From Streptomyces sp. UW30 (GTDB lineage: Bacteria > Actinomycetota > Actinomycetes > Streptomycetales > Streptomycetaceae), in contig NZ_RDBN01000049.1 of NCBI RefSeq assembly GCF_008042075.1, positions 32,277-96,276 of the forward strand: DNA of 64,000 bases, given 5' to 3'. Each line of letters opens with the position of its first letter. The stretch's first letter is position 1. A model generated the notes under the pieces. The model was not told where the DNA came from and ran no database searches. It saw nothing but the letters and a program-made list of their open reading frames with translations. This document shows, piece after piece, positions 1 to 64,000 of the stretch. A program made the position numbers and the translations under genes.

Positions 1-65
1 CCGAGGGTGGGGCAGTTGTCTTTCCTCCCGGCGTAGAGGGCGAGCCCCTCCCGGAGTTCGACCAC
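1..65 (-). CDS. 5' end of an unidentified gene running off the left edge
   Basis: On the minus strand an open frame begins at a GTG (63-65), a few bases after a weak TGAGG, and reads VVELREGLALYAGRKDNCP to the window edge. Third codon positions are G/C rich, which suggests real coding sequence. Too little is visible to name a family. It would be co-directional with, and downstream of, the PAP2 gene. Confidence 0.25.
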   Translation of the reverse strand, partial: MVELREGLALYAGRKDNCPTL

Positions 66-98
66 ATCACGCTTTCAACCTCAGTAGTGCAGCGTGGC

Positions 99-1472
99 TC
101 AAAGTGATTCAAGTTGCAGTTCGGGCTGCCGCGCCGGTGTGACCGTCGGTTCCCGTAGTTTGGCGGTCCGTGCGTATCCATAGACCACTGAGGTCATTGC
201 CAGAATGAGAAGTGGCCCGAATATCCCCGGATTTCTTGCCATCTCCATCGGCAGCCAGCGGTACGACACCAGGAGCGCGGCAAAGACCGTGGCGCCGTAG
301 ATGACCAGCTGGATTCCTGGCCGGTCCCAGCCACGGTCGAGCGAGCGCAGCGCTGCCTCGATGGTGAGCGCGAACACCACGCCGGCGACGAGATCCACGC
401 CGTAGTGGTAGCCGAATCCCAGCGTCGCAGCGAGCGTGGCAATCAGCCAGAACGTGCCCGCGAACCGCAGAACCCGGGGGGCGCCGCGGGAATGAACGAA
501 GATCGCGACAGCCCACGCCGTATGCAGGCTGGGCATGCAGTTGCGAGGGGTGATCTCGTCGTACGGGATCGGGTGTGGGGTGTTGATCGGCGGCGGCATG
601 TCCGGCCACAGGTTGGCCATCGCCCAGTGCACTCCGCCGGTGCCGGAGGCGCCCGGGCCGTAGGCGAAGACCGGTCCGACCACCGGGAAGAGCATGTAGA
701 CGCCCGGCCCGAGCAGGCCGATCACCAGGAAGGTGCGCACCAGATGATGGCTCGGGAAGCGGCGCTCGACCGCCACGTTACGCAGCTGGTAGAGCGCGAC
801 GACAACCGCGGCCGCCGCGAGCTGACCGTAGACCAAGTGGAGAAGGTGGGTACTGATCGGGCTGGTGGCCTTGACAATCCGGCCGACCAGCCATGACGGG
901 TTGCCCAGCGCATGATCGGCGGTTGCCACGTACTGGTCGAGCACCGCCGGGCGAGTCTTCGACGTGATGAGTAGCCAGGTATCGCCGGTCTTGCGGCCGG
1001 CCACGAGCAACAGGCCCAGCCCGACGCCCTTCAGCAGCACGACGCGTTCTCGGCCGGTGCGGCGCGTGACAGCGATGACCGCATAGCCCAACATCACCCA
1101 CAACGCACCGGTGCCGAAGGAATGGCCGTCGTTCATCTTGGCGTCGCATGCCCACCGCGCCAGCAGGAAGGCGAGGTCGATACCGATTGCGGCACCAGCC
1201 GCGATGAACCGCTGCCGCCAAGGGAGCACCGTCATCATCAACGCCATACCGCCGTACAGCGGTCCCGGTTTCGGGGCAAAGATCAGGGCTTTCACCTGGT
1301 TGGCAATCGGCCCCGGTTGACCGTAGCGGCGTGCGGCGATCTCCAGCGTGATGAGGAATCCAAGAGCCACCACGCCCGCCGCGCCCCACAGCGTCGCGCG
1401 CCAATGACGCCATGCGACCAGCGAAGTTATGCCACTTATCCGCGAAAACGCCTGCGATGCTCTAGATATCAA
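99..1472 (-). CDS. PAP2-superfamily integral membrane phosphatase / phosphotransferase
   Basis: A 457-residue polytopic membrane protein with around ten hydrophobic segments. The PAP2 signature is in the C-terminal half: RNCMPSLHTAW (PSLH core, about residues 310-320) followed by GFGYHYGVDLVAG, which carries the second His and the Asp. This arrangement is typical of the Aur1/Ipt1-like branch, which moves or removes phosphate from polyprenyl or inositol phospholipids in the membrane. The substrate cannot be read from the sequence. The only upstream initiator in frame is TTG at 1472 with a weak ribosome site, so the start is uncertain. There is no obvious operon partner; the next gene to the right is a pseudogene. 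Confidence 0.8.
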   Translation of the reverse strand: MISRASQAFSRISGITSLVAWRHWRATLWGAAGVVALGFLITLEIAARRYGQPGPIANQVKALIFAPKPGPLYGGMALMMTVLPWRQRFIAAGAAIGIDLAFLLARWACDAKMNDGHSFGTGALWVMLGYAVIAVTRRTGRERVVLLKGVGLGLLLVAGRKTGDTWLLITSKTRPAVLDQYVATADHALGNPSWLVGRIVKATSPISTHLLHLVYGQLAAAAVVVALYQLRNVAVERRFPSHHLVRTFLVIGLLGPGVYMLFPVVGPVFAYGPGASGTGGVHWAMANLWPDMPPPINTPHPIPYDEITPRNCMPSLHTAWAVAIFVHSRGAPRVLRFAGTFWLIATLAATLGFGYHYGVDLVAGVVFALTIEAALRSLDRGWDRPGIQLVIYGATVFAALLVSYRWLPMEMARNPGIFGPLLILAMTSVVYGYARTAKLREPTVTPARQPELQLESL

Positions 1473-1646
1473 TCTTTGGCCGATTTATTCGAATGACTGG
1501 ATAGATGAAATGCGATAGGGGCAACCATCGCGAGTTCGAACATGTTATCGGAGTGGTGCGGAGTTGCGGCTTCGGCGGGCAGTTGGTTACGACTGTGAAG
1601 CGATGCTCTGAGAGGCCCCGATGTCGCACGGAACGCGGTCAGGTCG

Positions 1647-1966
1647 AAGCTGATCCGTGGGCGTCTTGTCCAGGAGCTGCACGCTTTAGTGCCGGACGCG
1701 CACAGCCTGGGACAGCTCGCCCTCCTGCTGTGCGGCGACTCCGAGCAGTTCGGATGCGACCAGGCGGCAGCAGCCGGGCTCATCGCCATCAACCCCATCA
1801 CCGAGCTGGCACGACAGCACCGCAGCGCCCGAGCCGTCGATCTCGTGATTACCGCCACGGCTGAGGTGCAGGCACTGACGCTTCTCCACCGCACCGGGGC
1901 TTCCAGTGCATCGCCGCCGTAACCGGCCAGGCACTTCACTGGTACGGGCCCGAAGCCCGGCAAGTG
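1647..1966 (+). pseudogene. Decayed PIN-domain (VapC-like) toxin remnant
   Basis: In one frame the stretch reads ...ARAVDLVITATAEVQALTLLH, which matches the C-terminal part of PIN-domain ribonucleases (acidic residue before an IATA-like helix, then LLH). After HRTG the frame hits a stop. A frame shift near 1900 restores CIAAVTGQALHWYGP, the usual VapC tail (IAxVTGQ). No start codon, N-terminal catalytic Asp or antitoxin gene is present. I therefore read it as a frameshifted fragment of a toxin. It lies next to the tRNA-derived scar at 2268, consistent with mobile-element debris. The N-terminal part is only loosely PIN-like. Confidence 0.5.
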
Positions 1967-2487
1967 TGCCAGGTCAGGCATCAGTTGCTCCGCCGAAGCG
2001 GGACGATCAAGCCTGACTGGAATGCCCTTCGCCGGGCATCCTGTGCACTCGCGAAATGCCCTCCGGGCTGCATCTCCGAACCGGCTGAGTCAGACCCAGA
2101 GCCCGCTCGCACATGTCTCCTGCCCGCCGCTATTCGAAGCCGTGCCCACAGCGTGCCCGTAGGGTCGGGCAACCACGGTCAACAGCGGTGCGATCCGACC
2201 CGCACGACCACCTCACACATAAGGCGTCTGCCCAGGTCAGAGCCATAATGTCGACTCAAGCGCCGTCGCTTCCCAAGCTGAGAGCGCGAGTTCGATTCTG
2301 AGGGCACGGGTTCCGGACGGCAGCCGTACGCGCAACGCCTCCAGTCTCGGAAGCCTGGCTTGAGCTGGGGGTGCGAACACGCGGCGATCGCCGACTCTGA
2401 GTGCGGGGACCTTCCGCGGCTTGTACGCGTGGGCGCCGCGCCGTCCGTACACGGGCCGGCCAACCGGCTCGGCAAGGTCATTCGCCT
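1967..2487. other. Non-coding scar between PIN remnant and FG-GAP gene
   Basis: No convincing gene. Around 2140-2190 there is a GTGCCCGTAGGGTCGGGCAA-type stretch, which I associate with the 3' ends of actinomycete integrase genes next to tRNA att sites. This is recollection of a pattern, not a search result. The tRNA-Gly fragment at 2268-2299 lies in the same interval. Confidence 0.35.
2268..2299 (+). mobile_element. 3' half of tRNA-Gly(CCC): probable att site remnant
   Basis: Thirty-two bases match the anticodon-loop-to-T-loop part of actinomycete tRNA-Gly(CCC). The anticodon loop CTTCCCAAG (2269-2277) is followed by the variable region and the T-arm GCGAGTTCGATTCT (2286-2299). The D-arm, 5' acceptor strand and 3' acceptor end are missing, so it is not a functional tRNA. 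Such partial copies are the usual product of tyrosine-integrase elements that recombine with the 3' half of tRNA genes. Confidence 0.65.
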
Positions 2488-2518
2488 TGAACAAGTGTTA
2501 GGATCCGCCCGCTTGTTC
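2488..2518 (+). promoter_or_regulatory. Promoter of FG-GAP gene 1, with inverted repeat
   Basis: TGAACAAGTGTTAGGATCC (2488-2506) contains a good -10 hexamer, TAGGAT (2499-2504), about 50 bases before the GTG start. A near-identical block precedes the paralogue at 37078-37097. Here GAACAAG (2489-2495) and CTTGTTC (2512-2518) form a 7-bp inverted repeat overlapping the -10, a possible operator. No clear -35 is seen. Confidence 0.5.
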
Positions 2519-2554
2519 GGGGGGATGGGGCCCTCCGTCGGGGAGGGGAAGCAA

Positions 2555-5500
2555 GTGACTCGTCATGCCTTCATGCGTGGCTCCCTTGTCACGCTCATCG
2601 GGTTGGCGCTCTCTGTGTCCGCCGTGCCGCTGGTGGCTCCCGCGCACGCGGAGACGGCAACGGAGATCATCGTTCCCGCCACCATGCGCACGACTCCGCG
2701 CACGGCGTATCTGCAGAGCGCGGGGGCTGCCGGTTTCCTGGAGTACCGCTCCACCGCCGAGGGGCACGGCCTCTGGTGGACCAGCTACGACGGCAGCCGC
2801 AAGCCCGTGGAAGGCGGCGAGCGACTCGAACCGCGCACCGCGGGTGTGTACGGCACCGGTTCGGACGTCGTCGCCCTTCGCCCGTCCCAGAGCAGCGGTG
2901 CGCAAGTCCTGCTGCGGGACATGGGAACCGGTACGACGGAGACCGTGGCCATCCCGGCGGGCCAGAGCTATCTGCAGACGTACGGACGTACTGTCCTGAC
3001 CAGCACATCGACAGGTGGGGAACGGACTCGGCTCTTCCTGCTGCGCAACGAGAACGGCAGCACGGTGCAGAAGCCTGTCACCGGACTCCCGGACGGGGTG
3101 GTCTTCCCCTTCTATCCCAGGGGTTCGGCCTCCGGCATCCTCGTCAACTACTACGGCCCGGACCCGGGCCTCCAGTACGCCTGGGTGGACGCGGAGACCG
3201 GTGCCGCCACGATCTTGCCACCGCTGGTGGCGGGCACGGACACCGTGGTGGGATCCGACTACCTGGTCAGCTGGTACGGCACGTCCCGGGTGCGGGTGTA
3301 CGCCCAGGGTGCCTACGAAGCGCCCACTCACGAGGTTGCGTTCCCCCGCACCTCTGACAACAAGATCCTCGGCGTCGTCGGTGACGCGCTCGTGGTCGCT
3401 CGGCGCAGCGACTCCTCCGTCTGGAGTGTGTCAGCGCTGCCCTTCGACGGCTCCGCGGAGCTGCCCCTGTTCAAGCGGTCCGATCCCGCTGCCGTCACGA
3501 CCCCCGACGGCGGCCTGATCCTCGCCGGCGGAGAGTCCTCGCTGGACTACGGCATCGCCAAGGTCCAGGCGGGGGCCGACGGTCTGCCCCTGGTCCGCCG
3601 GATCGTGGACCTTCCGCCCGTGCCCAGCGGGATCGAGTCGCTCGATCTGAGCGGCGGTGAGCTGATGACCTACGAGTCCGGCGACGGGGCGACACACCTG
3701 TACAGCCGCTCGCTGACCACGGCGGACGCTCTGACGGTGGGCACGCGCACGGACCGGGGGGCCACCCCGAGGTGCGGGGTCATGGCCGGGGACCACGGGA
3801 GCTGTCCCGACCTGATGGGAACGGGCGACGGCCGGGCGGTCATGAAGAACACGGCCGGGGAGGTGTCCGTCCTGGACCGGGGGCAGCCTCTTCCCGGCAC
3901 CGTGGTGACCTCCGGCCTCCAGGACGACCATGGCCTCGTGGACGTCGCGGGCCGGTATGCGGCCTGGTATGGGCCCACGCCCGCGGGAGAGGGCCTGGCG
4001 GTGGCGGATCTGGATACACGGAAGGTCGTGCTCACCCGTACGGGCGCGGCCGGTGCGGTCCCCTCCGTGCTGTGGGGGGAGGCACTGTGGACGGCGGCCA
4101 GGGACGGCATCGTCACGGCCACGGAGGTGCGTTCGGGCAACACGATCACGTCGTTCCGGGTGGTCGGCAGCGGCTGCGCGGTGGGCGGCTTCCAGGCGGT
4201 GGGACGCTGGGTGTTCTGGTCCGGCTCGTGCGACTCTGCCCAGGGCAGCGTGTGGAAGGCCTTCGTGTACGACACCCGTAGGAAGACGCTCATCACCGTG
4301 CCCACGGGCGGAGAGCCGCGCCTGGGCGACGGCTTCCTGGTCACCCGTGACTCCGCATCCGGAGCGCTGACCCTCACGGACGTCACGAGCGGCTCCGCGG
4401 TGAGCCGGACCCTGGCGGCCAAGGCCGGAAGGTGGGACGTCGATCCGTACACCGGCCTGGTCGCCTACGTGGACCCGGCCTCCCAGGACGTCCACGTCCT
4501 ACGCAGTGGCGTCCCCGCCACGGACATCGCGGTCCTGGGAGCGAGGACGGAATCTTCGGTCGGCCTGGTGGACTCGTCGTCCTCGTGGGACGGCACGTGG
4601 TGGCTGTCGAAACCGGCCGCGTCCTGGACGCTGGTGCTCAGGAACAAGGCGACCGGGGCCACCGTGCGCACCCTGTCCGGTGGCGCCGCGCACGACGAGG
4701 TCCGTACGTCCTGGAACGGCAGGACGTCGACGGGCGCGTATGTGCCGAACGGCACGTACAGCTGGACGCTGACGGCGGCCCCGGCCGACAAGCTCGGTGC
4801 GTCGGCGACGGCGTCCGGCACGCTGAAGCTGACCGGTGGTGCCGCGGTGAGACGCGACCATGTCGGGTCCGACGGCATCGGTGACCTGCTCACGCTCACC
4901 ACCCAGGGCGCACTCTCCTTCCATCGCGGCGACGGCGCCGGGAAGTTCTCGACGAAGACCTCGGCTTCGGGATGGCCGGCCTCGATCACGGTGGTGCCGT
5001 TCGGAGACCTGAACGGTGACCGCTGCAATGACGTGCTCGTGCGGTTCAGCAGCGGTGCACTGCGGGCGTACCGCCCGGGGTGCGGCAAAGCCCTGACGAC
5101 ATCCACGCCGTACACCACACTGGGCACTTCGGGCTGGAACCAGTACAACGTGCTGACCTCACCGGGCGACATCACCGGTGATGGCCGGGCGGACCTGATC
5201 GCCCGCCAGGCGTCCACCGGTGACATCTACCTGTACAAGGCCACAAGCAGCGGAAAGCTCTCGGCACGAGTGAAGATCTTCTCCAAGTGGTCCGGTTACA
5301 AGAAGATCATCGGCGTCGGCGACCTCAACGGTGACGGGTACGGAGACCTGCTGGCGCAGGACACGTCGAACAGGCTGTGGCGGTATGTGGGCACGGCGAC
5401 CGGCGGGTTCAGGGCGCGGGTCAAGGTGGCCGACAACTGGGGTGCCTCCTACAACGTCGTGGTGGGCGTCGGCGACGTCACCGGGGACGGGAGGGCGGAC

Positions 5501-5617
5501 CTCGTCTCCCGCGACACCTCCGGCAAGCTGTGGCGCAACAACGGCGACGGCAAGGGCTCCTTCGGTCCTCGCAGCGGGATCGCCATTGGGTGGCAGGGCT
5601 ACAAGGCCCTGTACTGA
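2555..5617 (+). CDS. Secreted beta-propeller protein with FlgD-like Ig and FG-GAP/VCBS repeats (paralogue 1)
   Basis: GTG start at 2555 after GGGAGGGGAAG gives a 1020-residue precursor. A signal peptide ends near APAHAETA. About 750 residues of propeller-like strands follow, then a FlgD-type Ig unit (WNGRTSTGAYVPNGTYSWTL), then about four FG-GAP/VCBS repeats with calcium-loop motifs such as GDLNGDRCNDVLV, GDITGDGRADLIA and GDVTGDGRADLVS. It is exported and probably binds calcium; its ligand is unknown. The layout and the C-terminal 200 residues closely match the gene at 37196-40465, so the two are clear paralogues. The longer open frame back to 2360 is rejected because it lacks a ribosome site and would bury the signal peptide. 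Confidence 0.85.
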   Translation: MTRHAFMRGSLVTLIGLALSVSAVPLVAPAHAETATEIIVPATMRTTPRTAYLQSAGAAGFLEYRSTAEGHGLWWTSYDGSRKPVEGGERLEPRTAGVYGTGSDVVALRPSQSSGAQVLLRDMGTGTTETVAIPAGQSYLQTYGRTVLTSTSTGGERTRLFLLRNENGSTVQKPVTGLPDGVVFPFYPRGSASGILVNYYGPDPGLQYAWVDAETGAATILPPLVAGTDTVVGSDYLVSWYGTSRVRVYAQGAYEAPTHEVAFPRTSDNKILGVVGDALVVARRSDSSVWSVSALPFDGSAELPLFKRSDPAAVTTPDGGLILAGGESSLDYGIAKVQAGADGLPLVRRIVDLPPVPSGIESLDLSGGELMTYESGDGATHLYSRSLTTADALTVGTRTDRGATPRCGVMAGDHGSCPDLMGTGDGRAVMKNTAGEVSVLDRGQPLPGTVVTSGLQDDHGLVDVAGRYAAWYGPTPAGEGLAVADLDTRKVVLTRTGAAGAVPSVLWGEALWTAARDGIVTATEVRSGNTITSFRVVGSGCAVGGFQAVGRWVFWSGSCDSAQGSVWKAFVYDTRRKTLITVPTGGEPRLGDGFLVTRDSASGALTLTDVTSGSAVSRTLAAKAGRWDVDPYTGLVAYVDPASQDVHVLRSGVPATDIAVLGARTESSVGLVDSSSSWDGTWWLSKPAASWTLVLRNKATGATVRTLSGGAAHDEVRTSWNGRTSTGAYVPNGTYSWTLTAAPADKLGASATASGTLKLTGGAAVRRDHVGSDGIGDLLTLTTQGALSFHRGDGAGKFSTKTSASGWPASITVVPFGDLNGDRCNDVLVRFSSGALRAYRPGCGKALTTSTPYTTLGTSGWNQYNVLTSPGDITGDGRADLIARQASTGDIYLYKATSSGKLSARVKIFSKWSGYKKIIGVGDLNGDGYGDLLAQDTSNRLWRYVGTATGGFRARVKVADNWGASYNVVVGVGDVTGDGRADLVSRDTSGKLWRNNGDGKGSFGPRSGIAIGWQGYKALY

Positions 5618-5780
5618 CCGCCGCTGACAGGTCGCGGCCTAGGGAGTGACAAGCCCTTGACCACAGCGTCCGCGAGCTCACCGAGGCCGAGGCGTGGGCT
5701 CGTGATGTGCTGTCCGCGCGAAGCCTTCCGGTCTCAGCCGCTCCGCAGATGACACTCGTGTGCAGTCGCACCGGCTCCGC

Positions 5781-6225
5781 TCACTCGCCCCGCGCGTCGA
5801 CCAGCCCGGGGGGCAGAGAAGGCGAGCCAGGCGCTTCAACGAGCACCTTCTCGAAGGTGCGCAGGTCGGGTACAGCGAGCTCGACGATGAAGTCGGCATC
5901 GCCGGAGACCACGTGGCAGGTGACCACGTGGTCGATCCCCTTCAGTGCCTCTTCGACCACCTGGGAGTTGGTGCGGGAGTACTCGACCTTGAGGGAGAGG
6001 AACACGGTCAGCCCGAGGCCGAGGCGCTTGCGGCCCGGATCGGCCCGGTAGCCGGCCAGGACCCCGTCCTCCTCCAGCGCCTTGGTGCGGCGCAGGCAGG
6101 ACGAGGGGGGACAGACGTACGGCCTCGACGAGGTCGGCGTTGGGGGTGCGTCCTCCTGCGCGGCGAGGGCCGGGGCCACGGAGGCGTTCTCAGACCTCGT
6201 CGTCCGTACGTGCAGCGCCCCGAAG
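5781..6225 (-). pseudogene. Frameshifted Lrp/AsnC-family regulator
   Basis: The central part is intact: SSCLRRTKALEEDGVLAGY (end of the helix-turn-helix) and then the RAM domain (GLGLTVFLSLKVEYSR, VVTCHVVSGDADFIVEL). Upstream, NADLVEAVRLSP lies in a different frame, so a one-base change in the C-run near 6108-6113 breaks the HTH. A further stop sits near the expected N-terminus. The normal C-terminal tail after VLVEAP is also lost. It is therefore a dead regulator gene, with nothing nearby that it obviously controlled. Confidence 0.7.
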
Positions 6226-6398
6226 CTGCCGTGAGGCAAGGACTCGGTGGTCGATGCGGCTGGACGGGTGCAGTTCGGCACCTGACTCCGGCGCCCTCCG
6301 CCCGGAGCGGCGCGCCGCCGGATTACATGGGCCTGCGCCTCGGCGCGGGGCGTGCCGGCGTCTTTCACGGCCCCGGATCCGACGAATGGAAGAGCGCA

Positions 6399-7673
6399 AT
6401 GGCAAAGCGCGACCCTCGCAACCGCACAGGCCGCAGCCCGCTACTTCGCGGGCTCGCCGCTGCCGTGCTCGCGGCCGGCATGCTGGTGGCCTCAGCGGGA
6501 CCCGGGCACGGAACCGGCGCGGCCACTCCGGTGCCCGGCGCACAGTTCACGCCGTTGACAGCGGCAGTAATGACCCACCCGACGCCGTTCGTCGCCACGG
6601 ACGGCAAGACGCACCTCTCGTACGAACTGCTCACCACGAGCTCCTTGCCCAGCAGCACGCCGTTGCGGCTCGACCGTGTCGACGTCCGAGACGCCCGCAC
6701 GCACCGGGTCATCGGCTCGCTGAGCGGGCAGGCGCTGGCCGAGGCCGCCAATCCGGTGGGCGACCCCCTGCCGGGTGCGGACGGTTACACCCCGGCGCCC
6801 CCGGCGCCGACGCCGACCGTCATCCAGGGCTCCCAGCAGTGGATCATCTGGCTCGACCTGACCCTCGACCGCGGTCAGCGGGCGCCCGAGGTCCTCGAAC
6901 ACCATCTCTCGGGTGCCGTCCTGACCCCCTCCGGCTCCTCCGCTTTCGAGGAGACGGTGCAGGCCACCCCGACCGCCCGCACCGCGCCGTTGAACCTGAG
7001 CCCGCCGGTCCGCCCCGGCACCTGGTACTCCAGTGAGTCGTGCTGCGGCAACACCCACCACCGGCGCGGCCTCGGCCCGATCAACGGTCGCTTCGACGTA
7101 CCGCAGCGCTTCGCGATCGACTGGTACCGGGTCGGCAGGCAAGGGCAGACCTGGCAAGGCGACCCCACACAGCTCACCAGCTACCTGAGCTACCGTGAGC
7201 CGGTCTTGGCCTCGGCCGGCGGCAGAGTGGTGGATGTGCAGGACGGAATCGCGGACAACCCGCCGCCACTCACGCCGCCCACCCCGCCGATCGAGGACAC
7301 TGTCGGCAACCACGTCACCCTGCAAGTCGCGCCGGGCCGCTATCTGCTCTACGCCCACCTGAAACCCGGCTCGCTCAAAGTCCGGGAGGGCGACCGGGTC
7401 GCATCCGGCCAGGTCCTCGGACTGATCGGCAACAGCGGCAACTCCGCCACGCCGCACCTGCACTTCCAGGTGACGACCACAGCCGAGTTCTTCCCGACCG
7501 ACAGCCCGCCGTACACCTTCCGGCAGTTCCGCGTCCTCGGACAGGTCGAACCCCGGCTCTGGGACGACAACCTGGGCCTGCAGCCGACCGGCGTGCTGCC
7601 GATCACGCCCTCGCCGTACGCGGGTTTTCACCGTGCACGGTATCCGCTCGACCGCGAGGTGCTGCGGTTCTGA
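6399..7673 (+). CDS. Secreted M23 (LytM-type) peptidase-like protein
   Basis: A 424-residue precursor with a Sec signal (RGLAAAVLAAGMLVASAGPGHG). A proline-rich beta domain of about 230 residues follows, then an M23 fold near residues 230-370. LYAHLKPG and PHLHFQV carry the catalytic and zinc-binding histidines. The first motif, normally HxGxD, reads RFAID, so the first zinc-ligand His is Arg while the Asp is kept. Activity may be altered, or it may belong to a variant M23 branch. The ATG at 6399 is chosen because it precedes the signal peptide; the open frame further upstream overlaps the AsnC pseudogene. A strong hairpin at 7821 follows. Confidence 0.8.
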   Translation: MAKRDPRNRTGRSPLLRGLAAAVLAAGMLVASAGPGHGTGAATPVPGAQFTPLTAAVMTHPTPFVATDGKTHLSYELLTTSSLPSSTPLRLDRVDVRDARTHRVIGSLSGQALAEAANPVGDPLPGADGYTPAPPAPTPTVIQGSQQWIIWLDLTLDRGQRAPEVLEHHLSGAVLTPSGSSAFEETVQATPTARTAPLNLSPPVRPGTWYSSESCCGNTHHRRGLGPINGRFDVPQRFAIDWYRVGRQGQTWQGDPTQLTSYLSYREPVLASAGGRVVDVQDGIADNPPPLTPPTPPIEDTVGNHVTLQVAPGRYLLYAHLKPGSLKVREGDRVASGQVLGLIGNSGNSATPHLHFQVTTTAEFFPTDSPPYTFRQFRVLGQVEPRLWDDNLGLQPTGVLPITPSPYAGFHRARYPLDREVLRF

Positions 7674-7820
7674 CCGGACTACGGTCAGGCCGACGGTCGT
7701 GCGCGGCGTGAAGCACCAGTCGGTCGAAAGTGTTGATCAGGCCCTGCCGCCCTCACAGTCCCATTTGTCCGGGGCACGGTTAGGTCCTCGTCGGGGTACC
7801 CACCACCGCGTCCCCACCCA

Positions 7821-7867
7821 CCGATGCCCCGGCCTCCGCAAGTCCATTGCGGAAGCCGGGGCATCGG
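7821..7867. terminator. Strong hairpin terminator after the M23 gene
   Basis: CCGATGCCCCGGC.TCCGCAA pairs with its complement across a 5-base loop, giving a stem of about 21 bp with one mismatch. It has no clear T-tract, as is common in Streptomyces. Confidence 0.75.
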
Positions 7868-8819
7868 CCTGTCGACGCACCGCGCACCGCGAACTGCCGC
7901 GAACTGGTCGACGCCGGGGGCCATGGGGATGGTGCCGGAGATCAGGACCGTGCCGGGCGTGAGAGCACCGCGCGGCGGGCGAGGAGGACGACGCGTCCTC
8001 CATGCCGGTGGAGGACTTCCTCAGCGAGACCCTCGACCTGCTGAGCGGCCGGTGAGGGGGCTCGTGCCACCCACGAATGACGACACCGTCGAAATAGCCA
8101 GGGTCCTGGCGCTGGTCAACCACCCCATGCCTCTTGGCTGATGGAATGTACGGACCGAGATCGCATTCCCGGTATTTGGCGAATACCAGGATCGCCGATG
8201 CCTGGTCGGGCAGAGCTGGAATCGGCGAACCTGGTGAGTTCCAGCATATTCGGAATCAGCGCGGCCGCTTTGTCGGCGGCGTCGGCGTCGGCGGAAAAGC
8301 CATCGATACATAGTCCGTATCCCGGTGCCCGACCATTTCCGTCGTGTTTGGCCAGGAGGCACCGCGCACGGCTGTTGCACAGGCGCCGTGCGGACGGAAT
8401 CGGAGATTTGCTGATTCCCCGACGGGTTTCGTGAGGCCCGGTGGCAGCTTTCCTGTCGCGGATCTAGCATAAATATCGTAGTGCCCACGCCCGCGCAGTG
8501 GGCCGGCAACCGGACTGCTCTCGGCCGCAGGACCGAACAGGCGGGAACAGGCGCACGCCGTGCGTATGGTTCCGGTGGAATTCCGACCGCCCGGCGGTCC
8601 GCGATCTTGCCGAGCGGCCCGCATCCGGCCGGGTCTCGCGTTCGCCGGAACATGCCCAAGCGACGGTCCCGCCAGGGCGGGCCCGGCCCGCGGCCGGCGT
8701 CGCGCACGACCCCAACCGCCGCAGCCGTACACCCGGACACGTCACGTGGTGAGAAGCGCCGCACGCGGGTCCATCCGCCGAAACGTCCAGCGGCTCGGCG
8801 GGACGAGAGGACGGGCACG
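7868..8819. other. Long gene-poor interval before the arylsulfatase
   Basis: No intact gene is supported. A minus-strand fragment near 7920-7960 reads PGTVLISGTIPMAPG, reminiscent of the end of fumarylacetoacetate-hydrolase-fold proteins. A plus-strand fragment ending at the TGA at 8053-8055 reads VEDFLSETLDLLSGR like a gene tail. Both lack the rest of a gene. GGTATT/AATACC (8169-8186) forms a small inverted repeat. The interval looks like decayed coding DNA plus the upstream region of the sulfatase. Confidence 0.4.
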
Positions 8820-11171
8820 ATGCCAGTGACCGAGTACAGGCCGGGGAGCGCCTTCCCGGGGGTGATCGGGCGGACCACGGACCTGTCCAGCCCGGCGTGG
8901 CCCGAGTCGCCGGGGGCGGTGCCGGGCTCGCCCAACGTGCTGACGATCGTGCTCGACGACACGGGTTACGGACAACTGGGCTGCTACGGCGGTCCGATGC
9001 GGACGCCCCGCCTCGACGGGCTGGCCGCGGGCGGACTGCTGTACAACAACATGCACACCACGGCACTGTGCTCGCCCTCGCGCTCGTGCATCATCACCGG
9101 CCGCAATCACCATGCCAACGCCATGGCGGCGATCACCGAGATGGCCACCGGCTATCCCGGCTACAACGGCAACATCCCGTTCGAGAACGGGTTCCTGTCC
9201 GAGATGCTGCTGGAGCACGGATACAACACGTACATGCTCGGCAAGTGGCACCTGATGCCCTCGGCACAGGAGTCCCCCACCGGCCCCTACACCCGCTGGC
9301 CGCTCGGCCGCGGCTTCGAGCGGTTCTACGGCTTCCTCGGCGGCGACACGAACCAGTGGTATCCGGAGCTCGTGTACGACAACCACCAGGTCGAGCCCCC
9401 CGCCTCGCCGGAACAGGGCTACCACCTCACCCCGGACCTGGCGGACAAGGCGATGCTCTTCATCTCCGACGCCAAGCAGGTCGCCCCCGACAAGCCGTTC
9501 TTCCTCCATTTCTGCCCCGGCGCCACCCACGCGCCGCACCACGTGCCGCGCGAGTGGGCCGACGGCTACCGGGGGCAGTTCGACGAGGGCTGGGACGCCT
9601 ACCGCGAGGTGACGTTCGCCAACCAGAAGCGGCTCGGTGTCGTACCCGCCGACGCCGTTCTCTCACGCCACGATCCGGACGTCCCGGAGTGGGACTCGCT
9701 GTCCCCGGACGCCCGTCGGCTCGCCGCGCGCATGATGGAGGTCTTCGCCGGGTTCCTGTCCCACACCGATCACGAGATCGGTCGGTTGCTGGACTTCCTC
9801 CAGGAGATCGGGGAACTGGACAACACGCTCATCATGGTCGTCTCCGACAACGGGGCGAGCGCCGAGGGCGGAGTCACCGGGACGACCAACGAGGCGCAGT
9901 TCTTCAACAACGCTCCCGAACCGATCGAGGAGAGCCTGAAGGCGATCGACGAGCTCGGCGGCCCCACCACGTTCAACCACTACCCCTGGGGCTGGACGTG
10001 GGCGGGCAACACGCCGTTCCGGCGCTGGAAGCGGGAGACCTACCGCGGCGGCGCAAGCGACCCGTTCCTCGTCCACTGGCCGCGCGGCATCAAGGCGCGC
10101 GGTGAGGTGCGCACCCAGTACGCCCACCTCGTGGACATGGTCCCCACCGTGCTCGACATCCTCGGGATCGAGCCGCCCGACACCATCAAGGGCGTCACCC
10201 AGTCCCCCATGCACGGCGTCAGCTTCGCCCACACCTTCGACGACCCGGCCGCGCCGACGCGCCACCGCACCCAGTACTTCGAGATGCTCGGGCACCGTGC
10301 CATCGACCACGACGGCTGGCGGGCCGTATGTCCCTGGCCCGGCCCCTCCTACACCGAGGCGCGCCAGCCGTTCGGCACCCCCATCAGCTCCGAGAAGCTT
10401 TCCGAACTGGATGCCCACGCCTGGGAGCTGTACCACATCGACGAGGACTTCGCGGAGACCCGCGATGTCGCCGCCGACCACCGCGCCAAGACCATCGAGC
10501 TGATCTCCCTGTGGTACGTGGAGGCCGGCAAGTACGGCGTGCTGCCGATCGACGGCAGCGCCCTGGCGCGGATGTCCACGGAACGTCCGCAGATCGGCAA
10601 GGAGCGGATCAGCTACACCTTCCGGCCCGGCACCCAGTCGCTGCCGCCCTCCGTCGCCCCCCGGGTGCTCAACCGTCCGCACAGCATCACCGCCGACGTG
10701 GAGCTCCCCGCCGACGGCGCCGAGGGAGTGCTGATGTGCCAGGGTTCGATGGCCGGCGGCTGGAGCCTCTACATCAAGGAGGGCAAGCTGACGTACGTCC
10801 ACAACTACGTCTCTCGCGCCCTCTACACGGTGTCTTCGACCGACCCCCTCCCCGCGGGCCGGCACGAGCTGCGCTTCGAGTTCCAGCCGACGGGCAAGCC
10901 CGACCTCGCCGCAGGCAAGGGCGCACCGGGGCGTGCCGAGCTGTACGTCGACCGCCGCCCGGTCGGGGCGTCCGAGTTCCCGCTGACCACCCCGGTCATG
11001 TTCAACCCCGGCGGGATGACCTGCGGCGCCAACCCCGGCCAGCCGGTCACGTCCGAGTACCGGTCGCCCTTCCGGTTCACCGGCACGATCCACACGGTGA
11101 CCATCGACCTGTCGGGCGAGCTCATCACCGATGCGGACAGCGAGATGCGTATGCACATGGCCCGACAGTGA
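8820..11171 (+). CDS. Type I arylsulfatase (formylglycine-dependent)
   Basis: A 783-residue sulfatase. VLDDTGYGQLGCYGG near residue 43 gives the metal-binding Asp pair. CSPSRSCIITG (Cys84) is the formylglycine signature of the Cys type, so a maturase is needed; none is in this window. GKWHL and SDNGAS supply further metal and substrate residues. After about residue 540 there is a separate beta-rich domain, as in large actinobacterial arylsulfatases. No signal peptide is visible at the chosen ATG, which follows GAGAGGAC, so it is probably cytoplasmic or exported non-classically. It is followed closely by DUF6325 and SHOCT genes on the same strand. Confidence 0.92.
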   Translation: MPVTEYRPGSAFPGVIGRTTDLSSPAWPESPGAVPGSPNVLTIVLDDTGYGQLGCYGGPMRTPRLDGLAAGGLLYNNMHTTALCSPSRSCIITGRNHHANAMAAITEMATGYPGYNGNIPFENGFLSEMLLEHGYNTYMLGKWHLMPSAQESPTGPYTRWPLGRGFERFYGFLGGDTNQWYPELVYDNHQVEPPASPEQGYHLTPDLADKAMLFISDAKQVAPDKPFFLHFCPGATHAPHHVPREWADGYRGQFDEGWDAYREVTFANQKRLGVVPADAVLSRHDPDVPEWDSLSPDARRLAARMMEVFAGFLSHTDHEIGRLLDFLQEIGELDNTLIMVVSDNGASAEGGVTGTTNEAQFFNNAPEPIEESLKAIDELGGPTTFNHYPWGWTWAGNTPFRRWKRETYRGGASDPFLVHWPRGIKARGEVRTQYAHLVDMVPTVLDILGIEPPDTIKGVTQSPMHGVSFAHTFDDPAAPTRHRTQYFEMLGHRAIDHDGWRAVCPWPGPSYTEARQPFGTPISSEKLSELDAHAWELYHIDEDFAETRDVAADHRAKTIELISLWYVEAGKYGVLPIDGSALARMSTERPQIGKERISYTFRPGTQSLPPSVAPRVLNRPHSITADVELPADGAEGVLMCQGSMAGGWSLYIKEGKLTYVHNYVSRALYTVSSTDPLPAGRHELRFEFQPTGKPDLAAGKGAPGRAELYVDRRPVGASEFPLTTPVMFNPGGMTCGANPGQPVTSEYRSPFRFTGTIHTVTIDLSGELITDADSEMRMHMARQ

Positions 11172-11226
11172 GGGCCTCGGCACCGAAACGGACTTCCTCG
11201 AACCGGACAGTGAGTGAGGGATGGAC

Positions 11227-11676
11227 ATGGGCGACGCTGTGAACGAGATAGGCCCGATCGACTACTTGGTGGTCGAGTTCCCGGGCAGCCACATGACGGG
11301 CGAAGGCCTTCCCCTGCTGGTCGATCTGGTCGACCGGGGCATTATCCGGATCTTGGACCTGGCGTTCGTGAAGAAGGAGCTGGACAACTCCGTCGTCGCC
11401 GTGGAGATCGCCGACCTGACCGGGGAAGCGAAGGCCGACCTGGCCGTCTTCGAGGGGGCTTCCTCCGGCCTGCTCGGCCGGGACGACATGGAGGAGGCGG
11501 CCGCGATTCTCCAGCCCGGTGACTCCGCGGGGATTCTGGTCTACGAGAACCTGTGGGCAGCGCCGCTTGCCGGGGCGCTCCGGCGCGGTGGAGCGCAGCT
11601 GGTGGCGAGCGGACGCATCCCGGTCGAAGCGGTCCTGGCCGCGCTGGACGCGGCCGAACCGGGCTCTGCCTCCTGA
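11227..11676 (+). CDS. DUF6325-family small protein
   Basis: A 149-residue soluble protein with the pattern GPIDYLVVEFPG, GEGLPLLVDLVDRGIIRILDL and LVYENLWAAPLAGALRRGG seen in actinobacterial DUF6325 (DUF1269-related) proteins, whose function is not established. The ATG at 11227 lies 6 bases after GAGGG; an ATG at 11221 directly abuts it and is less likely. The spacing and shared strand with the sulfatase upstream and the SHOCT gene downstream suggest one transcript. Confidence 0.8.
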   Translation: MGDAVNEIGPIDYLVVEFPGSHMTGEGLPLLVDLVDRGIIRILDLAFVKKELDNSVVAVEIADLTGEAKADLAVFEGASSGLLGRDDMEEAAAILQPGDSAGILVYENLWAAPLAGALRRGGAQLVASGRIPVEAVLAALDAAEPGSAS

Positions 11677-11713
11677 GCGCTCTTCCTCCTGAACCGGGGC
11701 CACTGAGCCCACC

Positions 11714-11838
11714 GTTGAACCAGAACCAGAACCAGAACGAGAACGAGAGACCAGAACCAGAACCAGAACGAGAGACCAGAGCCGGAACCGGAAACAGAGC
11801 CGGAACCCGGAGCCGGAACCGGAACCGGAACCCGGAAA
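11714..11838 (+). repeat. Tandem GAACCA/GAACCG hexamer tract
   Basis: About 125 bases of imperfect GAACCA, GAACGA and GAACCG units lie between the DUF6325 and SHOCT genes. The tract has no stop in the SHOCT frame and would encode NQNQNENE/PEPEPE-type residues if translated. The SHOCT gene has its own ribosome site after the tract, so I treat it as a leader repeat that may vary in length by slippage. Confidence 0.85.
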
Positions 11839-11855
11839 CTGCAGGGAGAAGAAAC

Positions 11856-12134
11856 ATGCCAGGTCTGATCCGCGGGGTCGCGCGCACCGCCGTCGTCGCC
11901 GGAACGGCAACCGCCGTCTCCAACCGAGTGTCACGGCGCCAGCAGGGCCGCTGGGCCCAGCAGGCCCCCACCGAGCAGCCCGCACCAGCCCCGGCGGCAC
12001 CGCCGTCGGCCCCGGCGGCCAACACCTCGGACAACACGATCGCCCAGTTGAAAGAGCTCGGTGAACTCAAGGCCCAAGGGATACTCACCGAAGCGGAGTT
12101 CGAGGAGCAGAAGCGCAGAATTCTCGGCTCCTGA
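11856..12134 (+). CDS. Small SHOCT-domain protein
   Basis: A 92-residue protein. An N-terminal hydrophobic stretch (LIRGVARTAVVAGTATAV) is followed by an Ala/Pro linker and a C-terminal SHOCT motif (IAQLKELGELKAQGILTEAE, about residues 60-80), a short helical hairpin thought to mediate oligomerisation. The ATG at 11856 follows GGGAGAAG. It sits just downstream of the hexamer repeat and probably belongs to the sulfatase/DUF6325 transcript. Confidence 0.85.
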   Translation: MPGLIRGVARTAVVAGTATAVSNRVSRRQQGRWAQQAPTEQPAPAPAAPPSAPAANTSDNTIAQLKELGELKAQGILTEAEFEEQKRRILGS

Positions 12135-12295
12135 CCGACTGCCGCGAAACCCCATACCAGGCCGCGACTTGAGTGGCCGTCCCGTCGGCCATCGCTCCAG
12201 GACAAGCCGACGAACTCCGGGAGGTTCAGAGCCTCGCTATGTCGCCTCGGCGTGTCCCTCGCCGAGGCGGGCACCGGCGCTGTTTGAATCGTCAT

Positions 12296-13660
12296 ATGAC
12301 TAAACGTGACGATGTAGCCCTTTTCGGTAACCGATTCTTGACCATGCCCGCTCCCTCGGAGGCCTTCCCCGAGGAAGGCATGGCTGCGACGGACGCAATG
12401 AGGCTGCTGGATGTGGACCTCGCCATGGAGGGTGACCCGCAGCGTAATCTCGCCACGTTTGTCACCACTTGGATGGAGCCGGAGGCGCAACGGATCATCG
12501 CCGAGAATCTCCACCGTAATTTCATCGACCATGCGGAGTACCCGATTTCCGCCGAGATCGAGCAGCGTTGCGTACGCATGCTCGCCGACCTTTTCAACGC
12601 GCCGGGCAAGACGACCGGATGCCGGACCCAGGGCTCGTCCGAGGCGATCATGCTCGGGGCGCTGTCGCTGAAGTGGAAGTGGCGGCAGCGCCGCCAGGCG
12701 GCCAAGCTGTCGGTCGACCGACCGAACTTGATCTTCGGCGGGGACGTCCACGTCGTGTGGGAGAAGTTCTGCCGCTACTTCGACGTCGAGCCGCGGATCG
12801 TGCCGCTTGCCGAGGGCAAGTACACGATCGGCCCGGAGGACGTGGAGCCCCACCTCGACGAGAACACGATCGGCGTCGTCGCCGTCCTCGGCACCACGTT
12901 CACCGGCCACAAGGACGACGTCGTCGGGATCGACAAGCTCCTGCGGGACGTCCGCAAGGAGCGGGACCTCGACATCCCGATCCACGTGGACGGAGCCAGC
13001 GGCGCATTCGTGTGGCCCTTCCTCTACCCGGACTCGAAATGGGACTTCCGGCTCGAGCAGGTCCGTTCGATCAATGTCTCGGGACACAAGTACGGCCTGG
13101 TCTACCCCGGCATCGGCTGGCTGGTCTTCCGCGAAGAGTCCGACCTGCCCCAGGACCTCGTGTTCCAGGAGAACTACTTGGGCAAGACCGACTCGACGTT
13201 CACGCTGAACTTCTCCACCGGCGCTTCGATGGTGCTCGCGCAGTACTACAACTTCGTCCGGCTCGGTCGCCAGGGCTACACCTACGTCATGAAGATGATG
13301 CAGGAGAACGCCCACGCGTTGGCGGACAACCTGCGGAGCAGCGGCCGCTTCGAAGTGATCGGAAGCGACCTCGAGCAGTTGCCGCTGGTCGCTTTCCGTC
13401 TCGCCGGCAAGCACCCCTACGACGAGTCCGACGTCGCCTGGCAACTCTCGGCCGAGCGCGGCTGGATGGTGCCGGCGTACACGCTCCCGCCCAACGCGGA
13501 GCGGGTGAAGATCATGCGCGCCCTGGTCAAGGAGACCCTGAGCCGCGAGCAGATCGATCGCCTGAGCCAGGACATTGCCGACGCGTGTCGCACGTTGGAC
13601 GACAAGGGTGCGACCCATGGGACCGAGCGGGCCCAGGTCAAGCGCGGCACCGGTTACTGA
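12296..13660 (+). CDS. gadB: Glutamate decarboxylase (PLP-dependent, group II)
   Basis: A 454-residue fold-type-I PLP enzyme converting glutamate to GABA and CO2, consuming a cytoplasmic proton. Visible motifs are TTGCRTQGSSEAIMLG (cofactor phosphate site), HVDGASGAFVWPF (Asp contacting PLP nitrogen) and NVSGHKYG with the Schiff-base lysine at about residue 265. Length and motifs fit bacterial GadB throughout. No glutamate/GABA antiporter lies nearby. The ATG at 12296 has no strong ribosome site; the 41-residue upstream extension in the open frame is not family-like. Confidence 0.93.
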   Translation: MTKRDDVALFGNRFLTMPAPSEAFPEEGMAATDAMRLLDVDLAMEGDPQRNLATFVTTWMEPEAQRIIAENLHRNFIDHAEYPISAEIEQRCVRMLADLFNAPGKTTGCRTQGSSEAIMLGALSLKWKWRQRRQAAKLSVDRPNLIFGGDVHVVWEKFCRYFDVEPRIVPLAEGKYTIGPEDVEPHLDENTIGVVAVLGTTFTGHKDDVVGIDKLLRDVRKERDLDIPIHVDGASGAFVWPFLYPDSKWDFRLEQVRSINVSGHKYGLVYPGIGWLVFREESDLPQDLVFQENYLGKTDSTFTLNFSTGASMVLAQYYNFVRLGRQGYTYVMKMMQENAHALADNLRSSGRFEVIGSDLEQLPLVAFRLAGKHPYDESDVAWQLSAERGWMVPAYTLPPNAERVKIMRALVKETLSREQIDRLSQDIADACRTLDDKGATHGTERAQVKRGTGY

Positions 13661-13721
13661 CGCACCTCCGCCCCCCGGCGGCAAACTGCGTATTCGTCGC
13701 GGGGCAGCGGTGGCCGTGTGT

Positions 13722-14345
13722 TCAGGCTCCGGGGTGTGCCCCGTCGCCGGCACCCAGGAGGGGGATCGTGAGCCGGCGTTCGACGGCGGTGGGCAGGTGC
13801 CACAGCTCGGTACGCCGCCTTCGGTCCTCGGAACCCTGGCTGGCGGCGCGGCGGATACCTGGCACGGCCAAGGTCAGGGCGGCCAGGGACACGGCGAGCC
13901 CGGTCCCGAGGAGTACACCGGCCAGTACGGCGCCGTCCGCCAGGGCGAACGGAAGCGCGACCCCGAGGCAGAGCGTGCCGAGGCTGCTGAGGACGGCAAC
14001 CATCCACCACAGTGGCGTGAGCGGGTGCTCGTTGCGCAGGTGGTCGACCAACTGTCGGTCGGTGGGACGCCGCCGCGGGTGCTCTTTGGCGGCGATGAAC
14101 AGCTCGGCCCGCCCGCGCAGCGCCCACACGGCGTGCACTCCCACCCAGGCGACGGGCAGCACGAGCAGCGTCACCAGCACCAAACCCGCCTGAATCGCGC
14201 GCGGCACCGACGCCCAGCCGGCGGCGTCGGCGACCACGGATGCCACGGCGGCTGCCACGAGTACGGCACCCGCCGCGCTCGCGGCCACGAGCCATCGCCG
14301 GGCCCCACGCACCCGAGCGCTGAGAGGGAACTCGACCGCGTCCAC
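13722..14345 (-). CDS. Hypothetical four-helix membrane protein
   Basis: A 207-residue protein with four strongly hydrophobic segments (about residues 18-42, 50-75, 112-130 and 135-160). A charged cytoplasmic loop (ELFIAAKEHPRRRPTDRQLV) lies in the middle and an Arg-rich tail at the end. GTG start at 14345 after GGGAGAAGACG. No family was recognised. It is convergent with gadB. Confidence 0.7.
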   Translation of the reverse strand: MDAVEFPLSARVRGARRWLVAASAAGAVLVAAAVASVVADAAGWASVPRAIQAGLVLVTLLVLPVAWVGVHAVWALRGRAELFIAAKEHPRRRPTDRQLVDHLRNEHPLTPLWWMVAVLSSLGTLCLGVALPFALADGAVLAGVLLGTGLAVSLAALTLAVPGIRRAASQGSEDRRRRTELWHLPTAVERRLTIPLLGAGDGAHPGA

Positions 14346-14691
14346 CGTCTTCTCCCATCGATGACCGCGGGTACTCTACGCAGCCCTCCGAGGAGGATGC
14401 GCCCCGACCCTGGCCCCGGTCGGCCCGCGAGAGAAGTGGTGCGCGGTCGGCGCTGGCAGGTCATCCGCTGGCCATCGACGAAGCCCGGCCGTCGGTTGGG
14501 TCCCGGACGTATCTCCGGGCCGCCCCCAGACAGGCCGGGGATGCAACCATTCCCTTCAGAGCTGGAACCCCCGGAAGCCGACCGCGCGCTTGCGACCATA
14601 GCCGCGGGCACTGACAACGGGCCCGCCAGTCAACGACCCGGGGTTTGTGCGTTGTCCGGGTGGGTCCGGGTGGGTCCGGGGGCGCCGGGCT
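14346..14691. other. Intergenic, nothing recognised
   Basis: About 350 bases between the membrane protein and the MarR gene. Apart from a short direct repeat of GGGTCCGGGT near 14660, no gene or clear signal is seen. Confidence 0.4.
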
Positions 14692-15156
14692 TCAGTGGCC
14701 GGCGGTGTCGTCGCGCAGTTGCTCGGCGGCTTCCTGGTAAGCCTGGGCGGCGCGGGTGAAGTAGTCGAAGAGGGCGTCGAGTTGCTCCGGCGTGCAGCCG
14801 CCGAGGATCTCGCCGATTTTCTGCCGCGCGGGGGTCATGACCCGATCGAGTTCGAGGGGCTTTCCGACCGGTTCGACGATGATCTTGCGCCGGTCTCCGG
14901 CATCGGGGACGCGGCGGACGTAGCCCGCCTGCTCCAGTCTGTCGATCAGGCGAGTGGTCGGCCCCGTCGTCAGGCCGGTGCGCTCGGCCAGTTCGCCAGG
15001 AGTCATCGCCCCTGACAGCTGGAGGATGTTCAGCGCGTAGAGGTCGGTGGCGCCAAGTCCGCACGCTCTGGCACTCGCGTGGCCGTGCAGCATCACGGCA
15101 CTCAAGTACCGGCGATAGACCTGGCTCGCGTCGGATCGCATGGACGACGTTGACAC
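14692..15156 (-). CDS. MarR-family transcriptional regulator
   Basis: A 154-residue winged-helix regulator. MTPGELAERTGLTTGPTTR is the DNA-recognition helix pair and YVRRVPDAGDRRK is the wing; both match MarR. A GTG at 15156 after GGAGAAG is preferred over the GTG at 15168, which abuts its own purine run. It is divergent from the two SnoaL-like genes, with a palindrome in the gap, so it probably represses them and itself. Confidence 0.88.
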   Translation of the reverse strand: MSTSSMRSDASQVYRRYLSAVMLHGHASARACGLGATDLYALNILQLSGAMTPGELAERTGLTTGPTTRLIDRLEQAGYVRRVPDAGDRRKIIVEPVGKPLELDRVMTPARQKIGEILGGCTPEQLDALFDYFTRAAQAYQEAAEQLRDDTAGH

Positions 15157-15177
15157 AGGCTTCTCCACTCCCTAATC

Positions 15178-15193
15178 TCTTCCTCAAGGAAGA
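15178..15193. promoter_or_regulatory. Candidate MarR operator
   Basis: TCTTCCT-CA-AGGAAGA is a perfect 7-bp-arm palindrome in the 90-bp divergent region between the MarR gene and the first SnoaL-like gene. A second looser dyad (ACTTC..GAAGT) lies near 15211-15226. Confidence 0.5.
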
Positions 15194-15246
15194 TAAATCT
15201 GCAACGCAGCTACTTCTTCTATGAAGTTACCACGAGGGGGAACATC

Positions 15247-15933
15247 ATGAGCACCGCCACCGCCACCGTCGCACCGCCCGAGCCGACCATCACCCCGGCC
15301 CCGCCCCGCCGCTCCCGCCGCCGTACCGTCAAACGGGTCCTGGGCGCGACCGCGCTGGCCCTGACCGTCGCCGCCGGATCCGCGTACCTGTGGCTGGACG
15401 CCACCTCCGACGTACGCAACCTCGGCCAGAGCGACTGCGGCGTGGTGACCCCGGACATCACCCCGACCGCCGCCGGAGCACCGACGGCCGACGACCACCG
15501 GGCGGTCTGCGACGCACTGCGCTCGATGACCGACGCATGGGGCCGCGGCGACGCCACCGCGTACGGCGAGCGCTTCACCCCCAACGCCACCTACACCACC
15601 TACGTCGGCACCCACTACCAGGGCCGCAAGGACATCACCGCGGCCCATCGCGCCCTGTTCGACGGCTTTCTCAAGGACACCAGGCTCGCCGACTCCTTCC
15701 TCGGCATCCGCTTCTACGGCCCCGACACGGCGATCGTCACCACCCGCGGCGACACGTACACGGGCACGCCCAAGAAGGCGAGCGAACTGTCCAAGACCCA
15801 GACCTACACGCTGGTCCGCCAGAGCGGCCGCGACTGGCGGATCGCCGCCTTCCACAACACCAAGCGCCAGTCCGTCATGGAGCGCATCTCGTTCCTGTGG
15901 GACCCGTCCACCAAGCCGGAGGCCGAGAAGTGA
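15247..15933 (+). CDS. Membrane-anchored SnoaL-like (NTF2-fold) protein
   Basis: A 228-residue protein. A single transmembrane anchor near residues 30-52 (VLGATALALTVAAGSAYLWL) follows an Arg-rich cytoplasmic end. The extracytoplasmic part is an NTF2-like domain of the SgcJ/EcaC kind (DAWGRGDATAYGERF, GRKDITAAHRALFDGFL, DTAIVTTRGDT). No catalytic residue can be assigned. It overlaps the next gene by one base (TGATG) and is closely related to it, so the pair arose by tandem duplication. Confidence 0.8.
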   Translation: MSTATATVAPPEPTITPAPPRRSRRRTVKRVLGATALALTVAAGSAYLWLDATSDVRNLGQSDCGVVTPDITPTAAGAPTADDHRAVCDALRSMTDAWGRGDATAYGERFTPNATYTTYVGTHYQGRKDITAAHRALFDGFLKDTRLADSFLGIRFYGPDTAIVTTRGDTYTGTPKKASELSKTQTYTLVRQSGRDWRIAAFHNTKRQSVMERISFLWDPSTKPEAEK

Positions 15934-16394
15934 TGACCGACAACGCCCACCTCGCACGCGAAACGGACGCCACCGCCATCCGCGCCCTCCTGGAGGAGAG
16001 CCGCGCGGCCTGGAACCACGGCGACGGACCCGCGTACGGCCGGTGCTTCACGCACGACGCGACCGACGTGACCTTCGCCGGCACCGTCTACCGCGGCGGG
16101 AGCGAGATCGGCCGCGCCCATCAGGCCCTGTTCGACGGGTTCCTCAAGGGCACCGAACTGACCGTCGAGATCAACGACATCCGCTTCTACGGCGCCGACA
16201 CCGCGGTCGTCACCACGTACGGCGACGTCGGCAAGCGCAGGCCGAAGCGCCTGGGCAAGCTCGCCACCTACACGGTCGTCCGCGAGTCCGACGGCCGCTG
16301 GCGGATCGCCGCCGTCCAGAAGACGCAGCGCAAACGCCTGATGGAAGCCGTCTCGTTCCGACTCCAGCCCGCCACCCGACCTGCCTCGCACTGA
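15933..16394 (+). CDS. Cytoplasmic SnoaL-like (NTF2-fold) protein
   Basis: A 153-residue soluble NTF2-fold protein. It shares HQALFDGFLKGTEL, IRFYGADTAVVTTYGD and WRIAAVQKTQRKRLMEAVSF with the membrane-anchored copy just upstream. The start overlaps the previous stop by one base, indicating translational coupling. Family members act as small-molecule isomerases or hydrolases or only bind ligands. Both genes are probably controlled by the divergent MarR. Confidence 0.82.
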   Translation: MTDNAHLARETDATAIRALLEESRAAWNHGDGPAYGRCFTHDATDVTFAGTVYRGGSEIGRAHQALFDGFLKGTELTVEINDIRFYGADTAVVTTYGDVGKRRPKRLGKLATYTVVRESDGRWRIAAVQKTQRKRLMEAVSFRLQPATRPASH

Positions 16395-16599
16395 CACCAC
16401 GCCCTGGGGCCACAGCCGCTTCACGGCCGGCGCTGCCGTTGCCGACGCCGCACGGTATCCCGGGCATGGTCAGCCGCTTCTGAACCCGGGACGCGCTTGA
16501 GCAGGACGGGACTGTCGGCCGACCGCCAACGGGCCTGGCTTCAGGTGCAGTTACCGACAGGTAGAGTTATCGGCTGGTTTGCTCGGAGATCGCGGGGGA

Positions 16600-16818
16600 A
16601 TGGAGCACGGGGTGCGTCGGCTGACTGGCGTGGTGTTGGTGATCGCGGCGATGGGTCTCGATTTCTGGTTGGCTCTCGGGCCCTCGACCGAGTGGGACGG
16701 CGCCGCGAGGGTCGCTCGCTTCGTCGTCATACTGAGCTGTCTCGGGGTGATCGGCTGCGGTGTGCGTCTGGTCTTCCCCGACAAGGCGGAGGACCAGCAG
16801 GCCCGGGTCACCGATTGA
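16600..16818 (+). CDS. Small two-helix membrane protein
   Basis: A 72-residue protein with two hydrophobic segments (LTGVVLVIAAMGLDFWLAL and FVVILSCLGVIGCGVRLVF) and a short charged tail. The ATG at 16600 is the listed start; the GTG at 16612 fits GGGGGAATGGAG better as a ribosome site. No family recognised. A hairpin terminator follows at 16860. Confidence 0.6.
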   Translation: MEHGVRRLTGVVLVIAAMGLDFWLALGPSTEWDGAARVARFVVILSCLGVIGCGVRLVFPDKAEDQQARVTD

Positions 16819-16859
16819 TCGGCCGTGGTCCGAGGTCCGGAGGGGCCACCCCTGTGAGA

Positions 16860-16902
16860 AGGGGGCGGGCCACTTCGGTGCGACGCCACCAACCCGCCCC
16901 CT
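16860..16902. terminator. Hairpin between convergent genes
   Basis: AGGGGGCGGG (16860-16869) pairs perfectly with CCCGCCCCCT (16893-16902). It probably serves the small membrane protein gene on its left and the convergent secreted-protein gene on its right. Confidence 0.7.
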
Positions 16903-16921
16903 ACGGCTGGTACAAGGGGCT

Positions 16922-17389
16922 TCAGCTGATGAAGGAGCCCGGGGCGCAGGCGCTCGCGGTCACCCAGACGTGCGACCGGATGTTGTTGTTCATGTTCGCG
17001 TCGTTGGTGAAGCGGTTCCGGCTGAGGTCGTCCACGTACTTCTCGCCCGGGCTGAGGCAGCCGTACGACGTTTCGTCCGGCTGCTCGCGCCAGTAGAAGG
17101 CCACGACGTCCTTGCCGCCGAGGAAACCGCTGTTCATGACCGACGAGGCGCTGTCCGCGTCCGAGCCCTGGAAGGGCCCGGAGCCGTCGCCCCACGCGGG
17201 GTCGTTGCCGGGGGTGACGCCGAGGAGCGTCCCGCCGCAGTCGGTGCCGTCCCAGGCGCGGACGTTGCCGTCACGGCCGTGCGAGTTCCAGTCGGCATTG
17301 CAGCCGGGGCCCGCGTGGGCGGCGGTCGGTATGGCGATGCCGAGGGCCGCGATGCCCAGGGTGGCGACGGAGACGGTCAGTTTGCGCAT
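16922..17389 (-). CDS. Small secreted protein, possibly crystallin/inhibitor-I36-like
   Basis: A 155-residue precursor with a clear signal peptide (KLTVSVATLGIAALGIAIPT..AHA). The mature part is rich in Gly, Asn, Asp and Trp and has four cysteines (GPGCNADW, GTDCGG, YGCLSPG, ASACAPG). The repeated short beta pattern (GNVRAWDG, KDVVAFYW, EKYVDDL) resembles beta/gamma-crystallin-type secreted proteins annotated as peptidase inhibitor I36, but I do not see a decisive motif. The start follows AGGAATTCGTC. Confidence 0.65.
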   Translation of the reverse strand: MRKLTVSVATLGIAALGIAIPTAAHAGPGCNADWNSHGRDGNVRAWDGTDCGGTLLGVTPGNDPAWGDGSGPFQGSDADSASSVMNSGFLGGKDVVAFYWREQPDETSYGCLSPGEKYVDDLSRNRFTNDANMNNNIRSHVWVTASACAPGSFIS

Positions 17390-17509
17390 GACGAATTCCT
17401 GTTCTGCATCCGCCTCGTGGGCGGCGTGGGCGGGGTGACGATCCGCGAGCGTCGTCGCGGGTCTGTCCGTGACGTGGGGTCACGGAAGTCGGGGCCTGCG
17501 CGGCCCGGA

Positions 17510-18475
17510 TCAGGTGCGGGCGGGGACCATGCGCTCAGCGCGCGCGAGGGCGCGCCGCTGCATCCGCAGGCGGGCGTCGAGGACGTCGCCGTACTTTCCG
17601 GCCAGTTCGCCGACGTAATGGGCCTCGCGCCGCTCGCCGATCGAGCGGAGGGAGACGGAGCGGGCACAGGTGGCGTCAGCGACCGCGATCCGCGTCTCGT
17701 TCGCGAAGGTCCTGGCCTCCTCGGCCCGGGTCTGCTCCGCGCTGTGCTCGCGCACGGATCGGCGGGCCGCGGCAGGGTCGGGGAAGGGGTGGCCCGCCTT
17801 GCCCATACAGCGCGACCAGGCGCCCACCGCGCTCTTGAACTCCTTGTCGCGCAGCAGCTTGCCCACGTACAGGGGACGCAGGTTGCTGACGGTCGCGTCG
17901 GAGCGGAACCATGCCGCCGGATCGCCGTACAGCATCTTCTCGACCTGGCCGGCGCAGCCGCCGGACCGCTTGGTGATGGTGCCGCCGGACGGTGTCCGCG
18001 ACGTCAGCAGTACGGCGTCCTGACCGCCGTCCATCGCGATGTCGTACGCCTTCTGGCGCGGGCGGGAAAGGGTCTTGCGGTAGGCGATGTTGGGGTTGCG
18101 CAGGCGGGCGCGGTCCTCCTTCGCCGTGATCCGGCTGCCGTAGCCGTGGCTGCGCGCCCAGTCGACGTCGTCCTGGACGTAACCGACCGGCCGGCTCTCC
18201 TCCAGGCTCAGCGACTTTTCCTCCCAGAAGCGGAAACCCTGCTTCCTCATGCAGCGCGCGACGAGGTGCTGCTCGGCGTCGGAGATCCGCAGGTCCTGGG
18301 CGTAGGTGAGCTTCTCGCCGGCCGGCGAGGCGCGGTGGGCCGCGTCGGTGCCCGCCGTGCATCCGGTCAGGACGAGCGAGACCAGCGCGGCGATCGCCCC
18401 CACCGTGGTGGTCGCGCGTCGCGTGCTGCGTCCACTCGATACCACCGTCCGGCGTGGGCCGTCGGCCCGCTTCAT
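17510..18475 (-). CDS. Lipoprotein of unknown function
   Basis: A 321-residue lipoprotein. The signal ends in LVLTGC, with Cys as the lipidated residue. The mature domain is largely helical with paired cysteines (ARCMRKQGF, RSGGCAGQ, WSRCMGKAG, DATCARS). The CMRKxGF and CMxKxGxPFPDP patterns are common in uncharacterised actinobacterial lipoproteins. ATG at 18475 is preferred because GGGAG lies 7 bases upstream; an ATG at 18481 is the alternative. Upstream DNA is IS3 debris. Confidence 0.75.
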   Translation of the reverse strand: MKRADGPRRTVVSSGRSTRRATTTVGAIAALVSLVLTGCTAGTDAAHRASPAGEKLTYAQDLRISDAEQHLVARCMRKQGFRFWEEKSLSLEESRPVGYVQDDVDWARSHGYGSRITAKEDRARLRNPNIAYRKTLSRPRQKAYDIAMDGGQDAVLLTSRTPSGGTITKRSGGCAGQVEKMLYGDPAAWFRSDATVSNLRPLYVGKLLRDKEFKSAVGAWSRCMGKAGHPFPDPAAARRSVREHSAEQTRAEEARTFANETRIAVADATCARSVSLRSIGERREAHYVGELAGKYGDVLDARLRMQRRALARAERMVPART

Positions 18476-18538
18476 CGGCATGCTCCCGGGGCAAGGTCGA
18501 ACTGGCGTGGAGGGCTTCCCCCGAAGCGTGGACACCGT

Positions 18539-18888
18539 TTGATCTCTCTTTCAGGCCGGCGTTGAAGCTCTCCGCAGCGGCATTGTCCGCGCTTGTGCCG
18601 ACCGCTCCGCACGAGCGGGTCACGCCGAGACTGCGGTACACCTTCGCGAACCTGTTCCTAGTGAAGGGCACGGGGGGCGGCCCCGGGTACCTGACATCTG
18701 TCAGGGTGCCCGGCCCAGGGCCTGTCGTTTGGATCACGGATGGTGGTGCGGACCTTCGCCCGCGCCAGGCGGGCCTGGGCAGCCTTCAGCCACTGGTAGA
18801 ACCCGGACCGGGAGACCTCCAGCACCCGGCACAGCCGCTCGACGCCGAACGCGCCGCGATGATCCTCAACGAACTGGACACGGCTCAC
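18539..18888 (-). pseudogene. IS3-family transposase (orfB) remnant with internal deletion
   Basis: The N-terminal piece (18888 down to about 18770) reads MSRVQFVEDHRGAFGVERLC and RSGFYQWLKAAQARLARA, typical of IS3 orfB. The next recognisable piece (about 18670-18539) reads FAKVYRSLGVTRSCGAVGTSADNAAAESFNAGLK, spanning the final catalytic Glu region, in another frame. The rest of the integrase core, with two of the three DDE residues, is missing. No flanking inverted repeats were found. Confidence 0.8.
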
Positions 18889-18918
18889 CGTTGGTCTCGC
18901 CGCTACCAGCCCAACGAC

Positions 18919-19064
18919 AAGTACTGGTCGCCTTCAGGCGCCCGGCTCGCCACGTGCGGACGGAGGGCGGGGCGATCTCGTCCAGGTCTCTGCCGCCGAA
19001 CGTCGGCAGGATGTGCAGACGCAGCAGGCCGTCGTAGCGCTCGCAGCCCGCGACTTGGTGAAGT
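18919..19064 (-). pseudogene. Tyrosine integrase core-binding domain fragment
   Basis: An untracked minus-strand frame reads ERYDGLLRLHILPTFGGRDL, then DEIAPPSVRTWRAGRLKA. This matches the SAM-like N-terminal core-binding domain of phage-type tyrosine recombinases (YxxLLRxHILPxFG, I.P..VR.W). The catalytic domain is absent and no start codon precedes it. Confidence 0.65.
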
Positions 19065-19096
19065 CCCCTCGTCGGGAGCGGGCCGGCGTCCCGCTG

Positions 19097-19260
19097 CTAC
19101 GCCGAGTTCCGTCGGGCGCGCATGGCCCACAGGTATCCCGCCTGGAAGCGGCTCTGGGCGCCCAGTTCGACCATGGTGTCCGCGATGTGTCGGCGGCAGG
19201 TGCGAACGGACATGCCCAGGCGCAGAGCCCCACTCGCGCTCACCTTCCACCTGTACGAGG
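19097..19260 (-). pseudogene. LuxR-type HTH C-terminal fragment
   Basis: LGMSVRTCRRHIADTMVELGAQSRFQAG is the recognition and dimer-helix part of a LuxR/GerE DNA-binding domain, followed by a normal-looking stop at 19097. Everything N-terminal to it is lost. It is one of three gene fragments packed between the lipoprotein and the serine hydrolase. Confidence 0.65.
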
Positions 19261-19360
19261 AGGGACGCGTCACCAGCCATGTCAGGGCCTTGTGAGTCCC
19301 CCGCCCGGCGGATCGACCGGGGCCGGTCCCGCTGATGCCGACCAAGGAGGAGATACCGAC

Positions 19361-20502
19361 TTGAACGCCTATGAGCCACACCCGGTGCACGGGTGGACGG
19401 ACAGCGGGTACGAAGGAGTGCGCGCCGCCTTCGCCGACGTGATCGACGCACAGCCCGAGGCCCCTGGACAACAGCTGGCGGTGTACCGGGACGGACGGCT
19501 GGTGGTGGACCTCTGGGCGGGTCCGGAGGTGGACGGCGACTCGCTCTTCGGCGTGTACTCGGTGAGCAAGGGCGCGGTGTTCATGGTCGTCGCCCTGCTG
19601 GTCCAGGACGGAGTCCTCGACCTCAACCGGGAAGTGGCCGCGTACTGGCCGGAGTTCGGGCAGGCCGGCAAGGAGGACATCACCCTGCGGCAACTGCTGG
19701 CCCACCAGGCCGGCGTCATCGGCATCGACGAGCACTTCACCGTCGAGGAACTGGCCGACGACCGTGTGCTCGCCGAGCGGCTCGCCGCACAGAAGCCATA
19801 CTGGAAGCCCGGCACGGCCTTCGGCTACCACGGCCTGGTCATCGGCGCACTCGTCGGCGAGGTCGTACGCCGTGCCACGGGCCGGACCCTGCACGACTGG
19901 TGGGAGCACCGGGTGCGCCGCCCGCACGGGCTGGGCTTCCATCTGGGCCTGCCGCAGGATCTGGAACCCCGCTACCGGCCGATGCGACCCGCCGCCCCGG
20001 AGCCCGGACAGATCACCGCCCCCGAGGACCCCCGGAGGGCCAGGACCTGGGCGCCATCGCCTTCAGCACCCGGCACCTGCCCGACCTGGCCACCTTCTCG
20101 AACGTCCGGCGCGTCCGGGAACTCGGCCAGGGCTCGGCGGGCGGTGTCGCCTCCGCACGGGGTGCGGCGGGAGCGTACGCGGCTCTCCTCGGCGGTCTCG
20201 ACGGGACTCCGCCGCTGTTCACGGCGGATACGGTCGCCACGTTCACCCGGCCCCACTCGGTGGGGCCGGACCTCGTCACCAAGGCCGAGAGCCGGTTCAC
20301 GCTGGGCTTCCAGCTCTACGACGTCCGCTACCCTGCCCTCGGCTCCCACGCTTTCGGCCACTCGGGGGCAGCCGGCTCCGCCGCGTTCGCGAGCCCACGC
20401 CTCGGCATCGCGTACGCCTACGTCCGCGGCCAATTCGCCGTCGGCGACGCTGCGGACCGGGAGAACACACTGCTCATCAATGAGGTCCTGGCTGTTGGCT
20501 GA
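19361..20502 (+). pseudogene. Serine hydrolase (beta-lactamase / esterase EstB type) with one frameshift
   Basis: A TTG start at 19361 follows AAGGAGGAGAT. The first frame runs about 225 residues and has the family motifs YSVSK (SxxK nucleophile), FGYHG (Tyr position) and LLAHQAG. At the C-run 20029-20033 the homology jumps frame: DLGAIAFSTRHLPDLATFSN continues to a normal end at 20502 with GHSGAAGSAAFASP (the HxG-like motif). One extra C would restore a full protein of about 380 residues. It is either a recent pseudogene or a homopolymer error in the sequence. Confidence 0.8.
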
Positions 20503-20671
20503 GGCCGGCTCTGGGGAGTGCTGCCTCGTGGCGTCGGGCCGATGCCGGGATCGGTGATCCCACCAGGCAGGCACAGAACCTCTTCGGCCCCCAGGAGCGC
20601 CATCAGGCCATCGCGCATCTGCCGAGTGATCTCGACTCACGCGAGCCGGGACCCCTCCGAACGGGCGTGGA

Positions 20672-21664
<993 letters not shown>

Positions 21665-21769
21665 GTGAATATCCTTTCCTGATAAGGACCGACCCTTTAT
21701 TCGACGGCGGCGAGGCTCACCGTTTCCTTGAGGCCGGAGGCGATGAGGCGGGAATGCGCCGCCTGCAGT

Positions 21770-21819
21770 CCACTGTGCAGGAGCGCGACGAGGGTTACAA
21801 AAGGCACTTTTATGTTCCC
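21770..21819. promoter_or_regulatory. HxlR-type operator copy 1
   Basis: CCACTGTGCAGGA (21770-21782) and a 26-base block (21794-21819) with core ACAAAAGGCACTTTTATGT are repeated at 22809-22858 with the same 24-base offset. The core holds the dyad AAAAG-GCA-CTTTT. It lies about 130 bases upstream of the aldo/keto reductase start. Confidence 0.65.
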
Positions 21820-21875
21820 AAGTGACCCCGCACCGACTGCTGAGTGCGGTAACCCCGGTCATTTATGGAGCCGAA

Positions 21876-22646
21876 CTACTCGCGCATGGTCAGGCCGCCG
21901 TCCACCGACAGGATCTGGCCGGTGATCCAGCCGGACTCCGCGGACAGCAGGAAGGCGATCATGGAGGCGAGGTCCTCGGGCTCGCCGAGCCGCGGGAGCG
22001 CGGTCTTCGTCAGCAGGGCCTCGCGGACCTCGGGGGGCGTGCCGGCACGGACGTTCTCCGTGAGGACGACCCCGGGGGCGACGGCGTTGGCCCGGATGTT
22101 CTTCTTGCCCCACGCGTGAGCGGTGTGGCGGGTGAGGGCATGCAGGGCGATCTTGGACGAGGCGTATGCGGCGGGCGACGATTCCGGCTGCCACGCCGCC
22201 AGGGAGGAGACGTTGACGATCGAGCCGCCGCCCGAGGCGACCATCGCCGGCAGGCTCTCGCGGATCACGAGCCCGGCGCCGGTGACGTTGATCCGCATCA
22301 TCTCGGCCCACACCTCGGGATCCATCGTGTCGACGCCCTGGTCACGGGCCAGGAGGTCCGCGCCGACGGCGGCAGCCACGTTGGCGACGCCGTCGAGCCG
22401 GCCGAAGTGGTCGGTGGTCCGGGCGACCAGGGAAGCGATGGAAGCCTCGTCCCGAAGGTCGAACTGGACCGTGAGCAGCCGATCGGCCGCTTCCGCCGCC
22501 TGCTCGCGGGCCCGCGCGAGCTTCTCGGCGTCGGTACCGGCCGCTGACACCCGGGCACCTTCGGCCAGCAGCCGCCGCACGGTGGCCGCGCCGATGCCCG
22601 ATCCGCCTCCGGTGACGATGAAGACCTTGTCCTTGAGCCCTTCCAT
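21876..22646 (-). CDS. Short-chain dehydrogenase/reductase (SDR)
   Basis: A 256-residue classical SDR. TGGGSGIG is the cofactor loop; NVSS with YASSK (S-Y-K catalytic set) and a C-terminal SVDGG complete the fold. An Ala-rich NVAAAVG replaces the usual NNAG. The ATG at 22646 is preferred over 22658, which overlaps the AAAGGA ribosome site. It is divergent from HxlR across the operator at 22809. Confidence 0.9.
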   Translation of the reverse strand: MEGLKDKVFIVTGGGSGIGAATVRRLLAEGARVSAAGTDAEKLARAREQAAEAADRLLTVQFDLRDEASIASLVARTTDHFGRLDGVANVAAAVGADLLARDQGVDTMDPEVWAEMMRINVTGAGLVIRESLPAMVASGGGSIVNVSSLAAWQPESSPAAYASSKIALHALTRHTAHAWGKKNIRANAVAPGVVLTENVRAGTPPEVREALLTKTALPRLGEPEDLASMIAFLLSAESGWITGQILSVDGGLTMRE

Positions 22647-22808
22647 GGCTGGGCACATCCTTTCGGCTCGCGAGGGTGCGGCGCCGGCGCGGCAGGGGGG
22701 AACAGTGCCGGGGACGACGAGGCGGGAATACGCTGGAAGTGCCCGACGGTTGCCGCCCTGGGCGCAGAACGACCGCTTCGACCAGGGCGTTGACGCCTGG
22801 CGCGTAGG

Positions 22809-22858
22809 CCACTGTGCAGGAACGGAAAGAACGTTACAAAAGGCACTTTTATGTTCCC
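22809..22858. promoter_or_regulatory. HxlR-type operator copy 2
   Basis: Same two blocks as at 21770-21819; the 26-base block here is 22833-22858. It ends 25 bases before the HxlR GTG and lies about 165 bases upstream of the SDR start, so it can govern both directions. Confidence 0.65.
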
Positions 22859-22883
22859 GAGGAACATCGGAAGGGCGTCATCC

Positions 22884-23324
22884 GTGAACAGCGATGAGGG
22901 CCAGGCGGCCTCCACCGGCGAGGCGCGGGCGAACGTACTGCGCCTCTCGGGCCCGTGTGCGCGCTGGGACGAGCAGGACGCGGACTTCATCCGCGAGATC
23001 CTCGACCTGGTGGGCGACAAGTGGAGCATGCTGGTCATCGGCGCCCTGGCCGCCGGCGAGGCCCGCTACTCGGACCTCGACACCACGATCCCCGCCATCT
23101 CCCGTCGCATGCTCACCCTCACCCTCAAGCGCCTGCAGCGCGACGGCCTGGTCGACCGCACTGCCCACGCGGAGGTACCGCCCCGGGTCGAGTACTCCCT
23201 CACCGGCCTCGGCGCCTCCCTGCTCTCCGCCATCGAGCACCTGGCCGCCTGGAGCTCCGAGCATCACACCGAGGTCCGACGCCACCAGGAGGCGTACGAC
23301 AAGAGCGCCAGACACAGTGCGTAA
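22884..23324 (+). CDS. HxlR-family transcriptional regulator
   Basis: A 146-residue winged-helix protein. The HxlR pattern is intact: LVGDKWSMLVIGALAAGEARY, AISRRMLTLTLKRLQRDGLV and EVPPRVEYSLTGLGASL. The GTG at 22884 follows GGAAGGGCG; an upstream ATG at 22851 lies inside the operator repeat and is unlikely. HxlR proteins often sense reactive electrophiles such as aldehydes and quinones, which fits control of the adjacent aldo/keto reductase and SDR. Confidence 0.9.
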   Translation: MNSDEGQAASTGEARANVLRLSGPCARWDEQDADFIREILDLVGDKWSMLVIGALAAGEARYSDLDTTIPAISRRMLTLTLKRLQRDGLVDRTAHAEVPPRVEYSLTGLGASLLSAIEHLAAWSSEHHTEVRRHQEAYDKSARHSA

Positions 23325-23439
23325 CCGGCGTGAACAATCGATCATCGTTCGTGTGCAGCGCAGCATGACCGACGCCCCAACCTGCAGCCGCGAACGCCTC
23401 GTCGTCACCGGCCGACAGCTTCGCCGGCAAATGCCGTTC

Positions 23440-24642
23440 TCATACCTCGGCCGGGATCCGGGGCTCGCTCATCGCAGGCCTTGTGCGCAGCAGCCAACTG
23501 GTGACTCCACTCACCAGCAGCCCTGCGGCCGCCAGCACGGCGCCTCCCGCCGGGACCAGGAGCACGCTGTGCCCGCGTGCCAGGATGGCGCCCCCGAGCC
23601 AGCTGCCGAGCGCGATTCCGACGCAGAAGGCCGAATTGTTGACGGTGAGTGCCATCGCGGCCGACGTGGGGCCTGCGGAGGCGACGATCTGAGAGTTGAG
23701 CGCCGGGATGGTGGCGAAGTACGCGGCACCGAGAACGCAGAACAGGACGGCCACCGCCCAGGCGTTGTCGACGAGCAGGACGAGCAGGAGCAGGGCGGCC
23801 GCGGCGGTGCCCAGGGTCGTGAGTGCCGCGGCGGTCAGATGACGGTCTGCCGCCCGGGCGCCGAGCAGGTTGCCCGCGATACCGCCCAAACCGTAGAGCC
23901 AGAGAAGGACGGTGACGGTGGAGGACTCGAATCCGGCGACGTGCGTCAGGTAGGGAGACGCGTACGTGTACAGGGCGAACACACCACCGGTGCCCAGCAC
24001 GATGGCCGACGCGACAAGGATCATGGGGACCGGAATGGTGAAGCCGCGGCGGCTGTCCATGGCCTTGGGGTGGGCGCCGAGGTCCTCGGCCGGTGTCGGC
24101 TCGGGGACGTTGTGGCGCATGAGCAGCAGCGTCGACAGCAGACTGAGTACGGCCAACGCCCAAAACGTGGCACGCCAGCCCCAGTTGTCGCCGATCAGCG
24201 TTCCCGCCGGCACGCCGACGACAGTCGCGAGGCCGATGCCGAGAGTGACCTTGGCTCCTGACGCGGCCCGCCGGTGAGGCGGCGCCATGTCACGCGCGGA
24301 CGCGACAAAGACGGCGATGAGGGTGGAGTGGGCCAGAGCGCTCACGATCCGGCCCGCGACCAGCCACCCGAAACCCGGGGCGAGTGCGGCGATGACATTG
24401 CCGAGGATGAACACGCCCATCATGCCGGGCAGCAGGACGGCCCTGGGCAACCGGACGGTGAGGGCCGTCAGGCACGGGCCGGCGATCACCACGACCATCG
24501 CGTACACGCTGATCAGCATGCCGACGGCACTCAGGGATACGCCGACGTGGCCGGCGATGTTGGGAAGGATTCCGGCGATGACGCTTTCCGCGGTGCCGAC
24601 ACAGAAGGTGCAGAGCATCATCGCGAGGACGGGCAAGGGCAT
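23440..24642 (-). CDS. MFS transporter, DHA1 drug/sugar efflux type
   Basis: A 400-residue protein with twelve hydrophobic segments. The motif region GRIVSALAHSTLIAVFVASA and the second-half repeat are typical of AraJ/CmlR-like 12-helix exporters. GAGGAGCATCACC precedes the ATG. A drug or sugar-like product is probably exported. It could serve the adjacent cyclitol cluster, but that is inference from position only. Confidence 0.88.
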   Translation of the reverse strand: MPLPVLAMMLCTFCVGTAESVIAGILPNIAGHVGVSLSAVGMLISVYAMVVVIAGPCLTALTVRLPRAVLLPGMMGVFILGNVIAALAPGFGWLVAGRIVSALAHSTLIAVFVASARDMAPPHRRAASGAKVTLGIGLATVVGVPAGTLIGDNWGWRATFWALAVLSLLSTLLLMRHNVPEPTPAEDLGAHPKAMDSRRGFTIPVPMILVASAIVLGTGGVFALYTYASPYLTHVAGFESSTVTVLLWLYGLGGIAGNLLGARAADRHLTAAALTTLGTAAAALLLLVLLVDNAWAVAVLFCVLGAAYFATIPALNSQIVASAGPTSAAMALTVNNSAFCVGIALGSWLGGAILARGHSVLLVPAGGAVLAAAGLLVSGVTSWLLRTRPAMSEPRIPAEV

Positions 24643-24752
24643 GGTGATGCTCCTCAGAGGTGAGCCGCGGGACGCGCCGGCGCCGCGACGCGGGTTCGTG
24701 TCGCAGCGCCGGAGCGCGTGCCCACAGCCCGAATGGCTTCTGGCCGGGGCGC

Positions 24753-24788
24753 GTGCCCATGGCCCGGAGGGTCTCTGGCCATGGGCAC
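24753..24788. terminator. Hairpin terminator after the acyltransferase gene
   Basis: GTGCCCATGGCC (24753-24764) and GGCCATGGGCAC (24777-24788) form a perfect 12-bp stem just downstream of the acyltransferase stop. Confidence 0.75.
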
Positions 24789-24800
24789 ACGGCGAGGGGG

Positions 24801-26030
24801 TCAGGAAACGTCGGCGGTGACGGCCTTCTCGCTGTCCTCCCGGATCGGGGTCTTCGGCTCGGCGGGCAGGGCGGCGGCGCCCTTCGCCTCCCGGTCCCGG
24901 GCACGGGCCCGCGCTCGGCGCGACCAGGCGCGCATCGCCGGCCGCTCGACTCCCACGTACAGCAGCCAGGCCAGCAGCAGGCTCGCCGCGGCGACGAGCG
25001 CGGCGACCCCGACCGCCTCGACGGCGGAGTCGGCCTCCCGGAAACCAAGGCGTTCCTGTGTGAAGGACAGCAGCGTCTGATGTACCAGGTAGAAGGCGAA
25101 GGACACTTCACCGAGCCACACCCACACGCGGCCGCCGAGCGCTGTCCCCACGCCCTGTGCGTCCCGCGCCGCGGTCGCCGCGATGAGCAGGGCGAACGGG
25201 ATGACGACGACCGCGTTCAGGGAGAACAGGAAAGGCACCTTCAGGCTCACCGCGTAGCCGATCACGCTGAGGGCCAGGGCCGGCAGGACACCCAGCTTGA
25301 TCCACTTGCCGGAGAGCACGATCCGGGCCATCAGGATGCCGAGCGCGAAGTCGAGGACCCGGGTGGGCGGGAGGATGTAGACGAACCACATCTGGTTGAT
25401 CGAGTGGCCGTACAGCGGGGAGTTGGCGTGGTTCGGCCCGAACTCGACGCCTGCGGGGACGAGTTGGGCGATCAGCGGAAGGACCACGATCGTGGCGGCC
25501 ACACCGGTGGCCCACCACCACAGTCGACGGGCTTCGATCCGGCACGCCTTCCGGTGAAGTACCGGGAACAGCAGGTAGAAGACCAGTTCGCAGGAGAGCG
25601 ACCAGCTGGGGTTGTTGATGCTGAAGAACACGTCGTCGCGCGGTATCCACGCCTGGAGCAGGAAGAAGTTGGGCACGGCCCGGTCCAGGGTCGCGGAAGC
25701 CGACGCGTACAGGACGAGGGCGAGCACGAAGGTGACGACGTGGTTGGGGTAGATCTTCGCGAGCCGGCGGCCCCAGAAGGCGGGCGCGTTGTCCTTGTCC
25801 CTGGCCGACCAGGTCAGGACGAAGCCGCTGAGGATGAAGAAGAAGGTGACGCCCGCCCAGCCGCCGTTCTTCAGCGCGGCGGCGAACGGACCGTGCTCGC
25901 CTTCGGGGGCCGAATAGGCGTCGAGCAGTGACAGATGGAAGAGGAACACGAGGAAGGCGGCGAGGAACCGCATCCCGGTGAGGGACGAGAGCCGGGCAGC
26001 CGGCTCGGGCGTGGAACGGGCATGGGACAC
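24801..26030 (-). CDS. Acyltransferase 3 family membrane protein
   Basis: A 409-residue protein with about ten transmembrane helices. The family signature is RFLAAFLVFLFHLSLLD (catalytic His) followed by FFFILSGFVLTWS. These enzymes O-acylate sugars, macrolides or cell-surface glycans using cytoplasmic acyl donors. A GTG at 26030 with AGGTGG upstream is preferred to the GTG at 26039. It lies 54 bases downstream of the FAD oxidase on the same strand, so the two may be co-transcribed and act on one product. Confidence 0.88.
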   Translation of the reverse strand: MSHARSTPEPAARLSSLTGMRFLAAFLVFLFHLSLLDAYSAPEGEHGPFAAALKNGGWAGVTFFFILSGFVLTWSARDKDNAPAFWGRRLAKIYPNHVVTFVLALVLYASASATLDRAVPNFFLLQAWIPRDDVFFSINNPSWSLSCELVFYLLFPVLHRKACRIEARRLWWWATGVAATIVVLPLIAQLVPAGVEFGPNHANSPLYGHSINQMWFVYILPPTRVLDFALGILMARIVLSGKWIKLGVLPALALSVIGYAVSLKVPFLFSLNAVVVIPFALLIAATAARDAQGVGTALGGRVWVWLGEVSFAFYLVHQTLLSFTQERLGFREADSAVEAVGVAALVAAASLLLAWLLYVGVERPAMRAWSRRARARARDREAKGAAALPAEPKTPIREDSEKAVTADVS

Positions 26031-26084
26031 GAGGACCACCTGGATACGTGAGGAGACGGCGGGCGGCGTGGTGCCGGGCCGGGT

Positions 26085-27704
26085 CTAGGCAGGACGGATC
26101 GACTGGGCGTGCCGGAAGAAGCCGGTGGGATCCCAGGCGGCCTTGACCTTCTGGAGCCGCCGGTAGCCGTTCTTGTAGTAGAGGTCGTGCCAGGGGACGC
26201 CGGAGGTGTTCCAGCGGGGATCACCGAGGTCCACGTCGGCGTAGTTGACGAAGCATCCGTCGTTGATGTCGTTCGGCACCGGCACACCGCCGGTCGAGGC
26301 GAACATGTCGCGGTAGCACTCGCGGACCCAGCCGATGTTGGCCGCGTCGTCGGCCGCGTCGTTCCAGAGGGAGACGACCTGGTACTTCAGTACGGAGTCA
26401 CGCTGGGGCACCGCGGTGGCGTGGGCGCCGACCTTGTTCACCGCGCCTCCATAGGACGCGATCATCAGCAGAGCGCCGGGGTTGGCGAAGTCGTCACGCG
26501 TCAGATGCCGGTAGGCGGCCGCGATCTGCGCGTCCGTGTAGTTGCGTTTGGCGTAGACCGACTTGCCCTTGAACCTGACGGTGGGGTCGGGGCCGGTGAA
26601 GCCGGGCCACTGGGTCGCGTGCAGCCACGGCATACGCCGGTACTGACGTACCTGCGGCTTCACCCCCACACCGGCCGACACCGCGTCGATGTAGCCCTGC
26701 AGCATGCGCTCGGCGCCTGGAGCGCCGGCATCGACCAGTGAGTCGAGCACCACCGCCCCGGCCGACTTGTGGAAGGGCTTGAGCTGGCTGAACAGTGCGG
26801 TGTACGGGGAGTCGGGGGCGCTGTTGCGGGCATGCCAGTCGCCGTGGTTCCACATCAGCCGGGTGAAGCGGCTCTGGTTCAGGTCCTGCCAGGGCCAGGC
26901 GACCTCGCTCAGCCACACCTCACGGGGCGGGGCCGGTAGCTGATCGGCCGGTTCGGTGCCGACGGCGTCGGGCGAGCGCAGCCAGTAGCGGGTCACCACA
27001 CCGAAGTTGCCGCCGCCACCGCCGGTGTGCGCCCACCACAGTTCCCGGTTGGGGTCATCGGCCTCACGGGTGGCGGTGACCACGCGTGCCTTCTTGTCCG
27101 CTCCGACCACGACGATCTCGATGCCGTACAGATGGTCGACCGCGAGCCCGTCCCGTCGGCTCATCGAGCCGTAGCCGCCGCCCTGGATGTGTCCGCCGGC
27201 CGCGACGCTCGGGCAGTTGCCGGCCGGGAGGTAGACGCCCCAGCCCTTGTAGAGGCGCTCGTAGACACGGCCCAGGGGCACGCCGGGCTGTACGGCGAAT
27301 GCGCGGCGCTGTGCGTCGTACGAGACATCGGCCATCTGCGACAGGTCCAGGACGACGGCGATGTCCTCGTGGGTGGTGAAGTCCTCGTAGCAGTGGCCGC
27401 CGCTGCGTACGGCCAGCCGGCGTCCGGAGTCCACCGCGTCCTGGACGGCTCGCACGACCTCTTCGGTGGTGGTGACGAGGCGGATCTGTTCCGGGCTGCC
27501 GACCCAGCGCTGGTTGGTGCCGCGGCGCAGGTCGGCATAGCGGCGGTCCGCCGGGCCCACCAGGACCGGTTCGGCGGGCGCGGCCGCGGGTGCCTGCCGG
27601 AGTTCGGCCGCTCCTGCGGTGCCTTGTCCGGCCGTGCCGACCGCGAGGGCGCCGCCCGCGGCGGCCGTACCGGAGAGGAATATGCGGCGTTTCATGGTCT
27701 TCAT
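26085..27704 (-). CDS. TAT-exported FAD-linked oxidase (berberine bridge enzyme type)
   Basis: A 539-residue precursor. MKRRIFLSGTAAAGG is a twin-arginine signal. The FAD-binding PCMH fold follows: VRSGGHCYEDF carries the His that is often covalently linked to FAD, and VAAGGHIQGGGYGSMSRRDG lies opposite. The C-terminal BBE box is NYADVDLG..WHDLYYKNGYRRL. Members oxidise alcohols, sugars or amines with O2 outside the membrane. In the cyclitol cluster it is a candidate for a late ring oxidation. Upstream co-directional genes are the transaldolase-like and VOC genes. Confidence 0.88.
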   Translation of the reverse strand: MKTMKRRIFLSGTAAAGGALAVGTAGQGTAGAAELRQAPAAAPAEPVLVGPADRRYADLRRGTNQRWVGSPEQIRLVTTTEEVVRAVQDAVDSGRRLAVRSGGHCYEDFTTHEDIAVVLDLSQMADVSYDAQRRAFAVQPGVPLGRVYERLYKGWGVYLPAGNCPSVAAGGHIQGGGYGSMSRRDGLAVDHLYGIEIVVVGADKKARVVTATREADDPNRELWWAHTGGGGGNFGVVTRYWLRSPDAVGTEPADQLPAPPREVWLSEVAWPWQDLNQSRFTRLMWNHGDWHARNSAPDSPYTALFSQLKPFHKSAGAVVLDSLVDAGAPGAERMLQGYIDAVSAGVGVKPQVRQYRRMPWLHATQWPGFTGPDPTVRFKGKSVYAKRNYTDAQIAAAYRHLTRDDFANPGALLMIASYGGAVNKVGAHATAVPQRDSVLKYQVVSLWNDAADDAANIGWVRECYRDMFASTGGVPVPNDINDGCFVNYADVDLGDPRWNTSGVPWHDLYYKNGYRRLQKVKAAWDPTGFFRHAQSIRPA

Positions 27705-27851
27705 GGGGTGAGTCCTTGTGATCGTGAGGGGGCGCGCCCGAAGCGCCGGGTTCGGGGCAGCCGAACGCGCCGGGATGCGGCGAGGGCGTAGCGGGCACCG
27801 CGGGACGGCAATGGAGGCGGTCGAATGAACCGTGAGCGACGGAGAAACGCG

Positions 27852-28625
27852 TCAGCCGACGGTGGCGTCGAGGCGTACGCCGAACCAGGCGATGGTGGCG
27901 ACCACGCGCCGTGCCTCGGCGGCATCGAGTGCGGTCGGGCCCGTGACGAGACCGCGTTCGTCGAACTCCCGCAGGGCAGCGGGTGACAGGGCCAGGGCCG
28001 TGCCGGGGAACAGGCACTTCTCGGCGTAGTCGACACTCCGGTCCGCGGGGACCGAGGGGCCGCCGGTGGACCACAGGAGATACGGGGCCCGGGCCCCGCC
28101 GGCCAACAGGCGTGCCCAGCGGTCGGTTGCGAGATCGCGCTGCAGGGCGGCGTACATCAGATGGGCCCCGGCGAGCCCGGCGCGTCCCCGCATCGCCTTG
28201 GCCTCCCAGCTGCCGACCAGATCGAGGCGTGCGTTCACCGCGGCGTCGACGCCCGGGAGCGAGTACTCGATCGCCATGGGGTGCGCCGGCCGCGCAGCGC
28301 CCTCGGCGACCGCTGTCTCCAGCGCGGTCAGCATCGTGTCCATGGCCCGTCGGTAGCCGGTCACGGAATGCACGGGGCCGACTGTGACGGCGTTACGCCT
28401 GTCGGCCATGGCGGCGACGATCTCCACCGGGTCGGCGCCGAGCCGCACCGCGGGTGCGCCCGGGGCAAGCAGGCCATGGACGTACTCGTCGGGCCTTTTA
28501 CCTGCCTGCGGCACAGGCTCGGACGGTGCGCTGTGGCGGCAGTCGAGCCAGACGGCCACTCCCGCTTCGTCGGCCTTGCGAAGCGCGTCGGCGGGGCGGG
28601 TCGGTAACTGTGTGAGCGTGCTCAA
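27852..28625 (-). CDS. Divergent transaldolase-like protein lacking the Schiff-base lysine
   Basis: A 257-residue protein with a TTG start at 28625 after GGGGGA. It follows actinobacterial transaldolases in AGVAVWLD (residues 21-28), the VGSWEAKAMRGRAGLAGAHL helix (137-156) and YLLWSTGG near 195. It is about 110 residues shorter than usual. The segment around the catalytic lysine (IKIPAT in the family) reads VRLGAD, so Arg61 takes the Lys place, and the early NPTIF motif is missing. Normal transaldol chemistry is therefore doubtful. It follows the VOC gene by 44 bases on the same strand, so they form an operon. A link to sedoheptulose 7-phosphate, the cyclase substrate, is inference. Confidence 0.75.
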   Translation of the reverse strand: MSTLTQLPTRPADALRKADEAGVAVWLDCRHSAPSEPVPQAGKRPDEYVHGLLAPGAPAVRLGADPVEIVAAMADRRNAVTVGPVHSVTGYRRAMDTMLTALETAVAEGAARPAHPMAIEYSLPGVDAAVNARLDLVGSWEAKAMRGRAGLAGAHLMYAALQRDLATDRWARLLAGGARAPYLLWSTGGPSVPADRSVDYAEKCLFPGTALALSPAALREFDERGLVTGPTALDAAEARRVVATIAWFGVRLDATVG

Positions 28626-28669
28626 GAAAGTCCCCCGTGATGTGGTGTGCGTGCCGACGGCCGTCCGCT

Positions 28670-29770
28670 TCAGGGACGGTCGTGCCAGCGCAGATGTCCG
28701 GGTGCGGCACGGCGGGCCGCCGTTTGCGCCTCGTAGGGCAGTGACCCGTCCGGCATGTGGATCAGCTCCATCTGGATGCCGATGGGCGTGCCGAAGTACA
28801 GCCAGCGGTCCCCGGCGATCGGCCCGGCGGTGATCGTTTCCGGTTCCCCCATCAACGTCACGCCGGGCTGCCGGCTCAGGTAGGCGGCGGCCGTGTCCAC
28901 GTCGTCGACGTAGAAGGCGAGATGGTGGCCACCGATGTCGCTGTTGAGGGGCGGGCGCCGGTGGAGGGCGTTCGTTCCGCACTGCGACAGTTCGCAGTTG
29001 GCCGTGGGGCCGGTGCGCAGCACCACCCGTCGGGTCCGCTCGGCCCCGGGCGGCCAGTGGCCGGTGTGGTCCGCCGAGGTCTCGTCGGACGTCTCGACGA
29101 CCTCGGCGCCCAGGACGTGGGTGAAGAACGCCGTCGCCGCGTCCAGATCGGCCACTGTGTATCCGACGGAGTCGACGCCCAGCAAGCCCAGCGGCCCTCG
29201 CCCCTGGGTGGTGTGCGACAGCGGCTCGGGTACGAATCGGCCCGTCGTGCGCGCGCCCTCGCGGGTCTCGGGACGCGCAGGTCCGCACAGGGCGAGCATC
29301 ATGCCCCAGGGGCTGAGGAACCAGCGGCGTTCCTCTTCCGGGCGTCCGTCATGGCCGGTGGGACCGAGGCGGACCACGTTGCTCGCCCGCAGCTGCTCCT
29401 CGGCGGTGTCCAGGTCCGCCACCCGCAGGGTCAGGTGGTGACCCCCCACGTCGTTCGGGCCGGGCAGCGAGGTGACCTGACCGGGTGCCGTGTACTCGAA
29501 GAGTTCCAGATTGCTGTAGGGGCCGAGCCGGACCACGGCGACATGGGCCCGGGCCTGCGGGTGCACGCCCAGTTTGCGTGTCATCCAGTCGCCGGACGGG
29601 TCCTCGACCGGCCCCTCCCGGTAACAGAGTTCACCGCCGAACACCTCGGTGAAGAAGCCGACTGCCTCGTTCAGGTCGGGCACGGTGAACGCGTAGTGGT
29701 CCACCGCACGCGCCGTCGGCAGACCGGCGAGCACCGGTACGGAAGATGACGTCGTCGCAGTACTGAGCAT
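28670..29770 (-). CDS. Double-domain VOC protein, CetB-like 2-epi-5-epi-valiolone epimerase candidate
   Basis: A 366-residue protein made of two vicinal-oxygen-chelate halves. The first has VDHYAFTVPDLNEAVGFF, LELFEYTA and VGGHHLTLRVADLD. The second has GYTVADLDAATAFF, IGGHHLAFYVDDVD and MELIHMP, with His/Glu in metal-ligand places. Dioxygenases and glyoxalases share this fold, but the size and closeness to a sugar phosphate cyclase recall CetB of cetoniacytone biosynthesis, which epimerises 2-epi-5-epi-valiolone. ATG at 29770 after GGGGGACTGC. A probable operator lies 132 bases upstream. Confidence 0.75.
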   Translation of the reverse strand: MLSTATTSSSVPVLAGLPTARAVDHYAFTVPDLNEAVGFFTEVFGGELCYREGPVEDPSGDWMTRKLGVHPQARAHVAVVRLGPYSNLELFEYTAPGQVTSLPGPNDVGGHHLTLRVADLDTAEEQLRASNVVRLGPTGHDGRPEEERRWFLSPWGMMLALCGPARPETREGARTTGRFVPEPLSHTTQGRGPLGLLGVDSVGYTVADLDAATAFFTHVLGAEVVETSDETSADHTGHWPPGAERTRRVVLRTGPTANCELSQCGTNALHRRPPLNSDIGGHHLAFYVDDVDTAAAYLSRQPGVTLMGEPETITAGPIAGDRWLYFGTPIGIQMELIHMPDGSLPYEAQTAARRAAPGHLRWHDRP

Positions 29771-30217
29771 GCAGTCCCCCTTCGAAAGTGCGCCGGGTGC
29801 CCGTGGCCCCGGCGCGGGCACGACGAGTGCCCTCGGCGGGCCGCCCGCTGCCCACAGCTGGGGCAGGGCGTCCGACCGATGGCGACAGTAGAGCACCATC
29901 ATTGCGCGCGCAAGGAAAAAGCCGACAGGACCGATGCGCCAGCACACCTACACATAGCTGCTGACCTGCATATTCAAGCTTCACACCGAGTGATCCAAAG
30001 CCATCCCGCCATCAAGGAACCGCCAAGTTCATTGTGTGGGCATGGAAAAAATCAGGTTTACCGCGGGTTTTCTCGAGAAGCTGCAACTCGTATCCTGTCC
30101 GCGAGGTTCGGCCGCCCCGGTTGCCACGGGAAAGCCCCGACCTGCCTCCTCCCCTCACACCCTCCGCTCCCGGAGCAGACGCCGATGCCCTTCGGGCACA
30201 TGAAGAAGGCAGCAGTC
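29771..30217. other. Divergent regulatory region of the cyclitol cluster
   Basis: About 450 bases without a gene, richer in A/T than its surroundings around 29880-30080. It holds the TTGCGCGCGCAA site (29902-29913) and a perfect 10-bp palindrome TTCTCGAGAA (30070-30079) upstream of the MarR gene. Confidence 0.6.
29902..29913. promoter_or_regulatory. Cluster operator copy 1 (TTGCGCGCGCAA)
   Basis: A perfect 12-bp palindrome with flanks TCA on the left and GG on the right. TCATTGCGC(G/A)CGCAAG is shared, in opposite orientation, with the site upstream of the cyclase at 30843. It is placed to control the VOC/transaldolase-like operon; the MarR gene beside it is the likely binder. Confidence 0.6.
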
Positions 30218-30661
30218 ATGCGATCGCGCAAAGAAGACAGCATCGAGCTCTGGAGCCAGTTGTCGGTACTGGTCGCGGAAGTCGGGACCCAGCTGGACAG
30301 AAGGTTGTCCGAGGACTTCGGGCTGGGGCTTACGGACTTTCTGTCCCTTCAGGCCATGAGCACGGGCGACCCGGCCGGCATACGCATGAACGAACTGGCC
30401 CAGCAGCTCGGGCTCAACCAGTCGTCGGCCACCCGGGCCGTGGCACGCCTGGAGAAGCGCGAGCTCGCGGAACGCGTCGCCCACGAGACGGACCGCCGAG
30501 GCGTGGTCGTACGCATCACCGACGCCGGTCGCGCGATCGTCGCGGACATAGGCAGGCTCTTCCGCGAGGAGGTGGGCCTGGCCCTCGAAGTGGCGGCTCT
30601 GGACAGCAGGACCAGTTCGGTGGTGGCCCGGTTGCGCTACGCCCCGACACTCGACCACTGA
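30218..30661 (+). CDS. MarR-family regulator of the cyclitol cluster
   Basis: A 147-residue winged-helix protein: IRMNELAQQLGLNQSSATR is the HTH and RVAHETDRRGVVVRIT the wing. ATGs at 30185, 30200 and 30218 are possible; 30218 has AAGAAGG at the best distance. It sits between the divergent VOC operon and the cyclase operon, both of which carry the same palindrome, so it is the obvious candidate repressor. A terminator follows at once, so it is probably transcribed alone. Confidence 0.85.
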   Translation: MRSRKEDSIELWSQLSVLVAEVGTQLDRRLSEDFGLGLTDFLSLQAMSTGDPAGIRMNELAQQLGLNQSSATRAVARLEKRELAERVAHETDRRGVVVRITDAGRAIVADIGRLFREEVGLALEVAALDSRTSSVVARLRYAPTLDH

Positions 30662-30677
30662 CCCCCTCCCCCCGAAG

Positions 30678-30706
30678 CCTCTGCCGTGACCGGCAGGGGC
30701 TTTCGC
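30678..30706 (+). terminator. Terminator after the MarR gene
   Basis: CCTCTGCCG (30678-30686) pairs with CGGCAGGGG (30691-30699), 9 bp with one G-U, and is followed by CTTTCG. Confidence 0.7.
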
Positions 30707-30733
30707 GTGCCGTGACCCTCCTCGGAGCGCAAC

Positions 30734-30770
30734 CCGCAAGGAACGCGACTCCTTGCGGAAGCATGCTTCC
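30734..30770. promoter_or_regulatory. Two overlapping palindromes upstream of the cyclase gene
   Basis: CCGCAAGGA (30734-30742) and TCCTTGCGG (30750-30758) form a perfect 9-bp inverted repeat. It overlaps GGAAGCATGCTTCC (30757-30770), a perfect 14-bp palindrome. Either could be a regulator site, and the first could also act as a weak hairpin. Confidence 0.5.
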
Positions 30771-30842
30771 TGACCCAGCCTCCCCTGGGCGAACCAGCTG
30801 GCGCTTTCCGTGACTTGAAGCGTCAACAGATCATGATGGTGC

Positions 30843-30854
30843 TTGCGTGCGCAA
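30843..30854. promoter_or_regulatory. Cluster operator copy 2 (TTGCGTGCGCAA)
   Basis: A 12-bp palindrome with one mismatch to the site at 29902 and conserved flanking bases when read on the other strand. It lies about 170 bases before the cyclase ATG, close to a weak TTGAAG/CATGAT promoter-like pair (from 30815). Confidence 0.6.
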
Positions 30855-31021
30855 TGAACCTTGTGGCAGGGTCATCCGCAACGGGGGGACCGCGCCACGG
30901 ACAGTGGCCAGGTCCAGCAGCCGAAGGCTTCGGCCTTCGCCATGCGACATTCATTCGTGCTGCCCCGAATCGATCCACGACGGACAAGAACCGAAACTCT
31001 TCGTCGAAGGACAGACGCCTG

Positions 31022-32281
31022 ATGCAGCAAGACACTCAGACCACCCGCGGCAACGACGGCCTCTTCGCGGTGGGCAGCCCGGTGACGCACTGGTCGGTGC
31101 AGACCAGCAATCCGGTTCAGTACGAGATCCGGGCCAGCGAGAACCTCCTGGATCCGCAGAACCCCACGATTCTGGAAGACGCCGTGGGCACGACCGGCCT
31201 GCGCCGCTTCGTCGTCACCGACTCCGTGGTCGATGCGCTCTACGGCGAGCGCATACGCACGTACTTCGCACACCACGCGGTCGAGCACCGGATCCTGGTC
31301 CTGGACGACGGCGAGACGCACAAGTCGGTGGACGCGGTGCTGCGCGTCACCGAGGCCCTGGACGACTTCGGCATCGACCGCAGGCGGGAGCCGGTGATCG
31401 CCATCGGCGGCGGGGTCCTCATGGACACCGTCGGCTTCGCGGCCAGCCTCTACCGTCGCTCCACTCCGTTCATCCGGATTCCCACCACGCTGATCGGCCT
31501 CGTCGACGCGGGCGTCGGCGCGAAGACCGGCGTCAACCACAACGGGCACAAGAACCGGCTCGGCACGTACTTCCCGGCCGACCGCACCCTGCTGGACCGC
31601 ACGTTCCTCACCACCCTCGGCGACCGGCACATCAGCAACGGCCTCGCCGAGATACTCAAGATCGCCCTGATCAAGGACGCCCGGCTCTTCGACCTGCTGG
31701 AGCAGCACGGCACCGATCTCCTGCGCGACAAGCTGCAGAGCCCGGCGTCCGGCATCGGGCTCACCCCGGCGGACGCCCCGGTCGACCAGCGGCTCGCGGC
31801 CCACGGACTGCACCTCGACCCCGCGACCGAGGTGGTCGAGCGCGCCATCCACGGAATGCTGGAGGAGCTCCAGCCGAACCTGTGGGAGAAGGTGCTGGAA
31901 CGGGTCGTCGACTACGGCCACACCTTCAGCCCGACCATCGAGATGCGCGCGCTGCCCGCCCTGCTGCACGGCGAGGCCGTGACGGTGGACATGGCGCTGA
32001 CCACGGTGATGGCCGAGCGCCGCGGCCTGGTCAGCGCCTACCAGCGCGAGCGCATCCTGGGCGTGATGGACCGGCTCGGACTGCCGGCCTGGCACCCGCT
32101 GTGCACGTCGGAGGTGCTGGTGCCCGCGCTGCGTGACACCGTCCGCCACCGCGACGGAAAGCAGCGGCTGCCGCTGCCCGTCGGGATCGGCAGCGCGGTC
32201 TTCGTCAACGACGTCACCGAGGACGAGCTCGCCGCGGCAGCGGAGCAGCTCGCCAAGCTGTCGGTAGGAGTGGCCCGTTGA
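31022..32281 (+). CDS. Sugar phosphate cyclase, 2-epi-5-epi-valiolone synthase type
   Basis: A 419-residue member of the dehydroquinate-synthase superfamily. IAIGGGVLMDTVGFAASLYR (NAD site), IRIPTTLIGLVDAGVGAKTG, HNGHKNRLGTYFPA, EILKIALIKD and the metal-ligand region VDYGHTFSP, LLHGEAVTVDMA follow the pattern of cyclases acting on sedoheptulose 7-phosphate (EEVS, as in AcbC, ValA or CetA) rather than DHQ synthase. I cannot separate EEVS from 2-epi-valiolone or desmethyl-4-deoxygadusol synthases by eye; the CetB-like neighbour favours EEVS. ATG at 31022 after GAAGGAC. It overlaps the bicupin gene by 4 bases, so it heads an operon. Confidence 0.88.
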   Translation: MQQDTQTTRGNDGLFAVGSPVTHWSVQTSNPVQYEIRASENLLDPQNPTILEDAVGTTGLRRFVVTDSVVDALYGERIRTYFAHHAVEHRILVLDDGETHKSVDAVLRVTEALDDFGIDRRREPVIAIGGGVLMDTVGFAASLYRRSTPFIRIPTTLIGLVDAGVGAKTGVNHNGHKNRLGTYFPADRTLLDRTFLTTLGDRHISNGLAEILKIALIKDARLFDLLEQHGTDLLRDKLQSPASGIGLTPADAPVDQRLAAHGLHLDPATEVVERAIHGMLEELQPNLWEKVLERVVDYGHTFSPTIEMRALPALLHGEAVTVDMALTTVMAERRGLVSAYQRERILGVMDRLGLPAWHPLCTSEVLVPALRDTVRHRDGKQRLPLPVGIGSAVFVNDVTEDELAAAAEQLAKLSVGVAR

Positions 32282-33078
32282 GCCGCTCGACCGGTGTGGC
32301 CCGCCCGCAGCCGCCCCGCGCTCCCGCGGGCACTGCGTGGGACGCGCCCGCCTTCTCATCGGTCGGGACGGTGACCGATGCGGCGACGGTCTACGGCGTG
32401 CACGGTGCGGCCGGGCGCACCCGCTGGAAGTGCTTCGCCGGCCGACGCCAGCTCGCGTCTCCCACGGAGGCGGTCGAATGGGCGTCCATCCCTCCCGGTG
32501 GGGTCAGCGGTGAGCACCGGCACACCAGGACCGAGGAGATCTATCTCATCCTGCGCGGCCACGGGGAGTTCCTGTTCAACGGCCGGCCCCACCCGGTCGC
32601 CCCGGGCTCACTCGCCCTGACGGCCGTGGGCAATGTGCACGGGCTGCGCAACTCCTCCGACACCGACCTCGACTGGTGGGTGATCGAAACCCTCGCGCCG
32701 GGCACAGGCGCCGTTCTGTCCGGAGCCGATCACACACCGGAGGTTCCCGCCATGGGCGAGATCGCCATCCACGACCTCTTCGAGGAACGCACGGTATCGA
32801 CCGCGGGTGTCTTCAACGGCCCGCTGAGGAGCGTCGACGTCACCGACCTCGACGCCGGCGAACAGTGCGTACTGGGCCGCCCGGACGCCGAGTTGGCGGT
32901 GTTCGTGCACAGCGGCCGGGGCCGGGCCACGGCCGCGGACAGCACGTCGGCCGAGCTGGCGGCGGACACCTGCGTCACCCTCGGCGCCGGTACGACGACC
33001 ACGGTCGAGGCGGACAGCGCGCTGCGGCTGCTGATCGTGACGCTGGCCGTGCCACAGCACGTGTCGGAGGCGAAGTGA
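32278..33078 (+). CDS. Bicupin protein
   Basis: A 266-residue protein with two cupin halves. The first has the full motif: GGVSGEHRHTRTEEIYLILRG, then NVHGLRNSS, with His/His/Glu/His metal ligands. The second half (about 165-260) keeps the fold but few ligands (LDAGEQCVLGRPDAELAVFV). TTG start at 32278 overlaps the cyclase stop as TTGA, with GTAGGAG upstream, so translation is coupled. A role as isomerase, dehydratase or dioxygenase on the cyclitol is possible but unproved. Confidence 0.8.
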   Translation: MSRSTGVARPQPPRAPAGTAWDAPAFSSVGTVTDAATVYGVHGAAGRTRWKCFAGRRQLASPTEAVEWASIPPGGVSGEHRHTRTEEIYLILRGHGEFLFNGRPHPVAPGSLALTAVGNVHGLRNSSDTDLDWWVIETLAPGTGAVLSGADHTPEVPAMGEIAIHDLFEERTVSTAGVFNGPLRSVDVTDLDAGEQCVLGRPDAELAVFVHSGRGRATAADSTSAELAADTCVTLGAGTTTTVEADSALRLLIVTLAVPQHVSEAK

Positions 33079-33470
33079 TCATCTCGGCGCTGGACGCGAC
33101 GGTCCGGGCGGCGACAGGCACCACTCCCGCCGCCACCACGGCCGACTGGCAGTGCCTGGTCCGCAGGGGCATGCTGCACAGCGAGTGCGAGGCGGTCGAA
33201 CACTGGACGCTGCCCCCGGGCGCCACCCTGGAGTTGACCTCCGGCCACGGTGTGGAGGAGGCACTGCTGGTCCTCGACGGGGAACTCGTCGTCGCCGCGG
33301 CCACCGGCGACCGGCCTGTACGAGCCGGTCAGATCGCACTGGTGCCGCACGGGGCCGAAGGACGGGTCCGAGCGGGCGACGATCCGGTGCGCCTCATCAC
33401 CGTCCGCACTCTGGCCGCCGCCGTGTCGGACCGGTTGCCGCCCCGCATCCCCGAACTGCTCACGCCCTGA
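33075..33470 (+). CDS. Small single-domain cupin
   Basis: A 131-residue protein reading LVRRGMLHSECEAVEHWTLP, GATLELTSGHGVEEALLVLDG, IALVPHGAEGRV. The cupin pattern is present, but the usual HxH of motif 1 is reduced to GHGVEE. GTG start at 33075 overlaps the bicupin stop (GTGA) after GGAGGCGAA. With the cyclase and bicupin it forms a tightly coupled three-gene unit. Confidence 0.75.
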   Translation: MIISALDATVRAATGTTPAATTADWQCLVRRGMLHSECEAVEHWTLPPGATLELTSGHGVEEALLVLDGELVVAAATGDRPVRAGQIALVPHGAEGRVRAGDDPVRLITVRTLAAAVSDRLPPRIPELLTP

Positions 33471-33506
33471 CCGCGGCCTCGAAGCCCACCTACAGAAGGG
33501 AGCACC

Positions 33507-34427
33507 ATGCGTGCTGTCGTCCTCTCCGCGTACGGCGGTCCGGAAAAGCTCACCGTGTCGCACCTTCCGGAGCCCGCCGCACCGGATGCGTCCGCGGTCC
33601 TGATCCGCGTCTCGGCGGCCGGGGTCAACCCGGTCGACCTCCAGACGCGGGCCGGACGGCACGCGGGACACAGCGCCCTTCAACCGCCCATGGTCCTCGG
33701 CTGGGACGTGGCGGGGACCGTCACGGCCGTGGGCGATGACGTCACCGCTTTCCACCCGGGCGACCGTGTCATCGCGATGTCGGCACAAATGGCGACGGGA
33801 CGGGGGACGTACGCCGAGATGGTGGCCCTGCCCGCGGACATCGCCGCGCCCGCCCCCGCCTCCGTCCCGCTCACCACGGCCGCGGGACTGCCGCTCGCCG
33901 GACTCACCGCGCAGCAGGCACTCGACGCCCTCGGCCTGCCGGAGGGTGCCACGCTGCTGGTCACCGGCGCCGTCGGCTCGGTCGGCGGGCTTGCGGTGCA
34001 GCTGGCGCGGCTGCGGGGATGGCGGGTCGTGGCGCAGGTCCGCCACGCGGCCGACGCCGAGGAGGCGCTGGCGCTGGGCGCGACGGAGGTGAGGGTCGGG
34101 GCGACCGAGCCACCCACCGCCGGCGAACCCGACGTCGACGGGCTGCTGGAAACCGCGGGTCTGCCGCAGGCGATCGGTGCCGTACGAGACGGCGGGCGCG
34201 TCGTCTCCATCGTGCCGACCAGGCGTCCGGTCGCGGAACGCGGCATCACGGTGACGGTGAACCACGTCGAACAGGACGGCGCGGGTCTCGCCGGGCTCAC
34301 CGAAGCCGTCGACCGCGGCGCCCTTCGGCTGCGGTCCGCCAGGGAGTACGGCTTCGACGACGCGGCCGAGGCTCATCGGTCGCTGGCCGAGGGCGGCGTG
34401 CGGGGCAAGCTCCTGCTCGTGCCGTGA
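33507..34427 (+). CDS. MDR-type NAD(P)H:quinone oxidoreductase / alcohol dehydrogenase
   Basis: A 306-residue zinc-free medium-chain reductase. It has GVNPVDLQTRAG, LGWDVAGTV, AGLPLAGLTAQQALDALGLP and the nucleotide loop VTGAVGSVGGLAVQLARLRG. No catalytic Cys/His zinc set is present, so quinone or enone reduction is more likely than alcohol oxidation. GAAGGGAGCACC precedes ATG 33507. It follows the cupins by 36 bases on the same strand and probably belongs to the operon. Confidence 0.88.
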   Translation: MRAVVLSAYGGPEKLTVSHLPEPAAPDASAVLIRVSAAGVNPVDLQTRAGRHAGHSALQPPMVLGWDVAGTVTAVGDDVTAFHPGDRVIAMSAQMATGRGTYAEMVALPADIAAPAPASVPLTTAAGLPLAGLTAQQALDALGLPEGATLLVTGAVGSVGGLAVQLARLRGWRVVAQVRHAADAEEALALGATEVRVGATEPPTAGEPDVDGLLETAGLPQAIGAVRDGGRVVSIVPTRRPVAERGITVTVNHVEQDGAGLAGLTEAVDRGALRLRSAREYGFDDAAEAHRSLAEGGVRGKLLLVP

Positions 34428-34490
34428 CCCGCCCGCGCCGAACCGTCACCGAGCGCCGGACCCGTGCCAGAACGAACGAGGAAGCAGCCT

Positions 34491-34985
34491 GTGGCCGAGC
34501 CGTACGGCGGCGAAAGTCCCGAAACCGTCACCAACGCAGGCTCCCGGCTCTGGGAAAGAGTCCTTCCCCTGTTCACCACCATCGGGTACCAACTGGACCG
34601 CACGCTCCAGCGCAGTCATGACGTCAGCCTGGCCTCGCTCATGGCACTCGGTGCGGTGGCCGGTGGGCATCCGGAGCCGATGACGGTCGGGGCCGTGGCC
34701 CGGCGGCTGGGCGTGACGGCTTCCTCGGCGAGCCGAATGCTCGCACAGCTGGAGCGCTCGGGCTGGGTGAGCCGCGGCTCCTGGTCCGGCGACCGGCGGG
34801 TCAGCCGTATCCGGATGACCGAAGCGGGCCACGCCTTCTGGGAACAGGCCAGTCCCACGCTCGATCGCGAATTGGACGCGGCCTTCAACGTGCTGGCCTT
34901 CGACGAGAGGTACGCCCACGTCGTGGCCCGGCTGTGCCGGGGCACCGAAGCCGTTCCACGCGAAGAGGAGCCGGCCTCTTCGTGA
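34491..34985 (+). CDS. Second MarR-family regulator at the end of the cyclitol operon
   Basis: A 164-residue protein with MTVGAVARRLGVTASSASR as HTH and WVSRGSWSGDRRVSRIRMT as wing. A GTG at 34491 with GAGGAAG upstream is preferred; a GTG at 34464 is possible. It is co-directional with the MDR gene. It differs in sequence from the MarR at 30218, so it probably senses something else. A strong hairpin follows. Confidence 0.82.
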   Translation: MAEPYGGESPETVTNAGSRLWERVLPLFTTIGYQLDRTLQRSHDVSLASLMALGAVAGGHPEPMTVGAVARRLGVTASSASRMLAQLERSGWVSRGSWSGDRRVSRIRMTEAGHAFWEQASPTLDRELDAAFNVLAFDERYAHVVARLCRGTEAVPREEEPASS

Positions 34986-35037
34986 GAACCCGCAGGGCGC
35001 CATGCGTGAACCCTCGCCGGGGATCCAACGGCCCGTA

Positions 35038-35077
35038 CAGAAGGGGGCGTGAGCAGATGTGCTCACGCCCCCTTCTG
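35038..35077. terminator. Strong bidirectional terminator
   Basis: CAGAAGGGGGCGTGAGCA (35038-35055) pairs perfectly with its complement at 35060-35077. It lies between the convergent MarR and TetR genes and covers the TetR stop codon. Confidence 0.9.
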
Positions 35078-35674
35078 CACGGGCCACACCGACATGGCGA
35101 GCTCGGCCACCCGCTCCAGTTCCCCCGCGCTCGCCCCGTCCCGCGCCTGTTGGGACATGCCCTGGACCACCGCCGCGAAGTAGACGGCCAGGGCGCGCGG
35201 TTCGACACCTTCGGGCAGCGCCCCGACCTTCTCGGCGTCGGCCAGTCGCTCCTCGAAGTCGCGGACGTTCGCCACCCTGCGTTCCCGCAGGTCCCGCTCG
35301 ACATCGGCCGTCTGCGCCGAGTAGTTGATCGCCGCCGTGATGACCAGACAGCCTGCCGGGTGGTCGGGATCGGTGTACGACGTCGCCGCCTCGCGCAGCA
35401 TTCTGGCGAACCCCGCACGGGCGTCGCTCTCCTCCTCCAGCGCCCTGCCCATGAAGGCGCCGAACGTTCCGCCGTAGCGGTCGACGACCTCGGTGAACAG
35501 GGTGCGCTTGTCGCCGAAGGCCGCGTACAGGCTGGGCGGAGAGATCCCCATGCCCCGGGTCAGATCGGCGATGGACGTGCCTTCGTAGCCGTGCTCCCAG
35601 AACAGCCGAGTGGCCTGCACGAGCGCCGCCTCGCGGTCGAAACTTCGCGGTCGTCCCCGCCTCGTCGTCGTCAT
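35063..35674 (-). CDS. TetR-family repressor
   Basis: A 203-residue protein. The N-terminal HTH reads TSIADLTRGMGISPPSLYAAFGDK, followed by a ligand domain typical of AcrR-like repressors (PAGCLVITAAIN). It is divergent from an SDR gene, with repeated AGC(G/C)ATCGCTAC sites between, so it most likely represses the SDR and itself. Confidence 0.9.
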   Translation of the reverse strand: MTTTRRGRPRSFDREAALVQATRLFWEHGYEGTSIADLTRGMGISPPSLYAAFGDKRTLFTEVVDRYGGTFGAFMGRALEEESDARAGFARMLREAATSYTDPDHPAGCLVITAAINYSAQTADVERDLRERRVANVRDFEERLADAEKVGALPEGVEPRALAVYFAAVVQGMSQQARDGASAGELERVAELAMSVWPVQKGA

Positions 35675-35688
35675 GGCATGAATTTTAC

Positions 35689-35736
35689 AGCGATCGCTAC
35701 GTATTGCGTGTAAGCTTTTTCCATAGCCATCGCTAC
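35689..35736. promoter_or_regulatory. TetR operator pair
   Basis: AGCGATCGCTAC (35689-35700, containing a perfect 10-bp palindrome) and AGCCATCGCTAC (35725-35736) are repeated 36 bases apart between the two divergent start codons. Confidence 0.6.
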
Positions 35737-35749
35737 AGATTGGAAGGTC

Positions 35750-36517
35750 ATGCGTTCACTCACGGGCAAGACGGCTCTGGTGACCGGCGGCAGCCGCGGC
35801 ATCGGGCGGGCCACCGCCGAACGGCTCGGCAGGGAGGGCGCCCTCGTGGCCGTGCACTACGGACGCAACACCGCTGCCGCCGAAGAGGCGGTGGGGGCGA
35901 TCCGGGCCGCGGGCGGCACGGGGTTCGCCGTACGGGCCGAGCTGGGCGCGGGTGGTGACGTGGAGGCCCTGTGGGCCGAGTTCGACCGCCAGGTCCTCGA
36001 GCACGGCGACCACGCCGGTCTCGACATCCTGGTGAACAACGCCGGCATCACGCCCCGCGGCCACATCGAGGAGACCACACCCGAGGCCTTCGACGAGGTG
36101 TTCGCCGTCAACGTGCGGGCCCCGTTCTTTCTGGTGCAGCAGGGGCTCAAGCGGCTGCGGGACGGCGGCCGCATCATCAACCTCTCGTCGGGGGCGACCC
36201 GCATCGCGCTGACCGACATCATCGCGTACGGCATGACCAAGGGCGCCATCGACACCTTCAGCCTCACGCTCGCCAAGGCCCTCGGAAACCGCGGCATCAC
36301 CGTCAACTCGGTCGCGCCCGGCATCATCGACACCGACATGAACGCGTCCTGGCTCCGGGGCAACGAAGCCGCCGAACAGTCCGCCGGGGAGCTCTCGGCA
36401 CTCGGCCGCGTGGGCCGCCCCGACGATGTGGCCGACGTCGTGGCCTTCCTGGCCTCGGACGACGCCCGTTGGGTGACGGGGCAGGTCATCGACGCCACCG
36501 GGGGCTCGCAGCTCTGA
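35750..36517 (+). CDS. Short-chain dehydrogenase/reductase
   Basis: A 255-residue classical SDR: TGGSRGIG cofactor loop, NNAG, NLSSGATR with YGMTK, VNSVAPGIIDTDM, and a DATGG end. It resembles 3-oxoacyl-ACP reductase/glucose dehydrogenase-like SDRs; the substrate is unknown. GGAAGG precedes ATG 35750. Under the divergent TetR. It could add a redox step to the cyclitol cluster, but a perfect terminator separates it from that operon. Confidence 0.9.
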   Translation: MRSLTGKTALVTGGSRGIGRATAERLGREGALVAVHYGRNTAAAEEAVGAIRAAGGTGFAVRAELGAGGDVEALWAEFDRQVLEHGDHAGLDILVNNAGITPRGHIEETTPEAFDEVFAVNVRAPFFLVQQGLKRLRDGGRIINLSSGATRIALTDIIAYGMTKGAIDTFSLTLAKALGNRGITVNSVAPGIIDTDMNASWLRGNEAAEQSAGELSALGRVGRPDDVADVVAFLASDDARWVTGQVIDATGGSQL

Positions 36518-36617
36518 TCTGATCTGAACCACGGCTCGCGCCATGGGCCTGCGCCACGCAAGGGTGTCAACGGGGACACCGCATCATCACGCACGACACT
36601 CTGCAGCTGGAGACCCC

Positions 36618-36980
36618 ATGCATGTCGTCATCGCCTGGTGGGACGGAACTCGCTCCGCCGGAACCCCACACGCGGACAGCAAGGAATCCGCAGGCCGACC
36701 GGAAACCTCCGGCATCGGCCCCGATTCCTCCTCCGCCGGCGAGTTCCCAGGCCTGAGAACGAGCCGCTGGCTCACCGATCCGACCGCCGACCGGCAGGGC
36801 CTGGCCCTGCTGTGGGACAGCGCGGCCTCCGCCGCACGGTCCCTGCCGGCGCTCGCGGCGAAGACGTTCGGCTGCGCGCCGTCCGATCGCTGGGCCTTCG
36901 AGCTGGACGAAGCACTCCAGCCGAAGCCGGGCGGTCCCCTCGGGCTCCCGCAGGAGCTCAGCCTCCTGCTCCACGCCTGA
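36618..36980 (+). CDS. Small hypothetical protein, possible ABM-type fold
   Basis: A 120-residue protein starting MHVVIAWWDGTRS after CTGGAGACCCC. DRQGLALLWDSAASAARSLPA resembles the strand/helix part of small dimeric alpha-beta barrel (YdhR/ABM-like) proteins, but the match is weak. The middle is Ser/Gly-rich. A terminator follows at 36993. Confidence 0.5.
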   Translation: MHVVIAWWDGTRSAGTPHADSKESAGRPETSGIGPDSSSAGEFPGLRTSRWLTDPTADRQGLALLWDSAASAARSLPALAAKTFGCAPSDRWAFELDEALQPKPGGPLGLPQELSLLLHA

Positions 36981-36992
36981 AACGCCGTACTC

Positions 36993-37026
36993 CGCGCCCC
37001 CGGTTCACCCCCGCATCGGGGGCGCG
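36993..37026 (+). terminator. Terminator after the small hypothetical gene
   Basis: CGCGCCCCCG (36993-37002) pairs perfectly with CGGGGGCGCG (37017-37026). Confidence 0.75.
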
Positions 37027-37077
37027 GTCGCAGGTGTCAACGGCCGTACGGTGCAGGTAAGTCACTGCAGCCAGTCA

Positions 37078-37097
37078 TGAACATGCTGTTAGGCTCC
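37078..37097 (+). promoter_or_regulatory. Promoter of FG-GAP gene 2
   Basis: TGAACATGCTGTTAGGCTCC matches the block at 2488-2506 upstream of the paralogue. The -10 is TAGGCT (37090-37095). The leader to the GTG is about 100 bases, longer than in paralogue 1. Confidence 0.5.
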
Positions 37098-37195
37098 CGT
37101 CACGCGCGTGGGGGGAGCGGCCGGGGGGCCGGGGGAATTGCCAGGGCGTTGCCGTGTGTCCCGCCATGCCTTCTTCTTGCCTTTCAGGAGGAACG

Positions 37196-40100
37196 GTGGC
37201 CCGACTCGGCCGACCCGGACACAGACACAGACCGGCTCTTGGTTCACGCTCAGCACGTACCGCGGCCGTCCTGGCGACGGCGCTGACTCTCAGCCTTCCG
37301 CTCGCCGGCGTCCCGTCCTCGGCGGCAGCTGCGCCGCAGTCGGCCGCCGCGGCAGGAGAGTTCGTACTGCCCGCCGCCCCGCGTGCCGTCCCCAGGGCCA
37401 CGCAGATCCTCAACGCGGGGACCAGCGGCTTCCTTTGGGCCCAGGAGGGCGACGACCGGCTCCTGTGGACGGACTACGCCACCGGCACCACGACCGCACT
37501 GGAGCAGCGGCTGGACGTCCCGGTGCAGTACGACATCGACAGCGGCTACTTCCGTGAGGCCGCGTCCTTCCAACCCGGCTACTACGGGGACGGTTCCGAC
37601 ACCGTGGCCCTCTACTCGGAGGAGGACTCGCAGGTCACCCTCCTCCAGGGCGCGGGCACCTCGGGCGGCACCACCGTGGTGCCGGTGCCCGAGTACCACG
37701 CCTACCGGGGCACCTTCGGCAACACGGTCCTCACCAGCACCAGCGGCTTCAACGGGAACCCGAACGCCTACCAGCTGTGGCGCGTCGAGGACGGGGGCGG
37801 GGCCGGGCAGACGCCCGTGACCGGGCTGCCGGACGGTGCGGGCAACATCGTCGTCGAGGACGGTGACGCCCGGTCCGTCATCCTGCGCTACGACACCGAC
37901 GACGACAGCTGGGGCCACTGGGGCATCGTCGACCTCGCCACCGGCGAGTTCAGCGCACTGCCCGACCGGATCAACCCGGAGGACGGCTGGGAGGTGACCG
38001 GCTTCCGGCTGGGCGCCGACTCGGTGCTGCGGCTGCGCAGCGGGCGCGGCAAGGCGGACCTGTACGACCGCGACGACCTGTCCGCCTCGCCCCGTACCTT
38101 CGACACGGGCGCCCTGACCTACCAGGCTGCGTACGGGATCGTCGGTGACAAGCTGCTCGGCCTCGAACCGGTGGCGCCCGGTGACAACAGGTACCGGGGC
38201 CAGCCGCTGTGGGCGCTCACGTCCGACGGCACGGACACCGACCTGACCAAGGTCATGGACCCGGCCGCCCATGGGATCGTCCAGGCGCCGGACGGCTCCG
38301 TCCTCGTGGCGGGCGCCGAGCAGTACGTCGAGCGGGGCGACCTCGACTGGGGCATGTACCGGATCGCCCGTACCGCCGACGGCTCGGTCACCCGCAGCCG
38401 CCTGGCCGCCGTGCAGCCGATGCCCGCGCAGATCAACGGCCTCTCGCTCGGCAACGGCATCCTCACCACGGCCGACAACAGCACGCTGTACGAGCCCGGC
38501 ACGATCATCGGCGCCTATCGCAGCACCTGGCTCACCACGAGCGGCACCCCGGGCGTCACCAAGACCACCGTGGACGGACTGGTCAGCGGGCGGGACGGCG
38601 ACTGCACCGCCGGCGCCACCCGCTGCATCCGGATGTTCGCCGACGGCACCGGCCACCACGGCCGCCGCGACGCCACCGAGTCCGGCCTGACCATGCTGCG
38701 CGCCAACGGCGCCACCACCTGGGGCCCCACCCTCGACACGGGCGACGACAGCCCGCAGCTCAAAGACCTCTCCGGACGGTACGCGGTCGTCGACGGCGCC
38801 TCCTCCGGCGATCAGTACATCGGCGAGTTCCCCGACGGTTCGGCGGGCAAGGTCATGCAGGAGCGCGACCGCGTCGCCGCGGCCGTCTGGGGCAACACCC
38901 TGTGGAGCGGCGCGGCCACGGGAGGCAAGGTCACGGCCACCCGGCTTCCGTCCGGCACCGCCGTGGAGTCCTTCACCACCCGCAACGGCTGCACTCCGTC
39001 CGACCTCCAGGCCGTGGGCCGCTGGGTGTACTGGACCTGTGAGGACGCCTGGGGCGACGTCCAGGGCTCGGGCGTCTACGACCGTGTGGCCAAGCGCACC
39101 GCCACCGCCCCGGCCGGCAGGGTCCTGCTCGGCGACGGCTACCTCGTCGAGCGCGTCGGCGGCATCCAGTCGGGCAGCGGGCTGATCCTCATCGATCTGC
39201 ACAACGGACTGCCGGCCAGCGGAAATCACACGGACCTGCCGAGCCGCAAGCTCGCCGGCTGGACCGACCTCGGCCGGGACAACCTCGGGGTGGGCACCAC
39301 CTGGACCGTGGACCGCTTCGGCGGCGGCGTCGCCTACGCCGACCGCGAGCAGCGCGTCCACCTGCTGCCGACCGGCGTTCCGGCATCCGCGCTGTCGGCC
39401 ATCGACTCCACGGTCACGTCCGGGGCCGCGAGCTGGTCCGGCACCTGGTGGCTGTCGAAGCCCGCCGCCTCCTGGAAGGCGACCGTCCGCCACAAGGCGT
39501 CCGACGTCAGCGTGCGTACCGTGTCCGGCTCCGCCGCCCGCGGTCTGCTCAAGGCCGCCTGGGACGGAAAGGACTCCGCGGGCCGCCTCGTCGCCAACGG
39601 TGCCTACACCTGGACGCTCACCGCCCAGCCCGCCGACGGCCAGGGCGCCGCCCTCACCCTCTCCGGCACCACCACGGTGACGGCCGGAGCGGCGGCACCG
39701 CGCGACTACGCGGGCAACGACGGCGTCGGCGACGTCCTCACCCTCAACTCCTCCGGCACCCTCACCATCCAGCGCGGCACCGGCACGGGCACGCTGGGCA
39801 GCAAGGTCTCCGGCGCAGGCTGGCCGACCACCTCGAGGTTCGTGCCGTTCGGCGACCTCAGCGGCGACCGGTGCAACGACGTCCTGGTCCGGCTGAGCAG
39901 CGGCGCCCTGCGCGCCTACCGCCCGGGTTGCGGCAAGGCGGCGACGCCCTCGACGCCGTACACCTCACTCGGTACCTCGGGCTGGGGCCAGTACGACGTG
40001 CTGACCTCGCCGGGGGATGTGAGCGGTGACGGCCGCCCGGACCTGATCGCCCGCAACGCCTCGACCGGCACGGTCTACCTGTACAAGGGCACCGGCACGG

Positions 40101-40465
40101 GCACGCTGTCGGCGCGCGTGAAGCTGTACGACAACTGGAAGACGTACAAGAAGGTCGTGGGTGCCGGTGACCTGAACGGCGACGGCATCGGCGACCTCCT
40201 GGCCCAGGACACGTCGAACAACCTGTACCGGTACGACGGCACCGGCAGGGGCACATTCAAGGCCCGCGTGAAGGTGTTCTCGAACTGGGGCGCTTCCTAC
40301 AACGCGGTCGTCGGAGTGGGAGACATCACCGGCGACGGCAAGGCGGACCTCGTCTCGCGCGACACCAGCGGCAACCTGTACCGCAACAGTGGTGACGGTA
40401 AGGGGTCGTTCGGCGGTCGTACGAGGATCGCGACGGGCTGGCAGGGGTACAAGGCCGTCGTATAG
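37196..40465 (+). CDS. Secreted beta-propeller protein with FlgD-like Ig and FG-GAP/VCBS repeats (paralogue 2)
   Basis: GTG start at 37196 after AGGAGGAAC; 1089-residue precursor. The signal (AVLATALTLSLPLAGVPSSAAAA) is followed by a propeller region of about 800 residues, the FlgD-like Ig unit (WDGKDSAGRLVANGAYTWTL) and FG-GAP repeats (GDLSGDRCNDVLV, GDVSGDGRPDLIA, GDLNGDGIGDLLA, GDITGDGKADLVS). The last 200 residues are nearly those of the gene at 2555-5617; the propeller halves have diverged more. Probably a cell-surface or secreted calcium-binding adhesin-like protein. Confidence 0.87.
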   Translation: MARLGRPGHRHRPALGSRSARTAAVLATALTLSLPLAGVPSSAAAAPQSAAAAGEFVLPAAPRAVPRATQILNAGTSGFLWAQEGDDRLLWTDYATGTTTALEQRLDVPVQYDIDSGYFREAASFQPGYYGDGSDTVALYSEEDSQVTLLQGAGTSGGTTVVPVPEYHAYRGTFGNTVLTSTSGFNGNPNAYQLWRVEDGGGAGQTPVTGLPDGAGNIVVEDGDARSVILRYDTDDDSWGHWGIVDLATGEFSALPDRINPEDGWEVTGFRLGADSVLRLRSGRGKADLYDRDDLSASPRTFDTGALTYQAAYGIVGDKLLGLEPVAPGDNRYRGQPLWALTSDGTDTDLTKVMDPAAHGIVQAPDGSVLVAGAEQYVERGDLDWGMYRIARTADGSVTRSRLAAVQPMPAQINGLSLGNGILTTADNSTLYEPGTIIGAYRSTWLTTSGTPGVTKTTVDGLVSGRDGDCTAGATRCIRMFADGTGHHGRRDATESGLTMLRANGATTWGPTLDTGDDSPQLKDLSGRYAVVDGASSGDQYIGEFPDGSAGKVMQERDRVAAAVWGNTLWSGAATGGKVTATRLPSGTAVESFTTRNGCTPSDLQAVGRWVYWTCEDAWGDVQGSGVYDRVAKRTATAPAGRVLLGDGYLVERVGGIQSGSGLILIDLHNGLPASGNHTDLPSRKLAGWTDLGRDNLGVGTTWTVDRFGGGVAYADREQRVHLLPTGVPASALSAIDSTVTSGAASWSGTWWLSKPAASWKATVRHKASDVSVRTVSGSAARGLLKAAWDGKDSAGRLVANGAYTWTLTAQPADGQGAALTLSGTTTVTAGAAAPRDYAGNDGVGDVLTLNSSGTLTIQRGTGTGTLGSKVSGAGWPTTSRFVPFGDLSGDRCNDVLVRLSSGALRAYRPGCGKAATPSTPYTSLGTSGWGQYDVLTSPGDVSGDGRPDLIARNASTGTVYLYKGTGTGTLSARVKLYDNWKTYKKVVGAGDLNGDGIGDLLAQDTSNNLYRYDGTGRGTFKARVKVFSNWGASYNAVVGVGDITGDGKADLVSRDTSGNLYRNSGDGKGSFGGRTRIATGWQGYKAVV

Positions 40466-40478
40466 GGGGTATCGACCT

Positions 40479-40518
40479 CGGGGCGCCCGCTGCCGAGCCC
40501 ATCGGCTCGGGCGCCCCG
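40479..40518 (+). terminator. Terminator after FG-GAP gene 2
   Basis: CGGGGCGCCCG (40479-40489) pairs perfectly with CGGGCGCCCCG (40508-40518). Confidence 0.8.
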
Positions 40519-40570
40519 TGGGGGCGTGAACCCCGCCGCTGCACCCCCCGCCCGGTGCGAAGATAATAAA

Positions 40571-43414
40571 GTGGGCGAAAATACCGAAAACGCTCCGCTG
40601 CGATCGGCGGTGCGGCAGACGGTGACAGCCGCCGACGCCCTGATCGGCATGGTGTACCTGTGCGACGGGCCCGGTGGCAGTCTTCGCCTGCAACCCGCGC
40701 TGACCAGCGCAATGCCGGAAGGCCTCCGCCTCAGCCAGGAGCAGGTCGGGGCCGAGACCGGGGCGGCAGCCGCCCGGGCGATCCAAGAGCGCGCGGTGGT
40801 GTGGCTGCCGGCCTCCCCCGGCCGGACCCCCGCCCCGCACACCGGCGTGGTGGGCGTTCCGCTGTCCCACGAGGGGGGCACCCTCGGGGCACTGTCGGTC
40901 GTGACCAGGCGGCCCGGGCCGCCCACCGCCGCCGAGCGCGACCTTCTCGACGTGGCCGCACGGTGGATCGCCGACCTGCTGGGTGCCGGCTCCGCGGACC
41001 GGCACACCGGGTCGGACTTCCGGGCGGCACGGGAGGCCGTGCCGGTCGGCGCGTGGGACTGGAACATCCGCACCGGCGACATCATCTGGGACGACGAGAT
41101 GGCGCTCGTGCTCGGCCTGCCCCCGGACTACTTCGACGGACGGATCGAGACCTGGCGCGCACTGGTCCATCCCGAGGATCTGCCGGCCGTGGTGACCAAG
41201 GCGGAGCAGTCCCTGCGCAAGGGCGGGGAGTACAGCGTCAGGCACCGGGTGCTCCGCCCCGACGGCACCGTCGGGTGGGTGGAGGCCAGGGGGCGGATCA
41301 CCGAGGGTGACGACGGGCTTCCGGCCCGTATGGTGGGCCGTCTGTGGGAGACCACCGAGACCCGGGCAGCCATGGACTCGGTCGGCCGTGCCTTGCAGCA
41401 CATGAGCGACGGTTTCCTCGCCGTCGACTCCGACGGGCGGGTCATGTACGTCAACGAGCGGGCCCAGATGCTGCTCGGTCCCTCGGACGATCTCATCGGC
41501 CGAGTGCTGTGGGAACTGTCGGCGGTCGCCGTGCCCGCCCTCGCATCACGGTGTCGCAGTGCCATGGCGGACCGCGTCGCCACCGGTCTCGACGTGACGT
41601 CGCCGACGGACCGGCGCTCCTACCACCTGCGGATCATCCCGGTGCCCGACGGGCTGACGGTCTATCTGACCGATGTCACCGACAAGCGGGAGACGCAGGC
41701 CAGACGGGCCGCCGAGGAGCGCGCGGCCGCCGAGCGCACCACCCGTATCGGGGGCCTGACCAGGGCACTCGCCGAGGCGCTCACCGTGCAGGACGTGATC
41801 AACGCCGTGGCGGAGCGGATGCTGCCGCTCGTCGGGGCTTCGGGGCTGATCGTGCAGGCCTCCGGTCCCGGCGCCGCCCCGACGATCCAATCCGTCGGCT
41901 ACCCCCGCTCGTACATCGACCGGCTCCCGGACCGGCCCGAGAACAACCCTTTCGACCAGGCACTTCGCGACGGTGTGCCGCGGTTCATCGGCTCCCCACA
42001 GGAACTGGAGACCCGATATCCCGGGCTCGCCGACTTCGCGTCCCTCGGCGGAAAACACTCCTGGGCCTTCCTCCCGCTGATGGTCTCCGGGCACGTGGTG
42101 GGCGGCTGCGTCATCTCCTTCGACACGCCGCGCCACCTCGAGGACACCGAGCGCGGACTGCTGATCGCGCTGAGCGGGCTGATCGCGCAGACGCTGGAGC
42201 GGGCCCGGCTGTACGACGCCGAGCATCACCGCGCACAGGAGTTGCAGCGCGGTCTGCTGCCGCGCGTACTGCCGTTGCTGCCCGCCGTCACCACCGCCGC
42301 CCGTTACCTCCCGGCCAGCGAGGGCATGCTGGGCGGCGACTGGTACGACGTCATCCCGCTGTCCGGCGACCGGGTCGCGCTGGTGATCGGCGACGTCATG
42401 GGCCACGGCCTGTCCGAGGCGGCGACCATGGGGCGGCTGCGCACCGCCGTACACACCCTCGCCGGCCTCGAACTGCCCCCCGACGAATTGTTCGCGCACC
42501 TCAACGACCTGGTCAGTGATCTCGGCGATGACTTCTACGCCACCTGTCTGTACGCCGTGTACGACCCGGCCACCGGCAACTGCACCGTCTCCAGCGCCGG
42601 GCACCCGCCGCCGGCCGTGGTCAGCCCCGACGGCACGGTCCGCCTCCTCGACGTGACGGCCGACCCACCCCTCGGCGCGGCCGACCCGCCCTTCGAGACG
42701 ACCCAGCTGGTGCTGCCCGAGGGGAGCCTCCTGGTCCTCTACACCGACGGGTTCATCGAGTCCGCCCGCCGCGACATCGACACCGGCATCGTGCAACTGG
42801 CCACCGCCCTCGCCACGGTGGCGGACGCCGCGCCCCCTGCCCGTGCGACCGGACCGTGGGCGCCGTCCCATGTCAAGGAGCGGACGGACGAGGCCGGCCG
42901 CCTGGACCGACTGTGCGCCTCGCTCACCGCGGCCCTGCTGCCGGAGGGCGAGCAGACCGGCGACGACGCGGCCGTGCTCGTCGCCCGGGTGCACGCTCTG
43001 CGCCCCGAGGACATAGCTGTCTGGACGCTCCCGGACAGCCCGGTCGCGGCCGGTCAGGCCCGCTCCCACATCCGCAGCCGACTCGCCGAATGGCAGCTCG
43101 ACGAGCTGGTGATGACGACGGAACTGCTCGCCAGCGAGCTGGTGGGCAACGTCGTGCGCCACGCCAGGGGACCTCTTCAACTGCGCCTCGTTCGCAGCCG
43201 CACCCTCATCTGCGAGGTCTCCGACGGAAGCCTCACGACCCCCCGCGTCCGCCGTGCCCTGGACACCGACGAAGGCGGGCGCGGACTGCAGCTGGTCGCC
43301 GCGCTCAGCCAGCGCTGGGGTGTCCGCTACACGCTCGACGGCAAGTGCATCTGGACCGAGCAGCCGCTGCCCGCCGCCCCGCCCGCACCCACCACGGGCC
43401 TGGCACAGACCTAG
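40571..43414 (+). CDS. PAS/GAF-SpoIIE phosphatase with C-terminal HATPase kinase domain
   Basis: A 947-residue cytoplasmic regulator. Order: N-terminal GAF-like region (about 10-150), PAS with GAWDWNIRTGDIIWDDE (about 160-265), second PAS (about 275-380), GAF (about 405-555), PP2C-type SpoIIE domain with GGDWYDVIPLSGDRVALVIG and DVMGHGLSEAATMG (about 565-770), and an HATPase_c anti-sigma-kinase-like domain with ELLASELVGNVVRHA and EGGRGLQLV (about 815-940). Such proteins dephosphorylate anti-anti-sigma factors and may also phosphorylate or bind sigma partners. GTG at 40571 follows the AT-rich AAGATAATAAA; the longer frame to 40526 is possible. Confidence 0.9.
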   Translation: MGENTENAPLRSAVRQTVTAADALIGMVYLCDGPGGSLRLQPALTSAMPEGLRLSQEQVGAETGAAAARAIQERAVVWLPASPGRTPAPHTGVVGVPLSHEGGTLGALSVVTRRPGPPTAAERDLLDVAARWIADLLGAGSADRHTGSDFRAAREAVPVGAWDWNIRTGDIIWDDEMALVLGLPPDYFDGRIETWRALVHPEDLPAVVTKAEQSLRKGGEYSVRHRVLRPDGTVGWVEARGRITEGDDGLPARMVGRLWETTETRAAMDSVGRALQHMSDGFLAVDSDGRVMYVNERAQMLLGPSDDLIGRVLWELSAVAVPALASRCRSAMADRVATGLDVTSPTDRRSYHLRIIPVPDGLTVYLTDVTDKRETQARRAAEERAAAERTTRIGGLTRALAEALTVQDVINAVAERMLPLVGASGLIVQASGPGAAPTIQSVGYPRSYIDRLPDRPENNPFDQALRDGVPRFIGSPQELETRYPGLADFASLGGKHSWAFLPLMVSGHVVGGCVISFDTPRHLEDTERGLLIALSGLIAQTLERARLYDAEHHRAQELQRGLLPRVLPLLPAVTTAARYLPASEGMLGGDWYDVIPLSGDRVALVIGDVMGHGLSEAATMGRLRTAVHTLAGLELPPDELFAHLNDLVSDLGDDFYATCLYAVYDPATGNCTVSSAGHPPPAVVSPDGTVRLLDVTADPPLGAADPPFETTQLVLPEGSLLVLYTDGFIESARRDIDTGIVQLATALATVADAAPPARATGPWAPSHVKERTDEAGRLDRLCASLTAALLPEGEQTGDDAAVLVARVHALRPEDIAVWTLPDSPVAAGQARSHIRSRLAEWQLDELVMTTELLASELVGNVVRHARGPLQLRLVRSRTLICEVSDGSLTTPRVRRALDTDEGGRGLQLVAALSQRWGVRYTLDGKCIWTEQPLPAAPPAPTTGLAQT

Positions 43415-43425
43415 GGGTGGGCCCG

Positions 43426-44178
43426 TCAGGGGCAGTCGTACGTGAAGTGAGCGGTGACCCCGCGCGGGGTCGGGGAGAGGATGCGCAGCTCGGCCTGTGC
43501 CGAGCGGTGGCCCTCGCCCTGGAACGTCCACAGCAGGTGAAGACGCGCCTGTCGCTGGCCCCGGACCACCACTTCACTCAGAACGCCCGAGGTGGTGCCG
43601 TCGCTTCGGATCCAGCGGTAGGAGATTCTGCCCGGACGGCCGTTCGTCGTGACGAGGCCGACGATGTCCGCGGTGCCGTCGCACCCCAGAACCGTCGGCC
43701 GGGCGGTGACCGCCACCGCGCTCACCGCGGCGGACGGACCGAGGCGCTGCCAGGCAAGGAACGCGAGGACACAGAGCAGCACCAGCGCGGGCAGGGCGTG
43801 TCTGCGCAGGTGTCTGCGCGGGGGCGTGCGAGGCGGCGGCACGGCGGGCAGAGTGCGGTGGGTGCGGTGCGCGACGTCGGCGGTCACACCCGGGCCGAAA
43901 CGCAGCACGGTGCCTTCGACGCGGTCGGGCAGCGTCGGCCCCGTCTCCGCCGAGGGCTCTTCGATGAGGGTGTCGCCCGACGCAGGTCTCTGGATCCAGT
44001 GGCTGGCCAGCACGGTGGCGCTGTACTCGGCGTCGGCGGGGCCGGGTTCGCCGCTCGGGGGGCGGTCGTCGGTGGGGCCGAGGTGGAGAGTGGAGGCGTG
44101 CTCGTCCGCGGGTACCAGCACCTCGGTCGGCTCGTGGTCTTCGGCGGGCGCGGGAGTTCGGCCGTTCTGAGCGGTCAT
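43426..44178 (-). CDS. Single-pass membrane protein coupled to a Ser/Thr kinase gene
   Basis: A 250-residue protein. A Glu/Pro-rich cytoplasmic part of about 120 residues (LIEEPSAETG, RVEGTVLRFGPG) is followed by one transmembrane helix (LPALVLLCVLAFLAWQRLG) and an Ig-like extracytoplasmic domain with two cysteines (VLGCDGTADIVG, FTYDCP). Its start overlaps the kinase stop by ATGA. The outer domain resembles the kinase's own outer domain, suggesting a paired sensor. It ends 11 bases from the convergent SpoIIE gene. Confidence 0.75.
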   Translation of the reverse strand: MTAQNGRTPAPAEDHEPTEVLVPADEHASTLHLGPTDDRPPSGEPGPADAEYSATVLASHWIQRPASGDTLIEEPSAETGPTLPDRVEGTVLRFGPGVTADVAHRTHRTLPAVPPPRTPPRRHLRRHALPALVLLCVLAFLAWQRLGPSAAVSAVAVTARPTVLGCDGTADIVGLVTTNGRPGRISYRWIRSDGTTSGVLSEVVVRGQRQARLHLLWTFQGEGHRSAQAELRILSPTPRGVTAHFTYDCP

Positions 44179-45839
44179 CGGATCTCACACTGCCTGGTCA
44201 GGAGCTGCTGCGAGGCGCCACCGTCGGCAGCGGCCGGGGTGGTCGTGGCCTGAACCGCCCAGTAGCAGCCATCGCGTGGGAAGGCGTGGTCGACGGTGAT
44301 CGTGTACTGCGTCGCGCCGCTGCGCTCGAAGGTCTGGGGCGCACCGTCGGGGGCGCCGAGCTGTCCCGCGGTGTCGCCTCTGAACCACGCGATGGTGAGG
44401 GAGACCGGACCGGTGCCGTCCGTGGTGACGTCGATGGTTGCCGTGGCGGTCGTGGGGCCCGTCTGCCGGAAGGCCGACACCGCGACGTCCTTGACGGCGG
44501 GAGCGGCAGGCGAGGCGGGGGAAGCGGTCGTCGGCGTCGCCGTGGTGGTCGCACCTGCGGGCGTGGTCGTCTCCTGGCCCCCGGCCGAGGTGGCGGAGGT
44601 GGCAGAGGCCGAGGGTCCCCCCGTCCCGGTGGGCGCCGCTCCTGACGGCGACAGACCGGGTGACGCAGACAGGTCGGCCGACGCGGTGGGCGTCGGGGAC
44701 GAGGACGTGGAGGCCGACCCGGTGGGAGCGGTGGACGCTGCGGGCTGCGCGCCCGGCTGCGCGCTGGTGGTGGCCAGGGACTGCGCCGCCTGCTGCTGGT
44801 CAGCCCCTGGGGTGTACTGGATTGAGTAGGTCAGGAGAACACCCAGGAGCACGGCGGCACCTGAGACGAGCATTCCGGGCCGGCCGGGCAGCCACGACCG
44901 CGCCGAGCCGTGCCCCGCCTCCCGGCTCAGGACCGTGCGTGCGGTGTCCGTGGTGGTCCGGGGCGTGCTACGGGCCGAGGGCAGCAGCAGCGGCAGCAGT
45001 GCCACCAGCGCGGCGAGCCGGCCGCGACCGCGTTCCTCCCAGTCGGGCCCGTAGGCGCCGTCGGCCGCCGCCTCCAGTTCCGTGACGAACGCCTCGGCCT
45101 GCGTGGGCCGTTCCTCAGGGTCCTTGGCCAGACCACGCCGTACCAGATCCCGGATCGGTTCGGGGACCTCGTCCACGGGGATCGGTGCGTCGACGTGCTG
45201 CAGGGCGAGTTCGGCGAGATTGTCACCCGCGTACGGCTTGTGGCCCGTCAGGCACTCGAAGAACGTGGCCGTGGCCGCGTACACGTCGGCGGCGGGTGAG
45301 GCAGGCGCGCCCGTCCACTGCTCCGGGGCCATGTAGGACGGGGTTCCCGCCACACCGGCGCTGGTGCCCGCGTCCACCGCGATCCCGAAGTCGACGAGCT
45401 TGGACGATCCGTCCGGGACGACCAGGACGTTCGCCGGCTTGTAGTCGCGGTGGACGACGCCGACGCGGTGCGCGTCGGCCAGGCCGAGCAGTGATCCCTT
45501 GAGGACGACGAGCGCGGCCTCGGGGGTGAGCGGGCCCTGTCCGGTCAGCAGCGTCCGCAACGAGACACCGTCCACCAGCTCCATCACGATGGCGGCGCCG
45601 TGCGGGCTCTCCACGTACTCGTACAAGCCGGTGACGTACGGGCTCTCAAGTCCGCCGAGCAGCCGCGCCTCCGCCCTGAAATCGTGCACGAAGCCCGGCC
45701 GGGTGCGCAGTGACTCGCTGAGGTACTTCACCGCGACCGGAACGCCGGTCTCCTCATGTACGGCCAGGACGACCCGTCCGCTCGCCCCGGACCCGAGCTC
45801 CAGTGATTCGGCGTATCCGGGCACTGCCCATGCGTTCAT
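44175..45839 (-). CDS. Receptor-like Ser/Thr protein kinase
   Basis: A 554-residue PknB-type kinase. The catalytic domain spans about 1-265: GSGASGRVVLAV loop, VAVKYL lysine, HRDYKPANVLV catalytic loop, DFGIAV and APEQWTG. After a linker there is one transmembrane helix near 320-340 (MLVSGAAVLLGVLLTYSIQY), a Ser/Thr/Pro/Ala-rich outer stalk, and an Ig-like end domain with two cysteines (RDGCYWAVQ, TRQCEIR). No PASTA repeats. The outer stalk may be glycosylated. It is translationally coupled to the next gene. Confidence 0.9.
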   Translation of the reverse strand: MNAWAVPGYAESLELGSGASGRVVLAVHEETGVPVAVKYLSESLRTRPGFVHDFRAEARLLGGLESPYVTGLYEYVESPHGAAIVMELVDGVSLRTLLTGQGPLTPEAALVVLKGSLLGLADAHRVGVVHRDYKPANVLVVPDGSSKLVDFGIAVDAGTSAGVAGTPSYMAPEQWTGAPASPAADVYAATATFFECLTGHKPYAGDNLAELALQHVDAPIPVDEVPEPIRDLVRRGLAKDPEERPTQAEAFVTELEAAADGAYGPDWEERGRGRLAALVALLPLLLPSARSTPRTTTDTARTVLSREAGHGSARSWLPGRPGMLVSGAAVLLGVLLTYSIQYTPGADQQQAAQSLATTSAQPGAQPAASTAPTGSASTSSSPTPTASADLSASPGLSPSGAAPTGTGGPSASATSATSAGGQETTTPAGATTTATPTTASPASPAAPAVKDVAVSAFRQTGPTTATATIDVTTDGTGPVSLTIAWFRGDTAGQLGAPDGAPQTFERSGATQYTITVDHAFPRDGCYWAVQATTTPAAADGGASQQLLTRQCEIR

Positions 45840-46138
45840 TCCATCCCCCCAGGCCTGCGCGCCACCGCAACCTCACCCGCTCCCGAACGACCGGGCCACG
45901 CGCGAAGAGAGACACATTTTCGGCCACAGCGGTTGCGGTGCGGCGTCCGCGGGTTCCCGCTCCGGGCACCGGCCGACGCGGCAGGCGCTGGGCGGCACGG
46001 AGCGATGGCGCTGCCGGGCCGGTGGGGCCCGACTTGCACGCCGTGGCCGGAAGTATCCGGGAGATGCACCTGGTCCTCAAGGTCTGCCGCGCCTACTTCT
46101 GTGCCGACGGCCGCGGCATCGCACCGGACGCGCCACGC

Positions 46139-46738
46139 TTACGCCGAGCCCGGCGCAGCCGTGTTGGCAAGGAGTCTGTCCACGAGGAGTTCCGCGTAGC
46201 CGGAGGCCGGCAGGTCGATGCCGAAGATCGCCCGCAGGTAGAGCGGTGCGATGAGCTGGTCGAGGATCTCCTCCACGGGCGGCGGGGTTTCGCCACGGGC
46301 CGCGGCCCGCTCGCGGATGCGCTCGATGGAGTCGAGCCGGCGCCGGAATTGCTGTGCGCGTTCCGCCTGCGTGTGGGCGCTGCTCGGCATGGACAGGACG
46401 ACGGCTCGCACGAGTAGCCGGCCTTCGGGGGTGCGGATGCTCTCCACCCCCGCTTCCACCCAGGCGGTGAGGTCCCCGCGCAGGGTGCCGGTGTCGTTCA
46501 GCGGCCAGTCCCGTTCGAGGCGGGCGGTGACCACGTCGGCCAGGAGAGCCTCACGACTACCCCAACGCCGGTAAATGCTGGTGTGGTTGACCCCGGCGCG
46601 TTGAGCGATCGCGGGGATGGTGAGGTCCGCGCCCTCGGAGTCGGACAGCAGGTCGATGACCGCCTGGTGGACGGCTGAGCGGACCTGCTCGGAGCTCTTG
46701 CGGATGCGGGCGGCCGGTTGTTTCGAAGTCACCCCCAC
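46139..46738 (-). CDS. TetR-family repressor
   Basis: A 199-residue protein: LTIPAIAQRAGVNHTSIYRRWG is the HTH, followed by a TetR_C-type ligand domain. GTG start at 46738, without a clear ribosome site. It is divergent from the alpha/beta hydrolase operon, and two copies of AAGCACAGAT lie between the starts, so it probably represses that operon. About 300 bases between it and the kinase gene hold nothing recognisable. Confidence 0.88.
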   Translation of the reverse strand: MGVTSKQPAARIRKSSEQVRSAVHQAVIDLLSDSEGADLTIPAIAQRAGVNHTSIYRRWGSREALLADVVTARLERDWPLNDTGTLRGDLTAWVEAGVESIRTPEGRLLVRAVVLSMPSSAHTQAERAQQFRRRLDSIERIRERAAARGETPPPVEEILDQLIAPLYLRAIFGIDLPASGYAELLVDRLLANTAAPGSA

Positions 46739-46743
46739 ATCGT

Positions 46744-46815
46744 AAGCACAGATGTTTGCTTCGCGGCGCTCATGGGTCTACTGTCATCTCCGCAAGCACA
46801 GATCCGTGCTTGCGG
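46744..46815. promoter_or_regulatory. TetR operator pair upstream of the hydrolase
   Basis: CCGCAAGCAC (46790-46799) and GTGCTTGCGG (46806-46815) form a perfect 10-bp-arm palindrome. A weaker copy, AAGCA..TGCTT (46744-46761), lies exactly 50 bases upstream, and both contain AAGCACAGAT. The strong site ends 19 bases before the hydrolase ATG. Confidence 0.65.
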
Positions 46816-46834
46816 CGGTTCCGAGGAGGGCGCC

Positions 46835-48058
46835 ATGAAGCAGCTGCTGTTCCCGAACAACACCCAGTTCTGGTACGAGACCCTGCGCTCGATGAGCCAC
46901 ATCGCCTACGGCGGCGCCGACTTCGGCGAGGTCGTCTCCACCAGCGAGCGCATCGTCGAGGGCGACTACGACAGCTGGCACAAGGAGTGGCTGGCCACCG
47001 CCGACCGGGTGTCGGCCGAAGCGCAGAAGGCCCTGGACGCCGGCCACACGATCAGCGCCCGGGACGGATTCCTGCGGGCGTCGAACTACTACCGCTCGGC
47101 GGAGTTCTTCCTGCACGGCCACCCCTGCGACCCCCGCCACGACCACGCCTACGACCGCTCCGTGGCCTGCTTCCGCTCGGCGGCGGCGCTGTACACCCCG
47201 GTCATCGAACCGGTCGGGATTCCGTACGAGGACACCACCCTGCCCGGCTACCTCTACCGGGCCGACACCACAGGAGAGCCGCGGCCGACCCTGATCATGC
47301 ACAACGGCTTCGACGGCACGGCCGAGGAGATGCACTTCTTCGGGGCACTGGCCGGCGTCGAGCGCGGCTACACCGTGCTGGTCTTCGACGGCCCCGGTCA
47401 GCCCGGACCGCGCCACCACCAGGACCTGGTCTTCCGCCCCGACTGGGAGAACGTCATCACCCCGGTGATCGACTTCGCCGAAACCCTCCCCGAGGTCGAC
47501 AACAGCCGCATCGCACTCCTCGGTTGCAGCATGGGCGGCGTACTCGCCCCCAGGGCCGCGGCCTTCGAACACCGCCTGGCCGCGCTGATAGCCGTCGACG
47601 GCGTCTACGACCTCGGCCAGGTATCCGTCCGCAACATCCCCGGCGACCGTGAGGCAGCCGAACGCCTCCTGCGCGCCGACTCCGCCCCCGAACTCGACGA
47701 CGCGATGGAGCGGATCATGGCCACCGACGCGACGGCGCGGTGGGCGATCAACCACGGCATGTACGTCATGGGCGTCGACACCCCCCGAGCCTTCAGCGCC
47801 TCCTACCTCGACTACACCCTCGGCGGCGGCATCGCCGAGAAGATCCAGTGCCCCACCCTCGTCTGCGACGCCGCCGAGGACGAGTTCTTCAAGGGCCAGC
47901 CGGAGCAGCTCTACGACCACCTCACCTGCCCCAAGACCCTGATGGTGTTCACCGCCGAAGAAGGCGCCGGCGCCCACTGCCACACCGGCGGCATGCGCCT
48001 CTGCCTTGCCCGCATCTACGACTGGCTCGACACCACCCTCACCACCACCGGCGCCTGA
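46835..48058 (+). CDS. Alpha/beta hydrolase, FrsA/pseudooxynicotine-hydrolase type
   Basis: A 407-residue enzyme with a helical N-terminal cap (about 1-120) and an alpha/beta-hydrolase core. GCSMGGVLAPRAAAF carries the nucleophilic Ser; DAAEDEFFKG supplies the acid; GAGAHCHTGG carries the His. Size and cap match the family containing 2,6-dihydroxypseudooxynicotine hydrolase and FrsA-like esterases, which cleave C-C or ester bonds. GAGGAGGG precedes the ATG. The next gene, a SnoaL-like protein, follows by 42 bases. Confidence 0.88.
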   Translation: MKQLLFPNNTQFWYETLRSMSHIAYGGADFGEVVSTSERIVEGDYDSWHKEWLATADRVSAEAQKALDAGHTISARDGFLRASNYYRSAEFFLHGHPCDPRHDHAYDRSVACFRSAAALYTPVIEPVGIPYEDTTLPGYLYRADTTGEPRPTLIMHNGFDGTAEEMHFFGALAGVERGYTVLVFDGPGQPGPRHHQDLVFRPDWENVITPVIDFAETLPEVDNSRIALLGCSMGGVLAPRAAAFEHRLAALIAVDGVYDLGQVSVRNIPGDREAAERLLRADSAPELDDAMERIMATDATARWAINHGMYVMGVDTPRAFSASYLDYTLGGGIAEKIQCPTLVCDAAEDEFFKGQPEQLYDHLTCPKTLMVFTAEEGAGAHCHTGGMRLCLARIYDWLDTTLTTTGA

Positions 48059-48100
48059 GCCACGCATCCCTCCCGTCCGCATCTCCTCGAAGGACCTCTC

Positions 48101-48493
48101 ATGACCCGCACCGGCATCAAGGCCGCCCTCACCGACCTTCTCCTCGACGACGACATCACCCTGACCGAGGCCGCCGACCGCCACTTCACCCCCGACTACC
48201 GCCAGCGCACCGACGGCGAGTGGGCCGACCGCGCCCAGTTCCTCGACCACATCAGCCACCTGCGCACGCTCGTCGCCGACGGCGAGGTCGAGGTCCACGA
48301 AGAGCTCTACGACGGCGACAAGTACGCCGACCGGCACACCTGCCACATCACCAAGAAGGACGGCACCACCGTCACGATGGAGGTCTACGTCTTCGCCGAC
48401 CTCGCCCCCGACGGCCGCTTCCAGCGCATCGAGGAAACCACCCTCATGCTCAAGGGCTCCGACGCCGACCGCACCATCGGCAGCGCCCGCTGA
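48101..48493 (+). CDS. SnoaL-like / NTF2-fold protein
   Basis: A 130-residue soluble protein: AADRHFTPDYRQRTDGEWAD, FLDHISHLRTLV, DRHTCHITKKDGTTVTMEVY and RIEETTLML. This is the SnoaL-like polyketide-cyclase fold. GAAGGACCTCTC precedes the ATG. It is probably in an operon with the hydrolase and under the same TetR. Confidence 0.8.
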   Translation: MTRTGIKAALTDLLLDDDITLTEAADRHFTPDYRQRTDGEWADRAQFLDHISHLRTLVADGEVEVHEELYDGDKYADRHTCHITKKDGTTVTMEVYVFADLAPDGRFQRIEETTLMLKGSDADRTIGSAR

Positions 48494-48602
48494 CCCCACC
48501 CACGCCGCGGAACGCCTTCGCCGCGAACACCGTCGCGCAGAACCCGACCGTCATCGCGGACCGGTCGTCGAGGACCCCGACCGGGGCCGGCTGATCCGGC
48601 TC

Positions 48603-48902
48603 GTGCCGCCCGGCACCAGCAGGCGGTGGCAGCCGCACGGGGACGCGGCCTGTCTGGGGCAGCCGCACGGGGACGCGGCCTGTCTGGGGCAGCCGCACGT
48701 TCTCTCCCTCCCGCCGCCGCATCGCACCCGGCCGGCCGGCGTGTTCTGGCGTCGGCGCCTGCACGGCGACCGCCTGGTGTCACCGGCGCCGCTGTACGAC
48801 CTCTTCGACCGCGTGCCGGGGCCGGGGCGGAAACCCGTCTGGTGCCCCGAGTTGAGCCCCCAACAGGACGGATGCCCCTCGCTCGGCTCAGGGGCACAGT
48901 GA
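48603..48902 (+). CDS. Hypothetical ORF with in-frame 10-residue duplication, probably N-terminally truncated
   Basis: Third positions are strongly G/C and the composition is protein-like (HGDRLVSPAPLYDLFDRVPG, GRKPVWCPELSPQQDGCPS). The unit QPHGDAACLG occurs twice and begins a third time, from the 30-bp tandem repeat at 48629. Reading continues open upstream (EDPDRGRLIRLVPPGTS) without an obvious start, so the GTG at 48603 may be internal to a gene that has lost its 5' part. No family recognised. Confidence 0.35.
   Translation: MPPGTSRRWQPHGDAACLGQPHGDAACLGQPHVLSLPPPHRTRPAGVFWRRRLHGDRLVSPAPLYDLFDRVPGPGRKPVWCPELSPQQDGCPSLGSGAQ
48629..48699 (+). repeat. 30-bp tandem repeat, 2.4 copies
   Basis: Unit starting GCAGCCGCACGGGGACGCGG; exact copies begin at 48629 and 48659, and a third partial copy at 48689. 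Confidence 0.95.
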
Positions 48903-48996
48903 CGCAGATCCGTGACAGGCGCCGCTCCGCCCCCGGGGCGGCAGGCCCTACGCTGATCCCCGTGAGGCAGGCAGGCGCTGGGAAGGATGATCGGCG

Positions 48997-51159
48997 ATGA
49001 CGCCCCTGAGCACCGGGGACCCGGAGTCCATAGGCGGGTACACCCTTCTCGGTCGGCTCGGGGTGGGCGGCATGGGAGTCGTCTATCTGGGAGTCTCCGC
49101 CTCGGGACGGCAGGTCGCGGTCAAGCTCGTGCGCGGGTCGTACGCCCAGGAGGAAGAGTTCCGCACACGCTTCCGGCAGGAGATCGCGGCGGCGCGCAGA
49201 GTGAGCGGCGCCTTCACCGCGCCTGTCGTGGACGCCGACCCGGACGCCGACCGGCCGTGGATGGCGACGCTCCATGTGCCGGGGCCCACGCTTGCCGAAG
49301 TCGTGGCGAAGGAAGGTCCGCTGAGCGGGCGGAAACTGCGCGCGCTGGGGCTCGGGCTCACCGAGGCGCTGGGCGACATCCACCGGGCGGGCCTGGTGCA
49401 CCGGGACCTCAAACCGGGCAACGTCCTGATGACCGAGGACGGGCCGCGCGTCATCGACTTCGGCATATCGCGCGCTTCCGACAACCAGAGCCTCACCGTG
49501 ACCGGGCGCATCATCGGCACTCCGCCCTTCATGTCGCCGGAACAGCTGGCCTCTCCCCGAGAGGTCACCCCGGCCTCGGACGTCTTCTCGCTGGGGTCAC
49601 TGCTGGTGTTCGCGGCCGTCGGCACAGGGCCGTTCGACGCCGACAGCCCCTATATGACCGGCTATCAGGTGATGCACGAATCCCCGGACCTCGACGGGGT
49701 GCCCGAAGCGCTCCTGCGCATCGTCGAGCGCTGCCTCGACAAGGACCCGGCCGCACGGCCGGAACCGGCGGATCTGCATCGCATGCTGCGGGCGCTGCCG
49801 GAATCCGACGCCACCGCGCCCCAGAGGGTCAGAGAGTCCGCGAAACCCCGGCCCCGCCCCGCCCCTTGGGGCGCGGCCACCGCCTCCGCGCACGCCGCGA
49901 CCCGCACCGGATCCGGAGCCGGCAAGGGACGCCGGACCCGGATGCTGCTGGCCGGCCTCGGCACGGCGCTTGCCGTCGCGGGGTTGACCGTCGCGGCGGG
50001 CGTCTTCGTCTCGGGCCGGGACACGACCACCCCCTCCGACAACGCCGCCGCCACGGCCACCGCTCGTGCCGCGTCGCTGCCCGACGGCTGGCGACCGTGG
50101 CGCACGGCCCTTCGGTACGACGTGCCGGGTGTCCCTCTCGACTACCAGGCCCCCGGATGCGTGGCGGACGGAACGGCCCTGTTCTGCGGCGGTACGGGCT
50201 TCACGGCCGCCAGGATCGACGCGGCCTCCGGCCGCACCCTGTGGCGAGCCGGCACCCGCCCTCAGGGGGTGCAACCGATCGGCGTCCGCGACGGATTGGT
50301 CTACGTCTACGAGGATCCGGACGATACGACCAGGCGCCTGGTGGCCCTCGATGCCGGTACCGGACACCGGCGGTGGCAACGCGACATCAGCGGGTCCGAG
50401 GACGCGATCCTGTACGACGGAGGACTGCTGACCCTGTCCGACGACCACGCGTGGTTCGTCGCCTACGGTCCTTCCGGCAAGGAACTGTGGCGGGCGCCCT
50501 CGTTGGACGAGTACTGCACCACGTCGGTGCTGGGAGGCACCCCTTACGCCCTGTGCTCGGCCGGCACCGAGCCCGGCCAGGCCCCGGTCGACCTGATGAA
50601 GCTCGAACCCGGCAGCCTGACGGAAACCGCCGCACTGCCCCGGAAGGCGCAAGCGCTCGGCGCTGTGGGCGGGCAACCCCTGTTCCTCGCCCCCCAGACC
50701 GCGAAGGACGTCTACGAATCCGGGTACGAACGGCCGTACAACGCGCTGCTGCGAGTGGACCCGGAGACCCGGCAGGTCAGACGGATACCGCTGGCACGTC
50801 CGCTGACCGGCGCGGCCACGCTGGTGGACGGCGTCGTCTACTTCGTCCGGTCCAACGGGTCGGTCACCGCGGTGTCGGCGGACAGCGGCAGGCAACTCTG
50901 GCAGAAGACGACGGACATGGAGAGTCTGTCCGCGCCCGTGGTGTCGGCGACGTACAAGCGGGTCTATTTCTCCAACCGCTTCGGCCGTCTGCTGGCACTG
51001 GACAGCCGCACCGGAGCGGAGGTGTGGCGCACCTCCGCGCTGGACGACCCTGGGGACAAGGCTCAGGGCACCCCGCCGCGCGTGCTGCTCGTCAAGGACG
51101 CGATCGTGGCGACGGCCGGCGACACGGCCTTCTCCCGTAGCCCCGACGGGTCCACCTGA
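48997..51159 (+). CDS. Ser/Thr protein kinase with extracellular PQQ-like propeller
   Basis: A 720-residue receptor kinase. The N-terminal domain (about 12-270) has GRLGVGGMGVVYLG, VAVKLV, HRDLKPGNVLM, DFGISR and SPEQLAS. One transmembrane helix lies near 313-337 (MLLAGLGTALAVAGLTVAAG). The outer part (about 360-715) is a PQQ/WD-type propeller with repeats such as GRTLWRAG, GHRRWQRD, GKELWRAP, GRQLWQKT and GAEVWRTS. It presumably senses an external ligand. No partner gene is adjacent. Confidence 0.92.
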   Translation: MTPLSTGDPESIGGYTLLGRLGVGGMGVVYLGVSASGRQVAVKLVRGSYAQEEEFRTRFRQEIAAARRVSGAFTAPVVDADPDADRPWMATLHVPGPTLAEVVAKEGPLSGRKLRALGLGLTEALGDIHRAGLVHRDLKPGNVLMTEDGPRVIDFGISRASDNQSLTVTGRIIGTPPFMSPEQLASPREVTPASDVFSLGSLLVFAAVGTGPFDADSPYMTGYQVMHESPDLDGVPEALLRIVERCLDKDPAARPEPADLHRMLRALPESDATAPQRVRESAKPRPRPAPWGAATASAHAATRTGSGAGKGRRTRMLLAGLGTALAVAGLTVAAGVFVSGRDTTTPSDNAAATATARAASLPDGWRPWRTALRYDVPGVPLDYQAPGCVADGTALFCGGTGFTAARIDAASGRTLWRAGTRPQGVQPIGVRDGLVYVYEDPDDTTRRLVALDAGTGHRRWQRDISGSEDAILYDGGLLTLSDDHAWFVAYGPSGKELWRAPSLDEYCTTSVLGGTPYALCSAGTEPGQAPVDLMKLEPGSLTETAALPRKAQALGAVGGQPLFLAPQTAKDVYESGYERPYNALLRVDPETRQVRRIPLARPLTGAATLVDGVVYFVRSNGSVTAVSADSGRQLWQKTTDMESLSAPVVSATYKRVYFSNRFGRLLALDSRTGAEVWRTSALDDPGDKAQGTPPRVLLVKDAIVATAGDTAFSRSPDGST

Positions 51160-51186
51160 CCGGACGGTGCCGCCCGATCCGGTCAG
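51156..51186. terminator. Bidirectional terminator at convergent stops
   Basis: CTGACCGG (51156-51163) pairs with CCGGTCAG (51179-51186), overlapping the stop codons of the kinase and the SRPBCC gene. Confidence 0.65.
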
Positions 51187-51836
51187 TGGGAACGCGGGTG
51201 CTCGCCGGCGTCGGCCTCGGCGGTGGTCCTCAGGTCGTCAAGCCACGCTTCGAGGCCCCCGGCGAGGGCCGCGGTCGCGGTGGGCACGTCTGCTTCGACC
51301 TGGTCGCCGGTCCAGGTTTCCTCGGTGTGGACGCGCACGCCGCCCTTGACCTTCTTGAAGGTCCACAGATGGACGCCCTCGTCGATACGCAGCCCCTCAC
51401 CGATCGCGGGTCCGCTCCACAGGATGCAGTCGTGGCGCCTCAGTTCCTGGACGGTGGAGGTGATGGCGAGTGTGGTGGCGGGCGTCGTGGGGGTGGCGGG
51501 CGCGGGGGTCGTCCACCGGAACCGCGAACCCGGCTTCAGACGGCCGGAGTCGAGACGTTCGGCGGTGGTGACGGGCGGCTGCCAGGACGGCCAGCGTTCG
51601 ACGTCGGTCTGCAGCTTCCAGACCGTGCTCAGTGGCGCCTTGATCAGGACGTCGGACTCGTAGCGGATGAGGGCGTCGGAGTCGACGCCTCGCCCGCCGC
51701 ACCGGGACGACGTACCGCCATGAGGTGTGGCCTGGGCGGTCGGGATGGTGCTCGCGAGAACGGCGGCGACGGCAAGCGCGGTCGTGACCGCGGCCTTACC
51801 CGCGCGGGGTGACTTCGACGGGCCGGTGCTGAACAT
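51183..51836 (-). CDS. Secreted SRPBCC (START/Bet v1-like) protein
   Basis: A 217-residue precursor with a signal peptide (ALAVAAVLASTIPTAQA). The mature part follows the polyketide cyclase/dehydrase SRPBCC fold: SDVLIKAPLSTVWKLQTDVE, RWPSWQP, LKPGSRFRWTTP, GVRVHTEETWTG. It has a ligand-binding hydrophobic cavity fold; the export of such a protein is a little unusual. GAGAGGAACCCC precedes ATG 51836. The next gene upstream is an MDR oxidoreductase on the same strand. Confidence 0.8.
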   Translation of the reverse strand: MFSTGPSKSPRAGKAAVTTALAVAAVLASTIPTAQATPHGGTSSRCGGRGVDSDALIRYESDVLIKAPLSTVWKLQTDVERWPSWQPPVTTAERLDSGRLKPGSRFRWTTPAPATPTTPATTLAITSTVQELRRHDCILWSGPAIGEGLRIDEGVHLWTFKKVKGGVRVHTEETWTGDQVEADVPTATAALAGGLEAWLDDLRTTAEADAGEHPRSH

Positions 51837-51893
51837 GGGGTTCCTCTCGATTCGTTGCGGTGATCGGGTCGGGCCACTCGGGTGCGGTGCTTG

Positions 51894-52943
51894 CTAGGGG
51901 TTCAGTACGACCTTTCCGGCGACGGTGCCCGACTCGGCCAGGCGCAGGGCGTCGGCGATGCGGGTGAGCGGCAGTTGCGCGGCGATCTGGGCCGTGACCT
52001 CGCCGCGCTGGAGGGCGGCGAAGACCTGCGTGAGGTCGCTGCGCAGACGGGCGCGGAAGCGGTTCTTGGCCAGGGCCCGGCCGGCCCAGACATTGAAGAA
52101 GTACGCGCGGCGGCGGCCCGGCAGGGCGTTCCACAGCCACACCCGGCCGAGCAGCTTGAGCACGGGCCACTGCTTGGAGCCCTCGTCGTCCCTGGTCGAG
52201 GCGCTGCCGTACGAGACGAGCGTGCCGCCGGGGGCGAGGAGTCGCCAGGAGTCGACGATGCCGCGGCCGCCGATGTGGTCGAAGACGGCGTCCACCCCCT
52301 GCGGGGCGAGTTCGCGGATCCGGGCGGCGACGTCGGCGGCGCGGTAGTCGACCGGGGCGACTCCCCGTTCCCTCAGGGCGTCGTGGTGGCGCTCGGACGC
52401 CGTGCCGATCACCCGGGCGCCCGCGGCCTGGGCGAGCTGGACCAGGACCGAACCGACACCGCCGTTCGCGCCGTGCACCACGACGGTGTGCCCCGCACGG
52501 ACGCGGGCCTTGCGGTGCAGCATCTGCCAGGCGGTGATGCCGTTGACGACGAGGGTCTCCGCCTCCGCCGCGCCGATCCCGTCGGGCACCGGCACCACGT
52601 CCGCCGCGTCGACGAGCACATGGCTGGCCCAGCCGCCGACCTTGACCAGCGCGGCGACCCGAGTGCCGGCCAGGCCGGGCTCGACGCCCTCGCCGGTCGC
52701 CAGCACCGTACCCACGAGGTCGTAGCCGGGGACGAACGGGAAGGGGGGCTGGTCGTAGTAGCGGCCGCGCCGCATCTGCTGCTCGGCGAAGGAGACGCCG
52801 GTCGCCTCCATCCGGATCACGACCTGACCAGGGCCCGCGGCGGGTACGGCTCCCTGCCGGATCCGAAGCCCTTCGGGCTCGACCTTGCCCGGCAGAACGA
52901 CCTCGACGAGTCCTTCGGCGTTCGCGGCGTTCATGGCATTCAT
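51894..52943 (-). CDS. Zinc-free MDR oxidoreductase (quinone oxidoreductase-like)
   Basis: A 349-residue protein with the MDR fold: EATGVSFAEQQMRRGRYYDQ, FVPGYDLVGTVLATG, VNGITAWQMLHRKARV, VVHGANGGVGSVLVQLAQAAG. The zinc ligands of alcohol dehydrogenases are missing. ATG at 52943 with GGAGGT 4 bases upstream is preferred over the nearby ATG/GTG codons. It is divergent from a TetR gene across repeats, so it is probably induced by that regulator's ligand. Confidence 0.88.
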   Translation of the reverse strand: MNAMNAANAEGLVEVVLPGKVEPEGLRIRQGAVPAAGPGQVVIRMEATGVSFAEQQMRRGRYYDQPPFPFVPGYDLVGTVLATGEGVEPGLAGTRVAALVKVGGWASHVLVDAADVVPVPDGIGAAEAETLVVNGITAWQMLHRKARVRAGHTVVVHGANGGVGSVLVQLAQAAGARVIGTASERHHDALRERGVAPVDYRAADVAARIRELAPQGVDAVFDHIGGRGIVDSWRLLAPGGTLVSYGSASTRDDEGSKQWPVLKLLGRVWLWNALPGRRRAYFFNVWAGRALAKNRFRARLRSDLTQVFAALQRGEVTAQIAAQLPLTRIADALRLAESGTVAGKVVLNP

Positions 52944-52980
52944 GGCGACCTCCACAGAGTCTGAGTTACTCGGCTTCGCG

Positions 52981-53024
52981 TTAGTTAGAAGCTATAACTC
53001 AGATTCGGGAGAGTCAATAGCTTC
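52981..53024. promoter_or_regulatory. Operator region between MDR and TetR genes
   Basis: GAAGCTAT (52988-52995) and ATAGCTTC (53017-53024) form an inverted repeat in an unusually A/T-rich gap, with AGTTA/TAACT half-sites around it (52983-53037). Confidence 0.5.
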
Positions 53025-53041
53025 AGTGATAACCTCTAACT

Positions 53042-53704
53042 ATGGTGAACTCGGAAGCGAAGACCCCGCGTGAGCGCTACCGCGCCCAGGTGCGTACGGA
53101 GATCAAGCAGCGCGCGTGGGAACAGATCGCCACGGCGGGCGCGTCCGCACTCTCCCTCAACGCGATCGCCAAGCAGATGGGCATGAGCGGACCCGCTCTG
53201 TACCGGTACTTCGGCGGCCGCGACGATCTGATCACCGAGCTCGTCAGGGACGCGTACCGAAGCCTCGCCGACACCTTCAGCGCGGCCGCGCAGGCCGGAG
53301 CGGATGCGGCCGGGCTGGCGCACGCCTTGCGGGGATGGGCCCTGCAGGACCCCCAGCGTTACTTCCTCATCTACGGCACGCCGGTCCCCGGCTACCAGGC
53401 GCCCGACGACACCACCGCGATCTCGGCGGAGATCATGGCAACCCTGCTGAACGCCTGTGCCGCGCTGCCCTTGGGCGGACCGGCGACACCGTTCGACGCG
53501 CACCTCGAGGACCACCGGGACTGGGCGGGCGACCATCCCGCTCCGCCCGCGGCGCTCCACCGGGCCCTGAGTTTCTGGACCCGGCTGCACGGCGTTCTGT
53601 CCCTGGAACTCGCCGGCCAGTTCACCGGTATGGGAATCGACCCCGCACTGCTCTTCGCCGCCGAGCTGGACGACCTGGTCACCGGCGCGCCCTCCCCCGG
53701 GTGA
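53042..53704 (+). CDS. TetR-family repressor
   Basis: A 220-residue protein: LSLNAIAKQMGMSGPALYRYFGGRDDL is the HTH, followed by a WHG-type C-terminal ligand domain (LHGVLSLELAGQFTGMG). The ATG at 53042 has no ribosome site and lies close to the operator, so the mRNA may be leaderless or nearly so. Divergent from the MDR gene. Confidence 0.9.
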   Translation: MVNSEAKTPRERYRAQVRTEIKQRAWEQIATAGASALSLNAIAKQMGMSGPALYRYFGGRDDLITELVRDAYRSLADTFSAAAQAGADAAGLAHALRGWALQDPQRYFLIYGTPVPGYQAPDDTTAISAEIMATLLNACAALPLGGPATPFDAHLEDHRDWAGDHPAPPAALHRALSFWTRLHGVLSLELAGQFTGMGIDPALLFAAELDDLVTGAPSPG

Positions 53705-53887
53705 CGCCGACAGGCAGGGCGACCGCCGCAGGCCACCGCCCCACCGCCCCACTACCCCACCGCTGGTGACCCTCACCGATCCGGACAACACTGAATTGCG
53801 GGGCGGCCGCGTCGTCGAGCAGCGCGTGTTCGCCGAGGTCCGACCTGTCGGCATCCGGCGCTGCCCGGACAAGCACAGGAGGTCACC

Positions 53888-54463
53888 GTGGCGCACATCA
53901 GCATCATCGGCACCGGCAAGATGGGCCAGGCGATCGCCGGCCTCGCCGCCAAGGGCGGCCACACCGTCGAGCAGCTCAACACCTCCGCCGGTGACAAGCC
54001 GGTGACCGGCGACATCGTGGTGCTCGCGGTCCCGTATCCGGCCGTCGCCGACATCGTCGCCGAACGTGGTGATCAACTCGTCGGCAAGGTGGTCGTGGAC
54101 ATCACGAACCCGATCGACTCCGCGACGTTCGACGGGCTGACCGTTGCGGCCGACAGCTCGGCCGCCGCCGAGATCGCGGCGGCGCTGCCCGAGGCGCGGG
54201 TCCTCAAGGCGTTCAACACCAACTTCGCGGCCACCCTCGCCGCCGGCACCGTCGGGGGGCAGCCCACCACGGTGCTCATCGCGGGCGAGGACGCGGACGC
54301 CAAGGCACTGCTGGCCGACGTGGTCGGCGCGGCCGGCCTGCGGGCCGTGGACGCCGGCGGGCTGAAGCGAGCCCGTGAGCTGGAGGCGATGGCGTTCCTG
54401 CAGATCAGCCTCGCGGCCGCCGAGAAGATCTCGTGGACCGGCGGGTTCGGCGTCGTCTCCTGA
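53888..54463 (+). CDS. NADPH-dependent F420 reductase-like / NAD(P)-binding protein
   Basis: A 191-residue Rossmann protein: ISIIGTGKMGQAIAGLAAKG loop, DIVVLAVPYPAV, VVDITNPIDSATF, KAFNTNFAATLA, AGEDADAKALL and GLKRARELEAM. This is the F420H2:NADP+ oxidoreductase pattern, which passes hydride between the deazaflavin F420 and NADP. A close non-F420 relative is possible. A GTG start follows AGGAGGTCACC. The 180 bases upstream hold only an unidentified fragment. Confidence 0.8.
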   Translation: MAHISIIGTGKMGQAIAGLAAKGGHTVEQLNTSAGDKPVTGDIVVLAVPYPAVADIVAERGDQLVGKVVVDITNPIDSATFDGLTVAADSSAAAEIAAALPEARVLKAFNTNFAATLAAGTVGGQPTTVLIAGEDADAKALLADVVGAAGLRAVDAGGLKRARELEAMAFLQISLAAAEKISWTGGFGVVS

Positions 54464-54470
54464 CCCAGAC

Positions 54471-54506
54471 TTTGGACCGTGGATGACTTTGGACTGTGAA
54501 TCCAAA
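54471..54506. promoter_or_regulatory. Repeated TTTGGAC elements upstream of the YheO-like regulator
   Basis: TTTGGAC occurs at 54471-54477 and 54488-54494. The second faces TCCAAA (54501-54506) as an inverted repeat with a 7-base spacer. They are probable autoregulatory sites about 80-110 bases before the ATG. Confidence 0.5.
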
Positions 54507-54582
54507 TCTGGACAGTTGAGCCAGCCGTGGATATCGTTCCTGTTCCCCAGGCAGCCTGGGTGCCCACAGCGGAAGAGGATCC

Positions 54583-55212
54583 ATGGACCACGGCACGGAC
54601 GAGCACTTCATCCGGGAGGCCGAGAAGATCGCCGTGGCCCTGGGCCGGATGTTCCCCGGCCTGTGCGAAGTGGTCCTGCACGATCTGCGTGACCCGCAGC
54701 ATGCGATCCGGGCGATCGAGAACAACCTCTCCGGCCGCCAGGTCGGGGATTCCGCGACCGAGCTGGGACTCGCCCGCATCGCCGACCCGCAGTACCCGAG
54801 CGTCATCCAGAACTACCCGGGCCGGTTCCCCGACGGCCGCCCCGCGAAGAGCACCTCCATCGGCATCAAGAACGCGGCGGGCGAATACATCGCGGCCCTG
54901 TGCCTGAACCTCGACGTCTCCGTGCTGTCACCGGTGACACTCGCCCTGTCCAACCTGGTCGCCACCGACACCGAGCACCGCGACCAGCCCCTGGAGACCC
55001 TGCGCAACCGCAACGCGCGCGAGCTGCGCCGGACGGTCGAGGCGCTGGCCGCGGAACGCGGAGGCACGCCGAGGTCGCTGAGCCGGGAGGGCAAGAAGGC
55101 GCTCGTACGGCAGCTGCACCAGGACGGCTACTTCGACTCGCGCGACGCCGCGCAGGCCATCGCGGACCTGCTCGGCGTGTCCCGGGCGACCGTCTACAAC
55201 TACACGAAGTGA
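54583..55212 (+). CDS. YheO-like PAS/HTH transcriptional regulator
   Basis: A 209-residue protein. The N-terminal PAS-like YheO domain has FPGLCEVVLHDLRDPQHAI, SIGIKNAAGEYIAALCLNLD; the C-terminal HTH reads YFDSRDAAQAIADLLGVSRATVYNYTK. Members of this group often regulate neighbouring amino-acid catabolic genes. RidA and a D-serine-dehydratase-like enzyme follow directly on the same strand (10- and 69-base gaps), so it probably governs their use. Confidence 0.87.
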   Translation: MDHGTDEHFIREAEKIAVALGRMFPGLCEVVLHDLRDPQHAIRAIENNLSGRQVGDSATELGLARIADPQYPSVIQNYPGRFPDGRPAKSTSIGIKNAAGEYIAALCLNLDVSVLSPVTLALSNLVATDTEHRDQPLETLRNRNARELRRTVEALAAERGGTPRSLSREGKKALVRQLHQDGYFDSRDAAQAIADLLGVSRATVYNYTK

Positions 55213-55222
55213 AAGGGTCTTC

Positions 55223-55642
55223 ATGACCACCGCCGGTTCGACCACTGATCCCGTTCCCGCGGCGCCGGCCCTGATCGACAGTGCGGAGCTGACAGCGCCG
55301 GCCGGCCACTACTCGCACATCGCCGTGCACCGCGGTCTCGCCCACATCTCCGGCCAGCTGCCCGTCACACCCGACGGCGACAAGCTCACCCGGGAGCCGT
55401 TCGCCGTCCAGGCCGAGCAGGTGCTGCGCAACATCGACGCCTGTCTGGCCGGCGCCGGCACCAGCCGCGACCGGCTGGTGTCCGTCACCGTGTACGTGAC
55501 CGACATCGGGGACTGGCCCGCGTTCGATCGCCTCTACGCGCAGTGGCTGGGATCTCACCGCCCCCAGCGCGCGGTGGCCGGCGTGAAGGAGCTGCACTAC
55601 GGATCGGCCGTGGAGGTGCACGCCGTTGCCGCCGTCGACTGA
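55223..55642 (+). CDS. RidA-family enamine/imine deaminase
   Basis: A 139-residue YjgF/YER057c/UK114 protein: HIAVHRGLAHISGQLP, NIDACLAGAGTSRDRLVSVT, VYVTDIGDWPAFDRLY and a terminal VEVHAVAAV. RidA hydrolyses 2-aminoacrylate and similar reactive enamines released by PLP dehydratases. The usual RNxP motif with its Arg is not obvious here (SHRPQRAVAG is in its place). The next gene is a PLP dehydratase, a fitting partner. Confidence 0.88.
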   Translation: MTTAGSTTDPVPAAPALIDSAELTAPAGHYSHIAVHRGLAHISGQLPVTPDGDKLTREPFAVQAEQVLRNIDACLAGAGTSRDRLVSVTVYVTDIGDWPAFDRLYAQWLGSHRPQRAVAGVKELHYGSAVEVHAVAAVD

Positions 55643-55711
55643 CCCCCGCACGTCGTACCTCCCGCACATCGGCCTCGGCCCGGCCTCTCTCAAGAACACG
55701 GAAGTCGCCCT

Positions 55712-56878
55712 GTGAACAGCACCCCGCCCGCCCCCGCACGGACCCTGGCCGATCCCGACACCCCGTTCGCCGTCGTCGACGTACACAAGGCCCGGCGCAA
55801 CATCGAGCGCCTCGCGGTCAGGGCCGACCGGCTCGGCGTCGCCCTGCGCCCGCACGTCAAGACGGCCAAGAGCCTCGACGTCGCCGCCCTCCTGCACGGC
55901 GGCACACCCTGCCCCGTCACCGTCTCCACCCTCGCCGAGGCCGAGGCGTTCGCCGACGGCGGCTACACCGACATCACGTACGCCGTCGGCATCGACCCCC
56001 ACAAGCTGCCCCGCGTGATCGCCCTCCTGCGCCGCGGGGTCACCCTGCGCATCATCCTGGACAGCACCGAGCAGGCGGCATGCGTCGCGGAAGCCGCCCG
56101 CGCGGCCGGCCTCGGCATCCCCACCCAGATCGAGATCGACTGCGACGGCCACCGCGGCGGCGTCAGGACCGACGCCCCCGCACTCGTCGACATCGGCCGC
56201 ACCCTGCACGACGCCGGCTGCCTGGACGGCGTCCTGGTCCACGCGGGCGAGTCCTACTTCGCCCACACCCCCGAAGAGCAGCGGCTGGCCGCGCGGAACG
56301 AACGCGACACCGCCGTCGCTGCCGCCGGGAAGCTGCGCGCGGCCGGACTGCCGGTGCACACCGTCAGCGTCGGCTCGACCCCCACCGCGCACGCCGTCGA
56401 GGACCTCACCGGCGTCACCGAGCTGCGCGCCGGCAACTACGTCTTCTTCGACCTGGTCATGGCCGGACTGGGCGTCTGCCGGATCGACGACCTCGCTCTG
56501 TCGGTCGTCGTCACCGTCATCGGCCACCGCCCCGAGTACGGCTGGATCCTCACCGACGGCGGCTGGATGGCCATGTCCCGTGACCGCGGCACCGCGGGCC
56601 AGCCCCAGGACCAGGGCTACGGCCTGGTCACCGACCTGCGCGGGAATCTCGTCGAGGGCCTGGTGATGAGCGCCGCGAGCCAGGAACACGGCACTCTCAC
56701 CGTGCGCGACGGCGCCGTCCTGCCCGACCTGCCCGTCGGCACCCGCCTGCGCATCCTGCCCAACCACGCGTGCGCGACCGCGGCCCAGCACCGGGGCTAC
56801 CACGTCATCGACAGCACCCGGCCGGCGCACGACGCGCCCGCCGTCCAGGCCGTCTGGGGCCGGGTCAGCGGCTGGTGA
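55712..56878 (+). CDS. D-serine dehydratase / D-threonine aldolase-like PLP enzyme
   Basis: A 388-residue fold-type-III PLP enzyme of the DSD1/alanine-racemase-N group. RPHVKTAKS carries the PLP lysine (Lys50). QIEIDCDGHRGG and VSVGSTPTA bind PLP phosphate and ring. RILPNHACATAAQH near the C-terminus holds the His-x-Cys zinc pair typical of D-serine dehydratase and D-threonine aldolase. It probably turns D-serine into pyruvate and ammonia through 2-aminoacrylate, which RidA upstream would clear. GTG start with GGAAG upstream. A perfect terminator follows. Confidence 0.9.
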   Translation: MNSTPPAPARTLADPDTPFAVVDVHKARRNIERLAVRADRLGVALRPHVKTAKSLDVAALLHGGTPCPVTVSTLAEAEAFADGGYTDITYAVGIDPHKLPRVIALLRRGVTLRIILDSTEQAACVAEAARAAGLGIPTQIEIDCDGHRGGVRTDAPALVDIGRTLHDAGCLDGVLVHAGESYFAHTPEEQRLAARNERDTAVAAAGKLRAAGLPVHTVSVGSTPTAHAVEDLTGVTELRAGNYVFFDLVMAGLGVCRIDDLALSVVVTVIGHRPEYGWILTDGGWMAMSRDRGTAGQPQDQGYGLVTDLRGNLVEGLVMSAASQEHGTLTVRDGAVLPDLPVGTRLRILPNHACATAAQHRGYHVIDSTRPAHDAPAVQAVWGRVSGW

Positions 56879-56894
56879 TCAGGCACGGACCGCA

Positions 56895-56924
56895 GAAGGC
56901 CCAGGTCAGAGACCTGGGCCTTTC
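56895..56924 (+). terminator. Rho-independent-type terminator of the D-amino-acid operon
   Basis: AAGGCCCAGGTC pairs perfectly with GACCTGGGCCTT over a 3-base loop, followed by TCTCTCT. Confidence 0.9.
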
Positions 56925-57043
56925 TCTCTGTCCAGAGGGATCAGGTCTCGCTTCCGGACCGATCTCGCAAAGCGGTTGTTGCAGTTCGGATCTGTGCCGA
57001 CGACCACAGCGAACGGGACCGCCCTTGGCGCATACTGGGGGCA

Positions 57044-57265
57044 ATGACAAAGCCAGCTGCTCCGAAGCGCCATCTGCCTACCAGCCCCTTCAAGGCCCCG
57101 GTCACCCCGGCTCCCAAGCACTTCGCCGTGGGCGACCAGGTCACACACGACATGTACGGTCTCGGCCGGGTCATCGGCATCGAGGACGGAATCGCGGCAC
57201 TCGTGGATTTCGGCTCGTCGCAGATGCGGATCCTGAGCCCGTACTCCAAGATGACCAAGCTGTAG
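57044..57265 (+). CDS. Small CarD/UvrD-Tudor-like protein
   Basis: A 73-residue basic protein. The C-terminal 45 residues (VGDQVTHDMYGLGRVIGIED, ALVDFGSSQMRILSPYSKM) match the small SH3-like barrel found in CarD and at the end of PcrA/UvrD helicases, which contacts RNA polymerase. Here the barrel stands alone after a Lys/Pro tail. An interaction with polymerase is inference. Confidence 0.75.
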   Translation: MTKPAAPKRHLPTSPFKAPVTPAPKHFAVGDQVTHDMYGLGRVIGIEDGIAALVDFGSSQMRILSPYSKMTKL

Positions 57266-57331
57266 GACCGCTGTGCCCGGTCACGGCACACCAGGTCCCC
57301 TTCAGGGACCTGTAGTGAAAGAGAGACTCTC

Positions 57332-57514
57332 ATCGATCTGACGTCGCTGTTCTCCGCCCTGGAAGGGCAAACCCGCAGCTCCACCGCGGCATCGCCGCCT
57401 CCGGCGACGAACCCCTTCCAGGCTCCGGACTTCGGGGAGGACGAGACCTTCCCGCTCGACGACGCGCAGGAGCCCACCTCGGGCATGCGTGCGGCGCGCC
57501 CCGAGGCGGCCTAG
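57332..57514 (+). CDS. Possible small acidic protein with non-canonical start
   Basis: Sixty codons with strong G/C third positions read IDLTSLFSALEGQTR, NPFQAPDFGEDETFPLDD and end RAARPEAA. The first codon in frame after AGAGAGACTCTC is ATC; CTG at 57338 is the next option. No ATG, GTG or TTG fits, so either a rare start is used or this is the tail of a damaged gene. It lies 66 bases downstream of the Tudor-like gene. No family recognised. Confidence 0.4.
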   Translation: MDLTSLFSALEGQTRSSTAASPPPATNPFQAPDFGEDETFPLDDAQEPTSGMRAARPEAA

Positions 57515-57821
57515 CTCCCAGCAGTCCCGGTGGTTTCGACAGCCGGCGCCTTGTGCCTGACCTTCCCGTAAGCAGGCCACCCACCAACACAGTTGGAGGC
57601 GTCCGCCTGCCCTCAGCCGGCACCGTGCGCGCCCGGCCTTCGATGCCCGAGGCCCTCGTCACCCCGAACCGTGGCCGGTGTCGGCCGAGTTGTCCGCGAA
57701 CGCCCCCGAGATTGTCCGTGATCGGTAACGGACGGATCCCGTGGCCGCCGTTCCTCGTCCTGCCAGATGGTCGCGAGGCGACCGGGGACCGGCGAGGAAC
57801 TGCGCGGAAGCGGGGGCGGAC

Positions 57822-58595
57822 ATGGCACGGCACGGTGGCGGGCGGGGCTGGTACGGCAAGCTGATCGGGGCGGCGCTCGGGGTGACGGTGCTCGCCACCG
57901 GTGCCTCGGTGTGGACCGCGCAGGCCAGTCTCGCGGGCGACTCGTCGCCGAAGGCGACCGCGTCGGCCAAGCCGGCCAGTGACGTCAAGGCGGTCGCAGA
58001 AACCATCGTGCACGCCTCGGACAAGGGGACGCGCGGCGTCAACATCACCATCGACGACGGCCCCGACCCCGTGTGGACCCCTCAAGTCCTCGACGTGCTG
58101 CGGGAGTACGGGGTGAAGGCCACGTTCTGCATGGTGGGGACGCAGGCGCAGGCCCACCCGGACCTCGTGAAGAAGGTGGTCGCGGCCGGGCACCTGCTGT
58201 GCAACCACTCGGTGTCGCACGACACCACCATGGACAAGCAGTCCGAGGCCTACCAGTCCCAGCAGATACTCGACGCCGAACGCATGATCACCGAGGCGTC
58301 CGGGGGCGTACGGCCGGTGTACTACCGGGCGCCCGGCGGGGCCTTCACCCCTTACAGCCGCAAGCTCGCCGCTTCCCGCGGGATGCGCCCGCTGGGCTGG
58401 AACGTGGACACCAAGGACTTCGAGCGGCCGGGCACGGACGCCATCGTCGCCACCGTCGAGCGGGAGCTGCCGAACGGGCCGACGCTCCTCTTCCACGACG
58501 CGGGCGGCGACCGTTCCCAGACCGTCGAGGCCCTGCGCCGGATCCTGCCCCGGCTCAAGGAGCAGGGCTACTCCTGCGGCTTCCCGGTGCGTTGA
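57822..58595 (+). CDS. Secreted polysaccharide deacetylase (NodB domain)
   Basis: A 257-residue protein with an N-terminal signal or anchor (LIGAALGVTVLATGASVWTA). All five NodB motifs are visible: TIDDGPDP (Asp-Asp), HSVSHD (metal His pair), RAPGGAFTP, GWNVDTKDF and TLLFHDAGG. It removes N-acetyl groups from cell-wall or chitin-like glycans outside the membrane. ATG at 57822; the longer open frame upstream is not signal-like. Confidence 0.92.
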   Translation: MARHGGGRGWYGKLIGAALGVTVLATGASVWTAQASLAGDSSPKATASAKPASDVKAVAETIVHASDKGTRGVNITIDDGPDPVWTPQVLDVLREYGVKATFCMVGTQAQAHPDLVKKVVAAGHLLCNHSVSHDTTMDKQSEAYQSQQILDAERMITEASGGVRPVYYRAPGGAFTPYSRKLAASRGMRPLGWNVDTKDFERPGTDAIVATVERELPNGPTLLFHDAGGDRSQTVEALRRILPRLKEQGYSCGFPVR

Positions 58596-58617
58596 GCCGA
58601 CGCGAGCGGACGCGGAT

Positions 58618-58653
58618 CCGGCCTGGTTCCCGCAAGTGCGGGGACCAGGCCGG
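58618..58653. terminator. Terminator between convergent deacetylase and protease genes
   Basis: CCGGCCTGGTTCCCGCA (58618-58634) pairs with its complement at 58637-58653 with a single T-G mismatch. Confidence 0.8.
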
Positions 58654-58698
58654 TGTGTTGTGGCGGCGCCGGGTGGCGGTCACCGTCGTGGGGTCACC

Positions 58699-61600
58699 TC
58701 ACGGGGCGAGCCGGTAGGCGTTCGTGATCGTCTCGCGCACCGTGTTGCCGCCTCTGTCCTTCAGGTCCACCCGGAAGGTCGCGGCCCTGGCGGTCGCCGG
58801 GTGCTTCACGCTCACCGAGCGCGCCCCCTTCGCGTCGGTCGTCACGGTGAGCGGCTTCCAGGTCCGGCCGCCGTCGTAGGAGACCTTCACGGTCAGCGCG
58901 GCGACCTGCCCGGCCGCGGCGGCCGCGCCGCTCAGCTTCAGCGGCACCGTGAGCGTGCTGCCCGCCGGAGCCGTCCCCTGCAGGCTCAGCTTCGGCGCGA
59001 GTCGCACCGTGGACAGGGGCAGCCTGGCCGTGCCGTCCGACGCCGGCCGGGCCGAGCTGAACGTCCACACCCCTGCCACCTTCGTGCTGGTGGAGGTGTC
59101 CTCGGCGGAGCGGCTCGCCTCGACCGTCAGGCGGTACGCGGCTGACGCGGCGGGAACCTCGGCGCCCACCCAGTCCGTGGCCGGGCCCTCGGCGAGGATC
59201 CGCCCGCCGGATTCCAGCCGGGCGAAGCCGCCGGTGACGATCGAGGAACCCGGGTTGCCGCTGCCGTCGTTGAACAGCGGGATCCTGGCGCTGATGTAGT
59301 CGCCGGTCCGCTCGGCGCCCTGCTCCTGCGGGCTCCCCGCCGCGAGATCGGGGCCGACCACACCGGTGTTGAACCTCAGCGTGTGGCTGGAGCCCGGCTT
59401 GTAGGTCACCAACTCCTTTGTGTACAGCATGCGTACCTCACTGCCGGCGTTGAGCTGCGCGGCCGTCCAGGACCAGCGCACGCCGGCCGTGCTGAGGTAG
59501 TGCGTGGTGGCCTGCGGCAGCTTCTGCTCCTGCGGCTCCGATGCGTCGATGGTCATCCCGCGTTCGTCCATCGGCCTGATGGCGACCTGTCCCTTGGCCC
59601 CGGTGACGGACGCGCCGAACCCGAGCTTCACCTCTGCCACATCGGCCCGGGTGAGGGTGCGGGTCAGGCCGGTGAAGAAGCTCCCCTTGCGGTTGAAGGC
59701 GAGCCGGTAGTCGACGTTCCTGCCGGCCGCGCCGGGCGTCTTCCACACCCCGCTGAACTGGGCCCGCATCGTGTCGGAGGCCGGGCCGAGGGCGGCGGTG
59801 CGCATCGGCGGCACGCCGTTGGTGGACCAGGTGTTGCTCACGCCCAGGGCCTCGTCGTAGTAACCGACGGTCGAGGTGACGAGCTTGGCGGCCGGATCCG
59901 GGGCCTTCACGGCGAACGGCTTCGCCTTGCGGGAGTCGAGGGTGACCGTGACGTTCCCGGTCACCCTCAGAACCGGCTGGACGAAGAAGCCCACTTCGTT
60001 GTCCTCGGCGAAGACCAGGCTCTCCAGCTGGTAGGAGCCCTTGCGCAGCCGCTGGACCACCGTGCCGTTCGCGCTGTACGGGAGCTCGACGTACTTCCCG
60101 CCCACGTCCGCGGGGTTGATCGTCGTCGCGTAGGCGGGCGGGTTCGCCCCGTCGGCGTCGATGTGCCGCACCGTGACGTCGTACGACTCCGCCTCCCGCT
60201 CGACCACCAGACCGGTGCGCACCTCCTGGCCGTCTCCCGACGCCAGGACGGTGCCGCCGAAGACGCCGTCGACGGTGCCCTCGCGCGTGTCGGCGGTGAC
60301 GGTGGTCTTCGCGGTGCCGCCGGCCGGAACGGTGAGCTGGGCGTCCTTGACGGTGAACATGCCGGCCGGGGCCGGGCGGCCCGCGGGGTCGACCCCGGAG
60401 GCGCTCAGCCGCAGCGTGACGGCCTGGGTGCCGTAGTTGCGGTAGGTGAGGGTCTTGGCGGCCGGCTTGTCGTCGGCGTGCGGCCAGGCATGCAAGCCGA
60501 AGCCGAGGGAGCCGGGCTCGGAGACGACCGTCGCCGTGGCGGCGCGCTCCAGGTCCACCCGGCCGGCGCCCTGCTGATGGGCGTTCAGCAGCGGGTTCGG
60601 CTTGGCCGAACCGGTCAGGAGCGCCTTCAGCCGGGCTCCGCTCCAGTCCGGGTGCTGCTGGAGCACCAGGGCGGCGGCGCCCGCGACGTGCGGGGAGGCC
60701 ATCGACGTGCCGGACTGCGCGATGTAGTCCTCGCCCGAAGGCTCCTCGCTCTGCGTGGTCAGGGCGGCGGTGATGTCCACGCCGGGGCCGGTGATGTCCG
60801 GCTTGGGCGTGCCGTCGAGGTTCGGGCCGCGGCTGGAGAAGTCGGCGATGGCGTTGTGCTTGTCCACGGCGCCGACGGTGAGGGCCGCGGGGGCGCTGCC
60901 AGGCGAGCCGATCGTGCGGGGCCCGTCGCCCTCGTTGCCCGCGGCCACCACGAACAGGGCCTTGCCGGAGAGCCGGGCGATGGCCGCCTCCATCGGGTCG
61001 ACACCCGGCGTGTCGGGCGAGCCCAGACTCATGTTGACGACCTGCGCGCCCTGGTCGACGGCCCACTGCATGCCGGCGACGATGTTCGAGATGCCTCCGA
61101 AGCCGTCATCGCCCAGGACCTTGCCGTCCAGCAGCTTCACGTCGGGCGCCACCCCCTTGAAGCGGCCGCCGGACTTCGCACCGCTCCCGGCGAGGATGGA
61201 CGCCACGTGCGTACCGTGCCCGAAGCGGTCCTTGACGACGGGGGACTCGCTGAAGTTCTTCTGCGCCGTCTCGACGCCCTTGAGGTCCGGGTGGGTCTCG
61301 TCCACGCCCGTGTCCAGGACCGCGACCTTGATGCCCTTGCCGGTGTAGCCCGACCTCCACATGGCGGGCGCGCCGATCTGCGGCACGCTCTCGGCCAGGG
61401 TGGCCCGGACCTTCGCGTCCAGCCAGACATGGGCGACCGGCCCGCCTGACGTGCGGGCCGAAGAGCGACCTGTGACGGCCGCCCACAGTGCCGGCACACC
61501 GGCCTTGGGCGCCTCGAAGGCCTCGCCGCCGACCGCGGGCAGCGTACGGCGCTCCCGGACGGGCACGCCCGCGAACGGGTCGCCGGCGGCGGTGAAGTCC

Positions 61601-62040
61601 CTTGCTCCGGTGCCGTCTTGCCGGTATCCGACGATCAGCGGCAGCGTGGTGCGGTGCGCGTCGTCGTACCCGTCCTTGACCAACTGTGCGACGTCGAAGA
61701 GCTGCCGGTCGAGCACGCCGTCGACGACCAGGCGCAGGGCGTCCTGCGGGACGACGTATGTGTGGCCGGCCTCGCGCCGCACCGAGAAGCCGATCCCCTC
61801 GCGGCTCTTGCCGCGCACGAGCCGAACCACCCGACCGTCGGAGCCGACGACCACGCGGTCGCCGCTGATCAGCGTGACGGTCGCGGTCGGCTTCGCCTTC
61901 GCCGGGGCCTTCGCCCCGCCATCCGCGGCGGCGCCGGCGGCTTGCGCCGGCTGCCCCCCGGCCGATACCGCTCCCGTGACCAGCGCCCCTGCCATCACGG
62001 CGGCCAATGCCGCCGTTCTCGCGCGTGCTGTGGATCCCAC
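58699..62040 (-). CDS. Large secreted subtilisin-like serine protease (S8)
   Basis: An 1113-residue precursor with a signal peptide (ALAAVMAGALVTGAVSAG). A propeptide region (to about 210) precedes the S8 catalytic domain: VAVLDTGVDETHPDL (Asp, about 243), FGHGTHVASILAG (His, about 277) and SGTSMASPHVAGAA (Ser, about 445). Then follow about 600 residues of beta-sandwich domains and an FN3/bacterial Ig-like end. GTG at 62040 with GGGGGA upstream is preferred; the frame back to 62163 has no ribosome site. An extracellular endopeptidase, common in Streptomyces. Confidence 0.92.
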   Translation of the reverse strand: MGSTARARTAALAAVMAGALVTGAVSAGGQPAQAAGAAADGGAKAPAKAKPTATVTLISGDRVVVGSDGRVVRLVRGKSREGIGFSVRREAGHTYVVPQDALRLVVDGVLDRQLFDVAQLVKDGYDDAHRTTLPLIVGYRQDGTGARDFTAAGDPFAGVPVRERRTLPAVGGEAFEAPKAGVPALWAAVTGRSSARTSGGPVAHVWLDAKVRATLAESVPQIGAPAMWRSGYTGKGIKVAVLDTGVDETHPDLKGVETAQKNFSESPVVKDRFGHGTHVASILAGSGAKSGGRFKGVAPDVKLLDGKVLGDDGFGGISNIVAGMQWAVDQGAQVVNMSLGSPDTPGVDPMEAAIARLSGKALFVVAAGNEGDGPRTIGSPGSAPAALTVGAVDKHNAIADFSSRGPNLDGTPKPDITGPGVDITAALTTQSEEPSGEDYIAQSGTSMASPHVAGAAALVLQQHPDWSGARLKALLTGSAKPNPLLNAHQQGAGRVDLERAATATVVSEPGSLGFGLHAWPHADDKPAAKTLTYRNYGTQAVTLRLSASGVDPAGRPAPAGMFTVKDAQLTVPAGGTAKTTVTADTREGTVDGVFGGTVLASGDGQEVRTGLVVEREAESYDVTVRHIDADGANPPAYATTINPADVGGKYVELPYSANGTVVQRLRKGSYQLESLVFAEDNEVGFFVQPVLRVTGNVTVTLDSRKAKPFAVKAPDPAAKLVTSTVGYYDEALGVSNTWSTNGVPPMRTAALGPASDTMRAQFSGVWKTPGAAGRNVDYRLAFNRKGSFFTGLTRTLTRADVAEVKLGFGASVTGAKGQVAIRPMDERGMTIDASEPQEQKLPQATTHYLSTAGVRWSWTAAQLNAGSEVRMLYTKELVTYKPGSSHTLRFNTGVVGPDLAAGSPQEQGAERTGDYISARIPLFNDGSGNPGSSIVTGGFARLESGGRILAEGPATDWVGAEVPAASAAYRLTVEASRSAEDTSTSTKVAGVWTFSSARPASDGTARLPLSTVRLAPKLSLQGTAPAGSTLTVPLKLSGAAAAAGQVAALTVKVSYDGGRTWKPLTVTTDAKGARSVSVKHPATARAATFRVDLKDRGGNTVRETITNAYRLAP

Positions 62041-62319
62041 TCGCGTTCCCCCGCCCTCGTGTGCATGCCAACACGTTTCTCCGGTATCACGCACGTGGGA
62101 GGCGTTCGGTTCTCGGCGAAAGCGTCGACATCGTTCATTTTCAATCCGGTCCGCCCGGAACAATCCCCTCCGGGCTCTCCCGGCACCTTCTATCCGCTCA
62201 ACGTGTGAGACGCAGGTACTTCAGAGGTCACAGCTCAAATGCGCGCGTAGCAACGTGTCCATGAATGGGCATCCGGGTAGGCCCAGAGTTGCAGGCCGCA
62301 CGGGATATCGGGAGGGGAA

Positions 62320-62637
62320 TTGGCTCAAGTCAAGGGAAGTCATTTGGATGGCTGGACGATAAAGTTCACCACCAAAGAAACGCTGGATATCGCGGACGCC
62401 ACGAACATGACAGGCGTAGCAGCGGGGTTCATTCCCGATCCAACTCTTTCGAAAATAGTTGCAGCATGCCTCACGTTGAGTGGGATCCTGCTTCGCAGGG
62501 CAGTTCGGGACGGATACAAACTGAAGGTCAAAGTCAAACCACATTCCATTCCGAGTCGATGGCCTCCGAGTGCAGAAGAGCTGCTCGATTTCATGACCGG
62601 CCCGCTGAAGCCCAGGGTCAAACCGTCGCTCTACTAA
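62320..62637 (+). CDS. Small low-GC hypothetical protein
   Basis: A 105-residue basic protein with a TTG start after GGGAGGGGAA. It contains TIKFTTKETLDIADATNMTG, a hydrophobic stretch (IVAACLTLSGILL) and a Lys-rich tail (YKLKVKVKPHSIPSRW). The base composition of 62200-62640 is clearly less G/C-rich than the rest of the window, and codon use is mixed, which suggests acquisition from elsewhere. No family recognised. The 280 bases before it hold only the protease upstream region. Confidence 0.55.
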   Translation: MAQVKGSHLDGWTIKFTTKETLDIADATNMTGVAAGFIPDPTLSKIVAACLTLSGILLRRAVRDGYKLKVKVKPHSIPSRWPPSAEELLDFMTGPLKPRVKPSLY

Positions 62638-62714
62638 AGCGTCAGGTCGCACAAGGTGGAGACGGGCCGGCGAGTCGGCCATGGCTCGTTCGGACGGTGG
62701 GAGGTGATGCCGTC

Positions 62715-63335
62715 TCAGCCGCTCGTGCCGGGCGGCGGTGTGGTCCGTGTGCGGACCTCGGGTTCCGCGGATGCGTTACCGGTGCTGCCGGGGGCGAGTG
62801 GGCAGGTGTCGGACCTCGATGCTCCGTCCTGGCCCGTCAGCTGCACGACGACCTTGCCGTCGGCGTCCTGACTGTAGGCGATCGTGCAGGTCAGCTGACG
62901 TAGAGCCGTGCTGTCCAGCCCCTTCAGGGCGAGGGGCAGGCGGGTCGTGACCCTGCCGTTCGAGGAGGGCTCGACCTTGACGGTTCCACCGGGGCGGGCG
63001 GCGGGGAGGGCAGTGCTCAGGCCGGCGGCTCGGTCTTCCTTCCCCGGGCCGGCGAGCAACGCCAGGACGACCTTCTCCGTCGGCACCGGGCCGGCCGTGT
63101 CGGCGGACCCGTTCGAGGGCTCGGTCGTCCGGATCACGGCGCTCAGCCCTGCGTCGGGGGAACGGAAGAAGAGCAGCATGTCGTAGTCGCGGTTGAGGAA
63201 GGCCTGGAAGCTGGCGGGACCGCCCGCCTCGATGACGTCGGTCTCCTGGATACCGCAGCCGCCGAGGAGCGGTGCCGTCGCCGCGACGGTGAGGGCGACG
63301 GCCGCCGCACGTCGGCGCGTCCGCGCAACGCTCAT
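62715..63335 (-). CDS. Lipoprotein coupled to a sensor kinase
   Basis: A 206-residue lipoprotein: lipobox LLGGC, then a GerMN-like domain (LLFFRSPDAGLSAVIRTT, VVLALLAGPGKEDRAAGLST, TVKVEPSSNGRVTTRLPLAL). Its ATG overlaps the sensor kinase stop by 4 bases, so it is the last gene of a two-component operon. It may act as an envelope sensor accessory, as LpqB-like lipoproteins do for MtrAB. Confidence 0.82.
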   Translation of the reverse strand: MSVARTRRRAAAVALTVAATAPLLGGCGIQETDVIEAGGPASFQAFLNRDYDMLLFFRSPDAGLSAVIRTTEPSNGSADTAGPVPTEKVVLALLAGPGKEDRAAGLSTALPAARPGGTVKVEPSSNGRVTTRLPLALKGLDSTALRQLTCTIAYSQDADGKVVVQLTGQDGASRSDTCPLAPGSTGNASAEPEVRTRTTPPPGTSG

Positions 63336-64000
63336 CCGCCGGCCTCCTCCGCATGGAGCGGTATCTCGACGGTGAAGACGGCGCCGCCCCCGGGCAGGTT
63401 CCCCGCGCGGATCGTCCCGCCGTGCAGCTTCACGTTCTCCAGGGTGATCGCCAGTCCCAGGCCACTGCCCGCCGAGCGGGTGCGGGCCGCGTCGGCCTTG
63501 TAGAAGCGATCGAAGATGTGCGGGAGCACGGCGGGCTGAATTCCGGGGCCGTTGTCCGCGACCTCCGTGATCAGCAGGCTGGGGGTGGCCGGGGAGCGGG
63601 CCTCGGTGCGCAGGCGTACCGTGACCGGCTCGCTGCCGTGGCGCAGGGCGTTGCCGACGAGGTTGGCGATCACGATGTCGAAGCGGCGCGGGTCGAGCCG
63701 GGCGCGGATGCCGTCGGGGAGTTCGACACGGACCCGGCTGTCGGTCCAGTGCCGATTCTGCAGCGTCTTGCGAATGGCCTCGGCCACGTCCACCTCGTCG
63801 GCGTTCAGTTCGGCCGCGCGGGCGTCGAAGCGGGAGATCTCGATCAGGTCCTCGACGAGCACGGCGAGCTTGCCAGTCTCCGCGCTGACCAGCCGGACCG
63901 CGCGGGCGGTGTCGGCGTCCAGGTGATCCGCGTCCTCGTCGAGGACCTCGGTGACGGCGAGCATTCCGGCGAGGGGGGTGCGCAGTTCGTGCGAGACGTC
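63332..64000 (-). CDS. Sensor histidine kinase, 3' part (5' end beyond the window)
   Basis: The visible 222 residues start with DVSHELRTPLAGM (phospho-accepting His) at the right edge and continue through the N box (DIVIANLVGNALRHG), G1 (EVADNGPGI), F box (IFDRFYKAD) and G2 (GSGLGLAITLENVKLHGG). The sensor and HAMP parts lie outside. It overlaps the lipoprotein by ATGA. Confidence 0.93.
   Translation of the reverse strand, partial: DVSHELRTPLAGMLAVTEVLDEDADHLDADTARAVRLVSAETGKLAVLVEDLIEISRFDARAAELNADEVDVAEAIRKTLQNRHWTDSRVRVELPDGIRARLDPRRFDIVIANLVGNALRHGSEPVTVRLRTEARSPATPSLLITEVADNGPGIQPAVLPHIFDRFYKADAARTRSAGSGLGLAITLENVKLHGGTIRAGNLPGGGAVFTVEIPLHAEEAGG

Follow-up and report, generated by a model that had tools for sequence, protein, structure and literature searches.

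Which kind of C7-cyclitol pathway would pair a sedoheptulose 7-phosphate cyclase with cupins, an oxidase and an acyltransferase is the question raised by a 64,000-nt stretch of Streptomyces sp. UW30 DNA (contig NZ_RDBN01000049.1), which we refer to in its full length as the window. A sequence-only reading had placed here, at 24801–34985, a cluster for an oxidized, perhaps acylated, non-amino C7 cyclitol, in a combination of genes that it did not recognize from described pathways. We found that the genes keep their order in nine other Streptomyces genomes, with approximately 50–93% protein identity for most of them. Because the order is kept in these nine genomes, a chance arrangement is excluded; the locus is confirmed as a real gene cluster in Streptomyces, whose relatives recur in several actinobacteria as well as elsewhere. 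By synteny, the conserved block has an MFS exporter at one edge (23440) and, at the other, a TetR/SDR pair followed by a small ORF (36517 and 36980, respectively; Table 1). The earlier interval thus contained every gene then listed (acyltransferase, oxidase, transaldolase-like protein, VOC protein, cupins, MDR, MarR regulators and EEVS), but it was clipped at both ends, with about 1.4 kb more on each side, and it missed the TetR-SDR pair, the gene pair with the closest linkage to the exported oxidase. Within the synteny-defined limits we found no aminotransferase, glycosyltransferase or cyclitol kinase, as the earlier reading had held for the first two, and the gene content likewise agrees with its proposal of an oxidation and acyl-transfer set adjoining an exporter. 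No described cluster with the same gene order was found in the literature searched, a search that lay outside the cetoniacytone paper (Wu 2009).

Table 1. Genes and candidate operators of the conserved block (window coordinates).
Feature	Position	Strand	Basis or remark
MFS exporter (Cmx/CmrA-like), left block edge	23440..24642	-	PF07690, E 4e-45; same place in nine orthologous clusters
Membrane acyltransferase (Acyl_transf_3)	24801..26039	-	PF01757, E 1e-28
BBE-type FAD oxidase, predicted TAT-exported	26085..27704	-	FAD_binding_4 + BBE
Truncated pseudo-transaldolase	27852..28625	-	Start TTG 28625 uncertain; C-terminal-half match to NCBIfam transaldolases
Tandem two-domain VOC protein, CetB-like epimerase candidate	28670..29770	-	Glyoxalase, 2 stretches
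Palindrome TTGCGCGCGCAA, candidate MarR operator 1	29902..29913		VOC-marR1 intergenic
MarR regulator 1	30218..30661	+	PF12802; 77-93% identical, nine orthologous clusters
Palindrome TTGCGTGCGCAA, candidate MarR operator 2	30843..30854		179 bp before EEVS start
EEVS-type cyclase	31022..32281	+	ValA 4p53, E 7e-126; tree
Bicupin	32278..33078	+	Cupin_2, E 5e-16; 4-bp overlap with EEVS gene
Small cupin	33075..33470	+	Cupin_2; diverged paralogue of bicupin N-domain
QOR-like MDR reductase	33507..34427	+	ADH_N + ADH_zinc_N_2
MarR regulator 2	34464..34985	+	PF12802
TetR regulator, divergent from SDR	35063..35674	-	PF00440
Palindrome AGCGATCGCT, candidate TetR operator	35689..35698		Between TetR and SDR genes
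SDR reductase	35750..36517	+	PF13561, E 3e-53
Small ORF, right block edge	36543..36980	+	No Pfam match; kept in ten Streptomyces clusters

The cyclase has ValA (4p53) as its best PDB match (E 7e-126), with 54% identity to this protein vs. 40% to DDGS and 32% to DHQS, and in our tree it falls inside the clade that holds the ValA reference (REF_ValA), with DDGS and DHQS outside. In alignments, ValA has the same residues as the window protein at D302 and H381, where DDGS carries Ala and Thr; we take these positions to be D281 and H360 in native ValA numbering, the diagnostic residues that Kean is said to have reported in 2014. The ValA match, the identities and the tree placement together rule out a DHQS, aminoDHQS or DDGS. 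The EEVS-type assignment made earlier therefore stands, and a grouping with DHQS or aminoDHQS, named at the time as the finding that would overturn it, is not what the tree gives. A plasmid search turned up only more distant EEVS genes. On these sequence comparisons, we are nearly certain that the block encodes a C7-cyclitol pathway.

To place the cluster among its relatives, we surveyed 80 EEVS loci chosen by similarity to the window cyclase. The VOC protein, bicupin and small cupin occurred together in 55 of them, the commonest context in this set, so that a combination standing alone is not supported, and a single-cluster curiosity is ruled out by the wide recurrence of this core. A ROK cyclitol kinase was present in 1/55 VOC-cupin loci vs. 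17/25 of the others, an exclusion that is strong by the counts but not significant once relatedness is corrected for (3 independent pairs). The acarbose, validamycin and salbostatin clusters share the EEVS entry enzyme with this block but phosphorylate the cyclitol, by the ROK kinases AcbM and ValC in acarbose/validamycin-type clusters (PMC9200736), and attach sugars; here the VOC protein and cupins are found without kinase or glycosyltransferase. We are confident that the cluster belongs to a kinase-free branch, which looks like a phosphate-free branch of C7-cyclitol biosynthesis.

In the VOC protein, the His/Glu metal ligands H13, E77, H271 and E323 are conserved at 94–100% across 62 homologues, and together with the VOC domains this bears out the CetB-like protein proposed before; the window form has two domains, while short forms of 170–220 aa occur in other loci. 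Both cupins noted earlier are present, but they differ in their metal ligands. The N-terminal domain of the bicupin has an invariant 3His-1Glu site among homologues, whereas the small cupin family, whose profile matches the same domain (E 1e-20), has no conserved metal-binding His, and the small cupin has only generic cupins as matches. The bicupin gene adjoins EEVS in all 15 Streptomyces genomes that carry it. Its AlphaFold model (pLDDT 90) groups by fold with BacB and AerE, which are ring-olefin isomerases, with seed globulins and dioxygenases scoring equally and many unrelated bicupins tied at Z 19–22. We tentatively suggest that the bicupin may be a dehydratase or isomerase, a role somewhat short of even chances.

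The oxidase carries a twin-arginine motif (MKTMKRRIFLSG) in a signal-like N-terminus, and a loose RR pattern is present in 35/36 homologues. Its bicovalent-FAD positions, H104 and C164, are 97% conserved in 36 homologues, and its PDB matches are led by TamL (E 1.6e-176), followed by AknOx, a hexose oxidase and CrmK; TamL, AknOx and CrmK oxidize alcohols. An acyltransferase accompanies the oxidase in 27 of the 35 BBE-bearing EEVS loci. The SDR gene occurs with a BBE oxidase in 22/22 SDR-bearing loci from eight named genera and two phyla (a raw count that ignores kinship), and with a TetR gene in 19 of these 22. The palindrome between the two genes, AGCGATCGCT, lies at the same position in 8/9 clusters checked, and appears as GTAGCGATCGCTAC in a Lentzea cluster. 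No locus was seen to carry the SDR without the oxidase, which suggests that reduction takes place within the cell and oxidation beyond it, and from the signal peptide, the enzyme family and the strict SDR pairing we consider oxidation outside by the BBE enzyme to be probable. Activation of the compound by the exported oxidase may be confined to the outside of the cell. Precedents are NapW/NapU (naphthyridinomycin) and the A26771B (Berk) system, in which a cytosolic SDR reduces the product and a secreted oxidase reactivates it outside, with an acyltransferase also present in the latter (PMC9854587); NapU is a TAT-exported BBE-like protein (PMC11375781). Those clusters likewise combine an SDR with a secreted oxidase (here by predicted secretion), but their products are an alkaloid and a macrolide, whereas here a small cyclitol would pass through a putative cycle. 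By this analogy, self-protection by reducing inside and oxidizing outside has nearly even chances. Rather unlikely, by our estimate, is a gabosine/COTC-like pathway in which the exported oxidase does plain tailoring or salvage from alcohol to aldehyde or acid, as CrmK does, and the SDR is a mere pathway reductase with no part in self-protection. CrmK, a close BBE relative, is indeed a salvage oxidase, and COTC-like compounds occur in Streptomyces, as works cited in PMC7961443 indicate; against this, an SDR that occurs only with the oxidase and has its own TetR gene and an intervening palindrome looks like an inducible protection module.

Whether the product carries nitrogen is best judged against the cetoniacytone A cluster of Actinomyces sp. 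Lu 9419, which resembles this one in its EEVS, VOC-family epimerase, acylation and oxidation; Wu in 2009 reportedly described CetA as the EEVS and CetB as the epimerase, alongside acylation and oxidation steps. The cetoniacytone cluster has aminotransferases, whereas none is found here. A membrane Acyl_transf_3 protein takes the place of CetD, a NAT-family N-acetyltransferase of that cluster (MIBiG BGC0000283; PMC11213898). An aminocyclitol resembling cetoniacytone or epoxyquinomicin, made with an aminotransferase encoded elsewhere, could be argued from eight other loci in which the VOC, bicupin and cupin core stands with a DegT aminotransferase; an amino group or a sugar could come from genes lying beyond the block. 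However, the block has no aminotransferase in ten Streptomyces clusters, and the DegT family was absent from 23/23 loci with the core, acyltransferase and BBE oxidase. We accordingly consider an aminocyclitol improbable and, with good confidence, the product non-amino. Gabosines and COTC are non-amino oxidized C7 cyclitols, carbasugar enones, and COTC is acylated; the likeness to them lies in the predicted product class and is a chemical link only, as no gene cluster for either was found in the literature searched.

The regulators admit another reading, in which the block detoxifies or catabolizes a quinone- or enone-like compound and the cyclase was recruited for something else. MarR, TetR, MFS, QOR-like MDR and SDR types all fit this, and the best NCBIfam match of the MDR, below cut-off, is the PIG3 quinone reductase. 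We nevertheless judge it very improbable, since the EEVS and bicupin genes overlap by 4 bp, the EEVS gene ranks with the most constrained of the block (dN/dS 0.12–0.17), and we know of no catabolic role for EEVS. As to the MarR regulators, the palindrome TTGCGNNCGCAA occurs exactly twice in the window, flanking marR1, against a background of 1 per 1.3 Mb; it is kept in orthologous clusters, and in eight orthologues lies 179–183 bp from the EEVS start.

The transaldolase-like protein is a decayed pseudoenzyme whose catalytic lysine region is absent. Pfam gave no match, and alignment to actinobacterial transaldolases (TIGR00876) is confined to their C-terminal half; the N-terminal half and the phosphate-site Arg are lost, and eight orthologues share with the window protein the deletion of the Schiff-base Lys region and N-terminal TNPS motif. 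Two real transaldolases encoded in this genome keep both the lysine and the motif. With its catalytic region gone, the protein is ruled out as a supplier of sedoheptulose 7-phosphate. A search of 296 Streptomyces genomes (E 1e-9) returned mostly canonical transaldolases, the sole close match besides the window's own being in an EEVS-bearing genome. A decaying, silent remnant cluster, to which this truncated gene (dN/dS 0.43–0.60), its disappearance from one cluster (L026) and the fast evolution it shares with the small cupin might point, is hardly credible, since all remaining enzyme genes are intact and in synteny, purifying selection acts on them (dN/dS 0.10–0.54), and the candidate operators are conserved.

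Our favored explanation overall, which we hold to be somewhat better than even, is a non-amino C7 cyclitol resembling gabosines and COTC, which is made along a phosphate-free route, exported, and finished outside the cell. The most likely product is an oxidized, O-acylated, non-amino gabosine/COTC-like cyclitol, and we infer it, the substrates and the enzyme order as follows. By homology, EEVS would convert sedoheptulose 7-phosphate to 2-epi-5-epi-valiolone, which the VOC protein likely then epimerizes as CetB does. The metal bicupin, assisted by the small cupin, would form an enone by dehydration or by moving the ring double bond. The reactive carbonyl would be reduced inside the cell by the MDR and the TetR-controlled SDR; the membrane acyltransferase would attach an acyl group as an ester, and the MFS pump would export the product. 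Outside, the BBE oxidase would turn the alcohol back into a reactive ketone or aldehyde. MarR1 would act through the two TTGCGNNCGCAA candidate operators. A broader proposal, on which we would not count, is that C7 cyclitols are made from sedoheptulose 7-phosphate by a second general, phosphate-free route that recurs in actinobacteria. There, a VOC epimerase, a metal bicupin and its metal-free cupin partner would replace the kinase, epimerase and dehydrogenase steps of acarbose-type pathways, and in the present subtype a carbasugar warhead would be held in reduced form within the cell by the TetR-controlled SDR and activated outside by the TAT-exported flavin oxidase.

Chemists have known non-amino carbasugars such as the gabosines and COTC for decades, and the cluster and its relatives offer a defined gene set for compounds of this type. 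They also suggest, in testable form, that C7-cyclitol biosynthesis divides between a kinase route and a VOC-cupin route, in which the unexplained cupins gain a likely place, and they point to a scheme by which a small cyclitol would be activated outside the cell. The candidate operators and the conserved SDR-oxidase pair provide handles for activating the cluster and for tests of self-protection.

The best solved relative of the window cyclase was ValA, a 2-epi-5-epi-valiolone synthase (EEVS; E = 7e-126), with 54% identity, compared with 40% to a DDGS and 32% to a DHQS, two related sugar-phosphate cyclases. A quick 91-row tree with long outgroup branches placed it among EEVS proteins, ValA included, with DDGS and DHQS outside, and it carries Asp302 and His381, the EEVS letters at positions that we take to separate EEVS from DDGS. 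The placement with DHQS or aminoDHQS that would have refuted the sequence-only reading is therefore rejected. EEVS-like genes (45–47% identity) were also seen on the plant-associated plasmids NZ_MK318987 (Rhizobium rhizogenes) and NZ_AP023270 (Agrobacterium vitis).

Every gene listed in that reading is present. The central marR1 is flanked by two compact gene groups on opposite strands, both pointing outwards from it, with 4-bp overlaps at both EEVS/bicupin and bicupin/cupin, and a divergent TetR/SDR pair lies beyond the plus-strand group. A six-cyclase alignment, run against a single genome of each species, gave 80 named EEVS loci. Nine of these (L023–L030 and L036, from Streptomyces and one further actinobacterium) share the gene order across the block, which starts with the MFS pump and closes with the SDR and an ORF of 119–145 aa; the transaldolase-like gene is missing from L026 and the MDR from L025. 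Their flanking genes differ. Because block order is kept with different genes outside, this comparison fixes the predicted cluster limits at ~23440–36980, so that the interval first proposed (24801–34985) held the listed genes but left out the MFS pump and the TetR/SDR pair. The synteny-defined block contains no gene for an aminotransferase, a glycosyltransferase or a sugar kinase; the absence of the first two had been claimed from the outset.

Features of the cluster and its right flank
Feature	Position	Strand	Remark
MFS pump		-	minus-strand group
Acyltransferase		-	minus-strand group; membrane protein
BBE oxidase	26085-27704	-	minus-strand group; FAD_binding_4 + BBE
Pseudo-transaldolase		-	minus-strand group
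VOC		-	minus-strand group
TTGCGNNCGCAA, first copy	29902
marR1
TTGCGNNCGCAA, second copy	30843
EEVS	31022-32281	+	plus-strand group
Bicupin		+	plus-strand group
Small cupin		+	plus-strand group
MDR		+	plus-strand group
marR2		+	plus-strand group
TetR	35063-35674	-
SDR	35750-36517	+
Small ORF	36543-36980		no Pfam match; conservation limited to the right-hand end of ten cluster copies
Repeat protein	37154-40465		large, secreted-looking; directly past the cluster, not conserved with it; VCBS/FG-GAP-like repeats (by eye)

The gene combination, thought unfamiliar on first reading, proved common: VOC, bicupin and small cupin occurred together in 55/80 EEVS loci, a set picked by similarity to the window cyclase and not a census. 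Hosts included Streptomyces, Kitasatospora, Lentzea, Amycolatopsis, Arthrobacter, Cellulomonas and others, and, beyond actinobacteria, two Archangium (Myxococcota) and one Roseibium (Pseudomonadota). A ROK-family kinase belongs to acarbose- and validamycin-type pathways (PMC9200736). A putative ROK kinase (family f11, assigned by sequence motif rather than profile search) lay near 1/55 core loci versus 17/25 other EEVS loci (Fisher p = 1.7e-10, not corrected for relatedness); in a tree-based test, with only three independent pairs, this exclusion was not significant. The bicupin was present in 15/296 Streptomyces genomes, adjoining EEVS in 15/15. We read these loci as a phosphate-free branch, in which EEVS itself would take the phosphate off and the free ring would become the substrate of the VOC protein and cupins. 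Four EEVS loci (L040, L043, L045 and L066) combine an acyltransferase–BBE pair with a ROK-type kinase and lack VOC and cupins, which suggests that acylation and oxidation travel as a module between the two cyclitol cluster types.

Among 71 sequences, nearly all retain a complete 3His-1Glu site in the first bicupin domain. The small cupin is a paralogue of that domain (profile E = 1e-20) but has no conserved His, so by itself it probably does not work as a metal enzyme. The model of the bicupin (pLDDT 90) groups with bicupins that include BacB and AerE, both of which rearrange the double bonds of six-membered rings. A dehydration or an isomerisation that yields an enone thus has chemical precedent, but is a guess, because seed globulins and dioxygenases tie with BacB and AerE in the fold comparison.

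The transaldolase-like protein is present as first described, but it cannot be a transaldolase, since the Schiff-base Lys region is lost; two ordinary transaldolases are encoded elsewhere in the 9.9-Mb host genome. Loss among such EEVS-cluster proteins is graded: in L031 the Lys is still there but the N-terminal substrate motif has gone, in L032, L046, L048 and L039 the Lys is replaced by Arg, the window protein and eight orthologues lack the whole region, and in L026 the gene is absent. The segment EAKAM(R)xRAGxAGAHL is kept. The dN/dS of the window gene (0.43–0.60) ranks near the top of the block, together with those of the small cupin (0.36–0.80) and small ORF (0.41–0.81), against 0.12–0.17 for the cyclase. 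The L031 protein (12950–14089, TNPS motif lost) scores 248.7 bits, above the NCBIfam transaldolase cut-off of 233.75, so misnaming by annotation pipelines is to be expected.

The BBE oxidase has a twin-arginine N-terminus, common to 35/36 homologues by a loose pattern, and both covalent-flavin residues; its nearest solved relatives are TamL, AknOx and CrmK, late-stage alcohol oxidases in biosynthesis. Counted at ≥45% identity, the SDR occurred in 22/80 loci (Streptomyces, Lentzea, Arthrobacter, Paenarthrobacter, Cellulomonas, Nocardiopsis, Promicromonospora and Roseibium), all 22 with the oxidase (p = 5e-11, uncorrected for relatedness) and 19 with a similar TetR gene. In naphthyridinomycin biosynthesis, the SDR NapW reduces in the cell and the secreted oxidase NapU reactivates outside (PMC9854587, PMC11375781); fungal A26771B couples this scheme with an acyltransferase (PMC9854587). 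By analogy with these two systems, we propose that the cyclitol would be reduced by the SDR inside and reactivated outside by the predicted TAT-exported oxidase.

The only exact copies of TTGCGNNCGCAA in the window lie in the two intergenic stretches either side of marR1; with one mismatch allowed, its count there alone was not above chance. Across ten clusters, both copies occurred in eight, one in L025 and none in L026, the second always 179–183 bp upstream of the EEVS start, against a background of one copy per 1.3 Mb (loci L037–L102). Placement, conservation and low background make TTGCGNNCGCAA a strong candidate MarR operator. Between tetR and SDR, AGCGATCGCT occurred in 8/9 clusters checked, and GTAGCGATCGCTAC at the equivalent place in Lentzea.

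From the gene set we predict a C7 cyclitol that carries no nitrogen and is oxidised and O-acylated, to which gabosines and COTC would be nearest in kind. Sister clusters support one core with modular decoration. In L050, L051, L071, L092 and L100 (1–12,500), EEVS–VOC occurs with two bicupins and several cupins, together with a GMC oxidase and a DegT aminotransferase. Next to these lie genes for a salicylate synthase (TIGR03494, 459 bits), an AMP ligase, an ACP, a KAS III-like protein and a class II DAHP synthase; the salicylate synthase, ligase, ACP, KAS III-like protein and aminotransferase fit candidate epoxyquinomicin-type clusters. L031, L032 and L055 add KAS III proteins, a FabG-like SDR and an enoyl-CoA hydratase (L031/L032 also a P450), which would fit a short unsaturated, crotonyl-like (COTC-like) acyl ester. 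Separately, L063 encodes (8817–9983) a second, very divergent DHQS-like protein of ~390 aa matching DHQS_C only, with equivalents in L014, L018, L042, L049, L054, L078, L080, L085, L087 and L099, mostly adjoining the EEVS gene; it is possibly a new sugar-phosphate-cyclase relative.

EEVS clusters as a kind and CetB-type VOC proteins are already known, and cupins may already have been drawn in the cetoniacytone cluster. Relative to the literature searched, which left aside the original cetoniacytone paper, what is new is the recurrent kinase-free VOC-bicupin-cupin branch, the pairing of SDR and exported oxidase on a cyclitol, the candidate operators and the stepwise loss of the transaldolase that accompanies these clusters.
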